From: Candidatus Pelagibacter communis
GTDB taxonomy: Bacteria > Pseudomonadota > Alphaproteobacteria > Pelagibacterales > Pelagibacteraceae
NCBI GenBank assembly: GCA_001180065.1
Contig: CVSM01000049.1
Coordinates: 1-57,174 of the forward strand
Direction: 5' to 3'
Length of the DNA stretch: 57,174 bases
Positions within the stretch are counted from its first letter, which is position 1; every line of letters begins with the position of its first letter. Both the position numbers and the translations under genes were made by a program. Positions 1 through 57,174 of this stretch are shown here, piece after piece. Below the pieces are notes generated by a model. It saw only the letters and a program-made list of their open reading frames with translations. It did not search any database and was not told the DNA's origin.

Positions 1-2
1 AA

Positions 3-827
3 CTTGCAATAGAAGCTGTCGACAGAGTTATGCGTGGTGAAGGTGCTCCAAGTCCAATTTATGAGGGTGAAGACAGTGTTATAGCCAGAATTTTAGATGG
101 GAAAAAAGCATTATACAAAGTGCCACTTCCAAAAAAGAATGAGACTAAAAAAGCTATACTTGAAACTTACACAAAAGAATATTCTGCTGAATATCAATCT
201 CAAGCATTAATTGATCTAGCAAAAAAACTTAAAAAGAAAGTATCAAATCTTAATCAGATAAAAAAAATAGATATTTATACAAGTCATCATACCCATTATG
301 TAATTGGTACTGGTGCTAACGATCCTCAAAAAATGGATCCAAATGCGAGCAGAGAAACCTTAGATCATTCAATAATGTATATTTTTGCAGTTGCTTTAGA
401 GGATGGTGATTGGCATCATATAAAATCTTACACAAAAGCTAGAGCAAAAAGGAAAAGTACGATTAAAATATGGAAATCAATTAAAACACATGAGGATAAA
501 AAATGGACCAGAAGATATCATGATCCAAATCCTAGAAAAAAAGCCTTTGGTGCGAAAATCACAATTACTCTAAAAAATGGAAAAAAAATCACTGAAGAAC
601 AAGGGGTTGCTGATGCTCATCCTTATGGTTCACGACCGTTTAAGAGAAAAAACTATATCAACAAATTTTTAACACTTACTGAAGATATATTAGATAAAAA
701 AGAAATTGAGAGATTTTTAAAGACAGTACAAAACTTAAGAAAACTAAAATCAGGTCAATTAGATAAATTGAATATTGTTGTTAAAAAAAGCAAAATTAAA
801 AGAAATTTAAGAAAAGGAATTTTTTAA
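3..827 (+). CDS. prpD: 2-methylcitrate dehydratase PrpD, C-terminal part (cut by window edge)
   Basis: The reading frame is open from base 3, so the start lies left of the window and about 275 C-terminal residues are present. The product would dehydrate 2-methylcitrate to 2-methylaconitate in the cytosolic 2-methylcitrate cycle that oxidises propionyl-CoA. The fragment looks like the MmgE/PrpD family C-terminal region: an early [14 protein letters not shown] stretch, a [16 protein letters not shown] segment, and a late Gly/Pro-rich DAHPYGSRP loop. Gene order supports it, because prpB follows with a one-base TAATG overlap and prpC follows that. I see no frameshift. The call is firm for the family; the specific substrate is taken mostly from the neighbours. 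Confidence 0.9.
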
Positions 828-1723
828 TGCATTTTGTTGAAAAAGAACCAATACAAAAAAGAAAAGATCTTACAGAAAAATTGAAATCAAAAAAAATATT
901 AAGAGTTCCTGGTGCTTATAATCCTTTAACAGCAAAATTAATTGAAGAGATTGGTTATGACGCTGTTTATGTTTCGGGAGGTGTCATGGCAAATGATCTT
1001 GGATTTCCAGATATAGGATTAACTACACTGCAAGATGTAAGTACGCGGTCATATTTAATCTCTAGAGTTACAAACCTTCCTACGATTGTAGATATAGATA
1101 CAGGATTTAAATCTTGCAAAGAAACCATAGAAACTTTCGAGGAGTTCGGAATTACTGGAGTTCATATAGAAGATCAAATCGAAAGAAAAAGATGTGGACA
1201 CCTGGATAATAAAGAATTGATATCTACTGATGCAATGGTGAAAAAAATTAAAGAATGTGTCTCAGCCAAAAAAGATGAAAATTTTAAGATTATTGCAAGA
1301 TCTGATGCAAAAAGTGTGGAGGGAATTGATAAAATGATCGAGAGATGTAAAGCATATGTCGATGCTGGAGCAGAAATTATTTTTCCTGAGGCACTGCATG
1401 ATGAAAAAGATTTTGAAAAAGTTAGAAAAGAATTATCGTGTTATTTATTAGCCAATATGACTGAATTTGGAAAAACTAAATTATTAAATTATAAGCAACT
1501 AGAGGAGCTTGGTTACAACATCGTTATTTATCCTGTTACAACTCAAAGGTTAGCAATGAAAAATGTTGAGGATGGTTTGAGGGACATTTATGCAAATGGA
1601 CACCAAAACAACATTATTGATAAAATGCAATCTAGAAAAAGATTATATGATCTTGTGGATTATGAGAAATATAATAGTTTGGATGAGAAAATTTATAATT
1701 TCAATACTGATGGTCATGAATAA
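827..1723 (+). CDS. prpB: methylisocitrate lyase PrpB
   Basis: Cleaves 2-methylisocitrate to pyruvate and succinate, the last step of the 2-methylcitrate cycle. The 298-residue protein has the isocitrate lyase/PEP mutase fold signatures: PGAYNPLTAKL near residue 28, the metal-binding DIDTGF at 89-94, HIEDQ at 113-117, and the catalytic-loop KRCGH at 121-125 with Cys123. The length matches PrpB rather than the longer isocitrate lyase AceA. The start codon overlaps the prpD stop by one base and the stop overlaps the prpC start by one base, so the three genes are translationally coupled. A PEP phosphonomutase-type paralogue is a weaker alternative because KRCGH and the operon both favour PrpB. 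Confidence 0.95.
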   Translation: MHFVEKEPIQKRKDLTEKLKSKKILRVPGAYNPLTAKLIEEIGYDAVYVSGGVMANDLGFPDIGLTTLQDVSTRSYLISRVTNLPTIVDIDTGFKSCKETIETFEEFGITGVHIEDQIERKRCGHLDNKELISTDAMVKKIKECVSAKKDENFKIIARSDAKSVEGIDKMIERCKAYVDAGAEIIFPEALHDEKDFEKVRKELSCYLLANMTEFGKTKLLNYKQLEELGYNIVIYPVTTQRLAMKNVEDGLRDIYANGHQNNIIDKMQSRKRLYDLVDYEKYNSLDEKIYNFNTDGHE

Positions 1724-2847
1724 TGAGTGATGATATTAAAAAAGGCTTACTAGGAATTGTTGTAGACGAAACGGAAGTCTCAAAAGTAATGCCTGAAATT
1801 AACTCTCTTACTTATAGAGGTTATGCTGCTCAAGATCTTTGTGAATATTGTAGATTTGAGGAAGTTGCTTATCTCATTTTAAATAAAGATCTACCTAACA
1901 CCATCCAGCTTAGAAAATTTGAAAAAGAAGAGAAAAGTAATAGAGAATTATCTAAAGATTTATATTCAGTTATAAAAAAAATACCTAAAAAATCTCATCC
2001 TATGGATGTGGCTAGAACTGCTGTTAGTATTATGGGTTTAGAGGATAAAGAAACAACAGACTCTTCTCCTGAGGCAAATATGAGAAAGGCAATTAGAATC
2101 CTTGCGAAAACTCCTACTGCATTAGCTGCATTTTACAGAATTAGAAAAGGTAAAAAAATTATCAAACCCAAAAAAAATTTAAATATAGCAGAGAACTTTT
2201 TTTATATGTGTTTTGGAAAAGTGCCTCAAAAAGAGATAGTAAAAGCTTTTGATGTATCATTAATATTGTATGCAGAGCATAGCTTTAACGTTTCAACTTT
2301 TACTGCAAGAACTATTACCAGCAGTTTGTCTGATATTCATGGAGCAATTACTGGGGCGATAGCAAGTTTAAAAGGGCCGTTGCATGGGGGAGCCAATGAG
2401 GAAGTAATGCATATGATGAATAAAATTAAGGATCCTAAAAATGCTCTAAAATGGATAAATGATGCATTAGATAATAAAGATGTTGTCATGGGGTTTGGCC
2501 ATAGAGTTTATAAAAGCGGAGATTCAAGAGTTCCTACAATGAGAAAATATTTTGCTAAAGTAGCCAAAATTAAAAAAGATAAAAAATTTGAAAAGATCTA
2601 TGACATTGTTGAAAAGGTAATGATAGAAAGAAAAAACATCCATCCAAATGTTGACTATCCTACTGGGCCGACTTATCACTTAATGGGTTTTGACACAGAT
2701 TTTTTTACGCCTATATTTGTTATTTCAAGAATAACTGGTTGGTCAGCACATATAATGGAACAACATGCTGCAAATAAATTAATTAGACCACTGGCAAGTT
2801 ACAAAGGTAATAAGCACCGAAAAGTTCTACAACTAAATCAGAGATAA
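1723..2847 (+). CDS. prpC: 2-methylcitrate synthase PrpC
   Basis: Condenses propionyl-CoA with oxaloacetate to 2-methylcitrate. The 374-residue protein is a short-form citrate synthase. Key residues are visible: His221 in PLHGGANEEVM, His260 in GFGHRVYKSGD, and the catalytic Asp in NVDYPTG near residue 311. The length and position next to prpB and prpD favour methylcitrate synthase over the housekeeping GltA. It is the last gene of the operon and meets a convergent methyltransferase gene six bases later, with no visible terminator hairpin. The enzyme may also accept acetyl-CoA, as is common for this family. Confidence 0.93.
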   Translation: MSDDIKKGLLGIVVDETEVSKVMPEINSLTYRGYAAQDLCEYCRFEEVAYLILNKDLPNTIQLRKFEKEEKSNRELSKDLYSVIKKIPKKSHPMDVARTAVSIMGLEDKETTDSSPEANMRKAIRILAKTPTALAAFYRIRKGKKIIKPKKNLNIAENFFYMCFGKVPQKEIVKAFDVSLILYAEHSFNVSTFTARTITSSLSDIHGAITGAIASLKGPLHGGANEEVMHMMNKIKDPKNALKWINDALDNKDVVMGFGHRVYKSGDSRVPTMRKYFAKVAKIKKDKKFEKIYDIVEKVMIERKNIHPNVDYPTGPTYHLMGFDTDFFTPIFVISRITGWSAHIMEQHAANKLIRPLASYKGNKHRKVLQLNQR

Positions 2848-2852
2848 TTAAT

Positions 2853-3482
2853 TTATCTTCTTTGAATTTTTGCAAATCTATTATTACAAATTATTTGACA
2901 GTCAAAATTATTCTCTAGCACAAACTCATCAATTGCTTTTTTTACACCTGGAGCAAAAGTTAGATCATAATCATCACATAAAATAATTCCATTATTTTTC
3001 ACAACTTCATTACAACATTTTAAATCATTTAAAACAGTTTCATAATTATGACCACCGTCTAAAAATACATAATCTATTTTAGACATATCTATTTTTTTTA
3101 AAATAATATTAGAATTTCCTTTAATAAGATTTACATTATTTTTAAATTTTTTAAGAAGATCTCTAACAGCTGAAATACTATATGGATCTTGTTTTTTTAT
3201 ATATTTAAAATAAATTTTTTTTAAGGGGTTTGAGAATTCTGTGTTTGGTATTATTTCAGATTTATTTTCATTATTTACTTCAAATAAATCTAAACCTATA
3301 TATTGAAAAGCACTTCCATGAATTTGATACAATAATTCACAAACATTTCTTGCTGTCACTCCATGATAAACACCGACTTCTAGAAAAAATTTAGGTTTTT
3401 TAGCTAAAATTTCATTTAAAAAAAAATCACCAACCCCTTTTTGTTTTAAACTTGTTTTTCTAAAATACCTTTTATATTTCAT
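2853..3482 (-). CDS. class I SAM-dependent methyltransferase (Methyltransf_24-like)
   Basis: A roughly 209-residue protein of the family often found among sugar or surface-polymer methyltransferases. Motif I is LEVGVYHGVTARNV near residue 35, followed by YIGLDLFE (acidic end of beta-2), then DYVFLDGGHNYETV and a GIILCDDYD segment. This set is typical of Methyltransf_24 proteins. The substrate cannot be read from the sequence. I chose the ATG at 3482; a TTG at 3488 would add two codons and overlap the upstream stop. It lies just downstream of another methyltransferase-like gene on the same strand, and the pair probably forms one transcript. Both are very rich in Lys, Asn and Ile. Confidence 0.72.
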   Translation of the reverse strand: MKYKRYFRKTSLKQKGVGDFFLNEILAKKPKFFLEVGVYHGVTARNVCELLYQIHGSAFQYIGLDLFEVNNENKSEIIPNTEFSNPLKKIYFKYIKKQDPYSISAVRDLLKKFKNNVNLIKGNSNIILKKIDMSKIDYVFLDGGHNYETVLNDLKCCNEVVKNNGIILCDDYDLTFAPGVKKAIDEFVLENNFDCQIICNNRFAKIQRR

Positions 3483-3484
3483 TA

Positions 3485-4189
3485 TCAATGCTCAATGAAT
3501 TCACTACACATAATTCTTTTAGATTTATGAACAGTATCTGATCTTGATTTTATAATTTCAACATTTTTAAAAATCTTTTTAAAAAAATCTGCTCTTATAG
3601 TATCAAAAATTATTTTTGTATTTTTTTTTGAAACTTTCTTGAGATAGTTAATATATAGATCAAAATCGTAATGATAATCTAATGAAAAAAACGAAGTTAT
3701 AATATCAAATTTTTTCATCGGAAGATTACCTCCATCAAAATCAATTATATTAATTTGTTGATCATTCATTTTGTTTGCAAGCAAGAATTCTTTTTGAATA
3801 TCTAAACTATTATATGCCTCGCTATTTGACTGTCCGGTCCACCCATATTTAACTTTTTTTGATATATAGTTCTTTTCAATAAAGAAATAATTTTTCTCAG
3901 GTAAATTTTGATTTATTATGGCTTCAAGACCGCCAACACCCGCCCCTATACTTAGAAAAAGATTATCATCATCATTAATGAATTTCTTTATTGTTAAAAA
4001 TTCATCATACATAATTTTATAATACTCATTACTAATTTTGACTGAATTTAAAAAGTATTTAGTTACAAAATTAGAAAAAAAATATCTTCCAAATAATTTT
4101 CTAATTTTTTTTAAAATATTTCCAGCGAGCTCAATTCTTTGTAAAACAATTAGTCTTGCTGCTTTTTTTGGTAATACAAAACTATTCAC
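3485..4189 (-). CDS. putative class I methyltransferase-like protein
   Basis: A 234-residue protein with a Rossmann-type start, NLFLSIGAGVGGLEAII near residue 77, followed by NYFFIEKNYIS and, later, NIIDFDGGNLP and FDIITSFFSLDYHY. This order (glycine-rich loop, acidic residue after beta-2, Asp near beta-3, hydrophobic beta-4) matches a SAM-binding fold, but no family signature is strong enough to give a substrate. The first 75 residues are basic and helical. It sits three bases upstream of the 2853-3482 methyltransferase and just downstream of nrdB. The function is unknown; partnership with the next gene in modifying a cell-surface glycan is inference. Confidence 0.55.
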   Translation of the reverse strand: MNSFVLPKKAARLIVLQRIELAGNILKKIRKLFGRYFFSNFVTKYFLNSVKISNEYYKIMYDEFLTIKKFINDDDNLFLSIGAGVGGLEAIINQNLPEKNYFFIEKNYISKKVKYGWTGQSNSEAYNSLDIQKEFLLANKMNDQQINIIDFDGGNLPMKKFDIITSFFSLDYHYDFDLYINYLKKVSKKNTKIIFDTIRADFFKKIFKNVEIIKSRSDTVHKSKRIMCSEFIEH

Positions 4190-4198
4190 TAATCAGTA

Positions 4199-5215
4199 TT
4201 AACTGAAAGCCTCTACCCAAGTTCCTTGAGTTGATGCTTTAGAATACTCTGTTGCACGTCCTTCAAAGAAGTTCATGTGTTCAACTGCATTAAGCATAGT
4301 ATCCAACCAACCTAGTGGATTTTTTTCAACATCATAAATTGGTTCTAGGCCTAATTGAACTAATCTTCGATTTCCAATAAATCGAATGTAGTCCTTAACC
4401 TCTTTTGCAGTAAGCCCTTCCATTGGACCCATTTCAAAAGCAAGATCTATAAACGCATCTTCATGTGCAACTATAGTTCTACAAGCCTCATATAGTTCCT
4501 TTTTAAGTTTAGCATTCCATATCTCTGGATTTTCTTTAATGAATTCCTTGAAAATTCTTATCATCGAATTACAGTGAAGTGTTTCATCTCTTACCGACCA
4601 AGTAACTATTTGACCCATACCTTTCATTTTATTGTGTCTTGGAAAATTTAAAAGAATGGCAAAACTTGCAAATAACTGAAGACCTTCTGTAAAAGCACTA
4701 AAAACTGCAACTGTTTTTGCAATATCTTCTTTTGAACTCATATCAAAATTCTGCATGTAGTCATATTTATCTTTCATCTCTTTATATTTCATGAAAGCTG
4801 AGTACTCAGACTCGGGCATACCAATTGTATCTAAAAGATGCGAATAAGCAGCGATATGAACTGTTTCCATTGAAGCAAAAGCAGTCATCATCATTAGAAC
4901 TTCAGTTGGTTTGAATACAGTTGTGTAATGTCTCAAGTAACAGTTATTAACTTCAACATCGGCTTGAGTAAAAAATCTAAATATTTGTGTTAATAAATTT
5001 TTTTCAGACTGTGATAAATTTTTTTGCCAGTCTTTAACATCATCTCCCAATGGAACTTCCTCAGGTAGCCAATGAATTCTTTGTTGCGTTAACCATGCAT
5101 CATAGCACCAAGGATATCTAAATGGTTTATAAACTGGATTTTCTACTAGCAGTCCCATTTTCTTAGGTTGAATTATATCTTTTTTTTCTGTTATGATTTT
5201 TTCTGTTATTGACAT
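4199..5215 (-). CDS. nrdB: class I ribonucleoside-diphosphate reductase, beta subunit
   Basis: Small subunit carrying the di-iron/tyrosyl radical cofactor for reduction of ribonucleotides to deoxyribonucleotides. Metal-ligand motifs are present: ADVEVNN (first acidic ligand), METVHIAAYSH (Glu and His ligands plus the radical Tyr four residues after the His), AFTEGLQLFASF, and VRDETLHCN. The radical Tyr is retained, so this looks like a tyrosyl-radical type rather than a Tyr-less variant. I place the start at the ATG at 5215, because a GAGGAG ribosome binding site lies 8 bases upstream. A GTG at 5224 is also in frame. The start overlaps the end of nrdA by 10 bases, so the two are coupled. About 338 residues, normal for the family. 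Confidence 0.95.
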   Translation of the reverse strand: MSITEKIITEKKDIIQPKKMGLLVENPVYKPFRYPWCYDAWLTQQRIHWLPEEVPLGDDVKDWQKNLSQSEKNLLTQIFRFFTQADVEVNNCYLRHYTTVFKPTEVLMMMTAFASMETVHIAAYSHLLDTIGMPESEYSAFMKYKEMKDKYDYMQNFDMSSKEDIAKTVAVFSAFTEGLQLFASFAILLNFPRHNKMKGMGQIVTWSVRDETLHCNSMIRIFKEFIKENPEIWNAKLKKELYEACRTIVAHEDAFIDLAFEMGPMEGLTAKEVKDYIRFIGNRRLVQLGLEPIYDVEKNPLGWLDTMLNAVEHMNFFEGRATEYSKASTQGTWVEAFS

Positions 5216-7146
5216 GATAAACACTCCTCGTATTCCGTTTCTTGGTTAGATTGTTGTTTTTTAGATTTATATACATTAGCTGTGATATCAGTTGATTTAG
5301 CATCATTAATATTTTCAGCTCTTTGAATTGATTTTGATCTACAGTAATAAAGGCTTTTTAAACCTTTTTTCCAAGCATCAAAATGAATTCTATGTAATTC
5401 TCTTTTATGAACATCTGCTGGTAAAAACAAATTAACTGACTGAGCTTGTGATATATACGGTGTTCTATCGCCGCTTAACTCAATAATCCATTTTTGATTT
5501 AACTCAAAAGCAGTTTTAAAAACATCTTTTTCTAGGTCGGTTAAAAAATCCAAATGTGAGACTGATCCTTGATTTGTCGTGATAGAAGACCAAGTTTCGT
5601 CGTCATTTTTACCGTGGCTATCTAAAATTTCCTCCAGATATCTATTTCTAACGTTAAAAGATCCAGATAAAGTTTTATGAGTATAGCTATTAGCTGCTAT
5701 TGGTTCTACACCAGGTGAAGCTCCACCACAAATAATTGAAATAGATGCTGTGGGTGCGATTGCAGTTTTATTAGAAAATCTTTCTTCAATGCCATACTCA
5801 GCAGCATCAGGACACGCACCTCTTTCTTTTGCTAATTCTTTTGATGCTTTATTAACTTTTTCGTCAATTTGTTTAAATATTTTTTTGTTCCAAGATTTAG
5901 CCATTACAGATTCTAGTGGAATTCTGTTTTTTTGTAAAAAAGAATGAAAACCCATTACTCCTAAACCAACACTTCTTTCTCTTTCTGCAGAATATTTAGC
6001 ATCCTTAAACTGGTCAGGAGCTTTGTTAATAAAATCAGACAAGACGTTATCTAAAAATCTCATAACATCTCCAATCATGTCAGGATCATCTTTCCATTCA
6101 TCATATTTTTCTAAATTTAATGAAGATAAACAACAAACAGCTGTTCTATCATTTCCATCTTTATCAACTCCAGTTGGCAAAGTTATCTCACTACATAAGT
6201 TAGAAGTTTTGACTGTTAAATTTGCTAATTTATGGTGTTGAGGTATCAATCTATTAACAGTATCAATATAAATGATATACGGCTCACCAGTTTCTATTCT
6301 TGCAGTTAACAATCTAATCCACAAGTTTCTAGCTGAGACAGTTTGTTGAACTGATCCATCTGCGGGACTTTTTAAAGCCCATTGTTCATCAGTTTCGACA
6401 GCTCTCATGAATGCATCAGAAAGCAAAACACCATGATGTAAATTAAGCGCTTTTCTATTTGGATCACCTCCAGTGGGTCTTCTCATTTCAATAAATTCTT
6501 CAATTTCAGGATGGTCAACTGGCAGATAACACGCAGCAGATCCTCTTCTTAACGAACCTTGGCTAATTGCCATTGTTAAAGAGTCCATAACTTTTATAAA
6601 AGGAATTATGCCCGAAGTTTTTCCAACCTTACCAATCTTTTCACCAATTGATCTTAAGTTACCCCAGTAACTTCCAATACCTCCGCCCTTTGCAGCTAAC
6701 CAAACATTTTCACTCCAAAGATCTAAAATACCACCTAAACTATCTGATGCTTCATTTAAAAAACAAGAAATTGGCAATCCTCTTTTAGTGCCGCCATTAG
6801 ATAAAACTGGTGTAGCTGGCATGAACCATAAGTTGCTTATGTAATTATAAATTCTTTGAGCATGTAAATTATCATCTGCGTAGGAACTAGCCACACGAGC
6901 AAATAGATCTTGAAAAGACTCATTCTGACCAAGGTACCTGTCCTTCAAGGTTGCTTTACCAAAATCTGTTAAATTTGAGTCTCTAGATCGATCGATCTTT
7001 ATAATTATTCCTTTATCATTTTGAAAAAGCTCTGTTTCACTATTTAAAGAAAATAGGTCAGGTTTATTATTCCGCTCTAGCTCTTTAACTTCTGGGCTAT
7101 ATTCAGAGACAGCTTTCTTTAATGCCTGCGATAGTATTTTATTCAT
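5206..7146 (-). CDS. nrdA: class I ribonucleoside-diphosphate reductase, alpha subunit
   Basis: Catalytic large subunit, 646 residues. Visible landmarks are the redox Cys in GLPISCFLNEA (about 128), SNLCSEITLPTG with Asn316, Cys318 and Glu320, the second redox Cys in AVCCLSSLN (about 338-339), a Tyr-Tyr pair in SLYYCRS for radical transfer, and the C-terminal shuttle pair in EECLSCQ. The protein is about 100 residues shorter than E. coli NrdA because it lacks an obvious N-terminal ATP-cone; the catalytic core begins near residue 70. Overall activity control by ATP/dATP through a cone is therefore unlikely. The upstream region at 7147-7304 carries repeated elements that may be regulatory. It reads divergently from the phosphomannomutase gene. 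Confidence 0.95.
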   Translation of the reverse strand: MNKILSQALKKAVSEYSPEVKELERNNKPDLFSLNSETELFQNDKGIIIKIDRSRDSNLTDFGKATLKDRYLGQNESFQDLFARVASSYADDNLHAQRIYNYISNLWFMPATPVLSNGGTKRGLPISCFLNEASDSLGGILDLWSENVWLAAKGGGIGSYWGNLRSIGEKIGKVGKTSGIIPFIKVMDSLTMAISQGSLRRGSAACYLPVDHPEIEEFIEMRRPTGGDPNRKALNLHHGVLLSDAFMRAVETDEQWALKSPADGSVQQTVSARNLWIRLLTARIETGEPYIIYIDTVNRLIPQHHKLANLTVKTSNLCSEITLPTGVDKDGNDRTAVCCLSSLNLEKYDEWKDDPDMIGDVMRFLDNVLSDFINKAPDQFKDAKYSAERERSVGLGVMGFHSFLQKNRIPLESVMAKSWNKKIFKQIDEKVNKASKELAKERGACPDAAEYGIEERFSNKTAIAPTASISIICGGASPGVEPIAANSYTHKTLSGSFNVRNRYLEEILDSHGKNDDETWSSITTNQGSVSHLDFLTDLEKDVFKTAFELNQKWIIELSGDRTPYISQAQSVNLFLPADVHKRELHRIHFDAWKKGLKSLYYCRSKSIQRAENINDAKSTDITANVYKSKKQQSNQETEYEECLSCQ

Positions 7147-7150
7147 TTTT

Positions 7151-7214
7151 TGTTAATATATCTTGTTAATATAGCGAAAACAACTATATGTTGTGTGCGC
7201 TTGATGTTAATATA
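7151..7214. promoter_or_regulatory. repeat-rich divergent control region between nrdA and the phosphohexomutase gene
   Basis: The ten-base sequence TGTTAATATA occurs three times, at 7151-7160, 7164-7173 and 7205-7214. An inverted repeat ACAAC-N5-GTTGT lies between them at 7180-7194. The centre resembles the AT-rich core of NrdR-type boxes, but the match to the known consensus is only partial. The region is the only space for the nrdAB promoter and also lies upstream of the gene at 7305. A replication- or nucleotide-responsive regulator site is inference. Confidence 0.45.
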
Positions 7215-7304
7215 CTAAATATTATGTAAATCAACAGAACATTTATAGAACAGTGAAAAAAAAATTCAACTATAAAAATGAAAAAAATGTAAGTAATTAA
7301 CAGC

Positions 7305-8759
7305 ATGTCTCAATCAATAAAAATAGACCCCTTCGGCTTTAGAGAATATGACGCAAGATGGATTTACGAAAAAGACATTAATGAGCCAGGAATCACGAAT
7401 CTTGGAAAAGGTCTAGGTACCCAAATTAAAGAACGTACCAAAAAAGAAAATCCAAGGGTAATAGTTGGACATGATTACAGATCATACAGCGAAAAAATAA
7501 AATCAGCTTTAAAGAAGGGTTTAGTTTCAACTGGGTGTTTCGTTGAAGATGTTGGTTTATCTTTATCACCAATGGTTTATTTCGCACAATTTAATTTAGA
7601 TGCCGACGCTGTTGCAATGGTGACAGCTAGTCATAATGAAAACGGTTGGACGGGAGTTAAAATGGGCATCAAAAAAGGATTAACACATGCTCCTGAGGAA
7701 ATGAAAGAATTAAAAGAGATTACCTTAAACCAAAATTTTACTAAGGGTAATGGTGATGAAAAACAAATTAAAGATTTTGATAAAGTATATAAAGAAAATT
7801 TAATAAGTAAGAATAAGTTAAAAAAAAAAATAAAAGCAGTTGTGGCATGTGGTAATGGTACAGCAGGAATTTTTGCTCCTGATATATTGAGAGGTATTGG
7901 ATGTGAAATAGTTGAATTAGACTGTAATTTAGATTGGAATTTTCCAAAATATAATCCAAACCCCGAAGATCTTGAAATGCTTCATGCTATAGTAAAATCT
8001 GTAAAAGAAAATAATGCTGATATAGGTTTTGGTTTTGATGGAGATGGTGATCGTGTTGGAGTAATTGATGATGAAGGAAACGAAATTTTTTCAGACAAGA
8101 TAGGATTATTAATCGCTAGAAACTTATCTAATTCACATCAAAATTCAAAGTTTATTGTAGATGTGAAATCTACCGGCCTTTACTCAACTGATGAAGTTTT
8201 AAATAAAAATCGATGTGAAACTTTATATTGGAAAACAGGACACTCTCACATTAAAAGAAAGGTATATGAAGAAAATGCTCTAGCTGGATTTGAAAAAAGT
8301 GGACACTTTTTTTTTAATCAACCGTTAGGTTATGGTTATGACGATGGAATTAATTCAGCAATTCAAGTTTGTCACTTATTAAATAATCAAGACAGAAAAA
8401 TGAGTGAAATTGTAAAAGATCTTCCTACTACTTACCAATCACCAACAATGGCACCATTTTGCAAGGATGAAGAAAAATATAATGTAGTTGAAGAGATGAT
8501 AAAAGAGTTTAAAAAAATCAAAGAGCAAAAAATAAAAATAGATAATCAGGAAATAAAAGAGATTATTACCGTAAACGGAGTAAGATTTTCTTTTGAAGAT
8601 GGTTCCTGGGGTTTAATTAGAGCGTCATCAAATAAACCATCATTAGTCGTGGTAACTGAGAGTCCTACTTCAAATGAAAGGAAATTAAATATTTTTAAAT
8701 TTATTGATGAAATATTAAAGAGAACAGGCAAGATCGGAGAATACGACCAAAAAATTTAA
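7305..8759 (+). CDS. phosphomannomutase/phosphoglucomutase
   Basis: Alpha-D-phosphohexomutase that interconverts hexose-6-phosphate and hexose-1-phosphate, feeding nucleotide-sugar synthesis. The 484-residue protein shows the four expected signatures: the phosphoserine loop VTASHNENGW with Ser109, the metal loop GFDGDGDRVG near residues 245-254, the sugar-recognition loop as FEKSGH (usually GEKSGH), and a C-terminal phosphate-binding segment RASSNKPSLVV. The N-terminal FGFREYDAR is typical of the AlgC/ManB bifunctional type. It is divergent from nrdA. The product probably supplies the many glycosyltransferases encoded further along the window. Mannose versus glucose preference cannot be decided from the sequence. 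Confidence 0.88.
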   Translation: MSQSIKIDPFGFREYDARWIYEKDINEPGITNLGKGLGTQIKERTKKENPRVIVGHDYRSYSEKIKSALKKGLVSTGCFVEDVGLSLSPMVYFAQFNLDADAVAMVTASHNENGWTGVKMGIKKGLTHAPEEMKELKEITLNQNFTKGNGDEKQIKDFDKVYKENLISKNKLKKKIKAVVACGNGTAGIFAPDILRGIGCEIVELDCNLDWNFPKYNPNPEDLEMLHAIVKSVKENNADIGFGFDGDGDRVGVIDDEGNEIFSDKIGLLIARNLSNSHQNSKFIVDVKSTGLYSTDEVLNKNRCETLYWKTGHSHIKRKVYEENALAGFEKSGHFFFNQPLGYGYDDGINSAIQVCHLLNNQDRKMSEIVKDLPTTYQSPTMAPFCKDEEKYNVVEEMIKEFKKIKEQKIKIDNQEIKEIITVNGVRFSFEDGSWGLIRASSNKPSLVVVTESPTSNERKLNIFKFIDEILKRTGKIGEYDQKI

Positions 8760-9842
8760 TTAATTTTTCTCCTCTTTATCTTCATTATCATTTTTCTCAT
8801 TTTCTATTTTCGATGGTTTTGAATGATCACTATAAAATTTTTTGATTAATTCTTCCTCTCTTATTCTTTGTTCTTGATCAAATTTATCTTCCCATTCTTT
8901 TATTCTACGATTTTCCTCTTTAATTCTCTCTTGTTCTTCATCTTGCTCTCTCAATAATTTAGCTCTTTCCTCTTCTATTAGCCTTTGTTTTTCTTGTTCT
9001 TTTCTAATTTCCTCAGCTCTTTCTCTTTCTTCTTTTTCTTTTAATAATTTTTCAGCTTCTGCAGCCTTTATTTGCTGTTCTTTTTCTCTAAGTTCTTCCT
9101 CCTTAGCTTTTTGTTCTGCTTGCTCGTTTAAAATTTGCCTTTCCAACTCAGTTTTTCTATCTATTTCAAGTTGTCTTAATCTATTTTCAGTTTCTCTCAA
9201 TTTTTCTTCTTCGTATTTTAATTTTCTAGCGGCTTCTCTCAGTTTTTGCTCCTCATCTAATCTTTTTTGTCTTTCTAAATCTCTTAATCTGTTTCTCTCT
9301 TGTCTCTCTCTCTCTTTTTCTTCCCTTCGTTTTTGAGCTTCAAGTTCTTTAGATTTTATTTCCTCTAATTTAATTCTATTTTTTTCTTCCCTGATTTTCT
9401 GTTTTTCTAATATTCTTATTCTTAACTCTTCTTCCTTTAATCTTCTTGCGTCCTCTCTCAATTTTTTAGCTTCTTCATCTTTAATTTTTTGTTGTTCTAT
9501 TTTTAATCTTTTAGCTTCAATTTTTTTTCTTTTTTCCTCATTTCTTTGGATTTGTTTCTCATTTTCTGTAATTAATCTTTTTTGAGCTAATATTTGAAGC
9601 TTCTCTTCTTTAGCTTTATTTATCTTGTCCTTTAAAGCCTGCTTCTTTTGTTGTTGAATTTCTTTTTTTTCTTGGATTTTTTTTTCTTTTTCTATTCTTA
9701 ATTTTCTCTTTTCTCTATTTTTCTTAAAAGTCTGATAGAAATTTCCAATCTTATCTTTTGTTTCATCTATAATATTTTCAGGTAACGATTTTAAAATTTT
9801 AAAATTATTTTGAATATTTTTTTTTAACTTTTTTTTATTCAT
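8760..9842 (-). CDS. highly charged coiled-coil protein of unknown function
   Basis: A protein of about 360 residues, almost entirely Lys, Glu, Arg, Gln, Leu and Ile, with repeated EEKxR/KLRE-type heptads from about residue 40 to 340. This predicts one long, continuous alpha-helical coiled coil. There is no signal peptide or membrane segment. The C-terminus is very acidic (Asn/Asp/Glu-rich). I do not recognise a family: it resembles the charged middle of TolA, caldesmon-like or spectrin-like rods only through composition. I set the start at the ATG at 9842; a GTG lies one codon upstream. It is convergent with the phosphomannomutase gene, with stop codons back to back. A structural or scaffold role is inference. 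Confidence 0.6.
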   Translation of the reverse strand: MNKKKLKKNIQNNFKILKSLPENIIDETKDKIGNFYQTFKKNREKRKLRIEKEKKIQEKKEIQQQKKQALKDKINKAKEEKLQILAQKRLITENEKQIQRNEEKRKKIEAKRLKIEQQKIKDEEAKKLREDARRLKEEELRIRILEKQKIREEKNRIKLEEIKSKELEAQKRREEKERERQERNRLRDLERQKRLDEEQKLREAARKLKYEEEKLRETENRLRQLEIDRKTELERQILNEQAEQKAKEEELREKEQQIKAAEAEKLLKEKEERERAEEIRKEQEKQRLIEEERAKLLREQDEEQERIKEENRRIKEWEDKFDQEQRIREEELIKKFYSDHSKPSKIENEKNDNEDKEEKN

Positions 9843-9980
9843 CACATAAAATAACAGTGTTTTTTGTTTTTTTCATATATAAGTTATGGTTGAATTAAGT
9901 ACAATCTTTAAGCGAGAAATTTGATATAAACAATAAATACTAATAAATTACTTTAAAATTCAACTATTAAGTGTTCATAA

Positions 9981-10050
9981 AATTTTAAAGAATCAATTAT
10001 CTTAAAATTGTGAGGTGATGGAGGGAGACTGAAATCACCTCTTTTTTTTT
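9981..10050 (+). promoter_or_regulatory. two tandem hairpins with a U-tract abutting the DUF2061 start codon
   Basis: An A/T stem (9981-9988 with 10002-10009) is followed by a GC-rich stem, GAGGTGAT at 10012-10019 with ATCACCTC at 10034-10041. The 14-base loop (10020-10033) contains the purine run GGAGGGAG. Nine T residues follow (10042-10050) and the ATG of the next gene begins at 10051. This is the architecture of an intrinsic terminator, yet its U-tract touches a start codon. It could end a small RNA, attenuate transcription of the gene, or present the SD-like loop in a regulated way. The rest of the 9843-10050 spacer shows nothing else clear. Confidence 0.55.
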
Positions 10051-10251
10051 ATGGCAGATAAAAAAATTAGATCAATTGCTAAAACTTTTTCTTGGAGATT
10101 TTTCATTTTTCTTTATTGGGTAATTTTCGGATATGTGTACACTGGTACATTTATAGGTGCGGGAATACTTGGTGTTGGATCGATTATTCCACTTTTTTTT
10201 TACTATTTTCACGAAAGAATTTGGAACAAAGTTAAATGGGGTACTGACTAA
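10051..10251 (+). CDS. DUF2061 family small membrane protein
   Basis: A 66-residue protein with two predicted membrane helices (about 14-32 and 36-52) and the DUF2061 hallmarks: an N-terminal R-S-x-x-K-T-x-S-W-R segment and the C-terminal YYFHERIWNKVKWG. The molecular function of DUF2061 is unknown; members often sit near sulfate assimilation or transport genes. Here the next gene is a convergent TauE/SafE anion exporter, which is consistent with that association but proves nothing. The start codon follows directly after a hairpin and T9 tract, so no ordinary ribosome binding site is possible. Confidence 0.85.
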   Translation: MADKKIRSIAKTFSWRFFIFLYWVIFGYVYTGTFIGAGILGVGSIIPLFFYYFHERIWNKVKWGTD

Positions 10252-10266
10252 ATCGCCTAATTGTTG

Positions 10267-11103
10267 TTAACTTATTGATAAGTATTCAAATAATGACCTT
10301 ATTGAGACAATAATTAAAAAAGTGCCAAAAATTTTACTTAATATTTTTTTATCAATTTTATAAACAGCTTTTGCCCCAACCCTTGCCATAATCATTGTAA
10401 CAGGCACAAATACAATAAAACCTAGAAGATTTATATATCCTAAACTAAAAGGAGAGGTAACATTATTAATTAATTCTCCTCCTGTAATCATAGTGAGGGT
10501 GCCACTCAACGCAATTAAAAATCCTACTGCCGCAGCTGTACCTATAGATTTTCTAATATCATATCCAAATGTTCTCATGAAAGGAACCATTAACGAACCA
10601 CCTCCAATACCAAGAGGAACTGAGATAAAACCAATTATTACACCCGAAATATTTTTAATTAAATCTGATATTTTTTTTGGATTATCCATAAGCTTCTCCC
10701 GTACAAAAATAAAAAATATACCCACGATAAAAGCAAAAATCGAAAAGAATAATACTAAAGCAGGTGTTTTTAAATTTACTGCTAGAAATGTTCCAGCAAT
10801 TACTCCTAAAAGAATGAAAATACCAAATGATTTTACCATTTTGAAATCGACTGCGTCATATTCCATGTGTGTTCTAGTTGAAATGATGGATGTTGGAATA
10901 ATTATTGCTAAAGATGTCCCAACAGATAAATGCATTCTAGTAACAATATCAAAATCTAAAACTGTAAATGCATAATACAATGCTGGCACCATTATTATAC
11001 CTCCACCCACTCCAAGTAATCCTGCCATGAAACCGGCAACGGCTGCTGCTGATCCAAGTACAATTAAAAGATTAATTAATTCAGATGAATTTAATATTTC
11101 CAT
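10267..11103 (-). CDS. TauE/SafE family sulfite/organosulfur anion exporter
   Basis: A 278-residue polytopic inner-membrane protein with the two-repeat TauE/SafE design: GLLGVGGGIIMVPAL near residue 30 and VPLGIGGGSLMVPFM near residue 165, each followed by several membrane helices. Family members move sulfite, sulfoacetate or related anions out of the cell; the substrate cannot be assigned here. The start codon overlaps the stop of dusA (ATG at 11101-11103), so the two genes are coupled, apparently as part of a run with the TRAP genes upstream. An exporter for sulfur-containing anions fits a cell that degrades organosulfur compounds, but that link is inference. Confidence 0.85.
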   Translation of the reverse strand: MEILNSSELINLLIVLGSAAAVAGFMAGLLGVGGGIIMVPALYYAFTVLDFDIVTRMHLSVGTSLAIIIPTSIISTRTHMEYDAVDFKMVKSFGIFILLGVIAGTFLAVNLKTPALVLFFSIFAFIVGIFFIFVREKLMDNPKKISDLIKNISGVIIGFISVPLGIGGGSLMVPFMRTFGYDIRKSIGTAAAVGFLIALSGTLTMITGGELINNVTSPFSLGYINLLGFIVFVPVTMIMARVGAKAVYKIDKKILSKIFGTFLIIVSIRSLFEYLSIS

Positions 11104-12107
11104 TAAGAGTTAGTTTGATTAGCTTTTTCATTATTTTGAACAATTGTCATGATATGTTTTGCTTTTTGAAAGTCTGAATCTCTTGCCATCATATTATCAC
11201 TTAAATATCTTTTCCACTCTTTAGACCCTATTTGGCCATGATACAATCCAACTGTATGTCTCATTATATGATTTACTTTAGTCCCTTGCTTAACTTCTTT
11301 ATCTAAGTATTCTAAAAGTTTTTCAGCTACTTGTTCACGAGATGGATTAGATGAGGTTTTAAATATTTCTTTCTCAATTTCAATTAATGAATAAGGATTT
11401 TGATAAATTGATCTACCGATCATTACCCCGTCACAGAAATTTAAATGATGATTTATTTGCTCAACTTTTGTAATACCACCATTAATAATTATTTCTAGAT
11501 CAGGGTTTTCTTTTTTAATTTCGTATACCATTTCATAATTTAATTTAGGTATATTTAAATTTTGTTTAGGTGTAAGACCAGTAAGAATTGCTTTTCTTGC
11601 GTGCAAGATGAATGTCTTTGATCCAGCACTTTTCATCTTACGAATAAAATTATTCAAATAATTAAAATCTTCTGTATCATCAAATCCAATTCTAGTTTTT
11701 GCTGTTACAGGTATTTTACAAGCATTTACCATTGAATTGATACATTCAGCTACCAAATCTGGATCTTTCATTAAACATGCGCCAAACATATTTTTTTGAA
11801 CTTTCTTGCTAGGGCAGCCTAAATTTATATTAATTTCATCATATCCCATTTCCTCAGCAATCTTAGCTACTTCAGCTAATTCTTCTTTATTCGATCCACC
11901 CACCTGTAAAGCTAAAGGTTTTTCCTCAGGACTATAAGATAAAATTTTTTTTCTATCACCGTGTATTGCAGATTTTGTAGCTACCATCTCAGTATATAAC
12001 ATTACATTCTTGCTCATCAGTCTTAAAAAAAATCGATCGTGTCTATCAGTGCAATCCATCATTGGAGCAACTGAAATTTTTCTATTAATCTTTTTTTTAA
12101 AAGCCAA
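11103..12107 (-). CDS. dusA: tRNA-dihydrouridine synthase DusA
   Basis: FMN/NADPH enzyme reducing uridine to dihydrouridine in the tRNA D-loop. The 334-residue protein starts with the flavin-binding SVAPMMDCTDRHDRFFLR typical of DusA. It has the catalytic Cys in INLGCPSKKVQ (about 98) and a TAKTRIGFDD segment, and ends with a helical RNA-binding region. The start is probably TTG at 12107, since the next ATG falls inside the conserved APMMD motif. It overlaps the end of dctM by 11 bases. The DusA subtype rests on TDRHDRFFLR, which differs from DusB and DusC. Confidence 0.93.
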   Translation of the reverse strand: MAFKKKINRKISVAPMMDCTDRHDRFFLRLMSKNVMLYTEMVATKSAIHGDRKKILSYSPEEKPLALQVGGSNKEELAEVAKIAEEMGYDEININLGCPSKKVQKNMFGACLMKDPDLVAECINSMVNACKIPVTAKTRIGFDDTEDFNYLNNFIRKMKSAGSKTFILHARKAILTGLTPKQNLNIPKLNYEMVYEIKKENPDLEIIINGGITKVEQINHHLNFCDGVMIGRSIYQNPYSLIEIEKEIFKTSSNPSREQVAEKLLEYLDKEVKQGTKVNHIMRHTVGLYHGQIGSKEWKRYLSDNMMARDSDFQKAKHIMTIVQNNEKANQTNS

Positions 12108-13428
12108 GGTCCTTACCCATTATTTTATCAGGCAACCATGTAACAATCTCAGGAAAAATACATAAAATTACTATGGCCAAAGCCATTATTATCATGAATG
12201 GTATAGATCCTTTTAATATTTCCGACAAACTAACATCTGGAGTAATTCCTTTAATTATATAAAGATTTAATCCTACAGGCGGTGTTATTAATCCAATTTC
12301 CATGTTGATAGTAAATACAATGGCAAACCAATAAGGATCAAAACCTAATGTTGTAATAACTGGCAATAAAATTGCTGAGGTCATTACAATTACTGCAACT
12401 GGTGGCAAGAAGAAACCAGCTATTAAAAGAAAAATATTTATCAAAATAAATACAACCCATTTATTCGAACTTAATTCAACCATACTTTGCGCTAAAGACT
12501 GGGTCACATAAAGTTGTGAAAGAGTAAATGCAAAAAGATAAGACGCTGCAATAATAAACATTATCATTACACTTTCTTTCATTGAAACTTTGACAATGTT
12601 CCATATCTTTCTTGGTTGATAAATTTTATAAACAACAGCAATTAAAACAAAAACTAAGAATGCTCCTACTCCAGATGCCTCTGATGGTGTTGCAACTCCT
12701 CCATAAAGTACATATAAAACTCCTGCTATAATCGCTAAGAAAGGAAGAATTCTCGGTAAAACCTCAAGTTTTTCTTTTAAAGTTGGTCTTACTCTATTTC
12801 TTAAGGCTTTTGCTGCATCTTTATCAATAAAGTAACTATGTATAAGAGCCCATATTGCGAACATACCTGCTAACATGAAGCCAGGAACAAGACCGCATAA
12901 AAATAATCTTCCAATTGATGTACCTGTTGCAATTCCGTAAACTATTAAAACAATACTCGGAGGAATTAAAACTCCCAAAGTTCCGCCAGCAGCAATTGTT
13001 CCTGTTGCAATTTGGTCAGAATATCCTCTTTTTCGCATTTCTGGTATTCCCATCGTTCCGATAGCGGCACAAGTTGCAGGACTTGATCCACTTAAAGCAG
13101 CAAAAATTGAACATGCTCCAATATTAGAAATTACTAATCCCCCTGGCACTCTCCAAAGCCATCTATCTAAACCTGTATATAAATCTTTACCTGCAGGAGA
13201 ATTGGCAACTGCCATCCCCATTAAAATAAACATTGGTATAGAAAGTAAAACAAAAGAATTTAGTCCTGCAAAAAAAGTTTCAGCAAACACATCAAGCATT
13301 TGAAAACCTTCAAATGTAACTAACAGAGCTATCGAAACAAAACTCAAACCAAAAGCAATCGGAATTCCAGAAAAAAGTACCAATAAAGTAAAAACCGCAA
13401 CAATCAATGCAATAATCAGTGGATCCAT
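12097..13428 (-). CDS. dctM: TRAP transporter large permease DctM
   Basis: A 443-residue membrane protein of the DctM/SiaM family with about 12 helices. It forms the ion-coupled transport channel for an organic acid or osmolyte delivered by the periplasmic DctP protein. Recognisable segments are ANSPAGKDLYTGLDRW, AALSGSSPATCAAIGTMGIP (a family signature near residue 115), and the repeat-like PPVGLNLYIIKGI near residue 385. It follows dctQ with back-to-back codons and is followed by dusA with an 11-base overlap. Substrate identity is unknown; see the adjacent DddQ-like cluster for a possible link. Confidence 0.93.
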   Translation of the reverse strand: MDPLIIALIVAVFTLLVLFSGIPIAFGLSFVSIALLVTFEGFQMLDVFAETFFAGLNSFVLLSIPMFILMGMAVANSPAGKDLYTGLDRWLWRVPGGLVISNIGACSIFAALSGSSPATCAAIGTMGIPEMRKRGYSDQIATGTIAAGGTLGVLIPPSIVLIVYGIATGTSIGRLFLCGLVPGFMLAGMFAIWALIHSYFIDKDAAKALRNRVRPTLKEKLEVLPRILPFLAIIAGVLYVLYGGVATPSEASGVGAFLVFVLIAVVYKIYQPRKIWNIVKVSMKESVMIMFIIAASYLFAFTLSQLYVTQSLAQSMVELSSNKWVVFILINIFLLIAGFFLPPVAVIVMTSAILLPVITTLGFDPYWFAIVFTINMEIGLITPPVGLNLYIIKGITPDVSLSEILKGSIPFMIIMALAIVILCIFPEIVTWLPDKIMGKDLGF

Positions 13429-13923
13429 TTAATTAAAATCCTTTTCATCAGTTAATTTTATAATTTCTGCGATATATTGTAATATCATTAATAAAGCCCC
13501 TAACATCATTGAAGAATATGGTATCCATAGTGGTGGATCCCAGACAGTTCCTGTAGAATAATTTTTGGTAAACGCTTCCTCTACCATTATAAATCCAAAG
13601 TAGAATAAAATTAGGAAAAATAATAAACTTACAGAGGATGTAAAAATTTTTAATCTAACAACATTTTTTTTTGATAAAAAATCATAAATCCATTCCATGC
13701 TAACATGAGCTTTCTCACTTAAGACGTATACGCTCCCTATAAAAGTTGAAGCGACTAATAACATTGTGACAAGTTCTGTCTGCCATGTAATTGCTCTTTG
13801 AAAAAAATATCGTTCAAACACAAGTTCAACGATTACTAATATTGATAAGAGCAATGCCATTACCGCAAAAGCACCACAGGCTTTAGCTATTAGATCACAT
13901 AATTGAAGATATTTTTTTTTCAT
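13429..13923 (-). CDS. dctQ: TRAP transporter small permease DctQ
   Basis: A 164-residue protein with four predicted membrane helices, the small membrane subunit of a TRAP transporter. A family-like stretch covers FIGSVYVLSEKAHVSMEWIY, near residues 62-81. It begins immediately after a hairpin plus T7 tract (13924-13959), so translation has no room for a normal ribosome binding site. This arrangement probably lowers expression of the membrane subunits relative to the binding protein dctP. Substrate unknown. Confidence 0.88.
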   Translation of the reverse strand: MKKKYLQLCDLIAKACGAFAVMALLLSILVIVELVFERYFFQRAITWQTELVTMLLVASTFIGSVYVLSEKAHVSMEWIYDFLSKKNVVRLKIFTSSVSLLFFLILFYFGFIMVEEAFTKNYSTGTVWDPPLWIPYSSMMLGALLMILQYIAEIIKLTDEKDFN

Positions 13924-13959
13924 AAAAAAACCCCTACTTAATAAGAATAAATAGGGGTT
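13924..13959 (-). terminator. hairpin plus U-tract between dctP and dctQ, abutting the dctQ ATG
   Basis: On the minus strand an 8-bp stem AACCCCTA/TAGGGGTT (13929-13936 and 13952-13959, 15-base loop) is followed by seven T residues (13924-13930), and then directly by the ATG of dctQ. It looks like a partial intrinsic terminator that would end part of the transcripts after the abundant binding-protein gene dctP. That is a known strategy in solute-transport operons. Confidence 0.75.
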
Positions 13960-13973
13960 CTTTATATATTATT

Positions 13974-14984
13974 TTATTTAACTGCTAAAGCCATTTCCAT
14001 TAGCTTATCGCCACCTGGAACTTTATCAGCAAATGCTTTATGAGAAGATTTTTTTGCAATCTCTACCCATGCAGCATGGTCTTTAGCGTCCATGTACACT
14101 AATTTTACACCTGCAGCTTTATAGGCGTCTTCAAACTTTTTGTCTAAGTTTTCTACTTGAGCTGTCATGTATTTCTCAGCAACTTTACCAGCTTTCATTA
14201 AAGCTTTTTGTTGTTTAGAATTTAATGCATCGAAAGACTTTTTCGACATCAAAATTGGTTCATACATAAACCATAAACCAAATTTTCCTGGAGGAGTTGC
14301 ACATGAGACTTGTTCATAAATTTTGTAACTTACAAAACTTCCTGAACTAGTATTGGCACCTGTTAAAACACCAGTTTGTAGACCTGTATAGATTTCAGAT
14401 GATGGCATACTTTGTATACCAGCTCCTGCTGCTTCTAACATTTGGTTAAATGCTTTTCCTGCAGCTCTCATAACTTGACCTTTGGCATCGCTAGGATTTT
14501 TTATACATTTTGTTTTTGAAGCAAAACCACCACCTAACCAAGCATCAGACAAAACTACAACACCTGCATCATTAATAATCTTTTTAATTTCAGTCATCAT
14601 TGGACCTTTATTAAATCTTAATGCATGGTCATGATTTTTTACAGTTCCAGGCATTAAAGTTGCATCAAACTCTGGATGAAATTTAGAAGCATATGCTAAT
14701 GGAAAAGCAGAAATATCTAATTGACCAGTTGTCATCGGTTTCCACTGTTCTTTTGGTTTGTATAATGATTTAGCTGGATAGATTCTTATATCTATCCCAA
14801 CATTTGCTTTTTTAACCTCGTCAGCAATGATTTGAACCATTTCATGACGTGGATCATAAGATCCATCAGCTCTTGGAGTACCAGGCCATTGGTGACTTGC
14901 TTTAAGCGTCACTGCATAAGCAGAACCAATAGTGGTAAAAACAAAAACTAATGAAGTTAAGTATAAAGATATTCTTTTTAACAT
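13974..14984 (-). CDS. dctP: TRAP transporter periplasmic binding protein DctP
   Basis: A 336-residue extracytoplasmic solute receptor with a clear signal peptide (positively charged start, hydrophobic core, cleavage after SAYA near residue 24). It shows DctP-family features: LKASHQWPGTPRADGSYDPR, a GQVMRAAGKAFNQML segment with the conserved Arg that binds the substrate carboxylate, and SSEIYTGLQTGVLTGA. The SD-like GAGGG lies 10 bases before the ATG. The first gene of dctPQM is divergent from the CaiB-type CoA-transferase gene at 15082, sharing a 97-base promoter region, so the transporter may feed that pathway. Ligand probably a carboxylate; identity not decidable. Confidence 0.92.
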   Translation of the reverse strand: MLKRISLYLTSLVFVFTTIGSAYAVTLKASHQWPGTPRADGSYDPRHEMVQIIADEVKKANVGIDIRIYPAKSLYKPKEQWKPMTTGQLDISAFPLAYASKFHPEFDATLMPGTVKNHDHALRFNKGPMMTEIKKIINDAGVVVLSDAWLGGGFASKTKCIKNPSDAKGQVMRAAGKAFNQMLEAAGAGIQSMPSSEIYTGLQTGVLTGANTSSGSFVSYKIYEQVSCATPPGKFGLWFMYEPILMSKKSFDALNSKQQKALMKAGKVAEKYMTAQVENLDKKFEDAYKAAGVKLVYMDAKDHAAWVEIAKKSSHKAFADKVPGGDKLMEMALAVK

Positions 14985-15081
14985 TATTTTTTCCCTCTAT
15001 TGTTAATTTTAAATATTTCAATTAAAGTGAACTTATTAATAAGAGTCAAGTCGTCAAAAACTCAAATTATTTGTATTAAAT

Positions 15082-16224
15082 ATGGATGGACCTTTAAAAA
15101 ATTTATTAGTTGTTGATTTAACTAGAGTATTAGTGGGTCCTTATTGTACCATGATACTTTCTGATCTTGGTGCAAGGGTGATCAAAGTTGAAGCACCAGA
15201 GATTGGTGACGATTCAAGAAAATTTGGACCATTTATAGAAAATTATTCAGCTTATTTTATGTCATTAAATAGAGGTAAGGAGAGTATAGCTCTTAATTTA
15301 AAAAATAATGATGATAAAAATATTTTTGATAAAATTTTATCTAAAGCAGATATTTTAGTAGAAAATTTTAAACCAGGCACTCTTGAAAAATGGGGATATG
15401 GTTGGAAAGAAATAAATAAAAAATATCCAAAATTAATTTATGCATCTGCTTCGGGATTTGGACAAACTGGTCCCTTAAAAGAATTACCCGCATACGATAT
15501 GGTAGTTCAAGGTATGGGGGGTTTAATGAGTGTTACGGGTCAGCCTAATTCAGAACCGACACGAGTTGGGACTTCTATAGGTGATATTACAGCAGGACTG
15601 TTTACAGCTATTGGAATTAATGCTGCACTTTATGATAGACAAAAAACTGGTAAAGGTATGTATATTGATGTTTCGATGCTTGATTGTCAGATTGCGATAT
15701 TAGAAAACGCAATTGCAAGATACTTAGCAAAAAATGAAATTCCAAAACCGATGGGATCACGTCATCCTTCAATTGCACCCTTTGAAGCTTTTAAAACTAA
15801 AGATAGTCATATTATAATTGCAGCTGGAAATGATAAATTATTTGAAAAGCTATGTAATATTTTAGATATGTCTGAGATGATCAATGACTCAAGATTTATA
15901 GACAATTCATCAAGAGCAAAGAATATGGATGAATTAAAAAAAATTCTTGAAGATAAATTAAAAAAAAAAGATACAAAAAATTGGGTTAATGCTATGGAAA
16001 AAGAAAAAATTCCATGTGGTCCAATATTTAATATTAAGGAGGCTGTTGAAAATCCTCAAGTAGAATCCAGAAATATGATTGTAAAAGCTTATCATAAAGT
16101 AATTGGTGATTTTAAATTAGCTGGAAACCCAATAAAAATGTCAACATATATAGACGAGAAAACAAGAGGAGATATTCCAGATCTTGATGAACATCGAGAA
16201 AAAATATTAAAAGAATTTAGTTAA
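15082..16224 (+). CDS. CaiB/BaiF family (class III) CoA-transferase
   Basis: A 380-residue family III CoA-transferase, which moves CoA between carboxylic acids through an aspartyl-CoA thioester. The signature start is VVDLTRVLVGPYCTMILSDL. ENFKPGTLEKWGYG follows near residue 94, and LPAYDMVVQGMGGLMSVTG contains the likely catalytic Asp139. The C-terminal KIPCGPIFNIKEA is also typical. It is the first gene of a plus-strand operon with an aldehyde dehydrogenase, a methyltransferase-like protein and a DddQ-like lyase. It is not DddD, which has two fused CaiB domains and about 830 residues. Activating acrylate, 3-hydroxypropionate or another acid with CoA is inference from these neighbours. Confidence 0.88.
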   Translation: MDGPLKNLLVVDLTRVLVGPYCTMILSDLGARVIKVEAPEIGDDSRKFGPFIENYSAYFMSLNRGKESIALNLKNNDDKNIFDKILSKADILVENFKPGTLEKWGYGWKEINKKYPKLIYASASGFGQTGPLKELPAYDMVVQGMGGLMSVTGQPNSEPTRVGTSIGDITAGLFTAIGINAALYDRQKTGKGMYIDVSMLDCQIAILENAIARYLAKNEIPKPMGSRHPSIAPFEAFKTKDSHIIIAAGNDKLFEKLCNILDMSEMINDSRFIDNSSRAKNMDELKKILEDKLKKKDTKNWVNAMEKEKIPCGPIFNIKEAVENPQVESRNMIVKAYHKVIGDFKLAGNPIKMSTYIDEKTRGDIPDLDEHREKILKEFS

Positions 16225-16249
16225 TAATATTTTATGGTATTTAATACAT

Positions 16250-17683
16250 ATGTTAGATAAGAAAAAATTTTATATTAACGGAGAATGGGTAAACCCAATC
16301 AACCAAAATAATTTTAATGTGATAGACCCATCTTCAGAGGAAATTTGTGCTGTGATTTCACTTGGTAGCACAGCTGATACAAATTTAGCTGTAAAATCTG
16401 CGAAGCAATCTTTTGAAACCTGGAAAGAAAGCACTAAAGAAGAGAGAATAAAACTTTTAGAAAAATTGCTGGAGATTTATAATTCTAGATGGGATGAAAT
16501 GACCAATGCTATATCAACAGAACTAGGTTGTCCTAAAGACTGGTGTTCGGCAAATCAAACTTCATCTGGTGCTTCTCACATAGAGGACTTTATAAAAAGA
16601 TTAAAAGAATTCGATTTTGAACCTGGATTTGGAAAAGAATCTGCAAATCATATAATTTACGAACCCATCGGTGTTTGTGGTTTAATAACGCCGTGGAATT
16701 GGCCTATTAATCAGATTGCTTTAAAAGTTATACCTGCCCTTGCAACAGGTTGCACAATGGTTTTAAAACCATCTGAAATTGCACCTCTTTCAGGAATGTT
16801 ATTTGCAGAAATGATACATGAGGCTGGTTTTCCTCCAGGAGTTTTCAATTTAGTGAACGGAGATGGTTCAGGAGTTGGAACGGATTTATCAAAACATCCT
16901 GATATTGACATGGTTTCTTTTACTGGTTCGACAAGAGCAGGAAAATTAATCACCAAAAACGCAGCAGAGACAATAAAAAGAGTATGTCTAGAGCTTGGTG
17001 GCAAAGGAGGAAATATTGTTTTTGCAGATTCTTATCCTGATGCTGTAAGAGATGGTATTAGAAACGTGATGAGTAATTCTGGTCAATCATGTGATGCCCC
17101 TACACGAATGTTAGTTGAAAAATCTATTTATGATAGAGCTATAAAAGAAGCTGCTGATGAAGCAAACAAAATAAAAGTAAATTTAGCAAGTAAATCAGGC
17201 AATCATATAGGACCTGTCATTTCTAAAGTACAATTCGATAAAATTCAAAGCTTAATTAAAAGTGGAATTGAGGAAGGAGCAACATTAGTCGCGGGGGGTC
17301 CTGATAAGCCAGGGGATTTTAAAAAAGGGTATTTTATAAAACCAACAGTTTTTACAGATGTTAATAATTCAATGAGAATTGCTAAAGAAGAGATTTTTGG
17401 TCCTGTTTTATCTATTATTCCATTCGAAAATGAAGAAGAAGCTATTAAAATAACTAATGATACAGAATATGGTTTAGGAAATTACCTTCAAACAGAAGAT
17501 AAAGAAAAAGCAAAAAGAGTCTCAAAAAAACTAAGAGCTGGAATAATTTACGTAAATAATAAACCAGCAGACTCTGGAACTCCTTTTGGAGGATACAGAC
17601 AGTCAGGGAATGGTCGTGAGGGAGGTACTTGGGGTTTACATGAATACCTTGAGGTTAAAACAATTACAGAGTGGAATAGATAA
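16250..17683 (+). CDS. NAD(P)-dependent aldehyde dehydrogenase
   Basis: A 477-residue ALDH-superfamily enzyme oxidising an aldehyde to the acid. All catalytic elements are present: Asn150 in TPWNWP, Lys173 in LKPSEIAP, Glu248 in LELGGKGGN, and the nucleophile Cys281 in NSGQSCDAPTRM, plus EEIFGPVL near residue 381. The substrate is not evident: the sequence is the broad-range type rather than the CoA-acylating methylmalonate-semialdehyde type. Its place between a CoA-transferase and a DddQ-like lyase suggests an aldehyde made during breakdown of a small osmolyte such as malonate semialdehyde, but this is inference. It starts 25 bases after the CoA-transferase stop. Confidence 0.9.
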   Translation: MLDKKKFYINGEWVNPINQNNFNVIDPSSEEICAVISLGSTADTNLAVKSAKQSFETWKESTKEERIKLLEKLLEIYNSRWDEMTNAISTELGCPKDWCSANQTSSGASHIEDFIKRLKEFDFEPGFGKESANHIIYEPIGVCGLITPWNWPINQIALKVIPALATGCTMVLKPSEIAPLSGMLFAEMIHEAGFPPGVFNLVNGDGSGVGTDLSKHPDIDMVSFTGSTRAGKLITKNAAETIKRVCLELGGKGGNIVFADSYPDAVRDGIRNVMSNSGQSCDAPTRMLVEKSIYDRAIKEAADEANKIKVNLASKSGNHIGPVISKVQFDKIQSLIKSGIEEGATLVAGGPDKPGDFKKGYFIKPTVFTDVNNSMRIAKEEIFGPVLSIIPFENEEEAIKITNDTEYGLGNYLQTEDKEKAKRVSKKLRAGIIYVNNKPADSGTPFGGYRQSGNGREGGTWGLHEYLEVKTITEWNR

Positions 17684-17702
17684 TTTTATTTAAAGAAAAA
17701 TT

Positions 17703-18089
17703 ATGATCGGATATGTGATGGTTGGAACAAATAATCTTAATAGATCTATAAAATTTTATGATGAACTCTTTAAGGTTATTGGCCTAAAAAGAACAGATAC
17801 GGATGATGTGTGTGCTGGATACATAACTATAGGTGGTTCTGGATCAATTGAATTTTATATCACTAAACCATTTAATAAAGAAAAAGCGACTTTTGGAAAT
17901 GGTACTCAGGTATCATTTATAGTAGGCAACAGAAATATAGTTGATAAATTTCATGAAGTAGGTTTAAAATTAGGAGCTCGAAGTGAAGGTTCAGGTGGTG
18001 AAAGACCAGAAGGATCTGGAGTTTATTATTCTTATATTCGAGATTTAGATGGAAATAAAATCTGTGCTTTCACAAATAGTAAAGTTTGA
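17703..18089 (+). CDS. VOC-family (glyoxalase/dioxygenase-fold) protein
   Basis: A 128-residue single-domain protein of the vicinal oxygen chelate superfamily. It opens with MIGYVMVGTNNLNRSIKFYDEL and ends with RDLDGNKICAF, the two hallmarks of the betaalphabetabetabeta units. Typical metal ligands are incomplete: no His follows the start, although a Glu in SIEFY remains. It could be a non-catalytic or substrate-binding member or a small lyase. Cotranscribed: 19 bases after the aldehyde dehydrogenase, and its TGA overlaps the ATG of the next gene (TGATG). No specific function can be given. Confidence 0.8.
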   Translation: MIGYVMVGTNNLNRSIKFYDELFKVIGLKRTDTDDVCAGYITIGGSGSIEFYITKPFNKEKATFGNGTQVSFIVGNRNIVDKFHEVGLKLGARSEGSGGERPEGSGVYYSYIRDLDGNKICAFTNSKV

Positions 18090-19009
18090 TGTCATACAAA
18101 TTTATCGAAGAGAAATTAAATAATAATAAATTAGTAATTTTAGATGGAGCTATGGGCTCTGAGCTAGAAAAAAAAGGTGCACTTATGGACAAAAATCTCT
18201 GGTGTGGCACATGTTCGGTTGAATTCCCAGAACTAGTAAAAAAAGTTCATGAAGATTATATTGAAGCAGGTGCAGACGTGATAACAACTAATACATATGC
18301 TTGTACTCCTATTTCAATGAAAAATTATGGAATGGAAAGTTTAATCAAGAAATTCAATCAAAAAAGTGTTGAATTAGGTAAAAAAGCAATTGAAAATTCA
18401 AAAAAAAAAGTGGCATTAGCTGGAAGTGTTTCAGCATCTGGGAGTTTTTTCAGATACGGAATTGAAGCACTGAAACCAGGATTTAATGAACAAATAAAAA
18501 TTTTATCTGAAGAGGGAGTAGATTTAATTATTTTAGAGGCAATGTCTTCACAAGCAGACATTGTTGAAACAATGCTGGAATGTTCTATTAAAATTAAAAT
18601 ACCAGTGTGGCTTTCAATTTCGTGTGTAATTGATAAAAAAACTGACAACTTGATGCTTGGTTATAATGATACTCTTGATGATCCCCCGGAAGTTTATGAA
18701 GATTTAGAGAAATCAATCAAAAGATTTAGTAAAATACATTCAGGTCCAATTTTGATTGCTCACTCTGATATTGATGTTACAGGTAGAGCGATAAAGGTAG
18801 CAAAGAAAAATTATACTGGAACAATAGGAGCTTATCCTAACATTGGTTTTTATGAAAAACCTCATTGGAGATCAGATAGTAATTTAAGTCCACAAGATTA
18901 TTTGAATGAGGTAAAATCATGGGTAAAAAATGGGACACAAATAGTTGGAGGATGTTGTGGAGTAGGAGTAAACCTTATAAAGCCACTCTCTTCACTTAAT
19001 AATGAATAA
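18089..19009 (+). CDS. homocysteine S-methyltransferase family protein with altered zinc ligand
   Basis: A 306-residue TIM-barrel protein of the MmuM/BhmT family. It has ILDGAMGSELEKKG (residues 17-30), TTNTYACTP (67-74), YPNIGFYEK (249-257) and the zinc pair GGCCGVG at 287-293 (Cys289, Cys290). Normally a third zinc Cys sits in a GVNC-type motif; in the aligned place this protein has His225 (IAHSDIDVTGRAI). The family moves a methyl group from S-methylmethionine, betaine or DMSP-type donors to homocysteine. With a DddQ-like lyase immediately downstream (8-base overlap), a sulfonium methyl donor such as DMSP is an attractive guess. I set the start at the ATG overlapping the previous stop; a TTG one codon earlier is less likely. 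Confidence 0.82.
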   Translation: MSYKFIEEKLNNNKLVILDGAMGSELEKKGALMDKNLWCGTCSVEFPELVKKVHEDYIEAGADVITTNTYACTPISMKNYGMESLIKKFNQKSVELGKKAIENSKKKVALAGSVSASGSFFRYGIEALKPGFNEQIKILSEEGVDLIILEAMSSQADIVETMLECSIKIKIPVWLSISCVIDKKTDNLMLGYNDTLDDPPEVYEDLEKSIKRFSKIHSGPILIAHSDIDVTGRAIKVAKKNYTGTIGAYPNIGFYEKPHWRSDSNLSPQDYLNEVKSWVKNGTQIVGGCCGVGVNLIKPLSSLNNE

Positions 19010-19595
19010 TACAACAGATATCTTTGATAAAGCTAAAATCGAAGTTCAAAAGTTATGGGCCAATCATAAAGAATTATCAAATTTTGTTAATTTTCCAAAA
19101 AATTTGGTTTTAAATAGTCTTAAGTCTCAAAAGACATCAGTAACTGATAAACTTTTTAATTGGAATAAAAATCTTAATACAAAACTTTTAGAATTACATA
19201 AGGCAATTAGTGATTTATCACCTTATGTTAATTGGGAACAAGGGTATAAAGAAAAAGAAGTTGGTAAAGATTTTTTAAATAAATATGGTTTTTTTGAGTT
19301 AATTGGACCAACTGGACACTTTCAAACATCAGAAATGGCTCTTTATGTAAATTTTTTAGATAAAAATGCTTATTACCCTTGGCATAATCACGAAGCTGAA
19401 GAATTATATTTTATTGTATCAGGTGAAGCTAAATTTGAAAGTAAAAATCAAAAAGAGGAAATTTTATCATCTACAAAAACTAGATTTCATAAAAGTTATC
19501 AACCTCATGCTATTACAACCTTAGACCAACAAATCTTAAGTTTTGTAATTTGGAAAAATAAATTTGAAAATATCTCAAAAATTGTTCAACAGTAA
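19002..19595 (+). CDS. dddQ: DddQ-like cupin DMSP lyase
   Basis: A 197-residue cupin protein. It holds the DMSP-lyase metal and catalytic pattern with the spacing of DddQ: Tyr125, His128, His130, Glu134 and Tyr136 in YYPWHNHEAEELYFIVSGEA, then His169 in YQPHAI. DddQ enzymes cleave dimethylsulfoniopropionate to DMS and acrylate, using a bound transition metal and a Tyr as base. The length fits DddQ (about 200), not DddK or DddW (130-150) or DddL (about 230). The first 100 residues are helical, as in DddQ. It overlaps the methyltransferase-like gene upstream by 8 bases, so the two are coupled. Assignment is by motif; activity toward DMSP, not another sulfonium acid, remains unproven. Confidence 0.75.
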   Translation: MNNTTDIFDKAKIEVQKLWANHKELSNFVNFPKNLVLNSLKSQKTSVTDKLFNWNKNLNTKLLELHKAISDLSPYVNWEQGYKEKEVGKDFLNKYGFFELIGPTGHFQTSEMALYVNFLDKNAYYPWHNHEAEELYFIVSGEAKFESKNQKEEILSSTKTRFHKSYQPHAITTLDQQILSFVIWKNKFENISKIVQQ

Positions 19596-19605
19596 ATAAT
19601 ATAAT

Positions 19606-20769
19606 ATGAGTAATGAAAAATTAGAAACTGATCTCAATCCAGATTTAGTTGTATCAGAGGATAATAAACCAAGATGGTACTTACCTAAAACACGAAGAGA
19701 GGGTTATAGAAATCTTCATAAGATTAACAGATATGGTTTATTATTAAGATCAGATCTTGTTTTAAGATTAAATAAAAAATTTAATAGTGAAATAGAAGAA
19801 ATTCCATCTGTAAAAAGTATGATTAATAATAAATATTTTTGTTCATTACTTGTAGGTAAGAATCAAAATATATTGTATGAAAAATATGCTAAAGATTTTT
19901 CAGAAAATCAGCCTCAGACAATAATGTCTATCACCAAAATGTTTATAAATTTGTTTATTGGCAAACTTGTAGAGCAAAAATCAATTGATCTTAATAAAAA
20001 AATTTCTGACTATCTTCCTAATATTGGAAGTGGCTATGCTTCAGCAACAATCCAAAATGTTTTAGATATGAATATTCAAAACTCTTATAGTGAAGATTAT
20101 ACAGACCCCTACACTTCCTCATTTTTACATGAGCCAATTTGTGGGTGGCGCCTTCCAGAAAATTTAAATGAAAAGATGGGACAGGAAGAATATTTAAATT
20201 CTATCAAATCTAATGAAGGAAAGGATTTATCAAACGATTCTAAATTTTCTCACTACAAATCTGCTAATACAGATGTAATTGGAATTTTAATAGAAAAAGT
20301 AAGTGGAAAATCATTAAAGGAATGGCTGTTAGATGCTGTTGAAGCTGCAGGATTTGAAGATGCTTTATACATGGGAACTGACAGATATGGGATGCCATGG
20401 ATTTCAGGGGGTGGGTGTTTAATTTCAAGAGATTTTTTAAGATACGGTCTATTATTCGCTAGAAAAGGTAAAGGTGTAGGAAACAGGCAAATTGGATCGC
20501 CTAAATTCTTTGATCAAACGTTAAAAAATAAAGGATCTATTTATATGAAGTTATCAGATAACAAGTCTTTATATTATTCAAATTCTACTATGAAAACAGG
20601 TGACTGGATTGGTCACTCTGGTTTAGGTGGTCAATTTCTAGCAGTAAATTTAAAAACTGGTGTAGTGGCCTCTTATTTTTCTGTGATAGACACAAAATCA
20701 GGAACAGATGACGAATACAAAAAAAATATGATAAATATGTTAGATGAAATAGTTAACAAAAATTTTTAA
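19606..20769 (+). CDS. beta-lactamase-fold serine hydrolase (family S12-like)
   Basis: A 387-residue serine hydrolase of the class C beta-lactamase/esterase/D-Ala peptidase superfamily. The nucleophile motif SxxK is Ser108-Ile-Thr-Lys111 in TIMSITKMF. A YxN-like triad occurs as YKSAN (about 219), and the third motif is HSGLGG near 344. There is no obvious signal peptide, so it may act in the cytoplasm as an esterase or amidase rather than as an antibiotic-resistance enzyme. Members with this architecture include 6-aminohexanoate-oligomer hydrolases. It is last in the plus-strand operon, ten bases after the DddQ-like gene. Its substrate is unknown. Confidence 0.82.
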   Translation: MSNEKLETDLNPDLVVSEDNKPRWYLPKTRREGYRNLHKINRYGLLLRSDLVLRLNKKFNSEIEEIPSVKSMINNKYFCSLLVGKNQNILYEKYAKDFSENQPQTIMSITKMFINLFIGKLVEQKSIDLNKKISDYLPNIGSGYASATIQNVLDMNIQNSYSEDYTDPYTSSFLHEPICGWRLPENLNEKMGQEEYLNSIKSNEGKDLSNDSKFSHYKSANTDVIGILIEKVSGKSLKEWLLDAVEAAGFEDALYMGTDRYGMPWISGGGCLISRDFLRYGLLFARKGKGVGNRQIGSPKFFDQTLKNKGSIYMKLSDNKSLYYSNSTMKTGDWIGHSGLGGQFLAVNLKTGVVASYFSVIDTKSGTDDEYKKNMINMLDEIVNKNF

Positions 20770-20780
20770 AACTAATCTTT

Positions 20781-21641
20781 TTAAATTTTATTTATTTTTT
20801 CTGCTATTAATATTTTTCTTTGCATTTCTCTGAGGACAGGTTTTTCAATAAGTTTTCCATCAATTACTACTAGTCCAGTATTAGATTCATTGAATTGATC
20901 TACAATTTTTTTAGCTTTCATAATTTCTTCTTTAGAAGGTGTAAAAATTTCATTTAAGATATTTATTTGTTTTGGATGAATAGATCCCTTTCCTGTAAAT
21001 CCTAAATCTCTTACTAATTCTGATTCTTTTTTCATCCCATCCATATCATCTAAATCCAAATAGGGTACATCTATTACATCTACCCCGACACTAGCCCCTG
21101 CATGTACTAATTTTGACCTTGCATAAATCAAGTTTTTATATTCATTTGGAACTCTTAATTCAGCAGCCATATCAACTCCTCCAAAATATAATGCAACTAT
21201 TCTTTTGCTGGCATGTGCAATTTCATAAATACTTTCAAGTGCTTCATTGGTCTCCATTATAACATGAAGATCAGTATCTAATCCACAATCTGTCAAAAGA
21301 TTATCTATAAAAGTTATCTCTTCTGGTGTTTTAACTTTGGGTAGCATTAATGCTTTAATTGGTAATTTACTAGAAATAAAAGCCTCTAGATCCAAGAGAC
21401 CAAACTTAGTTCTTTGACAATTAACTCGAACCACTAACTCTACACCATTTTTAACTTCAAGATTTTTAAGAGCGTCTATAGTATTTTTTCTTGCTTCATC
21501 TTTATCCTTGATTGCAATACCATCTTCTAATTCAATACAAACCATATCTGCACCCGATGCAATAGCTTTTGGAAACATTTCAGGTTTTAGACCTGGTGTA
21601 AAAATAAAACTACGTCTTACATTTATTTTATTTGAATTCAT
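20781..21641 (-). CDS. CitE/HpcH-family acyl-CoA lyase
   Basis: A 286-residue TIM-barrel lyase of the citrate lyase beta-chain/malyl-CoA lyase type. It begins with RRSFIFTPGLKPEMFPKAI and shows CIELEDGIAIKDKDEAR (metal and substrate acids, about 34-50), ALYFGGVDMAAEL (about 160), and KGSIHPKQI near residue 219. Such enzymes cleave malyl-CoA, methylmalyl-CoA or citramalyl-CoA reversibly. It faces the CoA-transferase operon convergently, so a shared CoA-linked pathway is possible but unproven. I use the ATG at 21641; a TTG one codon upstream would also be in frame. Confidence 0.82.
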   Translation of the reverse strand: MNSNKINVRRSFIFTPGLKPEMFPKAIASGADMVCIELEDGIAIKDKDEARKNTIDALKNLEVKNGVELVVRVNCQRTKFGLLDLEAFISSKLPIKALMLPKVKTPEEITFIDNLLTDCGLDTDLHVIMETNEALESIYEIAHASKRIVALYFGGVDMAAELRVPNEYKNLIYARSKLVHAGASVGVDVIDVPYLDLDDMDGMKKESELVRDLGFTGKGSIHPKQINILNEIFTPSKEEIMKAKKIVDQFNESNTGLVVIDGKLIEKPVLREMQRKILIAEKINKI

Positions 21642-21684
21642 CAAATTACTATATCTTATAATTGAAAATGTTATTCATTTTTTT

Positions 21685-22593
21685 TTAAACTGATTGTTTG
21701 CTTACATTTTCTTTTGGAGATAGAACTACAGCCACTATTCCTCCAATAACTATTAAGGAGCAACCAGTAACTTGACGCCAACCAAATGGCTCATCAGTAA
21801 GAATGCTTGAGCTTACAGCGCCTACAATGATTTCTGATAAAAAAAGAATTGAACATATCCCAGCTCCTATTTGAGTTGGAGCCCAAAGAATTACAATACC
21901 AGTAGGTATAAAATAAAAAATTGATAAAAGAATTAAGAAAGTAGTCATTCCAACAAATGCGTCCCGAGTTGGTACAGGACCAAGATAGTCCACGAGTAAA
22001 AAACCAGCCACAATATTGAATAATGTTCCATAAAAGAAAAAACCGAAAATGATTGGGAATACTCCGTCAGTTTTGATGACCTCAAGCCTGATCATTCCTC
22101 CAGCAAACATAACCCCACCTAAAAGAGCAATCCAATCTCCTGCATTTACTGGTAAAGGAATTTTACCACCTTGTCCAAATACTACCCATAATCCGCCAAG
22201 TGCTAAACTTAAACTTAAAATTCTTTGCCAACCATGTTTCTTCTTTAAAAAAATTATTTCAAAAATCGTTGTCCAAACGGGCGTCATATAAAACATTATC
22301 AAAGCTCTCACTACATCTGTTAATAGAAAACTTAATGCGTATAATATAAATCCTCCACCAATTAAAATTCCCATAGCCGGATGCTCTAATCCTGTGCCTT
22401 TTCTTTTGCTTAGTCTCCAAATGGCAATAGGTAATAGTATTAATGTACCTATTATCATTTGAGAAATTGTGCCCCAACCTCCTGTAAGACCACCATCCTC
22501 AAGTATTCTTTGTGGTAACCAATATATTCCCCAAGCTCCAGCTGATATAGCTAAAGCTATTGAGATTTTATAATGGTGAGGGTGTCTTTGCAT
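21685..22593 (-). CDS. EamA-family (DMT superfamily) transporter
   Basis: A 302-residue protein with about 10 predicted membrane helices in two similar halves, the drug/metabolite transporter EamA fold. The first half carries WGIYWLPQRILEDGG and LTDVVRALIMFYMTPVWTTI; the second ends with a QVTGCSLIVIGGIVAVV segment typical of the final helix. Substrate unknown; the family moves amino acids, purines and other metabolites. It follows the amidase gene by seven bases on the same strand, so the two are likely cotranscribed. Confidence 0.85.
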   Translation of the reverse strand: MQRHPHHYKISIALAISAGAWGIYWLPQRILEDGGLTGGWGTISQMIIGTLILLPIAIWRLSKRKGTGLEHPAMGILIGGGFILYALSFLLTDVVRALIMFYMTPVWTTIFEIIFLKKKHGWQRILSLSLALGGLWVVFGQGGKIPLPVNAGDWIALLGGVMFAGGMIRLEVIKTDGVFPIIFGFFFYGTLFNIVAGFLLVDYLGPVPTRDAFVGMTTFLILLSIFYFIPTGIVILWAPTQIGAGICSILFLSEIIVGAVSSSILTDEPFGWRQVTGCSLIVIGGIVAVVLSPKENVSKQSV

Positions 22594-22599
22594 TAATTA

Positions 22600-24012
22600 T
22601 TATATTTCCGGTTTTATTTTTGAATAATTGAACATTTGTTCGTATTTTCTTGCAAATGCAAGCACTTTTAAATCATTGTTCTTTTTTCCTATTATTTGCA
22701 TTCCCATTGGTAGTTTATTTTTATTAAAACCAACTGGAACTGTTATAGTTGGTAATTCTAAAAGGCTTGATAATATAAAAACTTCAATCCATCGATGATA
22801 AGTATCTAGACTAAAATCATTTATTTTTTCTGGATAATTTAATTCTTTTTTAAATGGAAATACTTGTGCTGATGGTAAAGCTAAAAAATCGTAATCTTTA
22901 AATATCTGATTTATGTCATTTATAGATTTTTTTCTTTTTTCTAATGCAATATCAATATCATTATCTTCAATATCTTTTCCCCTATTGTACTCCCAAATTG
23001 CCTGAAAAGTCATTTCATTAATATCTTTAATACTCATACTTCCAATATCCATAAATATACTTTTTGATCTTAATATTAACCACGAGTCCCATAGTTCATC
23101 AGTATTAATATCTGATTTCAAAAAATCTATTTTTATATTTTGTTTATTTAACTCGCTTAATTTTTTTTCACAAATTTCTAATATTTCATTTTCAAATTTA
23201 TAATTACTATTAACATCGGATAACCATCCTATTTTTATATTTTTAATTTCTGAATCTTTTATTTCAAAATTTTGAAAATTAGATTTTAATTCTAAAGAAT
23301 ATGGATCCAAACTGTGTTTACCAGTTACGCTATCTAAAATAATTGTCATATCGTCTGGTGTTCTAGATAAAAAACCAGGAGTAGTTAAAATAGGAATATT
23401 TTTTTGGTTGTCTGATCTAGCAGAAGCAATAACTCCTGGGGTTGGTCTAAAACCGTATATATTAGAGTATGCAGCGGGATTCCTACATGAACCCATTTGA
23501 TCTGTACCATCAGCAAAGGGAATTAATTGAGCTGCGACTGCTGAACTTGCGCCTCCGCTTGAACCACCAGACGACTTGCTTAAGTCATAAACATTTGAAG
23601 TTGGACCAAAAAGTCTATTAATTGTATGTCCTCCAATTCCAAGTTCAGCTGTATTAGTTTTTCCAATTATTATTGCACCGTTTTCAATTAGTTTATCCAC
23701 AAAAAAAGAATTTTTTTTTGGAAAATGATCTTTGTAACCTTTAAAACCGTATGTTGTTTGAATTCCAACGACATCACTTAAATCTTTAATAGCTAACGGT
23801 AAACCAAATAAAGATTTATTTTTATTCTGTTGATTATCTTTTTTTTTAGCCTCTTCTAATATTTTCTCAGTATCTTTCAAAAGAACAATTGCATTTAATT
23901 TTGGATTATACTTTTCAATCCTTGCTAAATAGAATTCTACTACTTCTTTTACTGATATCTGTTTTGTCTGAATTAATTTAATAATTTCAGATACTTTTTT
24001 GTTTTCTAGCAT
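22600..24012 (-). CDS. amidase signature family hydrolase
   Basis: A 470-residue amidase-signature enzyme. The catalytic triad is evident: Lys in PLAIKDLSD (about residue 77), Ser in the GGSSGGASSAV loop (about 150), and the nucleophile Ser in DGTDQMGSCRNPA (about 174). The closing RPTPGVI is also conserved. It could act on a small amide or on a carbamate/urea-like compound. It is not GatA, because there is no gatB or gatC neighbour and the C-terminal part is divergent. Upstream by five bases is the iron-type alcohol dehydrogenase, so amidase, EamA transporter and dehydrogenase probably form one operon. The substrate cannot be given. Confidence 0.88.
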   Translation of the reverse strand: MLENKKVSEIIKLIQTKQISVKEVVEFYLARIEKYNPKLNAIVLLKDTEKILEEAKKKDNQQNKNKSLFGLPLAIKDLSDVVGIQTTYGFKGYKDHFPKKNSFFVDKLIENGAIIIGKTNTAELGIGGHTINRLFGPTSNVYDLSKSSGGSSGGASSAVAAQLIPFADGTDQMGSCRNPAAYSNIYGFRPTPGVIASARSDNQKNIPILTTPGFLSRTPDDMTIILDSVTGKHSLDPYSLELKSNFQNFEIKDSEIKNIKIGWLSDVNSNYKFENEILEICEKKLSELNKQNIKIDFLKSDINTDELWDSWLILRSKSIFMDIGSMSIKDINEMTFQAIWEYNRGKDIEDNDIDIALEKRKKSINDINQIFKDYDFLALPSAQVFPFKKELNYPEKINDFSLDTYHRWIEVFILSSLLELPTITVPVGFNKNKLPMGMQIIGKKNNDLKVLAFARKYEQMFNYSKIKPEI

Positions 24013-24017
24013 CTGCC

Positions 24018-25211
24018 CTAGCGAGCTTTTTTAATACTTTTTAAAGTTAATTGTTCAACTTCTTCTAAAGTTGCTTTTTTAGGATTTTGACCATAGGCCT
24101 GATCGAGCATAGATTTTTTCGCAATTCTTTTGAATGAATCCTCAGGTACACCAATTTCATTTAATCCTCTTGGAATATCAAGTTCATCTAACATTTTATT
24201 TAAATTTTCTTTAAAACCTTTAACTGAATGGTCATCAAATTGCATTGCCTCTGACATTCGCTGAACTTTTTCCTCTAAACCGGGTAAATTATATTCCATT
24301 ACTGTAGGTAGAATTATTGCATTAGTAAGTCCATGATGGGTATTATATTCTGCACCAACCATATGAGAGATGGCATGTACTAAACCTAAGCCTTTTAAAA
24401 AAGCTACTCCTCCTAAATAAGACCCTACAATCATTCCTCCCCTTGCAACTAAATTGTCTGGTTCATTTACTGCCAGTTTAAGAGACTTAGAAATTAAATT
24501 TAAACTTTCTAAAGCTGAACCATCACATAACGGATGAAACATAGGAACACTGTAACCCTCAATAGCGTGTATCATTGCATCAATACCGGTCCAAGCTGTT
24601 AGGTTTGCTGGTAACTTTAAAGTTAATTCTGGATCAACTAATGCTAAGCAGGGTCTAGCTTCTGGATGCCATATACAAAATTTCATACCTTTTTTTGTGT
24701 CAGTAACCATTGCAGTTATTTCTGTTTCTGCACCTGTACCAGCAGTTGTTGGTATAGTTATTAGCTTTGGAAAAGGGTTTTTACCTTTTAGATCTCTTGG
24801 AACTTTATCTAAAAATTCAAAATCCCACAAAGGTATTCCGCTATTAACAGTTAAGCATATAGCTTTTCCTCCATCCATCGCGCTGCCCCCTCCTATTGCG
24901 ATTATAGAATCATGATTACCGTCTTTGAATGCTTTGCAGCCACCATCGATTTCATCATCTCTAGGGTTGGGAGATATATTAGAATAAATATTTGATTTAA
25001 TTTTTGTATCAGAAAGCAGATTTTGTAATTCACTTATAAAGGGCAGCTTAGTGCTTCCACTATCTATTACGATTAAAGGATTTTGAATATTGAAATCTTT
25101 GCAGAATTTTCCAATTTCTTTAAATCTTCCTGGCCCATAAGCCGTAAATGTTGGAAAGGTCCAATCTTGTTTGCCTAATAAATCGTCTTTATTGAGTTCA
25201 AAATTTTGCAT
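24018..25211 (-). CDS. iron-containing alcohol dehydrogenase
   Basis: A 397-residue NAD(P)-dependent group III alcohol dehydrogenase. Signs are the nucleotide loop IAIGGGSAMDGGKAICL (about 100), TIPTTAGTGAETEITAMV (about 153) and the metal ligands in HAIEGY, LGLVHAISHMVG and THHGLTNAI. It would reduce an aldehyde or oxidise an alcohol. Some DMSP-catabolic clusters in other bacteria contain an iron-type dehydrogenase (DddB) for 3-hydroxypropionate. This gene is 4.4 kb from the DddQ-like gene on the opposite strand, so that role is only a possibility. It is the first gene of the amidase operon. Confidence 0.88.
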   Translation of the reverse strand: MQNFELNKDDLLGKQDWTFPTFTAYGPGRFKEIGKFCKDFNIQNPLIVIDSGSTKLPFISELQNLLSDTKIKSNIYSNISPNPRDDEIDGGCKAFKDGNHDSIIAIGGGSAMDGGKAICLTVNSGIPLWDFEFLDKVPRDLKGKNPFPKLITIPTTAGTGAETEITAMVTDTKKGMKFCIWHPEARPCLALVDPELTLKLPANLTAWTGIDAMIHAIEGYSVPMFHPLCDGSALESLNLISKSLKLAVNEPDNLVARGGMIVGSYLGGVAFLKGLGLVHAISHMVGAEYNTHHGLTNAIILPTVMEYNLPGLEEKVQRMSEAMQFDDHSVKGFKENLNKMLDELDIPRGLNEIGVPEDSFKRIAKKSMLDQAYGQNPKKATLEEVEQLTLKSIKKAR

Positions 25212-25247
25212 ATTTATTTAAAAATTTATACTAACTTACAAAAATAA

Positions 25248-26180
25248 ATGAAAATCGCAAAAGAAAAAGTAGATCTTAAGAAAACTTTAATCGCAATACT
25301 TACAATGCTATTAGGTGTAGTTTGCGTAGATTTATATTTAGTAGTAATTAGATTTATAGGAAATGACTATTCAGTGTTTAAATTAGCTGTTTTTAGAAAT
25401 TTTTTTGCGGTAATACCATTGCTTGTTCTGCTTTTCTTTTCAGGAGAATACAACTCTCTTTTTAAGAATGTAAATAAGAAATTTTTATCTCTCTGTTGTT
25501 TAAGAGGATTAAGTTTTCTTGCAATGAATATATTTATTTTTATCTCAGTAATTAATGTTGAGTTTGCAACAGCAATGACTTTAACTTTTTCATCTCCATT
25601 TTTCATTGTAATACTTTCGATTATATTTTTACAAGATAAAGTCGGTATATATCGATGGTCTGCAATTATAATTGGCTTTTTAGGTGTGGTATTAATTTTA
25701 AAGCCAACGAGTGATATATTTAATTATTATTCTATATATTCAATACTAGTAGCTTTTGCTTGGGGAGTAACGGTTATAATACTTAAGTTTATTCCTTCGA
25801 ACTTCTCAACGTCCAAAATACAATTTTATACATTGATTTTTAATGTGATAGGTGCATTTTTTTTATTTGTTATTTTATCAAACGATTTTACGGTTAATAA
25901 TCTAAGAGATTTACTATTAATGGTTTTGACAGGTATACTTGGTGGTACAGCAGCAATATTATTTGTATACGCGTATAGACTAATTTCATTAAGTAAGCTC
26001 GCCTCCTTTGAATATTTTGGTATCCCGTCTTCATTTTTATTAGGTTGGATTTTTTTTAATGAAGCTCCGTGGCAACAATTATTTCCAGGTGTTTTATTAA
26101 TAGTTTCTGCTGGTTTCATAATTATTTGGAGAGATTCTCAAAAAATAAAAGCAGTTAAAGCTAATAAGAAATTTTACTAG
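25248..26180 (+). CDS. EamA-family (DMT superfamily) transporter
   Basis: A 310-residue protein with ten predicted membrane helices, an EamA repeat pair. The first repeat has VFKLAVFRNFFAVIPLLVLL and LRGLSFLAMNIFIF; the second has FAWGVTVIILKF, GTAAILFVYAYRLI and PSSFLLGWIFFNEAPW, the usual EamA end. It resembles S-adenosylmethionine/riboflavin-type exporters only in fold, so no substrate is assigned. It is divergent from the alcohol dehydrogenase across 36 bases and convergent with the glycine betaine ATPase. Confidence 0.85.
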   Translation: MKIAKEKVDLKKTLIAILTMLLGVVCVDLYLVVIRFIGNDYSVFKLAVFRNFFAVIPLLVLLFFSGEYNSLFKNVNKKFLSLCCLRGLSFLAMNIFIFISVINVEFATAMTLTFSSPFFIVILSIIFLQDKVGIYRWSAIIIGFLGVVLILKPTSDIFNYYSIYSILVAFAWGVTVIILKFIPSNFSTSKIQFYTLIFNVIGAFFLFVILSNDFTVNNLRDLLLMVLTGILGGTAAILFVYAYRLISLSKLASFEYFGIPSSFLLGWIFFNEAPWQQLFPGVLLIVSAGFIIIWRDSQKIKAVKANKKFY

Positions 26181-26181
26181 T

Positions 26182-27228
26182 TTATGTTTTTGATTTCATT
26201 GACCTCATTACTATAGAACGGTCTATCTCTCCTAGAAGTTCTCCAGTCTCTGAGCATACTACTGGGTAAATTTTATCTGACTCAACTAATTTATCAATTA
26301 AAGTTTCAATTTTTGAATTATCTGAAATGCAGTCCGACTTATTTTTAAATAATTCTTTTGATTGATTACAACAATCTTTTCTCATTACTTTACCTGCACT
26401 TAAAACTTTATATTTTGGAACATCTTCGCAAAAGTCTTTGACATATTGATCTTTAGGATTAGCAACAATTTCTTCAGGTGTTCCAACCTGAGAAACCTCA
26501 CCATCTTTCATTATTGCGATATGATCTCCCATCTTAATAGCCTCTAAAAAATCATGAGTAATAAAAACCATAGTTCGCTGGAGTTTTTCTTGAATTTTTA
26601 AAAGTTCGTCTTGCATCTCTCTTCTTATAAGCGGGTCTAAAGCTGAGAATGGTTCATCAAAAATTAAAATTTCAGGATCAACTGCAAGTGCTCTTGCTAA
26701 TCCAACTCTTTGTTGCATACCTCCTGATAGCTCTCTAGGATAATTATTTTGCCATCCATCTAGACCAACCATTTTTAAAACTTCCATAGATTTTTCTAAT
26801 CTAATATCTTTTTTTGTGCCTCTAACTTCTAAACCATACCCAATGTTTTCAATGACCGTTCTATGTGGAAAAAGACCAAAATGCTGAAATACCATGCTCA
26901 TTTTATTTCTTCTTAGTTCCAATAGATCCTTGTTGCTCATTTTAGTAACATCCACATCATCCATTTTAACTGTGCCTGTTGTTGGTTCAATTAATCTTGA
27001 AATACATCTAACCAAAGTAGATTTTCCACTACCAGATAACCCCATCACAACAAAAGTCTCTCCTTTTTGTATAGAAAAACTAACATCCTTCACTGCAACC
27101 ACATGGCCAGTCTTTTCCTGAACTTCCTTTATAGATAAATTTTTGTCTAAACTTTTTATTACTCTTTTTTCGTCTGGTCCAAAAAGCTTCCAGATATTTG
27201 AGCAAGTTATTTTTTGGTCTTTATTCAT
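26182..27228 (-). CDS. proV: glycine betaine/proline ABC transporter ATP-binding protein
   Basis: A 348-residue ABC ATPase of the ProV/OpuAA quaternary-amine type, which energises uptake of glycine betaine. The Walker A is MGLSGSGKST (about 63-72), the signature LSGGMQQRVGLARAL (about 167), and Walker B EILIFDEPFSALDP (about 188). The C-terminus holds a single CBS-like domain (about 300-345); longer ProV proteins have two CBS modules for osmosensing, so regulation may be reduced. The gene is divergent from the permease gene at 27307 with an inverted repeat in between, an unusual split of the usual ATPase-permease-binding protein order. Confidence 0.92.
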   Translation of the reverse strand: MNKDQKITCSNIWKLFGPDEKRVIKSLDKNLSIKEVQEKTGHVVAVKDVSFSIQKGETFVVMGLSGSGKSTLVRCISRLIEPTTGTVKMDDVDVTKMSNKDLLELRRNKMSMVFQHFGLFPHRTVIENIGYGLEVRGTKKDIRLEKSMEVLKMVGLDGWQNNYPRELSGGMQQRVGLARALAVDPEILIFDEPFSALDPLIRREMQDELLKIQEKLQRTMVFITHDFLEAIKMGDHIAIMKDGEVSQVGTPEEIVANPKDQYVKDFCEDVPKYKVLSAGKVMRKDCCNQSKELFKNKSDCISDNSKIETLIDKLVESDKIYPVVCSETGELLGEIDRSIVMRSMKSKT

Positions 27229-27263
27229 GAATAAATTAATAGTTTATCATTAAAATAGACAAT

Positions 27264-27284
27264 ATTTTACTTTAAAAGTAAAAT
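27264..27284. promoter_or_regulatory. perfect 21-bp inverted repeat in the divergent glycine betaine promoter region
   Basis: ATTTTACTTT-A-AAAGTAAAAT forms two perfect 10-base arms about a single central A, midway in the 78-base spacer between the ATPase and permease genes. Its position suits an operator that controls both. The region is very AT-rich, so part of the symmetry could be chance. Nothing else was recognised in the spacer. Confidence 0.4.
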
Positions 27285-27306
27285 TAATTATTCTACTTTC
27301 TTAAAT

Positions 27307-29424
27307 ATGTCTAGTATCAATGAATTCATAGGTAAATCCAATCAATCAAAGAATATAATTACATATTCAATTATTGGTATAGTTTTTTTGATAGCTTTGT
27401 GGCTTTCATCTCAAAGTGAAGGACCTTCAAAGTTTCCAAAAGTTGTTACAGATGAGTTTACATTCACTGCATGGGTAAATGAGGGAGAGGATTTTTTAAA
27501 AAAGAACTACAGATGGATAACTAAAATTATAGCTAGCTATATAAAGGCTTGTTATTATTTTGTGGAAGATTTTTTACTAGAAGCGCCGTGGCTTTTAATA
27601 GCAGCAATTTTTTTCTTGCCGTGTATTATTGCTGGAGGTTTAAAATTAGGGCTCTATTCATTATTTGTAGTTTATTTTTGGGGAGCAACCAAAATGTGGG
27701 AACCATCACTCCAGACAGTTGCCTTAATGGGTTTATCAGTTTTACTTTGTGTTTTTTTCGGTTTCATATTAGGAGTTTTTTGTTCACAAAGTGACCGGTT
27801 TGAAAACTTTATGAAACCAGTTCTGGATACAATGCAAGTGATGCCAGCATTTGTTTATCTATTTCCAGCATTATTTTTTTTTGGTATTGGTGGAGCTCCA
27901 GCAATCCTTGCAACTATGATCTATGCAATGCCTCCAATAATAAGATTAACAAACACCGGTATAAGGCAAGTACCAGCACAAACTATAGAAAGTGCAACTT
28001 CTTTTGGTTCAAATAAATTACAACTTTTGTTTAAAATAAAAATTCCACTTTCTTTACCTAGTATCATGATGGGTATCAATCAAGTCATAATGATGGCTCT
28101 TGCCCTCGTTGTTTTAGCTTGCTTTATTGGTGCTGAAGGTATTGGTGGACAAGTTTGGCAAGCTATCAGAAGATTAGATGTGGGTTGGGCTATGGAAGGA
28201 GGATTGTGTATTTTATTTATGGCGATAATGTTTGATAGATTCAGTTCTGCCTTTAGCAAACCGAAAGAAAGACTACCATCTGATGTACAAAAGTTTTACT
28301 TACTTCCTCAAGAATGGTCTAGATATCAGTTAGCACGGATTTTAGAAAAACCCTTAATGATTGCTCACAATATAATAAAGTACATTTGCGTATTTATTAC
28401 AAACTTGATTGCTTACTTTATCAAATTATTAATCTCCATATTCAATAAAATATCTGCAGAAGATATTGGAGAATTCGTAAGTAAAAGATATTATATAATT
28501 CCATCTTTTATAATTTGTTTAATAATTATAGTTATTGATACATATTTTATTAAGATTGGTTCTTTTCCAGAAGAATGGAGATTATCTATTAGACAACCAA
28601 TCACTAATACTGTCGAAAGTTTAACTGTCAATCCAGGATTTATAGCTTTTACGAAAAGTTTAAGAGCATTTGTTTACCTTAATTTACTTCGCCCATTAGA
28701 TACTTTTCTTACACATATACCATGGTGGTACACTATGGCTGTATTTGTTGTGCTGGGTTATATAACAGTAGGAATTAGATTTGCGATTATAACTGCTTTG
28801 TTATTATCTTTTATTGGAGCTTGTGGAATTTGGTCTCAATCAATGATAACTTTATCATCAGTCCTTGTGTCAGTTGCTTTGTGTTTTGTAATTGGAGTGC
28901 CTCTTGGAATTATTGCATCTTACAATGAGAGATACAGAAATATTCAAAATGTAGTGTTAGATGCAATGCAAACTCTTCCTTATTTCTGTTATTTAATTCC
29001 TGTTCTAATGTTCTTCGGAGGAGGTATCGTATCTGCCGTTTTAGCAACAGTTATTTACTCTATTCCACCTATAATTAGACTTACATCTTTAGGTTTAACG
29101 CAAGTATCAGGTACATACTCTGAAGTTTCAAGATCATTTGGAGGAACTTTAATTCAAACTTTAAATAAAGTTAAATTTCCGTTGGCAATTCCAAGTTTAG
29201 TTATTGGATTTAATCAGACAGTTATTATGGCTTTTGCAATGCAAATTGTAACTCCTTTGATTGGAGGTAAAGGTTTGGGGCTAGAGGTGTTCAATGGTCT
29301 TGCTCGATCTGATACTGGAAGAGGTCTAGCTGCTGGTATAGGTATTGTACTTCTTGCAATAATTATTGATAGAATTACTCTAGCATATACGAAAAAACAA
29401 AGAGAGGCATTAGGTCTATCGTAG
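27307..29424 (+). CDS. proW: glycine betaine/proline ABC transporter permease, two fused permease domains
   Basis: A 705-residue permease that contains two complete binding-protein-dependent transport domains, at about 130-300 and 500-690. Each has its own EAA-type cytoplasmic loop, SATSFGSNKLQLLFKIKIPL and SRSFGGTLIQTLNKVKFPL. E. coli ProW has one such domain and works as a homodimer; here a tandem duplication could let one chain make the whole pore. The N-terminal 120 residues hold extra membrane helices and a Trp-rich segment. The binding protein starts 96 bases downstream and the ATPase is divergent upstream. Transport of glycine betaine or a relative (choline, DMSP) is the family function. 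Confidence 0.92.
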   Translation: MSSINEFIGKSNQSKNIITYSIIGIVFLIALWLSSQSEGPSKFPKVVTDEFTFTAWVNEGEDFLKKNYRWITKIIASYIKACYYFVEDFLLEAPWLLIAAIFFLPCIIAGGLKLGLYSLFVVYFWGATKMWEPSLQTVALMGLSVLLCVFFGFILGVFCSQSDRFENFMKPVLDTMQVMPAFVYLFPALFFFGIGGAPAILATMIYAMPPIIRLTNTGIRQVPAQTIESATSFGSNKLQLLFKIKIPLSLPSIMMGINQVIMMALALVVLACFIGAEGIGGQVWQAIRRLDVGWAMEGGLCILFMAIMFDRFSSAFSKPKERLPSDVQKFYLLPQEWSRYQLARILEKPLMIAHNIIKYICVFITNLIAYFIKLLISIFNKISAEDIGEFVSKRYYIIPSFIICLIIIVIDTYFIKIGSFPEEWRLSIRQPITNTVESLTVNPGFIAFTKSLRAFVYLNLLRPLDTFLTHIPWWYTMAVFVVLGYITVGIRFAIITALLLSFIGACGIWSQSMITLSSVLVSVALCFVIGVPLGIIASYNERYRNIQNVVLDAMQTLPYFCYLIPVLMFFGGGIVSAVLATVIYSIPPIIRLTSLGLTQVSGTYSEVSRSFGGTLIQTLNKVKFPLAIPSLVIGFNQTVIMAFAMQIVTPLIGGKGLGLEVFNGLARSDTGRGLAAGIGIVLLAIIIDRITLAYTKKQREALGLS

Positions 29425-29519
29425 CCATTTATCAAGAAATTTAGCTATTTTTTGTCCGGTTTACATTTGTATATATTTTGATCTACAATGTGTTTTTAAA
29501 TTTTAAGATAGGAGAGATA

Positions 29520-30530
29520 ATGAAATTATCAAAAACAATATCTGCACTATTTTTATCATTAGTGCTAATCATCGGTAGTTTAGGGCAAGCAAATGCAGCC
29601 AAAAGACTACACGCAGCTATTGCGGACTGGACAGGTGGAATTATCACTTGTGAAGTAGCTGTAGCAATTCTTGAAAGAGAATATGGTTACAAAATAAAAC
29701 AAACAGTATTCCCGTCAGGAACAGGTTTATGGGAAGCAATTGCAGCGGGCGAACTTGATTTTGCATGTGAAAGTTGGCCAAGTTATGCTGAAGCTGACTC
29801 TGTAATGTTAAATGAAGATCTAATTTACGAGGGCAAAGTCGTGGGATCTTACAGTGGAGATGGAAGCGTTGATTTACTTGGAACAGCAGGAATAATTGGT
29901 ATGTCAGACTACTGGATACCAAGATATGCCGCTGAAGAGCTAGGTATAAAAACTTGGAAAGATCTAAATAAACATAAAGCAAAATTTGCAACTATTGAAA
30001 CTGGAAATAGAGGTAGACTAATTGGTTGTCCGGTAGCAGGTTGGAATTGTCATGACCAAAAAAGACTTGATCTTTTAGGAATTGATTTCCAAGCAGATGA
30101 ACTTGGTACAGAGGCTGCAGCCATTGCAGAGGCAAAAGCAGCATATATGAGAAAAGAACCTTTCTTATTATATTTATGGTCACCACATTGGTTCTTTGGT
30201 GCTTATGATATGGTAGGAGTTCAACTTCCAGAACACAAAGTTTGTGATCCTGATACATTCACAGAGGCAGGTAACTGGAAAGACTGTGGAACAAAAGGTT
30301 GGCCAGCAACTGGTTGGGCAAAGGATTATACAATGAATTATGGTAATCCTGCTACTTTTGCTAAAGCAGAGCATGCTGATGCAAAAAGATTCTTTGAAAA
30401 TATGTCTTTACAAAATATCGACCAAGCTAAAATGTTAGTAGAAGTCGATCAAAATGGAAGAGATGTCAAAGAAGTTGTTGCAGAATGGTTAGACAACAAT
30501 CCAGACAAATGGAAGCCTTGGTTAAAATAA
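29520..30530 (+). CDS. proX: glycine betaine/proline ABC transporter substrate-binding protein
   Basis: A 336-residue periplasmic receptor of the OpuAC family with a Sec signal peptide (MKLSKTISALF..., cleavage near QANA-AKRL, residue 24). Aromatic-cage elements suitable for a quaternary amine are visible: ADWTGGIITCE at the mature start, FACESWPSYAEAD, and FLLYLWSPHWFFG. The start is the ATG at 29520, because an AGGAGAG site lies just upstream; a longer frame with a TTG start at 29478 would spoil the signal peptide. A strong terminator follows at 30553. Ligand is most likely glycine betaine, with proline betaine or DMSP as alternatives. Confidence 0.92.
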   Translation: MKLSKTISALFLSLVLIIGSLGQANAAKRLHAAIADWTGGIITCEVAVAILEREYGYKIKQTVFPSGTGLWEAIAAGELDFACESWPSYAEADSVMLNEDLIYEGKVVGSYSGDGSVDLLGTAGIIGMSDYWIPRYAAEELGIKTWKDLNKHKAKFATIETGNRGRLIGCPVAGWNCHDQKRLDLLGIDFQADELGTEAAAIAEAKAAYMRKEPFLLYLWSPHWFFGAYDMVGVQLPEHKVCDPDTFTEAGNWKDCGTKGWPATGWAKDYTMNYGNPATFAKAEHADAKRFFENMSLQNIDQAKMLVEVDQNGRDVKEVVAEWLDNNPDKWKPWLK

Positions 30531-30552
30531 AAATTTTTTAATACAAAAAATT

Positions 30553-30582
30553 AAAGGCCCTTTTATAAAGGGCCTTTTTTTT
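30553..30582. terminator. bidirectional intrinsic terminator between proX and rpoZ
   Basis: A perfect 11-bp stem, AAAGGCCCTTT (30553-30563) with AAAGGGCCTTT (30567-30577) around a TAT triloop, is followed by T residues to 30582. Upstream A residues give a T-tract on the other strand. It serves proX on the plus strand and rpoZ on the minus strand. Confidence 0.92.
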
Positions 30583-30600
30583 ATCCGGTAATTAAATTTT

Positions 30601-31131
30601 TTAAGAATTCGTATTATTGGGATCGTCTGTCGTATCCCCTGTATCTTGATTTTCTGTATCTGAAAGTTCCTCAAGTGAAACATCTGCATCATCTGTTTGT
30701 TCCTCATTGTCTGATTGGACACTTATATCTTTTGTCTCAGTAAGCTCTTCTATATCTTCTTTTGATACTTGAATTTTTTCTGGTGATTTTCTTGCTCTTT
30801 TTGATGGTAATATTGGCGTACCACTTTTTGATATTTCTCCTTTGTATAAGCTTTCAAAATCATCTCCTACCTCGTCATCTGTTTCGGCACTATCATCAAC
30901 TTGCTCAACATGTTTTCTTAATTTGTAAATAGCACTCTCAGTTAAATCTGGAACTTTAATATTTTCTTCAGCTATCTCTCTTAAAGCGATGACGGTATTT
31001 TTATCATTATCTTTATCTAAAGTTGGTTCAATACCAGAATTTAATTGAGTTGCTCTCTCTTTAGCAACCAATACAAGCTCGTATGGGCTATCAACTTTAT
31101 CTACGCAGTCTTCTACAGTTACTCTTGCCAT
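30601..31131 (-). CDS. rpoZ: RNA polymerase omega subunit with long acidic tail
   Basis: Omega helps assemble the beta-prime subunit of RNA polymerase. The N-terminal about 75 residues are typical: [33 protein letters not shown] and [13 protein letters not shown]. The remaining about 100 residues form a low-complexity Asp/Glu/Thr/Ser-rich tail, making the protein 176 residues against the usual 90-130. The core identifies omega securely. The acidic tail has no recognised function. It is read toward the shared terminator at 30553 and lies divergent from nothing close; the MFS gene follows on the same strand upstream. Confidence 0.92.
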
Positions 31132-31174
31132 GCGCTGTATCTACACAGGGTATTTTAAAAAATCAAGCTGTTTT

Positions 31175-32377
31175 TTAAATATATTTTGGATTTAGTCTAT
31201 TTCTTATAAAAAATAGTAAGATTATAGAAATTGAAATGTAAATAAATGATACCATGGCTATTTGTTCAATATGAAATCCTATATCAATTAAAAAACCAAA
31301 TAAAGCCGTACCAAATGCAGTAGAAAAAACCATCAATGAGGTAGTAAGTGCTTTAATAGATCCTATAAATCTAACTCCATAAATCTCAGCCCATGTAGAT
31401 GAACCTAGAACATTTGCAAGACCGTTTGAAATTCCTATCAACCCTAAAAAAATATATGCAGAATATAATGAATCTAAAAAAATTAAGACTAAAACTGATA
31501 GTAATAAAGGCAAATTCATAAATATTAACAATTTTCTACTAGTAAACTTATCAATCAAAAAACCAGAAATAATCAAAGTTAATACTGATAAAGTTGAATA
31601 AACCATAAAGGATTGTGCTATTGTAAAAATACCCCACTGCTTTGACTCAGTTATAAAAGATTGAAAAACAAAAACTCCAGTCGCTATCCACGGCATCGCT
31701 AACATATTCAAACATATTATGTAAAATCTATAATCTTTTAAAACTTCAATTCTTTTCCACTGCTTGATATCTCTTAATTCTTTCTGATTTGTCTCTTCTC
31801 TAGAGTTGAAATCTAATTTTCTTATTAAAAAATAGGATGTTATTGGTAAAAATATCAAAACTAAAATTGATATATAAATCCAAATGTTTTGCCAGGATGT
31901 AATAGTTAACATATAAACTATTAAGACAGGTAAAATAAATTCAGCTGTTGAAAGCCCAAACCAACTTGTGCTCAAAGCTTTACCTCTAGATTTAGTAAAA
32001 TATCTTGAAATTGTTGTAGTAGCAGTATGGGACATTAAGCCTTGTCCTGAAAATCTCATAAAGAAAATAGCGATAAATAAAAATGATATAGACGAAATCT
32101 TTGAAAAAAAATAACAAGAAAAAGACAGAATTAATGTTACAAGAAAAGCAAACTTAAATATGTTGATATCATCAATTTTTTTTCCAACCCATATAAAAAG
32201 AAAACTACTTAATAGTGTTGCTGATGCATAAATTGATCCAAATTGTCCCTGTGTAATAGAAAGCGCATCACGTATACTAGAATTAAACAAACCCAGAAAA
32301 AAACTCTGTCCAAAGCTTGAAAAAAATGTAAATATAAATCCAAAAATAATTACTTTAATACTTAAATTCTTAAACAT
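31175..32377 (-). CDS. MFS transporter
   Basis: A 400-residue major facilitator with 12 predicted membrane helices. A loop 2-3 type motif is seen in WVGKKIDDINIFKF, and a family-like SGQGLMSHTATTTISRYFTKSRGKALS covers the helix 4-5 region in which the residues GxGxxS and RYF-x-K-x-RGKAL resemble oxalate/formate- or monocarboxylate-type MFS proteins. Substrate unknown. It is divergent from the beta-hydroxyacid dehydrogenase gene across only 11 bases. Confidence 0.85.
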   Translation of the reverse strand: MFKNLSIKVIIFGFIFTFFSSFGQSFFLGLFNSSIRDALSITQGQFGSIYASATLLSSFLFIWVGKKIDDINIFKFAFLVTLILSFSCYFFSKISSISFLFIAIFFMRFSGQGLMSHTATTTISRYFTKSRGKALSTSWFGLSTAEFILPVLIVYMLTITSWQNIWIYISILVLIFLPITSYFLIRKLDFNSREETNQKELRDIKQWKRIEVLKDYRFYIICLNMLAMPWIATGVFVFQSFITESKQWGIFTIAQSFMVYSTLSVLTLIISGFLIDKFTSRKLLIFMNLPLLLSVLVLIFLDSLYSAYIFLGLIGISNGLANVLGSSTWAEIYGVRFIGSIKALTTSLMVFSTAFGTALFGFLIDIGFHIEQIAMVSFIYISISIILLFFIRNRLNPKYI

Positions 32378-32388
32378 ATAAAAAAATT

Positions 32389-33258
32389 ATGACTTGTAAT
32401 GTTGCTTTCATTGGTCTTGGTGTAATGGGTTACCCAATGGCTGGTTATATATCAAAAGGTGGTCACAATGTAACTGTTTTTAATCGAACAAAATCGAAAG
32501 CAGAAAATTGGATTAAAGAATATAAGGGTAAAATGGCTGAAACACCTGCTGAGGCTGCAAAAGATGCCGAATATATTTTTACCTGTGTTGGAAATGATAA
32601 TGATTTAAGGGAAGTAACCTTTGGTGAAAATGGTGCATTTAAAACTATTAAAAAAGGTTCGATCTATATTGATAACACTACTGCTTCAGCAACTATTGCA
32701 AGAGAAATTTACGAATACGCAAAAAAAAATGAATTTGGTGCATTAGATGCTCCTGTATCTGGTGGCCAGGCAGGTGCAGAGAATGGTGCATTAACAGTTA
32801 TGATTGGTGGTGATCAAGCTGATTTTGATAAAGCAAAAGATAAAATTGATTGCTACAGTAAAAAAATGAAACTACTTGGTAAAGCTGGATGTGGACAACT
32901 TGCTAAAATGGTTAATCAAATTTGTATTGCAGGATTAGTTCAAGGATTATCTGAGGGAATTAATTTTGGAATGAAAGCTGGATTAAACATGGAAGATGTT
33001 ATTGAAGTAATTTCAAAAGGTGCCGCACAATCATGGCAAATGGAAAATAGGTATAAAACAATGATTGATGACAAATTTGATTTTGGATTTGCAGTTGATT
33101 GGATGAGAAAAGACTTAAAGATTGCAATGGACGAGGCAAAAAGTAATGGTTCTTTATTGCCGGTAACAGAACTTGTGGATAAATTTTATGGTGAAGTTCA
33201 AGGGATGGGTGGAAATCGTTGGGATACTTCAAGTTTAATAAAAAGATTTAGAAAGTAA
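32389..33258 (+). CDS. NAD(P)-dependent beta-hydroxyacid dehydrogenase (3-hydroxyisobutyrate/tartronate semialdehyde type)
   Basis: A 289-residue beta-hydroxyacid dehydrogenase. It has the Rossmann motif IGLGVMGYPMAGYI (8-21), FNRTKSKAE next to the cofactor ribose (Arg after Asn suggests NADPH), DAPVSGGQAGAENG (120-133) for substrate binding, and catalytic Lys173 with Asn176 in KMVNQ. It may reduce tartronate semialdehyde or succinate semialdehyde, or oxidise 3-hydroxyisobutyrate; the exact substrate is not decidable. It shares a one-base stop/start overlap (TAATG) with the flavin-type oxidase downstream. Confidence 0.88.
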   Translation: MTCNVAFIGLGVMGYPMAGYISKGGHNVTVFNRTKSKAENWIKEYKGKMAETPAEAAKDAEYIFTCVGNDNDLREVTFGENGAFKTIKKGSIYIDNTTASATIAREIYEYAKKNEFGALDAPVSGGQAGAENGALTVMIGGDQADFDKAKDKIDCYSKKMKLLGKAGCGQLAKMVNQICIAGLVQGLSEGINFGMKAGLNMEDVIEVISKGAAQSWQMENRYKTMIDDKFDFGFAVDWMRKDLKIAMDEAKSNGSLLPVTELVDKFYGEVQGMGGNRWDTSSLIKRFRK

Positions 33259-33857
33259 TGCAACCAGCATACTATGAGAATCTAGAAGAAATTCAAAATA
33301 AGTACTGGTCTATGTTAGATGATGCAGTGACCAATAGAGGTTCACCGTTTAGAATTCCTGTTTTCATATGTGCTCACCAAGAAGAAGTCGATGGTAGAAT
33401 TGTTGTTTTACGCAAATCAGATAGAACAAATAATTTATTACAATTTCATACTGATTTAAGATCTCCAAAGGTTGATATTCTTAAAAAAAATAAGAATGCC
33501 TCTCTAGTTTTCTATGATAAAGAAGAAAAGATACAATTAAGAGTAAAGGTAGAATGTGAAGTTAATAATCAAAATTCTACAACTGAAGAGTCGTGGAAAA
33601 AAACACAACATATAAGCAGACGTTGTTATTTAACTGATAGCCCTCCTGGAACAGCATCAGAAAATCCAACTTCTGGAATGATATCTAAATTAGAGGATTT
33701 TGATTACACCATGGAACAAAGTGAGGAAGGTTACAAAAATTTTACAGTTATTAAATGTAAAATTAAATCCATTGAGTGGCTTTATCTTGCAGCTAAAGGA
33801 CATCGAAGAGCAAAGTTTAATTTTGATACGAACAAAAACGCTTGGTTGGTTCCTTAA
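33258..33857 (+). CDS. pyridoxamine 5'-phosphate oxidase-family flavoprotein
   Basis: A 199-residue split-barrel flavin protein. The N-terminal Pfam-like part contains GSPFRIPVFICAHQEEVDGRIVVLR and QFHTDLRSPKVDILKKN, as in PNPOx-like putative oxidases, and the C-terminus ends with the family-type IEWLYLAAKGHRRAKF with basic residues for the FMN phosphate. It is not the housekeeping PdxH, which is longer and has a different C-terminus. Possibly a flavin or heme-utilisation protein. It is coupled to the dehydrogenase upstream. Function unknown. Confidence 0.78.
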   Translation: MQPAYYENLEEIQNKYWSMLDDAVTNRGSPFRIPVFICAHQEEVDGRIVVLRKSDRTNNLLQFHTDLRSPKVDILKKNKNASLVFYDKEEKIQLRVKVECEVNNQNSTTEESWKKTQHISRRCYLTDSPPGTASENPTSGMISKLEDFDYTMEQSEEGYKNFTVIKCKIKSIEWLYLAAKGHRRAKFNFDTNKNAWLVP

Positions 33858-33976
33858 AGGGTGGATTTTAAATTATCGAGATAATACAAAAAAACTAGGT
33901 TGTATTCAATTTATATATTTGTCTTTTTAGAAAATAAATTTATTGATTAAAAATTTTATTATGTGAAAATTTAATT

Positions 33977-34129
33977 AAGGAGGTCAAACCTATGAAATCA
34001 CCGCCAGATACTTAGCTGGTGAGAATCAAATCAAATAAAACCAAAAATAAAATCCATTATATGGATTTAGCCAAAGGGCATAATATAGGGGAGCTCTTAC
34101 GGCACAACCTAAGAGCGACCCCCTTCTAA
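33977..34129. ncRNA. candidate structured RNA with two tiny ORFs (unknown class)
   Basis: The 296-base gap 33858-34153 holds unusually GC-rich, foldable sequence. An AAGGAGGT ribosome binding site at 33977-33984 precedes a seven-codon ORF (33992-34015, MKSPPDT). Pairings are TCACC/GGTGA (33998-34002, 34018-34022), AAATCCA/TGGATTT (34050-34056, 34062-34068), and an 11-bp hairpin GGGG/CCCC plus GCTCTTA/TAAGAGC (34088-34123; 23 of 36 bases are G or C). A second ATG ORF of 22 codons runs at 34061-34129. Strand is unclear: plus has the SD site, minus gives a T-rich tract after the 34050 hairpin. No known RNA family recognised; tmRNA, SRP RNA and RNase P motifs are absent. Confidence 0.4.
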
Positions 34130-34153
34130 AATAAAAAATACTTGGCTAGTTCT

Positions 34154-34966
34154 CTAAAATCTTAACAATAATATTCTTTTAAGTAAGTTTAATATCATAA
34201 AAAAAAATGTATAGATCTTATAAAAAATTTTATACTTTAAATAATACTTAAATGAATTACCAGTTCGCGAAGACTTTTCATTAAATTTCATATCTTCATA
34301 TGAATGATTAAGCACTTCTCTGCTCAACTTATCATTTATTCCTTTTCTCACAAATACTAGATTATGATAAAAAGATACATTTGTAATTTTTGCATCATAT
34401 TTATTAGAAATATAAAAAGGATTAGCTATTTCTTGGTAATTAAGTCTATCAGTTAAATGTTTAAAAAAATTCATATGAGAATTTGAATATTTCAAATCAA
34501 ATGGGTTTCCTCCAAAAAAATGATTGTAACTTGTTTGCATATCTTCAACTACATATAAACCTTCATTATTTAAATATGGGAAAAGTAAATTAAAACTCTT
34601 GATAACATCCTTTCTTAAATGACTTCCATCATCAATTATAATATCAAAATGACGATATTTACCTATAATTTCTCTAATAAAATTTTTATCACTTTGTGAT
34701 CCTTGATGAACTTTAATATTTGTTCTATTGAGATTTTTCTCCTCTAAATCTATTTTATGAATATCAATACCAATAATAGTCGAATTCTTGAAATAATCTG
34801 ACCAAGTTAATAATGATTTTCCATCAGCAATCCCTATTTCAAGAATTTGTAATTTCTTATCTCTTAGACTCTCAAAATATTTTTCATAAACCTTTGTATA
34901 ACCGTGTTCATATTTATCAGTTTTATAAAACTCAGCTATTGAAGAAAGATTCTTAGGTAGTGTCAT
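34154..34966 (-). CDS. class I SAM-dependent methyltransferase (sugar O-methyltransferase-like)
   Basis: A 270-residue methyltransferase resembling macrocin-type O-methyltransferases that act on sugars. A short substrate-facing FYKTDKYEHGYTKVYEKYF precedes motif I, QILEIGIADGKSLLTW (about 36-51). TIIGIDIHKIDLE carries the acid for SAM ribose, and FDIIIDDGSHLRKDVIKSF has the metal-binding DDGSH typical of TylF-type enzymes. A C-terminal hydrophobic tail is present (last 35 residues, Leu/Phe/Ile). It is the first minus-strand gene after the structured-RNA region. A role in glycan decoration is inference from the polysaccharide genes nearby. Confidence 0.8.
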   Translation of the reverse strand: MTLPKNLSSIAEFYKTDKYEHGYTKVYEKYFESLRDKKLQILEIGIADGKSLLTWSDYFKNSTIIGIDIHKIDLEEKNLNRTNIKVHQGSQSDKNFIREIIGKYRHFDIIIDDGSHLRKDVIKSFNLLFPYLNNEGLYVVEDMQTSYNHFFGGNPFDLKYSNSHMNFFKHLTDRLNYQEIANPFYISNKYDAKITNVSFYHNLVFVRKGINDKLSREVLNHSYEDMKFNEKSSRTGNSFKYYLKYKIFYKIYTFFFMILNLLKRILLLRF

Positions 34967-35019
34967 TTTAAGATTTTTTATTTATCTTTGAAAACTTACT
35001 TTCATTCTTTATTTTTGTT

Positions 35020-35532
35020 TTAAAAAATTGATTTAGAGTATTTTTTCCAATTATCTTGATAATGCTTTGTGTTTTTAAATACTGCTTTTTTTTCATCCTC
35101 AGTAACTTCTCGTACAACCTTTCCAGGTGAACCTATTACTAATGAGTTATCAGGTATTTCTTTGTTTTCTGTTATTAAAGCTTTAGCACCAATAATACAA
35201 TTTTTTCCAATCTTTGCGTTATTAAGTATAACAGCACCAATTCCAATTAAACTGTTATCTCCTATCGTACATCCGTGGAGCATAACCATATGTCCTACTG
35301 TTACATCTTTTCCAATTTTTAACGGATAACCTGGATCGGTATGTAGAACACATCCATCTTGAACATTTGAACCCTCACCAACATAAATATTTTCAATATC
35401 TCCTCTTAGAGTGGCATTAAACCAAATACTTGAATTTTTTTCTAATGTAACATCTCCAATAATAGTTGCACTTGGTGCTACCCAATTTTCACCAGAGTTT
35501 TTTGGTTTTTTATCTTTTAAATCGTAAAACAT
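35020..35532 (-). CDS. gamma carbonic anhydrase-family protein (left-handed beta-helix)
   Basis: A 170-residue hexapeptide-repeat protein of the gamma carbonic anhydrase/PaaY family. Three candidate zinc His residues lie in VLHTDPG and VGHMVMLHGCTIGDN, with the characteristic spacing. Hexapeptide ranks such as IGDVTLEKN and IGIGAVILNNAKIGKNC run through the chain. Possible CO2 hydration, or a thioesterase-like role as in PaaY; neither can be confirmed. It is divergent from the redoxin gene across only 20 bases. Confidence 0.88.
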   Translation of the reverse strand: MFYDLKDKKPKNSGENWVAPSATIIGDVTLEKNSSIWFNATLRGDIENIYVGEGSNVQDGCVLHTDPGYPLKIGKDVTVGHMVMLHGCTIGDNSLIGIGAVILNNAKIGKNCIIGAKALITENKEIPDNSLVIGSPGKVVREVTEDEKKAVFKNTKHYQDNWKKYSKSIF

Positions 35533-35552
35533 AATTTATATATTATTACATT

Positions 35553-36107
35553 ATGCCCATAAAAACTCCAATATGTGATTTCGGACAAAAAGCTGAAGAC
35601 TTTAACCTTAAATCTACTGATAATAAGATGATTTCCCTTAATGATATTAAGGGTAAAAATGGAACGTTAATTATGTTTATCTGTAACCATTGTCCTTATG
35701 TAAAAGCAGTCACTAAAGATATTGTCGAAGACTGTAAAAAATTGAAAGATATTGGAATTAATTCTGTAGCTATTTGTGCAAATGACTCTGAAAATTATCC
35801 AGAAGATTCTTTTAATAATATGATTGAATTTGCCAAAAAAAATCAATTTAATTTTCCTTATTTAATCGATGAGACTCAAGAAATAGCTAAAATATATAAT
35901 GCAGTATGTACACCAGATTTTTTTGGTTATAACAATAATTTAGAACTCCAATATAGAGGAAGATTAAGAGAACTTAAAAATTTGGTTCCAGTAAGAGAAA
36001 GTGAAAGTGATTTATTTAAAGCAATGAAACAAATTTCTTTAACAGGTAAAGGACCTGCAACGCAGATACCAAGTGCTGGATGTGGTATTAAATGGAAAAA
36101 TAATTAA
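35553..36107 (+). CDS. thioredoxin-family (redoxin/AhpC-TSA-like) protein
   Basis: A 184-residue thioredoxin-fold protein with the redox motif CNHCPYV (Cys44 and Cys47) in IMFICNHCPYVKAVTKDI, after an AhpC-like FGQKAEDFNLKSTDNKMISL start. It probably reduces disulfides or peroxides in the cytosol, as no signal peptide is evident. The family (often annotated redoxin or thioredoxin family) has no fixed substrate. It overlaps the following glycosyltransferase start by one base (TAATG). Confidence 0.88.
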   Translation: MPIKTPICDFGQKAEDFNLKSTDNKMISLNDIKGKNGTLIMFICNHCPYVKAVTKDIVEDCKKLKDIGINSVAICANDSENYPEDSFNNMIEFAKKNQFNFPYLIDETQEIAKIYNAVCTPDFFGYNNNLELQYRGRLRELKNLVPVRESESDLFKAMKQISLTGKGPATQIPSAGCGIKWKNN

Positions 36108-37189
36108 TGTATTTAATAATAACAAGATCTTTTCCACCAGAGTATGGAGGAATGCAAAGCTTAATGTGGGGTCTGACAAATGAAATGTCTAAAAACTTTA
36201 TGATTAAAGTTTTTGCAGATTACATGGAAAACCATAAAGAATTTGATAAAAAAGCTAATTTTTCTATAGAAAGAGTTGGTGGTATCAAATTTTTAAGAAA
36301 GATTAGAAAAGCACATTTAGTAAGTGAATTTTTAAAAGACAATAAAGTAAAAGGTTTAATCGCTGATCACTGGAAAAGTCTAGAGCTAATTAAAACTGAT
36401 AAAAAAAAATTTTGTTTGATCCATGGAAAAGAAATTAATCATCAAAAAGGAAGTTCATTAAATAAAAGAGTAATTAAAGTTTTAAACAATGTTGAAAAGG
36501 TAATTGCTAATTCCGAATATACTAAAAATCTAGCAATTAATAACGGGGTAAATAAAGATAAAATAATTGTAATTAATCCTGGAGTTGATCCTGCTAAGGA
36601 TTTAAACAATAAATCTTTAGAAAAAGTTGAAAGTTTACTTAAAACAAAATCACCAAGATTAATTACTGTTTCAAGATTTGATAAAAGAAAAAATCATGAA
36701 AAAATAATTATGGCTCTAAGAAATTTAAAACAAATATATCCAAACTTAGTCTATATTTGTATTGGTTATGGTGATGAAGAACAAAATATTAAAGACTTAG
36801 TAAAAGAGCTTGATTTAGGTCCTCAAGTTATGTTTTTTAAGGATATAAGTGATGATTTAAAAAATTCTTTAATAGCCAAGTCAAATATTTTTGTTATGCC
36901 ATCAATAATTTATAAAAAGTCTGTAGAGGGATTTGGAATTGCTTACATTGAAGCAGCACAATATGGAGTTCCCTCTCTGGGTGGAAAAGATGGTGGTGCT
37001 TCTGATGCCATTAAACATGAAAAAACCGGGCTGATTTGTGATGGAAATGAACTTGATGATATCTATTCCTCACTAAATTCAATGATAGAAAATAAAAAAT
37101 ATTTAGAGTTTGGAAAAAATGCGAAAGAATTTGTTTCTAAATTTACCTGGGAAAAAACTTTAGAGGAATATAAAAAAATTCTAAACTAA
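36107..37189 (+). CDS. GT4-family glycosyltransferase
   Basis: A 360-residue retaining GT-B enzyme. The donor-domain pattern is complete: SRFDKRKNHEKIIMALRNL (about 189-207), a GYGDEEQNI segment, and the closing EGFGIAYIEAAQYGVPSL with two Glu residues seven apart. The acceptor half begins PPEYGGMQSLMWGLTNE. Nucleotide-sugar and acceptor are unknown; synthesis of lipopolysaccharide or capsule is likely given the neighbours. It ends with a four-base overlap with the convergent GT9 gene. Confidence 0.9.
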   Translation: MYLIITRSFPPEYGGMQSLMWGLTNEMSKNFMIKVFADYMENHKEFDKKANFSIERVGGIKFLRKIRKAHLVSEFLKDNKVKGLIADHWKSLELIKTDKKKFCLIHGKEINHQKGSSLNKRVIKVLNNVEKVIANSEYTKNLAINNGVNKDKIIVINPGVDPAKDLNNKSLEKVESLLKTKSPRLITVSRFDKRKNHEKIIMALRNLKQIYPNLVYICIGYGDEEQNIKDLVKELDLGPQVMFFKDISDDLKNSLIAKSNIFVMPSIIYKKSVEGFGIAYIEAAQYGVPSLGGKDGGASDAIKHEKTGLICDGNELDDIYSSLNSMIENKKYLEFGKNAKEFVSKFTWEKTLEEYKKILN

Positions 37190-38142
37190 GATTTATTTTT
37201 GTTTTTTAATGAACTAGATAATCTTTCAAAAACTTTTTCAGCACTTAAATTATTAAGGTCACTTACTTCAATTGCTTTGAAATTTTCTCTTTCAATACTC
37301 ACTTTGTAAGCTGTTGTATGTTTTCCAAACAAAGTAAAACCTTTAGCACCTACGTGTGCTGCAATATGAGCTGGCCCAGTATCATTTGCAATAACGAAGG
37401 AGCTATCTTTAATTAAAGAGGTTAATTGAGAAATATTTAGTGCTTTTCCATTATCTAATATAGGTTGAGCATTAATTTTTTTTGCATCATTTATTTCGGT
37501 AGGACCTGGGGCTGTAATAATTTTATACTCATTACCAAATGTACCTAAAATAAGTTTTATAAGATTATTATAATAAGGCCATTTTTTAATATTTAGGTGA
37601 GGTGAACAAAAAGGAAATAACAGAATAAATTTATCCAATTTGAAATTATTTTTAATTTCATTAATTTCAGAACATGCCCAATTAAAATCTGGATTTAGGG
37701 TAAAGGATGTTTTTAATCCTGAACTTTTTAATTGATGATTAAATCTGTCTAAAACAGAAAGTTTATCAAAATCTTTTTTATTTATCACTTCAGGTAAGGT
37801 TGTAATAGAGCTAGACCATGTTTCTTTTTTAGAATTAGGAAAAATAATATTTTTATAAAAATTTGTTCTTGAAGAATTTTGTAAATCAAAGACTTTTGAA
37901 AATTTGAATTTTTTGAGTTTTTTCATCAAAAAATATAAATAAATTAAATTATATCTTGGTAATCTTTTGTCTAAAATTATTTCATGAATGAATGGATTTT
38001 TTTTAAATACCTCTAAATAAGCTTTTGTTGTTAATAAACAAATTCTATCATTTTTGTGATTTTCAAATATATCTTGAATTGCACCACTAGCTTGAGCTAT
38101 ATCTCCTAATGAACCATGTTTGATAATTAAAATATTAGACAT
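37186..38142 (-). CDS. GT9-family glycosyltransferase (heptosyltransferase-like)
   Basis: A 318-residue GT-B enzyme of the LPS heptosyltransferase family. The N-terminal IIKHGSLGDIAQASGAIQDI and the C-terminal FVIANDTGPAHIAAHVGAKG are the diagnostic pair; the latter binds the ADP-heptose donor. It probably adds a sugar to the lipid A core or a related surface glycan. Convergent with the GT4 gene and divergent from the DUF6165 gene. Confidence 0.88.
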   Translation of the reverse strand: MSNILIIKHGSLGDIAQASGAIQDIFENHKNDRICLLTTKAYLEVFKKNPFIHEIILDKRLPRYNLIYLYFLMKKLKKFKFSKVFDLQNSSRTNFYKNIIFPNSKKETWSSSITTLPEVINKKDFDKLSVLDRFNHQLKSSGLKTSFTLNPDFNWACSEINEIKNNFKLDKFILLFPFCSPHLNIKKWPYYNNLIKLILGTFGNEYKIITAPGPTEINDAKKINAQPILDNGKALNISQLTSLIKDSSFVIANDTGPAHIAAHVGAKGFTLFGKHTTAYKVSIERENFKAIEVSDLNNLSAEKVFERLSSSLKNKNKS

Positions 38143-38174
38143 ATTTATAACAAGATAACACAGTATTTAATTTT

Positions 38175-38564
38175 ATGAATAAAATTATAATCGAAGTTTC
38201 TATTGGTGAACTCTTGGATAAAATTTCAATTTTAGAAATAAAAAAAGAAAAAATTAAGGATCCGGACAAACAAAAATTTATCAACGAAGAATATTCTGTT
38301 CTGAAAAATCAATTGGATAAAAATATTAAAACTTCAGAAAAACTTAATGAATTATTTCAATCTTTAAAAAAAATTAATGAAAAACTTTGGGTTATAGAGG
38401 ATGAAAAAAGAAAATGTGAAAAAAATAAAGATTTCGGTGAAAAATTTATTAAACTTTCTAGAGATGTTCACTTTTTTAATGATGATAGAGCAAAGATAAA
38501 ATTAGAGATTAATAATATTACTGGATCTAAAATTAAAGAGATTAAAGAATATACAAGTTATTAG
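38175..38564 (+). CDS. DUF6165 family protein
   Basis: A 129-residue helical protein whose start, IIEVSIGELLDKISILEIKK, and mid-segment, EKLWVIEDEKRKCE, match the DUF6165 family, usually encoded next to LPS glycosyltransferases. Function unknown; no membrane segment or signal peptide. It has a positively charged, coiled-coil-prone middle. It is followed after two bases by a membrane glycosyltransferase, so both are likely one transcript. Confidence 0.8.
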   Translation: MNKIIIEVSIGELLDKISILEIKKEKIKDPDKQKFINEEYSVLKNQLDKNIKTSEKLNELFQSLKKINEKLWVIEDEKRKCEKNKDFGEKFIKLSRDVHFFNDDRAKIKLEINNITGSKIKEIKEYTSY

Positions 38565-38566
38565 TA

Positions 38567-39772
38567 ATGATTATAAAGTTTCTCAATCAGAAAAACTATA
38601 AACTTAATCTATTTCTTTTATTTTCTTTAATAGGAATTTCAATAAGAGTCTGGATCAGCCAGTTTGGATCAAATTTTGATTTTACAATGTGGCAAATAAA
38701 CTTGGATTTGTTTAAACAAGGAAAAAGTATTTATGAATTTGGTAACTATACTTATTCAACTCCATGGATTTATACTTTATATTTTTTAGACTCGATTTCC
38801 TCACCTTTTATTGAAAGTATTTCTTTTATAAAAAAAATTCCTGGGAATTTTTATAGGTTTAAAATAATTATTTTTTTAAGTTTAATAGATATTTATATTT
38901 TTTATCTCTTATACAAAAATTATTCATTAAAAATTGGATTATTATTTATCCTGAATCCAATTAGTATAATTCTCACTGGTCATCACAACGCTTTTGATAA
39001 TTATGCCATTTTATTTGGTTTATTAGGTATCCTTAATTATGGTGAACTAAATAAAGAAATTAATTTAAAAAAATTAATTTCAATTTTTTTATTTGGCTTA
39101 TCAATATCAATCAAACATATTTTGCTTTTTTTTCCTTTATGGTGGGCATTTAAAGAAAAAAAATTAATCAATAAATTGTTAGTTTTAACAATTCCTTATT
39201 TAATTTTTATAATTACTTTTGCTCCTTTCTTGCCAGAAGATTTTCTAAATATAATTAATAAAATACTTTATTTTGGTAAAAGCGAAACAGGACCTTTTTG
39301 GAAAATTATTTTACCTGAAATTTTTGATAGATATTTAAATTTTCATACTCTTTTTTCTCTATTAATGATTATTCTAGGTTTTTGTTTTGTAAATAAAAAT
39401 CTTAAACAAAGTTTTTATCTATATTTAATCGCTGTTATCGCCTTCGCGCCTCAAATGTATACACAATATTTATTTATTCCTTTAATTGCAGTAGTTATTT
39501 ATTGTAATTTGAAAACTGCTATTTTTACTATAATAGCGTCATTATTATTTTTGGTTGATGGTGATCAACTAAGTATTCAATATTTACGTGATATTTTTGA
39601 TTGGAATCTTAGATATACAAGAATTGTTTTTTATCCTCTTACTTTAATTTTACTTATAGAATTTTTTGAAAAAGCAGCAAATACAAAAAAAATTAATTCT
39701 ACTTTTTTTAGTTTGTTTAACATCTTCATAAATAACGTAAAAAAATCACTTAAATTTAAAAAAATCAAATAA
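38567..39772 (+). CDS. polytopic membrane glycosyltransferase-like protein (GT-C type)
   Basis: A 401-residue inner-membrane protein with about 9-11 hydrophobic helices. The first loop after helix 1 has SNFDFTMWQINLDLF, with a DFxMW pattern resembling the acidic catalytic loop of GT-C enzymes that use polyprenyl-phosphate sugars. A LFILNPISIILTGHHNAFDNYAIL stretch contains the conserved-looking residues NP..I...GHHNAFD; similar motifs occur in ALG6/PIG-M and GT87 relatives. Donor and acceptor are unknown. It is probably part of the surface-glycan gene set. Confidence 0.65.
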   Translation: MIIKFLNQKNYKLNLFLLFSLIGISIRVWISQFGSNFDFTMWQINLDLFKQGKSIYEFGNYTYSTPWIYTLYFLDSISSPFIESISFIKKIPGNFYRFKIIIFLSLIDIYIFYLLYKNYSLKIGLLFILNPISIILTGHHNAFDNYAILFGLLGILNYGELNKEINLKKLISIFLFGLSISIKHILLFFPLWWAFKEKKLINKLLVLTIPYLIFIITFAPFLPEDFLNIINKILYFGKSETGPFWKIILPEIFDRYLNFHTLFSLLMIILGFCFVNKNLKQSFYLYLIAVIAFAPQMYTQYLFIPLIAVVIYCNLKTAIFTIIASLLFLVDGDQLSIQYLRDIFDWNLRYTRIVFYPLTLILLIEFFEKAANTKKINSTFFSLFNIFINNVKKSLKFKKIK

Positions 39773-40444
39773 TTAATAAGAGTATCTCTTTTCAAGAAAT
39801 TTAATCACGTTATGAATAATAAATGTCATAAATAAATATATACCACCAGCAACTATAAATACTTCAATAGGCTTAAAAGTTGTTGAAATAATATATTTTG
39901 CAACTCCTGTTAAATCCATAAGTGTGACTGTACTAGCTAACGAAGTACCTTTCATCATTAAGATAATCTCATTTCCATAAGCTGGTAAAGATTGTCTTAT
40001 AGCTATCGGAATTTGAATTTTATAAAAAATTATCTTATTTGATATCCCTAAACTTTTTCCTGCTTCTATTATTCCTGGTTTAATTGTTTGAAATGCTGAT
40101 CGTAATATCTCAGAGGTGTATGCGCCAGTATTTAATGCAAAAGCAATTATTGCACACCAATAAGGTTCTTTTAATATCGCCCATAAAATAGTTGATCTTA
40201 AATACTCGATTTGACCTAAGCCAAAATAAATAATGAATATTTGCACTAGAAGTGGAGTGCCTCTAAACACATATGAATATCCATAAGCAAATCTATTGAT
40301 AAAAAAATTCTTATTTAATCTTAGAATTGCAAAGAGAAGACCAATAAATAATCCTACAATCAGAGAGACTGATAGAAGTTTTAAAGTAATTACAGTAGCG
40401 CCGATTAATTTTGGGAAGCTATTAATCATCAATTCAAAATCCAT
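39773..40444 (-). CDS. polar amino acid ABC transporter permease (HisM type)
   Basis: A 223-residue membrane protein with five helices and the amino-acid permease signature (EAA loop) IEAGKSLGISNKIIFYKIQI. It pairs with the permease at 40444 to form the transmembrane channel. The genes overlap by one base (stop TAA/start ATG). The ATP-binding subunit is not encoded beside these genes in this window. The HisMQ type rests on the sequence YSYVFRGTPLLVQIFIIYFG, in which RGTPLLVQ is the family marker. Confidence 0.9.
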   Translation of the reverse strand: MDFELMINSFPKLIGATVITLKLLSVSLIVGLFIGLLFAILRLNKNFFINRFAYGYSYVFRGTPLLVQIFIIYFGLGQIEYLRSTILWAILKEPYWCAIIAFALNTGAYTSEILRSAFQTIKPGIIEAGKSLGISNKIIFYKIQIPIAIRQSLPAYGNEIILMMKGTSLASTVTLMDLTGVAKYIISTTFKPIEVFIVAGGIYLFMTFIIHNVIKFLEKRYSY

Positions 40445-41136
40445 TAATACCCCCTGCTATATTTAACTTCTAATCTGTTAATTAATTTCATACTTAAAAA
40501 AGTAAGTAATAAATACAAAACTGCGGCAAATGAGTAAAAAAATAAAGGATCTCTAGTAGATCCTGCAGCAATATAAGATTGTCTCATAATTTCAACTAAA
40601 CCTGTGACTGAAATTAAAGAGGTATCTTTAAGTGTAATTTGCCAAACATTGCTTAAATTTGGTATCGCCAGTCTTAACATTTGTGGAAGAATAATTTTGT
40701 AAAACTTTTTGAACTTACTGAATCCTAAAACTTCTGCAGCTTCAAATTGTCCTTTATCAATCGATTGAATCGCTCCTCTAAAAACTTCAGTGGAATAAGC
40801 ACCAGATATTATTCCAATAGCAAATGAACCAGTCACAAATGCATTAATTTCTATATATTCGTTATACCCAAACATTGATGCAACAAACATAATTGCTCCA
40901 CTTCCACCAAAAAAGAAAAGGTAAATTACTAATAATTCAGGTACACCTCTAATAATAGTTGTGTAAGTATTTGCGATATAATTTAAAGATTTATATTTAG
41001 ATAACTTTAAAGGAGTAAAAATTGCAGCAAAGGTAAAACCAATGAGCATTGCTGTAATTGATACAGCAATCGTCATTAGGGTAGCTCGAAATAATTCATC
41101 ACCCCAACCAGTATCTCCAAATGCTAGAAGTTCCAT
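40444..41136 (-). CDS. polar amino acid ABC transporter permease (HisQ type)
   Basis: A 230-residue five-helix permease with the RGVPELLVIYLFFFGG marker, EVFRGAIQSIDKGQFEAAEV and an EAA loop, AAEVLGFSKFKKFYKIILPQ. It forms the heterodimeric channel with the 39773-40444 protein. It starts seven bases after a GC-rich intercistronic hairpin (41144-41166) that separates it from the binding protein gene. Substrate probably basic or polar amino acids, by analogy with the binding protein. Confidence 0.9.
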   Translation of the reverse strand: MELLAFGDTGWGDELFRATLMTIAVSITAMLIGFTFAAIFTPLKLSKYKSLNYIANTYTTIIRGVPELLVIYLFFFGGSGAIMFVASMFGYNEYIEINAFVTGSFAIGIISGAYSTEVFRGAIQSIDKGQFEAAEVLGFSKFKKFYKIILPQMLRLAIPNLSNVWQITLKDTSLISVTGLVEIMRQSYIAAGSTRDPLFFYSFAAVLYLLLTFLSMKLINRLEVKYSRGY

Positions 41137-41143
41137 ACAGATC

Positions 41144-41166
41144 GGCGACTATACATGATAGTCGCC
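41144..41166. promoter_or_regulatory. perfect intercistronic hairpin between binding-protein and permease genes
   Basis: GGCGACTAT (41144-41152) pairs with ATAGTCGCC (41158-41166) across a five-base loop. The stem is perfect and GC-rich for this genome. There is no U-tract after it on the minus strand. It sits between the binding-protein stop and the permease start and may protect the upstream mRNA from 3' exonucleases. Confidence 0.6.
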
Positions 41167-41181
41167 AAATCTAAAATTTAA

Positions 41182-42009
41182 TTACATAGAAGCGTCAAAG
41201 CCGAACCACTTAGTAGCTATTCTACTAATATCTCCGTTCTTTCTTGCTTTATTTATTGCGGCATTAAACTTTTTCAAAAGTTCAGTATCATCTTTTCTAA
41301 TACCTACTCCAACACCGTTTCCAAATGCACCACCTGAGAAAGTTGGTCCTGTTAATACAACTGGCTTACCAGATTTTTCTGCATAATCACTGAACGCAAC
41401 AGCAGCAGCCAATGCAGCATCACACCTTCCTGATGCTAAATCTAAGTTAACTTCGTCTTGTGTTTTATAAGTTCTTACATTTACTTTACCTACATCACCA
41501 GAGTCTAAAAAGTTTTGGTGAATTGTAGCAGTTTGTACACAAACAGTTTTACCTGCTAATGCAGCAGTAAGTGTTTTAAGATCTTTTTTAGCTGTAGCAT
41601 TTGGTTTTGTAAGATTTATCCCAGCAGATGTATCTAAACCTTCTAGGCTAGATCCTTTCATGACTGCTAAAGATGCAACTTCATCTGCATATCCTTGAGA
41701 AAAGCTAATAGCTTTTTGTCTTTCTGCTGTGATTGACATACCTGCCATTATTGCATCAAACTTTCTCATTATTAACGCTGGAATCATTCCATCCCAGTCT
41801 TGCTCGACTATCGTGCATTGCTCACCAATATATCTACAAAGTGTCCAAGCCAACTCAACTTCAAACCCAATTAATTTACCAGATTCATCTTTTGAGTTCC
41901 ATGGAGGGTAAGCACCCTCTGTTCCTATTCTTATTTTATCAGCATTAACATTTCCTATTATTAATAAAGAAAATACTGCTGAAAAAATAATTTTTTTAAA
42001 TATATCCAT
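41182..42009 (-). CDS. polar amino acid ABC transporter substrate-binding protein
   Basis: A 275-residue periplasmic receptor (SBP_bac_3 family) with a signal peptide (KIIFSAVFSLLIIGNVNA, cleavage near NVNA-DKIR). It shows EGAYPPWNSKDESGKLIGFE, the family entry motif, and MAGMSITAERQKAISFS, where the Arg contacts the ligand carboxylate. The best match is the lysine/arginine/ornithine/histidine/octopine class. I place the start at the ATG at 42009, since the AGGAGAG site has better spacing to it than to the ATG at 42012. No ATPase gene for this transporter is in the window. Confidence 0.9.
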   Translation of the reverse strand: MDIFKKIIFSAVFSLLIIGNVNADKIRIGTEGAYPPWNSKDESGKLIGFEVELAWTLCRYIGEQCTIVEQDWDGMIPALIMRKFDAIMAGMSITAERQKAISFSQGYADEVASLAVMKGSSLEGLDTSAGINLTKPNATAKKDLKTLTAALAGKTVCVQTATIHQNFLDSGDVGKVNVRTYKTQDEVNLDLASGRCDAALAAAVAFSDYAEKSGKPVVLTGPTFSGGAFGNGVGVGIRKDDTELLKKFNAAINKARKNGDISRIATKWFGFDASM

Positions 42010-42070
42010 CATTCTCTCCTTTAATAAAAATATAAGTATTTCATAAATTGTGGATTTAAAAAAGAAAAAA

Positions 42071-43111
42071 TTAGTGATTTATCGATGAAGAAAAATTCCA
42101 CGCACAATCAAAACTAGGCACATAAACCCTAGATAATTTAGTATTTCCAAAATGATGATGAAATACATTCAGCCAATTTTCAACTTGGTGGGGTTTTTTA
42201 TCTTGACTACCTACTTGAGCAGTAATTACTCCTTTAGGTTTAAGAATTCTTACTAGAGAATCCATATTTTTGGCAGCAAGATCTATACAAAACTGGTCAT
42301 CATTTAGATCAACGAAAATATGATCATATGTATCTTCGTTAACTGTCTTTATACTTTCAAAAGCGTCGCCCCATACACATTTAACTGAATTCTTTTCTGT
42401 AGATTTTTTTCCAATATCGCCAAGATGTTTATTACAAACTTCAACAACTTCTGGATCTAATTCATACCAGTCTATAAAATTAAACTTTTTTGAAATACAT
42501 TCTCGTGCAACGCCACCATCACCACCGCCAATTATTGCAGCTCTTTCATTTTTTTTATTCAATTTTAGTCCTGCTCCGACAAAAGTTGAACTATATAAAT
42601 GCTCATCTGAAGCTGCTACTTGTATTTCACCATCAATAAATAAAGATTTTCCAAATTGTTCTAATTCTAAAATTTCAATGTGTTGACCAACTTTTGATTT
42701 AAAGTCTTCTAAAACTTCATTTACAACATATGATTTTTGTAATCCAGGTGAACTATAAATATCATGGTAAAGAGATCTGGTATCTCTATTAAATTCTTTT
42801 TTAACAATTCTTTTGTATTCAAATTCTTTTTTTATAATATCAATTGCTACTGATGGACTTATTTTTCCACAGGTAAAAAAATCAAAACTAATTATTCCTT
42901 TTTCTGGAAATGTATGAAAACTTATGTGGCTTTCAGCTAATAAAGCTAAAATGGTAAAGCCCTGAGGTTCAAATTTATATTTAGAAATATTTAGAATAGT
43001 TACGTCAGCTGCTTTAGCAATTTTATTTATGACTTCTTCAAAAACTGAAGGATCGTACTCTTTTGTAGTACCTATAATATCTAAAGTAATATGCTCCCCA
43101 ACTTTAATCAT
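42071..43111 (-). CDS. fused S-adenosylmethionine decarboxylase / spermidine synthase-like protein
   Basis: A 346-residue protein joining a SpeD domain (about 1-115) to a SpeE domain (about 120-346). The SpeD part carries LLAESHISFHTFPEKGIISF with the self-cleavage Glu60-Ser61 (Ser becomes the pyruvoyl group), His66, and Cys81 in FFTCG. The SpeE part has the SAM-binding GGGDGG at 195-200 and Asp-rich segments, but the normal VDSSDP-type acceptor loop reads FVDLNDDQF. So it makes decarboxylated AdoMet and transfers its aminopropyl group; the altered loop leaves the amine acceptor open. It starts an operon-like run with the MTA salvage genes, which would recycle its by-product. Confidence 0.9.
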   Translation of the reverse strand: MIKVGEHITLDIIGTTKEYDPSVFEEVINKIAKAADVTILNISKYKFEPQGFTILALLAESHISFHTFPEKGIISFDFFTCGKISPSVAIDIIKKEFEYKRIVKKEFNRDTRSLYHDIYSSPGLQKSYVVNEVLEDFKSKVGQHIEILELEQFGKSLFIDGEIQVAASDEHLYSSTFVGAGLKLNKKNERAAIIGGGDGGVARECISKKFNFIDWYELDPEVVEVCNKHLGDIGKKSTEKNSVKCVWGDAFESIKTVNEDTYDHIFVDLNDDQFCIDLAAKNMDSLVRILKPKGVITAQVGSQDKKPHQVENWLNVFHHHFGNTKLSRVYVPSFDCAWNFSSSINH

Positions 43112-43112
43112 C

Positions 43113-43766
43113 TTACCCTTTTTTATAGTTTTTAGCCTTATCTAAAACTTTTTTCATTTCTTCAAATGAAAGAATCTTAGGTTTACCTAATTTTAAAGCA
43201 ATAGTGTATTGATGACAAATATTTTCTATCTCTTGTGCAAGTTCAAATGCATCCTCTAAATTTTTTCCAAAAGCAACCTGACCGTGATTAGACATTAAAC
43301 AAGCACTTCTATTCTCTAAAGCTTTTATTACATTTCTAGATAACTCTTCAGTCCCAAAAGTAGCGTATTCAGCACATTTAATGTCATCTCCTCCTGCAAG
43401 AGCAATCATGTAATGAAAAGGTGGTATTGATTTACCATGTGAAGATACAGCCGTTGCGTGTGGAGAATGAGCATGAACAATGGCGTGTGCTTCTTTTTTT
43501 TTTGCGTATATATCTCGATGAAATCTCCATTCGGACGATGGTTTGTTGATTGAGTCTGTTTTTTCCTCTTCGTTAAAACCCATAAAAACAATATCTTCGG
43601 GTTTTAGAGTTTCATATTTTTTTCCTGATGGAGTAATTAAGTATCCCTCCAAATCATCTTCTTTTCCTCTTAATGAAATATTACCTGATCTAAGCGGTGA
43701 AAGATTTGTAGAGTTTAATTTTAATGAATATTCAATAATTTGATTTCTTTGATCTAAATTCTTCAT
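43113..43766 (-). CDS. class II aldolase, FucA-like, probable 5-methylthioribulose-1-phosphate aldolase
   Basis: A 217-residue class II zinc aldolase/adducin-family protein. Zinc ligands His98, His100 and His161 (VHAHSPHATA, MSNHG) and the catalytic Glu79 in KPSSEWRFH match L-fuculose-1-phosphate aldolase. Further stretches, IPPFHYMIALAGGDDI and CAEYATFGTEELS, are also FucA-like. Because it is flanked by mtnA and a SpeDE fusion, the natural substrate is likely 5-methylthioribulose-1-phosphate, giving DHAP and methylthioacetaldehyde, as in the DHAP shunt described for other bacteria. An MtnB dehydratase is the alternative, but the aldolase-type motifs and absence of mtnC, mtnD and mtnK argue against it. 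Confidence 0.82.
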   Translation of the reverse strand: MKNLDQRNQIIEYSLKLNSTNLSPLRSGNISLRGKEDDLEGYLITPSGKKYETLKPEDIVFMGFNEEEKTDSINKPSSEWRFHRDIYAKKKEAHAIVHAHSPHATAVSSHGKSIPPFHYMIALAGGDDIKCAEYATFGTEELSRNVIKALENRSACLMSNHGQVAFGKNLEDAFELAQEIENICHQYTIALKLGKPKILSFEEMKKVLDKAKNYKKG

Positions 43767-44833
43767 TTGAATAATTCTTTCAGTCCTTTTTCCGATGCTT
43801 CACATACACCTTTTTCAGTAATTAATCCTGTAACATATTTTGCAGGTGTTACATCAAAAGCTAAATTCATAGCTTTACTTTTTTTTGGATAAATTTGTAT
43901 TTTCTTTATATCTCCATTTTCATCTAAACCTTCCACATGGGATAATTCCTCTGAACTTCTTTCTTCAATTGGAATATCTTTATGATTTTTTATGTTCCAA
44001 TCAATTGTTGAACTTGGTAATGCAACATAAAAAGGTATCTTATTATCATGAGCTGCTAGTGCTTTAAGATAAGTTCCAACTTTATTACAAACATCTCCAT
44101 TTGCTAAGGTTCTGTCTGTTCCAACAATACACATATCAACTTCACCTCTTTGCATTAATATGCCACCTGTATTATCTGCAATGATTGTGTTCTTTATCCC
44201 TTCTTCATTTAATTCATACGAAGTAAGATTTGCTCCTTGATTTCTTGGTCTCGTTTCATCTGCCCACACATGAACTGGGATACCTTTTTTGTGCGCATGA
44301 TATATTGGCGATGTTGCAGTTCCCCAATTTATAGTTGCAAGCCATCCTGCATTACAATGAGTTAAGATATTTACTGTATCTCTTTTTTTATGATAGATTT
44401 CTTCAATAATTTTAAGACCATTTAATCCTATATTTTCACAAAATTTAATATCTTCTTCACATATTTCTTTTGCCTCGTTAATTGCGATTTCTAAAATCTT
44501 ATCACTATTAACTCCTGATAATTTATTCATCATTCTGTCAACAGACCACTTTAAGTTTATTGCTGTTGGTCTTGAACTAATCAAATCTTCCGCAGATTTC
44601 TTTAAAAATGATTGATCGTTATTTTCAATTATAGCTAAAACCAATCCATAAGCTGCTGTAGCGCCTATCAATGGTGCTCCTCTTACTTCCATGTTTTTAA
44701 TTGCATTTATCGCATCCTCAATTTTTTTAAGATTTTTGATAACGAACATATGTGGAAGTTTTGTTTGATCAATAATTTTAACAAAATTATTTTCAAACCA
44801 AATAGTGCGATATTCTTTACCTTCAATTCTCAT
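43763..44833 (-). CDS. mtnA: S-methyl-5-thioribose-1-phosphate isomerase MtnA
   Basis: Converts methylthioribose-1-phosphate to methylthioribulose-1-phosphate. The 356-residue protein has RGAPLIGATAAYGL (51-64), the catalytic Cys160 in LTHCNAGWLAT, and Asp240 in VGTDRTLANGD, the residues known for the enzyme. Length is normal. The distinction from eIF2B-alpha-like paralogues is clear from these motifs. Start and stop overlap the neighbours by four bases (ATGA), so mtnP-mtnA-aldolase are tightly coupled. Confidence 0.95.
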   Translation of the reverse strand: MRIEGKEYRTIWFENNFVKIIDQTKLPHMFVIKNLKKIEDAINAIKNMEVRGAPLIGATAAYGLVLAIIENNDQSFLKKSAEDLISSRPTAINLKWSVDRMMNKLSGVNSDKILEIAINEAKEICEEDIKFCENIGLNGLKIIEEIYHKKRDTVNILTHCNAGWLATINWGTATSPIYHAHKKGIPVHVWADETRPRNQGANLTSYELNEEGIKNTIIADNTGGILMQRGEVDMCIVGTDRTLANGDVCNKVGTYLKALAAHDNKIPFYVALPSSTIDWNIKNHKDIPIEERSSEELSHVEGLDENGDIKKIQIYPKKSKAMNLAFDVTPAKYVTGLITEKGVCEASEKGLKELFK

Positions 44834-45702
44834 TTATTTAAAACTCGACCAGCAATGTTTTTAAGTTTTTCCATAGTTTTTTTAGTCCTTTTTTCTGGTG
44901 CAGTAATGATCGCTACATCTAAACAATTATTTGTTGGGTCTTTAGGATCAATATGGTTTTCAAAGTTTTCTATTAAGTTTTTAATCATATTTTTTGCTTT
45001 AGCAGCATTTCCTAATAAAACTTTTATTACTTGCTGAACATCAACATTCTCATGATCAGGGTGCCAACAATCATAATCGGTAACCATGGAAATGGATGCA
45101 TATCTAATTTCTGCTTCTCTTGCTAATTTTGCCTCTGGCATATTGGTCATTCCAATTACATCAGCCTTCCAAGATCTATATAGATTTGACTCAGCTAAAG
45201 TTGAAAATTGAGGTCCTTCCATCACAACGTATGTGCCATTTCTTTGATATTCAATTTTTTCTTTTTTAATCGCTTCTTCACAGGCATTCATCAAACCATT
45301 TGATGTAGGATGAGCCATAGAAACATGGGCCACAATTTCATCATCAAAAAAAGTTTTTTCTCTAGCAAAGGTTCTGTCAATAAATTGATCAACAATTACA
45401 AACTTTCCTGGTGGCAAATTTTCTTTTAAAGAACCTACTGCTGAGATTGAGACGATATCAGTAACCCCCAGTTGCTTAAGTGCATCGATGTTAGCCCTAA
45501 AATTAATCTTTGAGGGTGATATAAAGTGTCCTCTACCATGCCTTGGTAGAAAATAAACCTCTTTATTATTGTAATTTGTTTTTAAAATTTGATCTGATGG
45601 TTTTCCCCAAGGAGTTTTTAAATCTAATAATTCTCTATTTTTAAATTCTTCAACATCATAAAGACCACTTCCACCAATTATAGCTAATTTACTTATTGTC
45701 AT
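44830..45702 (-). CDS. mtnP: S-methyl-5'-thioadenosine phosphorylase MtnP
   Basis: Phosphorolysis of methylthioadenosine to adenine and methylthioribose-1-phosphate. The 290-residue protein has LAIIGGSGLYDV (7-18), the phosphate loop RHGRGHFISPSKINFRANI (about 54-72), YVVMEGPQFSTLAESN and IGMTNMPEAKLAREAEIRYAS, all of the trimeric PNP/MTAP family. GMTNMPEA with Met-rich purine site is typical of MTAP rather than purine nucleoside phosphorylase. It is divergent from apt across 41 bases, which fits salvage of the adenine it releases. Confidence 0.94.
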   Translation of the reverse strand: MTISKLAIIGGSGLYDVEEFKNRELLDLKTPWGKPSDQILKTNYNNKEVYFLPRHGRGHFISPSKINFRANIDALKQLGVTDIVSISAVGSLKENLPPGKFVIVDQFIDRTFAREKTFFDDEIVAHVSMAHPTSNGLMNACEEAIKKEKIEYQRNGTYVVMEGPQFSTLAESNLYRSWKADVIGMTNMPEAKLAREAEIRYASISMVTDYDCWHPDHENVDVQQVIKVLLGNAAKAKNMIKNLIENFENHIDPKDPTNNCLDVAIITAPEKRTKKTMEKLKNIAGRVLNK

Positions 45703-45743
45703 GTTTAAAAAATTATTTAATTATACTTTTATAGATAACTATT

Positions 45744-46271
45744 ATGAATTTAAAAGATTTTATTAGATCTATTCCTGATTATCCAAAAGAAGGTATCTTA
45801 TTTAGAGATATAACAACTCTTATTAAAGACGAAAAAGCTTTTTCTGAAACGATAAACCAAATTGTGGAAAAGTCCAAGAAATTTGAATTTGATAAAATAG
45901 CAGCAATTGAATCTAGAGGATTTGTGTTTGCCTCTGCAGTATCCTATATCTTAAAAAAACCTCTAATCATGCTTAGAAAAAAAAATAAATTACCCGCAGA
46001 TGTTCATTCAGTAGATTTTGAACTTGAATATGGAACTGCAACAATTGAGATACATAAAGACTCTCTTAAAGAAAATGATACTGTTTTAATAATTGATGAT
46101 TTGATTGCAACAGGAGGCACAGCGGAAGCTGCAGCAAAACTTATTGAAATATCAAAAGGTAAAGTAGCAGCATTTATTTTTGTAATAAATTTGTTTGATT
46201 TAGGTGGATATCAAAATCTTTTAAAAAAAAAATATTTAGTTGAGAATTTAATTGAATTTCCAGGACATTAA
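45744..46271 (+). CDS. apt: adenine phosphoribosyltransferase
   Basis: Converts adenine and PRPP to AMP. The 175-residue protein opens with the classic DFIRSIPDYPKEGILFRDIT, contains AAIESRGFVFASAV, MLRKKNKLP and the PRPP loop VLIIDDLIATGGTAEAA (about 112-128). Length and motifs are those of Apt. Placement beside mtnP closes the MTA salvage circuit. It ends with a four-base overlap with the convergent GT2 gene. Confidence 0.95.
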   Translation: MNLKDFIRSIPDYPKEGILFRDITTLIKDEKAFSETINQIVEKSKKFEFDKIAAIESRGFVFASAVSYILKKPLIMLRKKNKLPADVHSVDFELEYGTATIEIHKDSLKENDTVLIIDDLIATGGTAEAAAKLIEISKGKVAAFIFVINLFDLGGYQNLLKKKYLVENLIEFPGH

Positions 46272-47158
46272 AAATCTATCCTTGGTCTATAAGAAGATTT
46301 TTTTCCTAATAAAGAATTAATAAAACCCAAAATTCTATGAAGATAAATTTCTTTTTTATCCTTTTTATTTATTAGATAATAAAAAATAAATTTGAAAACA
46401 GCTGAAAAAAAATTTGGAAAGACAATAAAGAAAGCAATTAAAAATCCATTATATTTTTTATTAAAATAGAATTTTGACCACATCCAATGCCAGTTTCTCG
46501 AAAGTTCTATTTCGTGAAAATATTTATCGTCTACGGCTTTAGCACCTAAATGTTTTATTTTTGCTTTTGGTACAACGAATATATTTTCTTTTTCTTTAAT
46601 TAATCTCATACAGAAATCATCATTTTCTAAATACATAAAAAATTTTTCATCAAAATAATTATGATTTTTAAAACTTTCAATTTTATTGATTCTTTTTAAA
46701 TTTAAAACCATTGCAAATCCATCAACACTCTCTACTTTGAAAGGTAAATTATAATCAATACTATCTATATTTTTTTTTATTTTATAGTTAGGGTATTTTG
46801 GATCAGTAGATATTGGGGCTAGAATTGCAAATGATTCTATTTGGTGAGAGCAATTTATAATTTCTTCAATAGTATCTTTTTTTAAAATCACATCTGGATT
46901 TAAAATTATGGCATAATCGGTTTTTACTTGCTTTAGTGCTAGATTATTTCCTGATCCCATACCTAAATTGTTTGAAGATAAAATACACTCAACATTTTTA
47001 TATTTCTTTTCTAAATTTTCTTTTAATTTTCTGTCATTAGAGTTATCAACAATAATTATTTTTACTTGATCAGAAATTGACTGTATGCAGTCATGAATTA
47101 CTTGATCGCTTTTAAAAGTTACTATAACTGCTGATAAATTTTGCCTAGATATTGACAT
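46268..47158 (-). CDS. GT2-family glycosyltransferase (rhamnosyltransferase-like)
   Basis: A 296-residue GT-A enzyme: nucleotide-binding AVIVTFKSDQVI, then IVDNSNDRKL, a NNLGMGSGNNLALKQV segment typical of rhamnosyltransferase-type GT2 proteins, the metal-site ILNPDVIL (NPD in place of DxD) and EKFFMYLENDDFCMRLI. A C-terminal hydrophobic stretch may touch the membrane. It neighbours rmlB and rmlA, the makers of dTDP-deoxysugars, so dTDP-rhamnose or a relative is a plausible donor. Confidence 0.85.
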   Translation of the reverse strand: MSISRQNLSAVIVTFKSDQVIHDCIQSISDQVKIIIVDNSNDRKLKENLEKKYKNVECILSSNNLGMGSGNNLALKQVKTDYAIILNPDVILKKDTIEEIINCSHQIESFAILAPISTDPKYPNYKIKKNIDSIDYNLPFKVESVDGFAMVLNLKRINKIESFKNHNYFDEKFFMYLENDDFCMRLIKEKENIFVVPKAKIKHLGAKAVDDKYFHEIELSRNWHWMWSKFYFNKKYNGFLIAFFIVFPNFFSAVFKFIFYYLINKKDKKEIYLHRILGFINSLLGKKSSYRPRIDF

Positions 47159-47218
47159 ATGATATGTGTATTCAACTATACATATAGTTTTTACTAATGT
47201 AAAAAAATAATTTAACCA

Positions 47219-48232
47219 ATGAAAAAAATAATAGTTACTGGTGGTTTAGGTTTTATAGGAAGTAATCTGATAGAACTTTTAATTAAAAAAAATTACAAAG
47301 TATTTAATATTGATAAAGTTACATATTCATCAAATTTTTATAATAATAAAGAATTTATAAACTCAAAAAATTATAGATTTATCAAATGTGATATCAAAGA
47401 TAAAAGAATAAAAAAAATTCTTTTTAAATATAAACCGAACTGTATATTTAATTTAGCTGCAGAAACACATGTGGATCGATCTATAGATAATCCTGAAAAT
47501 TTCATTAATAGTAATATTGTTGGAGTATATAACTTATTAGAAAATTTTAAGGTTTATTCAAAAAAATACAATTCTCGATTAATTCATATTTCAACCGACG
47601 AAGTTTATGGTGATATTCTAACTGGCCGATCATCTGAGAATTATCCATATCAACCAAGCTCACCATATGCTGCTAGTAAAGCTGCATCAGATCATTTAGT
47701 AAGTTCGTACGTTAGAACTTACAAGATCCCTGCAATCGTAACAAATTGTTCAAACAATTACGGACCAAAGCAACATCCGGAAAAACTAATCCCAAAACTT
47801 ATTTATAATATACTAAATAACAAACCTTTGCCTATTTATGGAAAAGGAAAAAATTCAAGAGAATGGATTTATGTAAAAGATCATTGTGAGGCTTTAATAA
47901 AAGTTTACCAAAAAGGAAAGGTGGGTGAATTTTACAATATTGGATCCAATAAAAATTTGAATAATCTTGAAGTTTGTAAAAAACTAATCACAGTATCTAA
48001 AAAAATTATTAATATAGGAAAAAAAGTAAAAATTACTTTTGTAAAAGATCGTCCAGGCCATGATATAAGATATGCTTTAAACAGTAATAAAATTAAAAAA
48101 GATTTAGGGTGGTATCCAAAAACAAATTTTAAAAAGGGAATAAAATTAACATTCGACTGGTATAACAATAACAAAAGTTACTATAAATCATTATCAAAAA
48201 AAGATATTGTTAAAAGATTAGGCAAAAAATGA
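47219..48232 (+). CDS. rfbB: dTDP-glucose 4,6-dehydratase
   Basis: Second step of dTDP-rhamnose synthesis. The 337-residue extended SDR has the cofactor motif VTGGLGFIGSNLIELL (5-20), the catalytic ISTDEVYGDI (Thr, Asp, Glu), YAASKAASDHLV with the Tyr and Lys, and NNYGPKQHPEKLIPK. The lysine-rich C-terminus is unusual but common in this genome. It overlaps rfbA by four bases. The gene is a confident RmlB. Confidence 0.93.
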   Translation: MKKIIVTGGLGFIGSNLIELLIKKNYKVFNIDKVTYSSNFYNNKEFINSKNYRFIKCDIKDKRIKKILFKYKPNCIFNLAAETHVDRSIDNPENFINSNIVGVYNLLENFKVYSKKYNSRLIHISTDEVYGDILTGRSSENYPYQPSSPYAASKAASDHLVSSYVRTYKIPAIVTNCSNNYGPKQHPEKLIPKLIYNILNNKPLPIYGKGKNSREWIYVKDHCEALIKVYQKGKVGEFYNIGSNKNLNNLEVCKKLITVSKKIINIGKKVKITFVKDRPGHDIRYALNSNKIKKDLGWYPKTNFKKGIKLTFDWYNNNKSYYKSLSKKDIVKRLGKK

Positions 48233-49098
48233 TTAAAAAAGGAATTATTTTAGCAGGTGGAATGGGAACCCGAATGAGTCCTTTAACTAAAGCTGTTAAT
48301 AAACAATTGCTTCCTATTTACGATAAACCATTAATTTTTTATCCTTTATCAATATTAATGTTAGCAAAAATTAAGGATATTTTAATTATTGTAAACAAAG
48401 GGCAGCTTGGACAATATAAAAAATTATTACCAAATGGTAAAAATCTTGGATTAAAAATCACATATCTAGAGCAAGATAAGCCGAGAGGTTTACCAGACGC
48501 ATTCGTTATTGGAGAAAAATTTATAGGAAAAGACAATGTAGCTATGATTTTAGGTGATAATTTTTTTTATGGACAAAATTTTACACAGAAACTTTTAAAA
48601 TGTGCAAGTTTAAAATCAGGCGCTAGAGTTTTTCTTCATAACGTACAAAAGCCTCAGCTTTATGGTGTAGCAAAAATTGATAAAAAAAATAAAATTACGA
48701 AAATAATTGAAAAGCCTAAACAATTTGTATCTAACTATGCGATTACTGGTTTATATTTTTTCGACAATAAAGTTGTTAGTTATGCAAAAAAACTAAAACC
48801 TTCTAAAAGAGGTGAAGTTGAAATTATTGATCTTTTAAATAATTATAAAAAAGGTAATAAATTAAGCGCTGATTTTATTGGCAGAGGAGGTGCTTGGCTA
48901 GACACTGGATCAATAGAGGATTTTTATAAAACAACTGCTTTTGTTCAGGCTATCGAGGATAGACAAGGATTGAAAATAGCCTGTTTAGAAGAAATTGCAT
49001 ATTTGAATAAATGGATTGGTATAAATGAAATAGAAAATTCAATAAAATTTTACGGTAATTGTAATTATTCAAATTATTTAAAAAAACTAATTAGTTAA
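48229..49098 (+). CDS. rfbA: glucose-1-phosphate thymidylyltransferase
   Basis: Makes dTDP-glucose from glucose-1-phosphate and dTTP. The 289-residue protein carries GIILAGGMGTRMSPLTKAVN, LPIYDKPLIFYPLSILML, the metal Asp in ILGDNFFYG, and GRGGAWLDTGS, typical of RmlA. It is coupled on both sides (ATGA overlap with rfbB, TAATG overlap with the next gene). The glucose-1-phosphate would come from a phosphohexomutase such as the one at 7305. Confidence 0.93.
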   Translation: MIKKGIILAGGMGTRMSPLTKAVNKQLLPIYDKPLIFYPLSILMLAKIKDILIIVNKGQLGQYKKLLPNGKNLGLKITYLEQDKPRGLPDAFVIGEKFIGKDNVAMILGDNFFYGQNFTQKLLKCASLKSGARVFLHNVQKPQLYGVAKIDKKNKITKIIEKPKQFVSNYAITGLYFFDNKVVSYAKKLKPSKRGEVEIIDLLNNYKKGNKLSADFIGRGGAWLDTGSIEDFYKTTAFVQAIEDRQGLKIACLEEIAYLNKWIGINEIENSIKFYGNCNYSNYLKKLIS

Positions 49099-50240
49099 TG
49101 AAATTAATTTATAGATATAAATTAATTATAATAACAATTCTTAGTCTAATTTCATTTATTTCTATAACAAAATCCTTTTTAGATGCACAAAATCTTAGTT
49201 TCGATTTTCATTTTTCGCCTACAAAACTAGTGGCTGATGGAGTAAATCATTATCAATATATCTTAGATGGAAAACACGATCATGGTCCAGATGATAAATT
49301 AATGTACGATCAAAATGGAAATTATGCACAGGGGTTATTTGTTATTTTAATTCCTTTTACTTGGTTTAGTTGGGATGAAGCAAAACTCATTTGGAGCATA
49401 ATAAATATTGCGCTTGCGTTTATTATCCCTCTTATTTTATGTAAAAAGTTTGGTTTAGATAATTTTAAAACATTTCTTATATTATCAATATTCCTATGTA
49501 GTACTATTTTTAGGATTCATATTGGCTATGGGCAGCAAACTTTAATTTTGTTAATTTTTTTAATATTACCATTTCTAAGAAAAAATTTTTCTAATATCGC
49601 GCTATCAGGAATAGCATATTTTAAATACAATATTGGTTATGGTTTATTTTTATATTTTTTATCTTTAAAGAATTTAAAGTATATTTCATTAAGTCTCTTA
49701 CCATTAATATTTGGCTGGTTATCTTACTGTTACATAACAAATACAAACTTGATAACTAATATATTAGAACCACTAAGAGTAATATTATATTGGAATTCTG
49801 AAGAAAATCACTTTCCAGTAACTTTATTTAATTTATTAGATTATTTAAGAATTAATACCTTATTAACTTTAGTTTTGCCTATAATTATAAATTTTTATTT
49901 TATTCTTAAAATTAAAAAAATTGACGATGATTTGAAAAAACTATCATTATTATGTTTAAGTATACTTTGCTTCACTCCTCATCAATTACATGATTATGTT
50001 TTATTAATACCACTATTAGTATATTCTTTGAAAAATTTTCAATACTTAATAAGCTTTATAAATTTAATCTTAATATTCTATTTTTTTTATTTTTTAAGAA
50101 TTTTGTCTTTTATCCTTAATTATCAACCTTGGGAATTTCCTTACGGCTTTCTTGGATATATGAATAATTTTATACTTATTTTAATTTTTCTTATAAATAT
50201 AATTTTTGTAAATAATAATAAAAAAATTAAAATATTTTAA
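49098..50240 (+). CDS. polytopic membrane glycosyltransferase (GT87/DUF2029-like)
   Basis: A 380-residue inner-membrane protein with about ten hydrophobic helices. The features resemble DUF2029/GT87 mannosyltransferase-type proteins: VADGVNHYQYILDG near the first periplasmic loop, YGQQTLILLIFLILPF, and GIAYFKYNIGYGLFLYF in a late helix (a lysine in KYN is often conserved). Likely uses polyprenyl-phosphate sugars on the periplasmic side. Specificity unknown. It ends in a four-base overlap with the convergent GT2 gene. Confidence 0.68.
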   Translation: MKLIYRYKLIIITILSLISFISITKSFLDAQNLSFDFHFSPTKLVADGVNHYQYILDGKHDHGPDDKLMYDQNGNYAQGLFVILIPFTWFSWDEAKLIWSIINIALAFIIPLILCKKFGLDNFKTFLILSIFLCSTIFRIHIGYGQQTLILLIFLILPFLRKNFSNIALSGIAYFKYNIGYGLFLYFLSLKNLKYISLSLLPLIFGWLSYCYITNTNLITNILEPLRVILYWNSEENHFPVTLFNLLDYLRINTLLTLVLPIIINFYFILKIKKIDDDLKKLSLLCLSILCFTPHQLHDYVLLIPLLVYSLKNFQYLISFINLILIFYFFYFLRILSFILNYQPWEFPYGFLGYMNNFILILIFLINIIFVNNNKKIKIF

Positions 50241-50938
50241 GAAAAAATAGACTTGAAAAAAAATCTTATAGCATAATTTAAATGTGTTGAAGATCTTTCA
50301 TTGCCATAGCGTGTTACAATAGGAATTTCTTTTATTTCATAATTATTTTCTAAAATTTTTTTTCTCATATCTAAATCAAATAAGAAACCATTATCAAAAT
50401 TCTTTAACCAATTTTTTTGTATTTTCTTTAAATCATATACCCAATAACCAGTATGACAATCCGTAAAATTTGAATTATTAAAAAAATTAAAAATCTTTGT
50501 TAAAAAAATATTTCCAATAAACTTATAAAAAGGCATGCCACCTTTTATTGCGTTATTTTTATTTTTCATTCGAGAGCCAGTTATTGCTGCATAGTTTGTT
50601 TCCAAAATAATTTTAAACATTTGTTTTAAATATTTTGAACTATATTGATTGTCACCATGTATCATAGCAGCATAATTATATTTTTTTTGATAAGCATAAT
50701 TGAGGCATTTTTTTATATTAGCACCATACCCAATATTTTTTTTATTAAAATTTAGTTTTACCTTCTTATTTTTTTTTTTAATATTATTCATATAATTTAT
50801 TGTATTATCATTTGAAGAATCATCACTAATCAAAACTTTATAATTAAATTTTTTGAAATAACTAAAAGGAATTTCATTTATAACTTTTCTTACTCTATAA
50901 GATGCTTTATATGTAACAATAAATAATAAAATTTTCAT
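50237..50938 (-). CDS. GT2-family glycosyltransferase (polyprenyl-phosphate sugar synthase-like)
   Basis: A 233-residue GT-A enzyme that begins directly with the first beta-strand, ILLFIVTYKASYRVRKVI. It then shows LISDDSSNDNTINYM, MIHGDNQYSSKYL with the DxN/D metal site, and AITGSRMKNKNNAI, as in dolichyl-phosphate mannose synthase-type proteins. It lacks the C-terminal membrane helices of some relatives. Its ATG is immediately adjacent to the ATG of rfbC (CATATG, no spacer). Product could be a lipid-linked sugar for a GT87-type enzyme next door; that is inference. Confidence 0.82.
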   Translation of the reverse strand: MKILLFIVTYKASYRVRKVINEIPFSYFKKFNYKVLISDDSSNDNTINYMNNIKKKNKKVKLNFNKKNIGYGANIKKCLNYAYQKKYNYAAMIHGDNQYSSKYLKQMFKIILETNYAAITGSRMKNKNNAIKGGMPFYKFIGNIFLTKIFNFFNNSNFTDCHTGYWVYDLKKIQKNWLKNFDNGFLFDLDMRKKILENNYEIKEIPIVTRYGNERSSTHLNYAIRFFFKSIFS

Positions 50939-51478
50939 ATGAAAAAAATTAAAAAAAACAGAGAATTAATAATAGTTCATAATCAATCTTACAAGGATAA
51001 AAGAGGTTATTTTAAAGAAATTTTATTAGAAAAAAACATAAAAAAAAAATTTCCCTTCTTAGTAATGTCTTATTCAAAAAAAAATGTTTTAAGAGGTTTA
51101 CATTTACAAATGAAAAAATCTCAAGGTAAATATATATCTGTATTAAAAGGAAAAATATTTGACGTAGCAGTGGACTTAAGAAAAGATTCTAGTACTTATG
51201 GAAAAGTTTTTTCTATAATATTAAGCGAGGGAAATTCGAAATCTCTTTTCATTCCTCCAGGGTTTGCTCATGGATTTTGTTCTCTTGCGAAAGAAAATTA
51301 TGTTATTTATAGTTGTACTAATTATAGAGATGCTAAAAGTGAAATAGCAATAAATTATAAAGATAAAGATTTAAAGATAAAGTGGCCTATAAAAAAACCA
51401 ATAGTCTCTAAAAAAGATCAACAAGCTATTTCTTTAAAAGAATTTGTAAGAAAATATAAGTTTAATAAAGTTATTTAA
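50939..51478 (+). CDS. rfbC: dTDP-4-dehydrorhamnose 3,5-epimerase
   Basis: A 179-residue cupin-fold epimerase of the rhamnose pathway. It has DKRGYFKEI, LRGLHLQ with the catalytic His, FDVAVDLRKDSSTYGK, and PPGFAHGFCSL, typical of RmlC. Two other rml genes (rfbA, rfbB) lie 1.8 kb upstream, but rmlD is not in the window. The start codon directly abuts the start of the divergent GT2 gene, so its promoter or ribosome site lies inside that gene. Stop is two bases from the tRNA gene on the opposite strand. Confidence 0.9.
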   Translation: MKKIKKNRELIIVHNQSYKDKRGYFKEILLEKNIKKKFPFLVMSYSKKNVLRGLHLQMKKSQGKYISVLKGKIFDVAVDLRKDSSTYGKVFSIILSEGNSKSLFIPPGFAHGFCSLAKENYVIYSCTNYRDAKSEIAINYKDKDLKIKWPIKKPIVSKKDQQAISLKEFVRKYKFNKVI

Positions 51479-51479
51479 T

Positions 51480-51556
51480 TGGTAGCGGGAAGTGGGATCG
51501 AACCACTGACCTCGGGCTTATGAGTCCCGCGCTCTAACCAACTGAGCTACCCCGCC
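51480..51556 (-). tRNA. tRNA-Met (anticodon CAT), elongator type
   Basis: A 77-base cloverleaf on the minus strand. Acceptor stem GGCGGGG (51550-51556) pairs with TCCCGCT near the 3' end, using two G-T pairs. The D arm follows TA at positions 8-9 and begins with GCTC. The anticodon loop is CTCATAA on a GC stem, the T arm AGTGG/CCACT surrounds TTCGATC, and the 3' CCA is encoded at 51480-51482. The regular first pair argues against initiator tRNA. A tRNA-Ile2 with modified CAT is possible but the body resembles elongator Met. Confidence 0.93.
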
Positions 51557-51647
51557 TTTTGATGCATTGATTTATAATAGTTTAAATTTTTGATTCAATA
51601 TTAATTAGACGAATAAAATTTAAATTTCGCTATATTTAATGAATATT

Positions 51648-51854
51648 TTAGAAAATAATAAAGCCGAATAGCAATAATCCGGTAGAGGCTATTGCTGAAA
51701 AAAATATTTTTTTTCGAGACTCACTTTTTTTATTTAATTGAATTCTATTTAACAAAACGTTTATATCGGTGCTTTTAGCTTTCGAATATGTTTGATCTTT
51801 TACTAAATATTTTGCAATTAGTTTTTTTTTAACGTCTAAGTTAATATTTTTCAT
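51648..51854 (-). CDS. small membrane protein, paralogue of the next gene
   Basis: A 68-residue protein with a basic N-terminal half and one C-terminal membrane helix (about 49-68, FFSAIASTGLLLFGF). It contains STDINVLLNRIQLNKKSE before the helix. The same DIN-[V/I]-L plus charged linker and terminal helix occurs in the 75-residue protein at 51896-52123. I recognise no family and no function; a membrane-anchored small regulatory or scaffold protein is possible. No terminator or clear ribosome site is apparent. Confidence 0.55.
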   Translation of the reverse strand: MKNINLDVKKKLIAKYLVKDQTYSKAKSTDINVLLNRIQLNKKSESRKKIFFSAIASTGLLLFGFIIF

Positions 51855-51895
51855 TGCTTATTTTAATCACGGAAATTGATTGATTGCAATTATCT

Positions 51896-52123
51896 TTAAA
51901 GAGACAAGTAAATACCAAGAGCACCTAAGGCTAAAATCAATGTAGATAAAATATAGACATTTTTTTTAAACTCCTTACTCTCTGTTTCTTGAAGTTTTGA
52001 TTTCAAAATATTTATATCAACACGACTTTTTCTAGAAACTTTAGATTTTAAAGGCTTTTCAGTCATATTAATATCATTTGGGGTCTCGATACTGCTATTA
52101 TCTGTAAAGCCTTTATTTATCAT
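51896..52123 (-). CDS. small membrane protein, paralogue of the previous gene
   Basis: A 75-residue protein with a basic, Ser/Lys-rich N-terminus, the linker RVDINILKSKLQETESKEF, and a C-terminal membrane helix (about 55-74, STLILALGALGIYLSL). It aligns with the 51648-51854 product over its last 40 residues, indicating a local duplication. Both genes run on the minus strand, 41 bases apart. No domain is recognised. Topology is likely N-in with a single helix. Confidence 0.55.
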   Translation of the reverse strand: MINKGFTDNSSIETPNDINMTEKPLKSKVSRKSRVDINILKSKLQETESKEFKKNVYILSTLILALGALGIYLSL

Positions 52124-52170
52124 AATCGATTAAAACATTTTTTTAGAATCTACTCAATTTAAGTGAAGTT

Positions 52171-52212
52171 CAATCTGGGTCACAATTAAATTGACAACTG
52201 TCCAAATTGGGT
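52171..52212. promoter_or_regulatory. imperfect direct repeat upstream of the winged-helix regulator gene
   Basis: CAATCTGGGT (52171-52180) and CAAATTGGGT (52203-52212) agree at 8 of 10 positions and lie 32 bases apart, about three helical turns. An inverted repeat TCAATTTAA/TTAAATTGA flanks at 52154-52162 and 52186-52194. They precede the gene at 52237, so self-regulation by that protein is a possibility. Confidence 0.35.
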
Positions 52213-52236
52213 TTCTATTATCAAAAAATTAAATTT

Positions 52237-53214
52237 ATGAGTATTCAGGAAATAGATTTTTCTAAAACTCTCACTGATGAACAAGTCTTTGAGACCATCA
52301 TGTCAAACTATTCTGATTTGAGTAAAGACTGGATATTCCATCAATGGCACTGGATGAATAGTGTTTATTCCCCTTTTTACGATCACTATAAATATATGAT
52401 AATAATTTCTTTAGTTGAAAAAACTCTTCAATTTTATGATCAAATGAATATTCAATATACTTATGATGAATATTATTCAAAATCATATCTTCAGATTGAA
52501 AAATTTAGTATTACCGAACTCTGCGAAAAATTAGATTTACCAAAAGAAACCGTTAGAAGAAAAGTCTTAGAACTTGAAAAAGATGGAGTTATAACTCGTA
52601 ATAAAAAAAAAGTTATAATTGATAGAAAAGCATTTGACTTTGTTAAACCAGAACAACAAATTAAATTTTCATCTAAATATATATACTTAGTTTCTCTAGC
52701 TTTAAATAAAGATAAAATTTATTCAAAAAAACTAGAACAAAAAAATATTGAAAATATCATAAAGAAAAAATTTTCATTATCGTGGAGGTGGTTTTATAGA
52801 ATGCAAATCCCATTAGTTATAGGTTACCATAAATTTTTTAAAGACTTAACTACATTCCATATTTGGGGGACAATTTGTATGAATCAGGTTTTGAATGTTA
52901 CAAAAAAATTAATCTCAACCGATAAGAAACCTTCATTAGATTATTTTGCTACAAATAATATTCTTATTGAAAACCTAGGAACAAATATTGGTATAAGTGC
53001 AATGTCAATTTCTGAAATGACTAAAATTCCCCGTGCAACAATAATTAGAAAATGCAAATATTTAATGAAAGAAGATTTAATCAAAACTAATGAAAAAAAA
53101 CAATATGTTCTGTCTTCATTGAATTTTAAAAAAATCTTGCCTTATCAATCAGAAGTTTTTAAGTACAAAGCTAAATTTATTCGTAAAATTCTTAATCTTC
53201 TTGTAATTTCTTAG
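52237..53214 (+). CDS. putative transcription regulator with two winged-helix segments
   Basis: A 325-residue protein with two helix-turn-helix regions: SITELCEKLDLPKETVRRKV (about 91-110) and MSISEMTKIPRATIIRKC (about 262-279). Each is followed by a beta-wing-like stretch (DGVITRNKKKVIIDRK and DLIKTNEKKQYVL). They resemble MarR/Crp-type winged helices, and the shared LP-K-E-T/IP-R-A-T-I-x-RK pattern suggests duplication. The N-terminal 85 residues and the middle section are Trp- and Tyr-rich and match nothing I know. I start at the ATG at 52237; a TTG at 52207 in frame is unlikely. Likely a DNA-binding regulator; target unknown. Confidence 0.6.
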   Translation: MSIQEIDFSKTLTDEQVFETIMSNYSDLSKDWIFHQWHWMNSVYSPFYDHYKYMIIISLVEKTLQFYDQMNIQYTYDEYYSKSYLQIEKFSITELCEKLDLPKETVRRKVLELEKDGVITRNKKKVIIDRKAFDFVKPEQQIKFSSKYIYLVSLALNKDKIYSKKLEQKNIENIIKKKFSLSWRWFYRMQIPLVIGYHKFFKDLTTFHIWGTICMNQVLNVTKKLISTDKKPSLDYFATNNILIENLGTNIGISAMSISEMTKIPRATIIRKCKYLMKEDLIKTNEKKQYVLSSLNFKKILPYQSEVFKYKAKFIRKILNLLVIS

Positions 53215-53258
53215 ATCTTAAATAAATTATAGGTGTTATACTACTACACAGAGGGGTC

Positions 53259-54110
53259 ATGGAGATAGTAACAAAAATAGCACCTATCATACTCGCATTA
53301 ATAATGTTGGGTTTAGGTTTGGGATTAAAGATTGAAGATTTTATAAGAATATTAAAAACTCCAAAGGATTTTTTTGTAGGTTTTTTTTCTCAATTAATTA
53401 TTCTTCCATTAGTTGCTTACTTATTAATTATTATTTTAAAAGTAACACCTGAAATAGCAATTGGAGTTATGATTATCGCTGCTGCCCCAGGTGGAGTTAC
53501 ATCTAATATATTAACAAAATTTGCTAATGGAGATGTTGCTTTATCTATTTCTTTAACAGCTGTAATCAGTTTAATTTCCATTATTACCGTTCCTCTTATA
53601 ATTTTTACATCTGCTGATTTATTTGAAATTACAAATATTTCTCAAAATGTTTCAATGACTGGTATAGCGCTAAAAATGTTTTTGGTTGTAACTGTTCCAG
53701 TAATCTTAGGGATGATTATAAGAAAATTTGCTGAAAATTTTGTAAATTCGAAAATTCAAATATTTGAAAAACTCAACATATTATTATTTGTTATTTTTTT
53801 TATAGCTGCGTTTTATGAAGAAAGAGAAAGTTTTATAGATTTCCTAATGCAAGCAGGTTTCATTACTTTTATTCTAAATATAACAATGATGATTATGGCT
53901 TATTACCTTGGTAAAACTTTTGCCTCAGGAATAAAACAACAAAAATGTATTGCTTTAGAATGTGGATTACAAAATGGTACTTTAGCAATATTTGTTTCTA
54001 CACAAATATTCGGTACAGATATAGTCTACATAACTCCAACAGCTGCATATGCTTTGATTATGTACATCACTGGTTTTATATTTGTTTTTCTTTTAAAAAA
54101 TAAAGTTTAA
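53259..54110 (+). CDS. bile acid:sodium symporter (BASS)-family transporter
   Basis: A 283-residue membrane protein with about nine helices, with the BASS features MLGLGLGLKIEDFIRILKTP near the N-terminus, AAAPGGVTSNILTKFANGDV (about 75-94, with the substrate-binding and Na+-binding residues) and LECGLQNGTLAIFVSTQIFG near residue 229. The bacterial members carry organic acids, pantoate or other small acids with Na+; the true substrate is not known. It is preceded by a short spacer (44 bases) after the regulator gene and converges on the dimethylglycine dehydrogenase gene with a four-base overlap. Confidence 0.88.
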   Translation: MEIVTKIAPIILALIMLGLGLGLKIEDFIRILKTPKDFFVGFFSQLIILPLVAYLLIIILKVTPEIAIGVMIIAAAPGGVTSNILTKFANGDVALSISLTAVISLISIITVPLIIFTSADLFEITNISQNVSMTGIALKMFLVVTVPVILGMIIRKFAENFVNSKIQIFEKLNILLFVIFFIAAFYEERESFIDFLMQAGFITFILNITMMIMAYYLGKTFASGIKQQKCIALECGLQNGTLAIFVSTQIFGTDIVYITPTAAYALIMYITGFIFVFLLKNKV

Positions 54111-56551
54111 TTTGTTTTAAAATTGGTTTGTTTTATTGGTTTGTTAATCAATTCAATTTCGTATTTCCTTTTCTCAACCTCGATAAATAATTTACTATCT
54201 CTCAATTTTTCATCGGAAAAATCGTTTTTGATGTAACCAAAAGTCAGATTTTTCTTAAAGTTAAAAGAATAATTCCCTGAAGTCGATCTACCTATTATCT
54301 TATCTTCTAAATAAATAGGCTCATCATGAAGTAATAGTGGTTCTCCAGGTTTACTATCCTTTAATGTAAACATAGCAAATCTTGTTTTGATCTTCTCATT
54401 ATTAATTTTTTCAAGAGCTGACTTACCAATAAAATCTACATTTTTTTTATTACTGATGGTAAAAGATAAACCTGCTTGGTATTGATTTTCTTCAGGAGAA
54501 ATATCGTGACCCCAATGAAGAAATCCACTTTCCATTCGCATAATATCCATTGCATGCATACCACAATTAGAAAGATTGAAATCCTTACCTTTATCAACTA
54601 ACAATTCATAAATTTTTTTTGCATCCTCAGATTTTACATATAATTCATAACCTAATTCACCAACATATGACAATCTTTGAGTCCAAATTTTAACTGATTC
54701 AATAGTAATATATTTAGCGGTGCTAAATTTAAAGTTATCATTTTCAAAATCATCTTTTGAAATTGATTTCATTAAAGCTCGACTTTTTGGTCCAAAAAGT
54801 CCAAATACACAAAAATCATCAGTAACATCTTTTAACTCTATATCTTTTGCTAGGTATTTCTTAATATGAAATTTATCTCTCTCTCTTGTAGCTGCTGAAC
54901 TAATTATTCTAAAGTGATCTTTATGAATACAAACAACTGTTAAATCAGTCTCAATTCCACCATCAGGATTTAACATATGTGTATAAATACACTTACCAGG
55001 TTCATTTTTTATATTAGCTGTGCAAATTTTTTGTAATTCCTTGTGTGCTTTCTCAGATTTTATTTCAAATTTTGAGAATGGAGTTAAATCAAATAAACCA
55101 ACGTTTTTTGTAGTATTATTTGTCTCGTATTCTGCTGAAGGGTACCAATTTTGATAATTATAACTGTATTCATATTCTGTTTTTTCTCCATCTAAAGCAA
55201 ACCACATTGGTCTCTCGTATCCGCCTGAAACACCAAAACATGCTCCAAAACTTTTTAGATTATCATGATGAGGTAAGGTTTTGATATTCCTAGAAGTTTT
55301 GTGTTGTTTAAACGGCCAATGCATTCCATATAAATCTCCTAATGACTCAGTTATTCTTTTTTTAATAAAACCTAATTTAGAATGAAATTTTTGAAACCTT
55401 TTAATATCGTAACTAAAAATGTCCTCATTAATATGACCATTAATTAGCCATTCAGCAGTAACTTTACCAACTCCTCCTCCACTACCAATTCCAATACTAT
55501 TTAAACCACAACATACAAAAAAGTTTTTAATTTCTGGTACTTCTCCTAAAAGAGTATTTGTATCTGGTGTAAATGACTCAGGACCTGAAAAAAATTTTCT
55601 TATTCCTGCTGTTTCTAAAACTGGAAATCTTTTAATTGCTGATTTTAAATAAGGTTCAAAATGTTCAAAATTTTCCTGAAATTCACCAAATGAAAAATTT
55701 TCAGGCACTAAATTTGTTTTGTTCCACGCTGGAATAGATTTTCCCTCAAAAATTCCAACTAATATTTTACCTGCGTCCTCTTTAATATAAGTTCTATTAT
55801 CGAAATCTCTTATCACAGGTAAAGTTTTTGAGAGATTTTTAATTGGTTCAGTAATGATGTAAAAATGTTCAGCTGGATAAAGAGGAATGCTAACTCCAGC
55901 CCTTTCCCCGATTTGTCTCGACCACATTCCAGAAGCTAAGACAATATACTCGCAATCTATTTCTATGCCATTAACTTTAACTCCAGAAATTTTTCCATTT
56001 TTAGTAAGAATTTCGTCAACAGGAGATTTTTCAAAAATTTGTGCCCCCTCTTTTCTTGCAGCTTTAGCTAACATGTGAGTAACACCTGATGGATCTGCTG
56101 CACCATCTCCTGGCATTAAAATTCCACCAATTATATCCTCAGTATTAATAATTGGATAATCTTTTTTAATTTTATCTTTATCTAAAATTCTTACATCAAC
56201 ATCATAAAGTTGAGCTGTTGTTGCTTGTCTTTTAAGTTCTTGCCATCTTCCTTTATTTTGCGCAATTGAAAGTGCACCGTTTAATTTAAGACCTGCAGAA
56301 TGATCAACTTCTTTCTCAAGTTTTTTATACAAATCTAACGAATATTTTCTAATTTTAGTTACTGCTGCCGTTGGACCTAATTGACTAACTAAACCTGCAG
56401 CATGCCACGTCGTACCTGATGTTAATAAATCCCTCTCTAAAAGAATTGTATCTTTCCAACCAAACTTAGCTAAATGATAAATAACTGAGCAACCAATAAC
56501 ACCTCCACCAATTACTATTACTTTAGCATTATTCGGTAATTTTTTATCCAT
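54107..56551 (-). CDS. FAD-dependent dimethylglycine/sarcosine dehydrogenase-like, with GcvT domain
   Basis: An 814-residue two-part flavoenzyme. The N-terminal half begins with VIVIGGGVIGCSVIYHLAKF (FAD) and the covalent-FAD type LLTSGTTWHAAGL, with His50. The C-terminal half is a GcvT-type folate-binding domain (YVGELGYELYVKSEDA and DIMRMESGFLHWGHDISPEE). Such enzymes oxidatively demethylate dimethylglycine or sarcosine and pass the formaldehyde to tetrahydrofolate. It fits a cell that imports glycine betaine. Its start overlaps the epimerase gene by eight bases. Substrate class is sound; the choice between dimethylglycine and sarcosine is not settled. Confidence 0.9.
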   Translation of the reverse strand: MDKKLPNNAKVIVIGGGVIGCSVIYHLAKFGWKDTILLERDLLTSGTTWHAAGLVSQLGPTAAVTKIRKYSLDLYKKLEKEVDHSAGLKLNGALSIAQNKGRWQELKRQATTAQLYDVDVRILDKDKIKKDYPIINTEDIIGGILMPGDGAADPSGVTHMLAKAARKEGAQIFEKSPVDEILTKNGKISGVKVNGIEIDCEYIVLASGMWSRQIGERAGVSIPLYPAEHFYIITEPIKNLSKTLPVIRDFDNRTYIKEDAGKILVGIFEGKSIPAWNKTNLVPENFSFGEFQENFEHFEPYLKSAIKRFPVLETAGIRKFFSGPESFTPDTNTLLGEVPEIKNFFVCCGLNSIGIGSGGGVGKVTAEWLINGHINEDIFSYDIKRFQKFHSKLGFIKKRITESLGDLYGMHWPFKQHKTSRNIKTLPHHDNLKSFGACFGVSGGYERPMWFALDGEKTEYEYSYNYQNWYPSAEYETNNTTKNVGLFDLTPFSKFEIKSEKAHKELQKICTANIKNEPGKCIYTHMLNPDGGIETDLTVVCIHKDHFRIISSAATRERDKFHIKKYLAKDIELKDVTDDFCVFGLFGPKSRALMKSISKDDFENDNFKFSTAKYITIESVKIWTQRLSYVGELGYELYVKSEDAKKIYELLVDKGKDFNLSNCGMHAMDIMRMESGFLHWGHDISPEENQYQAGLSFTISNKKNVDFIGKSALEKINNEKIKTRFAMFTLKDSKPGEPLLLHDEPIYLEDKIIGRSTSGNYSFNFKKNLTFGYIKNDFSDEKLRDSKLFIEVEKRKYEIELINKPIKQTNFKTN

Positions 56552-57173
56552 TTTTTTTATTCTTCAATTCAAATTTTATCATTTGTTCTAGTGATTTTTT
56601 TAAAGATATTCTTATTTTCCAATTCGGATAATCTTTAATAAACTTAGAATTATCGGAGATCCACCACTTATGGTCTCCTAATCTATTTTTTTTTAATATC
56701 TTATATTTACTTTTTTTTTTACTAATATTCTCAATTAAATTAATTGCTTCAAGAATTGAACAACTATTACTTCTACCACCACCTAAGTTATAAACTTTTC
56801 CTCCAGTTTTTGGTCTTTTGATAAACTCATGAAATGCTTTAACAACATCTAAACTATGAATGTTGTCTCTTACTTGTTTTCCTTTATAGCCAAAAACATA
56901 ATACTTTTTTCCTTGAATGATTGATTTTACTAAAAATGATAAAAAACCATGAAGTTGAGCTCCTGTATGGTTTTCTCCTGTTAGACATCCACCTCTAAAA
57001 CAAACAGTTTTTAAATTAAAATATCTTCCATATTCTTGAACAAACAAATCTGCTGAAGTTTTTGATGCTCCAAATAAAGAATGAGTGTTATGATCAATTG
57101 ACATATTTTCATCAATTCCTTTTTTATAATATTTATGTTTTTTTTTTATTTCGTATCTTAACTTTTTATCTTC
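56544..57173 (-). CDS. NAD-dependent epimerase/dehydratase (CDP-paratose 2-epimerase-like), N-terminus beyond window
   Basis: The frame stays open to the right edge, so the true N-terminus lies outside and at least 209 residues are seen. It is an extended SDR: HSLFGASKTSADLFVQEYG carries the YxxxK-type motif with Phe in place of the usual Tyr, followed by KTVCFRGGCLTGENHTGA, GYKGKQVRDNIHSLDVVKAF and KVYNLGGGRSNSCSILEAI. This pattern closely resembles CDP-paratose 2-epimerase-type proteins of surface-sugar synthesis. The visible internal ATG at 57104 is not a start. Its role is probably nucleotide-sugar modification. Confidence 0.8.
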   Translation of the reverse strand, partial: EDKKLRYEIKKKHKYYKKGIDENMSIDHNTHSLFGASKTSADLFVQEYGRYFNLKTVCFRGGCLTGENHTGAQLHGFLSFLVKSIIQGKKYYVFGYKGKQVRDNIHSLDVVKAFHEFIKRPKTGGKVYNLGGGRSNSCSILEAINLIENISKKKSKYKILKKNRLGDHKWWISDNSKFIKDYPNWKIRISLKKSLEQMIKFELKNKKNG

Positions 57174-57174
57174 A

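Follow-up and report, generated by a model that had tools for sequence, protein, structure and literature searches.

Background

SAR11 bacteria are among the most abundant organisms of the surface ocean, and their release of DMS depends on the lyase that they carry. In the ddd/acu clusters described from Halomonas HTNK1 and Alcaligenes, the lyase gene has CoA-transferase and downstream dehydrogenase genes nearby, while in two Roseobacters dddQ is reported to adjoin the MDR028 gene (PMC3338564). DddQ, the presence of which in Pelagibacterales has already been published, is reported to act on DMSOP with greater efficiency than on DMSP, though enzymes vary (PMC10686828), and MsrA to be able to reduce DMSO to DMS (PMC5334523). 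Among the described relatives of other genes considered here, bhmT and mmuM of HTCC1062 are reported to carry a SAM riboswitch (PMC5069961), and TmoX of the same strain to share about 51% with TmoX of DSS-3 (PMC8918994).

The window studied is a stretch of 57,174 nt from Candidatus Pelagibacter communis (GCA_001180065.1, contig CVSM01000049.1, forward strand, positions 1 to 57,174). An earlier note on this DNA had read a DddQ-like cupin, the genes upstream of it and a divergent TRAP importer as a possible combined route for DMSP or a related sulfonium acid. The ORF list agrees with the positions and strands on which that reading was based, and Pfam assigns the CaiB-type CoA-transferase, aldehyde dehydrogenase (ALDH), VOC protein and homocysteine methyltransferase-like protein (HMT) upstream of the cupin, as well as the CitE-type lyase facing them, to the families that had been proposed (Table 1).

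Table 1. Features of the locus, with positions in the window
Feature	Positions	Strand	Basis or size
TRAP dctM	12097-13428	-	ORF
TRAP dctQ	13429-13923	-	ORF
TRAP dctP	13974-14984	-	ORF
CaiB-type family III CoA-transferase	15082-16224	+	PF02515 407.8 bits
Stretch between CaiB and rpoZ-like gene	16225-30600		14,376 bases (14.4 kb)
Aldehyde dehydrogenase (ALDH)	16250-17683	+	PF00171 500 bits
Small VOC protein, directly upstream of HMT	17703-18089	+	PF00903 28.2 bits
Homocysteine S-methyltransferase-like protein (HMT)	18086-19009	+	PF02574 171 bits
Cupin, predicted DddQ DMSP lyase	19002-19595	+	PF16867 73.1 bits
Serine hydrolase, beta-lactamase/esterase family, ends the run	19606-20769	+	PF00144 58.1 bits
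CitE/RipC-type C-C lyase, facing the run	20781-21644	-	PF03328 140 bits
EamA permease	21685-22593	-	Pfam family
Amidase	22600-24012	-	Pfam family
Fe-alcohol dehydrogenase (Fe-ADH)	24018-25211	-	Pfam family
Second EamA permease	25248-26180
ABC importer, ChoXWV/ProXWV-type	26182-30530		NCBIfam proV and choXWV models
rpoZ-like gene	30601-31131		model TIGR00690

Identity of the cupin

Judged by family, tree, predicted fold, residues and dN/dS, the cupin is a genuine DddQ. It scores 73.1 bits against the Pfam DMSP_lyase model (curated cut-off 27, E 2.8e-20) and matches the sequence of a solved DddQ at E 4.7e-33, so the Tyr-x2-His-x-His-x3-Glu-x-Tyr spacing from which it had originally been recognised (Y125-x2-H128-x-H130-x3-E134-x-Y136, with H169 as a further ligand) is not there by chance. 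All of these residues are invariant in eleven SAR11 rows, and in the window they align with the metal ligands and catalytic tyrosine of 4la2 (Tyr131 and His163 there). The predicted fold resembles six DddQ chains from crystal structures over its whole length (TMq 0.90-0.93), the values for DddK and DddY being 0.46-0.58, and dN/dS among the four closest sequences is 0.12-0.17 over six pairs.

Thirteen SAR11 rows, three solved DddQ proteins and three relatives form one group in the tree (support 94/92), with its inner order open; this group and two more relatives are split from eleven other alphaproteobacterial cupins (support 100/99). Three homologues were left out (L181, where the ORF picked was not the cupin, L186 and L197), and nine others gave no ORF match. 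As the cupin groups with the solved DddQ proteins, and its neighbours are kept in relatives, the outcome named in the earlier note as contradicting its reading did not occur; the conserved neighbours do, however, fall into two layers, TRAP/CaiB and the cassette around the lyase. A search of IMG/VR viral contigs, with patterns reaching close relatives only, found no cupin, and the 32 records from a plasmid collection are all below 60% identity and mostly from Sinorhizobium.

The enzyme would be expected to split DMSP into DMS and acrylate, and probably also DMSOP into DMSO and acrylate. Its gene lies in a tightly spaced run: CaiB and ALDH are 25 bases apart and ALDH and VOC 19, VOC overlaps HMT and HMT overlaps the cupin, and the serine hydrolase, the sixth gene, follows after 10 bases. 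The earlier note names neither this sixth gene nor the EamA, amidase and Fe-ADH genes behind CitE. This spacing suggests that the genes of the run may be co-expressed in one transcript. The gap between dctP and CaiB measures 97 bases, as had been claimed. A promoter scan yielded no signal above chance, with 31 sites where shuffled sequences averaged 39.8.

The TRAP-CaiB locus and the stretch beside it

TRAP dctPQM and CaiB constitute an older SAR11 locus that is separate from the lyase and not specific to it. A dctP match at E<=1e-100 is present in 53 of 187 genomes of the family, spread over 5 of 14 genera. Eleven cassette-free loci, from four genera, were picked by hand from these 53 genomes, and in every one dctP and CaiB are neighbours and the rpoZ-like gene comes straight after CaiB, with no DddQ, ALDH or HMT beside CaiB and TRAP. 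The 14,376 bases separating CaiB from the rpoZ-like gene in the window are missing at this position in cassette-free genomes; in G003 (locus L091), for instance, CaiB (11017-12159) and the oppositely oriented rpoZ-like gene (12156-12689) overlap by 4 bases.

This distribution bears on the proposal of a single pathway uniting the importer and the CoA-transferase with DddQ, which is not supported. In such a dedicated route, TRAP would import DMSP or acrylate, DddQ cleave the former, CaiB activate acrylate in the manner of Halomonas AcuN, and Fe-ADH and ALDH oxidise the resulting 3-hydroxypropionate. The arrangement of CaiB before ALDH in 16 of 19 DddQ loci, a redundant set, is what such a route would lead one to expect. 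By contrast, besides the eleven loci with CaiB and TRAP alone, the CaiBs of DddQ loci are mixed among others in a weakly supported tree (5 of 23 branches well supported), DddQ occurs in L176 with neither CaiB nor TRAP beside it, no AcuK-type hydratase is found among the ten genes scanned with Pfam, and ALDH scores far below the model for the CoA-acylating MMSDH (250 against 448 bits). The dedicated route appears decidedly unlikely; the locus is better understood as a cassette for methyl-sulfur or osmolyte salvage that has taken up a lyase. Acrylate would then fall to general enzymes, and homologues of AcuI have been reported from each of the three Pelagibacter genomes that the source considers (PMC3338564). 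CaiB, the closest solved relative of which is YfdE (PDB 4hl6, E 3.2e-113), may still matter, given its position before ALDH and the CaiB-ALDH-VOC-HMT arrangement of L109 and L178, in which no dctP lies alongside within the available stretch.

ALDH itself resembles betaine aldehyde dehydrogenases (HpaE 428, BADH 423 bits, both under cut-off), reaching no cut-off among the 25 NCBIfam models listed, and the CitE-type gene is similarly under cut-off for RipC (238 bits) and CitE (198 bits). On paper these enzyme classes match the chemistry of a purely conjectural route for gonyol or another long sulfonium acid, with which a betaine-aldehyde-dehydrogenase-like ALDH agrees: CaiB would form a CoA ester, CitE split off acetyl-CoA and ALDH oxidise the sulfonium aldehyde to DMSP for cleavage by DddQ. 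However, CitE is within the next three genes in only 11 of the 19 redundant DddQ loci, not in the other 8, and the listed MsrA loci lack it, while known CitE-type enzymes make keto acids; such a route seems highly improbable. For the serine hydrolase the corresponding count is 12 of the same 19 loci.

The methyltransferase and the gene behind it

The VOC protein and HMT are the constant pair of the 14.4 kb stretch, VOC immediately preceding HMT in each of 97 loci, a count in which several genomes are entered twice and L019 and L103 are copies on a contig resembling an inverted duplication. EamA, amidase and Fe-ADH are all present in 84 of these 97 redundant loci, most of the others being cut by contig ends, and also occur in G831, from another family. 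HMT (L015) was found in G190 as well, although this genome is missing from one of the listings.

The predicted HMT structure (mean pLDDT 88.6) is a barrel, with Z scores of 33.7 to MetH and 31.9 to MmuM; the sequence scores 171 bits against PF02574, and lies under the NCBIfam cut-offs for MmuM (128 against 215 bits) and BHMT (76 against 338 bits). Homocysteine S-methyltransferases of the MmuM/BHMT type have three zinc cysteines, the first of which is replaced by histidine in HMT while the GGCC is kept; A224-H225-S226 and G287-G288-C289-C290 are invariant in ten SAR11 rows, including that of the window. At the His-for-Cys position, six other alphaproteobacterial HMTs have NC. The His-for-Cys type occurs in several alphaproteobacterial families, appears to be uncharacterised, and is worth closer study.

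What varies is the gene directly behind HMT. In 80 named Pelagibacteraceae loci, the best 80 of 230 when ranked by likeness to the HMT alignment, this position is occupied by MsrA in 59, DddQ in 11 and neither in 9, the last locus ending with its contig; given this ranking, these counts are not population frequencies. The MsrA is above its cut-off (148.5 against 108.1 bits), and the 150-aa gene so identified had been considered as DddK, which was rejected. In a methyltransferase tree of 43 rows, with identical sequences merged, the contig-end locus omitted and every third MsrA row kept, the state of the slot requires at least 8 changes, and that of DddQ alone at least 5, of which 4 are forced by well supported branches. 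No description of this cassette or of its DddQ/MsrA exchange was found in the open-licence papers searched, as judged partly from titles and the openings of abstracts.

The flank of the cassette also differs between lineages, comprising ectoine-type genes, DmdA or a butyrobetaine-dioxygenase-like gene. For the M24 and racemase genes that flank MsrA cassettes, kinship with DddP and Alma was considered and rejected, EutD and EutA of ectoine use fitting better, with both under cut-off. Such variation is what would be expected were DddQ a passenger in a region that has gathered unrelated catabolic genes, their order having no metabolic meaning. DddQ is directly behind HMT in 7 of the 9 other DddQ genomes fetched, and in G078 and G248 is separate from the cassette within the available sequence; hence it occurs without the cassette too, again as a passenger might. 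Against this, the slot has been kept although its cupins are only 62-81% identical to that of the window, dN/dS is low among the closest four, and the VOC-HMT pair is unbroken throughout. A passenger is thus a possible, if somewhat unlikely, explanation.

The most probable interpretation, held with moderate confidence, is that the cupin is a working DddQ and an optional part of a VOC-HMT cassette, in a variable SAR11 osmolyte-catabolism island that in the window lies between the TRAP/CaiB locus and rpoZ. In the proposed division of labour, HMT would transfer a methyl group to homocysteine from a methylated osmolyte, which may be a sulfonium, leaving the dimethylsulfur or sulfoxide portion of such compounds to the slot gene. 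Against this interpretation, the nearest solved kin of HMT are MetH, MmuM and BHMT, sulfonium use being conjecture, and MsrA may do no more than repair proteins, its place in the slot being coincidental; DddQ outside the cassette, the frequent position of CaiB before ALDH and the promoter scan count against it as well.

The position of HMT right beside the lyase makes the combined demethylation and cleavage suggested in the earlier note a fair idea as a cassette. The operon is not required for demethylating DMSP, given that DmdA is over its curated cut-off in 16 of the 18 SAR11 genomes searched. A stronger version treats the cassette as an exchangeable methyl-sulfur unit: alongside DmdA, its His-Cys-Cys zinc HMT would make methionine with a methyl group taken from DMSP, DMSOP or another such sulfonium, and the remainder would be left either to cleavage by DddQ or to sulfoxide reduction by MsrA. 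This version is rather doubtful; if true, exchange of a single gene at one site would let SAR11 lineages adjust how much DMS they release. With the lyase in a defined exchange slot beside HMT, there could be a link between DMS output, methionine supply and sulfoxide handling, which otherwise similar lineages would allow one to compare.

Comparison with known systems

Like the ddd/acu clusters, the window has a lyase with CoA-transferase and dehydrogenase genes nearby, the dehydrogenases of those clusters being DddA and DddC. Unlike them, it shows neither an AcuK- nor an AcuI-type gene in the ten that were scanned, its CaiB belongs to another locus, and HMT and VOC are additional. An AcuN/AcuK-type acrylate cluster has a CoA-transferase and an enoyl-CoA hydratase beside the lyase; here the CoA-transferase is present, and no hydratase is among those ten genes. 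The cassette adjoins a transporter of the same family as the SAR11 TmoXWV and DmpXWV; its binding protein matches the TmoX (PDB 4xz6) and DmpX (7yle) structures at only 81 and 38 bits; these matches are too weak for the importer to be named DmpXWV or TmoXWV, both of which were considered in turn and rejected (cf. PMC8918994, PMC10030565).

HMT shares the barrel fold and GGCC pair of MmuM, MetH and BHMT, and has histidine for the remaining, third cysteine; whereas the HTCC1062 genes carry a SAM riboswitch, an Rfam search of the window for one brought only a tRNA to the gathering score. The cupin is like the Roseobacter DddQ proteins (4la2, 4b29 and 5cu1) in predicted fold, metal ligands, catalytic tyrosine and tree grouping, but is only 28-32% identical to them, the SAR11 sequences forming their own clade, and its gene adjoins HMT rather than MDR028.

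Identity and occurrence of the cupin

The gene arrangement described in the earlier note, a DddQ-like cupin in a run with CoA-transferase (CaiB), aldehyde dehydrogenase (ALDH) and methyltransferase genes and divergent from a TRAP importer, is confirmed by open reading frames at each of its positions. The serine hydrolase is the sixth gene in the cupin run, and EamA, amidase and iron alcohol dehydrogenase (Fe-ADH) genes lie behind the CitE-type gene. The source genome (G000) comprises 834,822 bases at 71% completeness, and its congeners are uncultured Pelagibacteraceae (SAR11).

Judged by sequence and predicted fold, the cupin is a member of the DddQ family, as had been proposed. It scores 73.1 bits against PF16867 and matches solved DddQ with an E value of 4.7e-33, and the DddQ motif residues are common to 11 SAR11 rows. 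In a tree of 32 rows, including 13 SAR11 cupins, three solved DddQ and 11 other alphaproteobacterial cupins, the SAR11 sequences form a single clade (100/100) inside a group of 19 containing all three solved DddQ and three relatives (94/92), the internal branching order of which is unsettled; this group and two further relatives are separate from the 11 other cupins (100/99). The AlphaFold model (mean pLDDT 89.5) gives TMq values of 0.90-0.93 to six DddQ chains, as opposed to 0.46-0.58 to DddK or DddY. Pairwise dN/dS among four cupin sequences is 0.12-0.17.

DddQ is rare in SAR11: counting the source genome, the family search matched 6 of 197 genomes, all in one genus, and the search of that genus matched 6 of 399. 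As DddQ is already among the enzymes reported from Pelagibacterales (PMC8520302), its occurrence in SAR11 is not in itself new. One 28,430-base contig (G512 contig 11) carries two oppositely oriented copies of the DddQ region (L018 and L019) whose match scores are the same, and its CaiB reads in two frames; the contig has the appearance of an inverted chimera from a single-cell genome.

Features discussed, with coordinates on the window or on the contig named
Feature	Location	Coordinates	Strand
Permease-like gene, TauE-like by eye	window	10267-11103	
TRAP genes (dctPQM)	window	12097-14984	-
CaiB	window	15082-16224	+
Methyltransferase (HMT)	window	18086-19009	+
Cupin (DddQ)	window	19002-19595	+
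Serine hydrolase	window	19606-20769	+
CitE-type gene	window	20781-21644	-
DmdA, as two pieces that overlap; one contains two TGA stops	G000 contig 147	1859-2960	
Gamma-butyrobetaine-dioxygenase-like, beta-keto acid cleavage enzyme-like and class II aldolase genes, preceding an ALDH-VOC-HMT-MsrA run	L088 (G178)	2916-7399	
DmdA, 529.6 bits, over curated cut-off	L083 (G152 contig 5)	17162-18328	

Exchange of genes behind the methyltransferase

HMT (E <= 1e-30) was found in 17 of 187 family genomes, and four genomes (G000, G105, G170 and G180) were matched both in this search and in the family search for DddQ. DddQ lies directly behind HMT in seven of the nine other DddQ genomes fetched; in G078 it is flanked by genes whose translations read as lpdA and priA, and in G248 the contig ends roughly 0.3 kb from it, with its downstream side lying beyond. 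Among the best 80 of 230 loci, all named, the position behind HMT is occupied by MsrA in 59, DddQ in 11 and neither in nine, with one contig end; VOC is directly upstream of HMT in all 97 loci (these 80 and 17 unnamed). On a 43-row HMT tree the occupant of this position changes at least eight times, against a mean of 18.5 when shuffled, so DddQ has been gained or lost several times. Of 19 redundant DddQ loci, 12 have the serine hydrolase among the three genes that follow DddQ and 11 have CitE there, so neither is essential to DddQ. A genome of another family (G831) has HMT-VOC-ALDH and EamA-amidase-FeADH, and no DddQ, MsrA or CaiB was seen within the stretch fetched. At L108 (Pelagibacteraceae AG-390-P19), VOC-HMT-serine hydrolase is flanked by two genes, each matching the EutD-like M24 protein; the arrangement resembles an ectoine-type operon into which the cassette has been inserted. 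At L083, thiolase and EutA/EutD-like genes separate DmdA from an MsrA-type cassette less than 10 kb away.

The HMT model has a homocysteine methyltransferase fold (mean pLDDT 88.6; Z 33.7 to MetH and 31.9 to MmuM), and the sequence scores under the cut-offs of both MmuM and BHMT. Ten SAR11 rows, window included, all keep the GGCC pair unchanged but have AH in place of the canonical NC; from MmuM and BHMT, we take the residue at this position to be a zinc ligand. MH is found there in eight alphaproteobacterial relatives (L213, L214, L215, L217, L220, L223, L225 and L235) and a second SAR11 HMT copy, and NC is kept in six (L226-L230 and L236). L223 has GACC instead of GGCC, and 13 further loci gave no ORF match. 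In a relative, L241, the gene after HMT looks MetY-like, judged by eye from the initial 60 residues of its product; this would be consistent with methionine synthesis.

CaiB and TRAP as the probable end of an older locus

The earlier note's interpretation is partly upheld: DddQ adjoins HMT in relatives, but TRAP and CaiB also occur without the cassette. dctP (E <= 1e-100) is found in 53 of 187 family genomes and five of 14 genera. In all 11 hand-picked cassette-less loci (eight from the genus, one each from three other genera), CaiB is divergent from dctP and followed by an rpoZ-like gene, with a four-base overlap between the two in G003; in the window they are 14,376 bases apart. CaiB from DddQ loci also intermingle with those from DddQ-less loci, in a tree few of whose branches are well supported. 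CaiB and TRAP therefore appear to be the terminal part of an older locus. Counting against their separateness, CaiB precedes ALDH in 16 of 19 DddQ loci (a redundant set), and accompanies the cassette at L109 and L178, where dctP is not beside it; CaiB may thus share a metabolism with the cassette. In many relatives the order TRAP genes, dus, permease-like gene recurs; the permease-like gene has no NCBIfam match.

Relation to known dimethylsulfur metabolism

The lyase is of a known family, in a setting for which no description was found in the open-licence papers searched; the points worth attention are the exchange of DddQ and MsrA and the His-type methyltransferase. DddQ would most likely cleave DMSP or DMSOP, the latter being handled more efficiently by published DddQ enzymes, to an extent varying by enzyme (PMC10686828), and HMT would pass a methyl group to homocysteine. 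As MsrA is able to reduce DMSO (PMC5334523), dimethylsulfur chemistry is a possible theme common to all three. Of the 18 SAR11 genomes searched, 16 have DmdA above its cut-off, and ordinary DMSP demethylation therefore does not depend on the cassette; in G248 (72% complete) no DmdA reaches the cut-off, and the source genome has DmdA in pieces only, probably through a sequencing or assembly fault. Clusters of Halomonas and Alcaligenes provide a precedent for AcuN-type acrylate activation (PMC3338564), but the ten window genes scanned include no hydratase.
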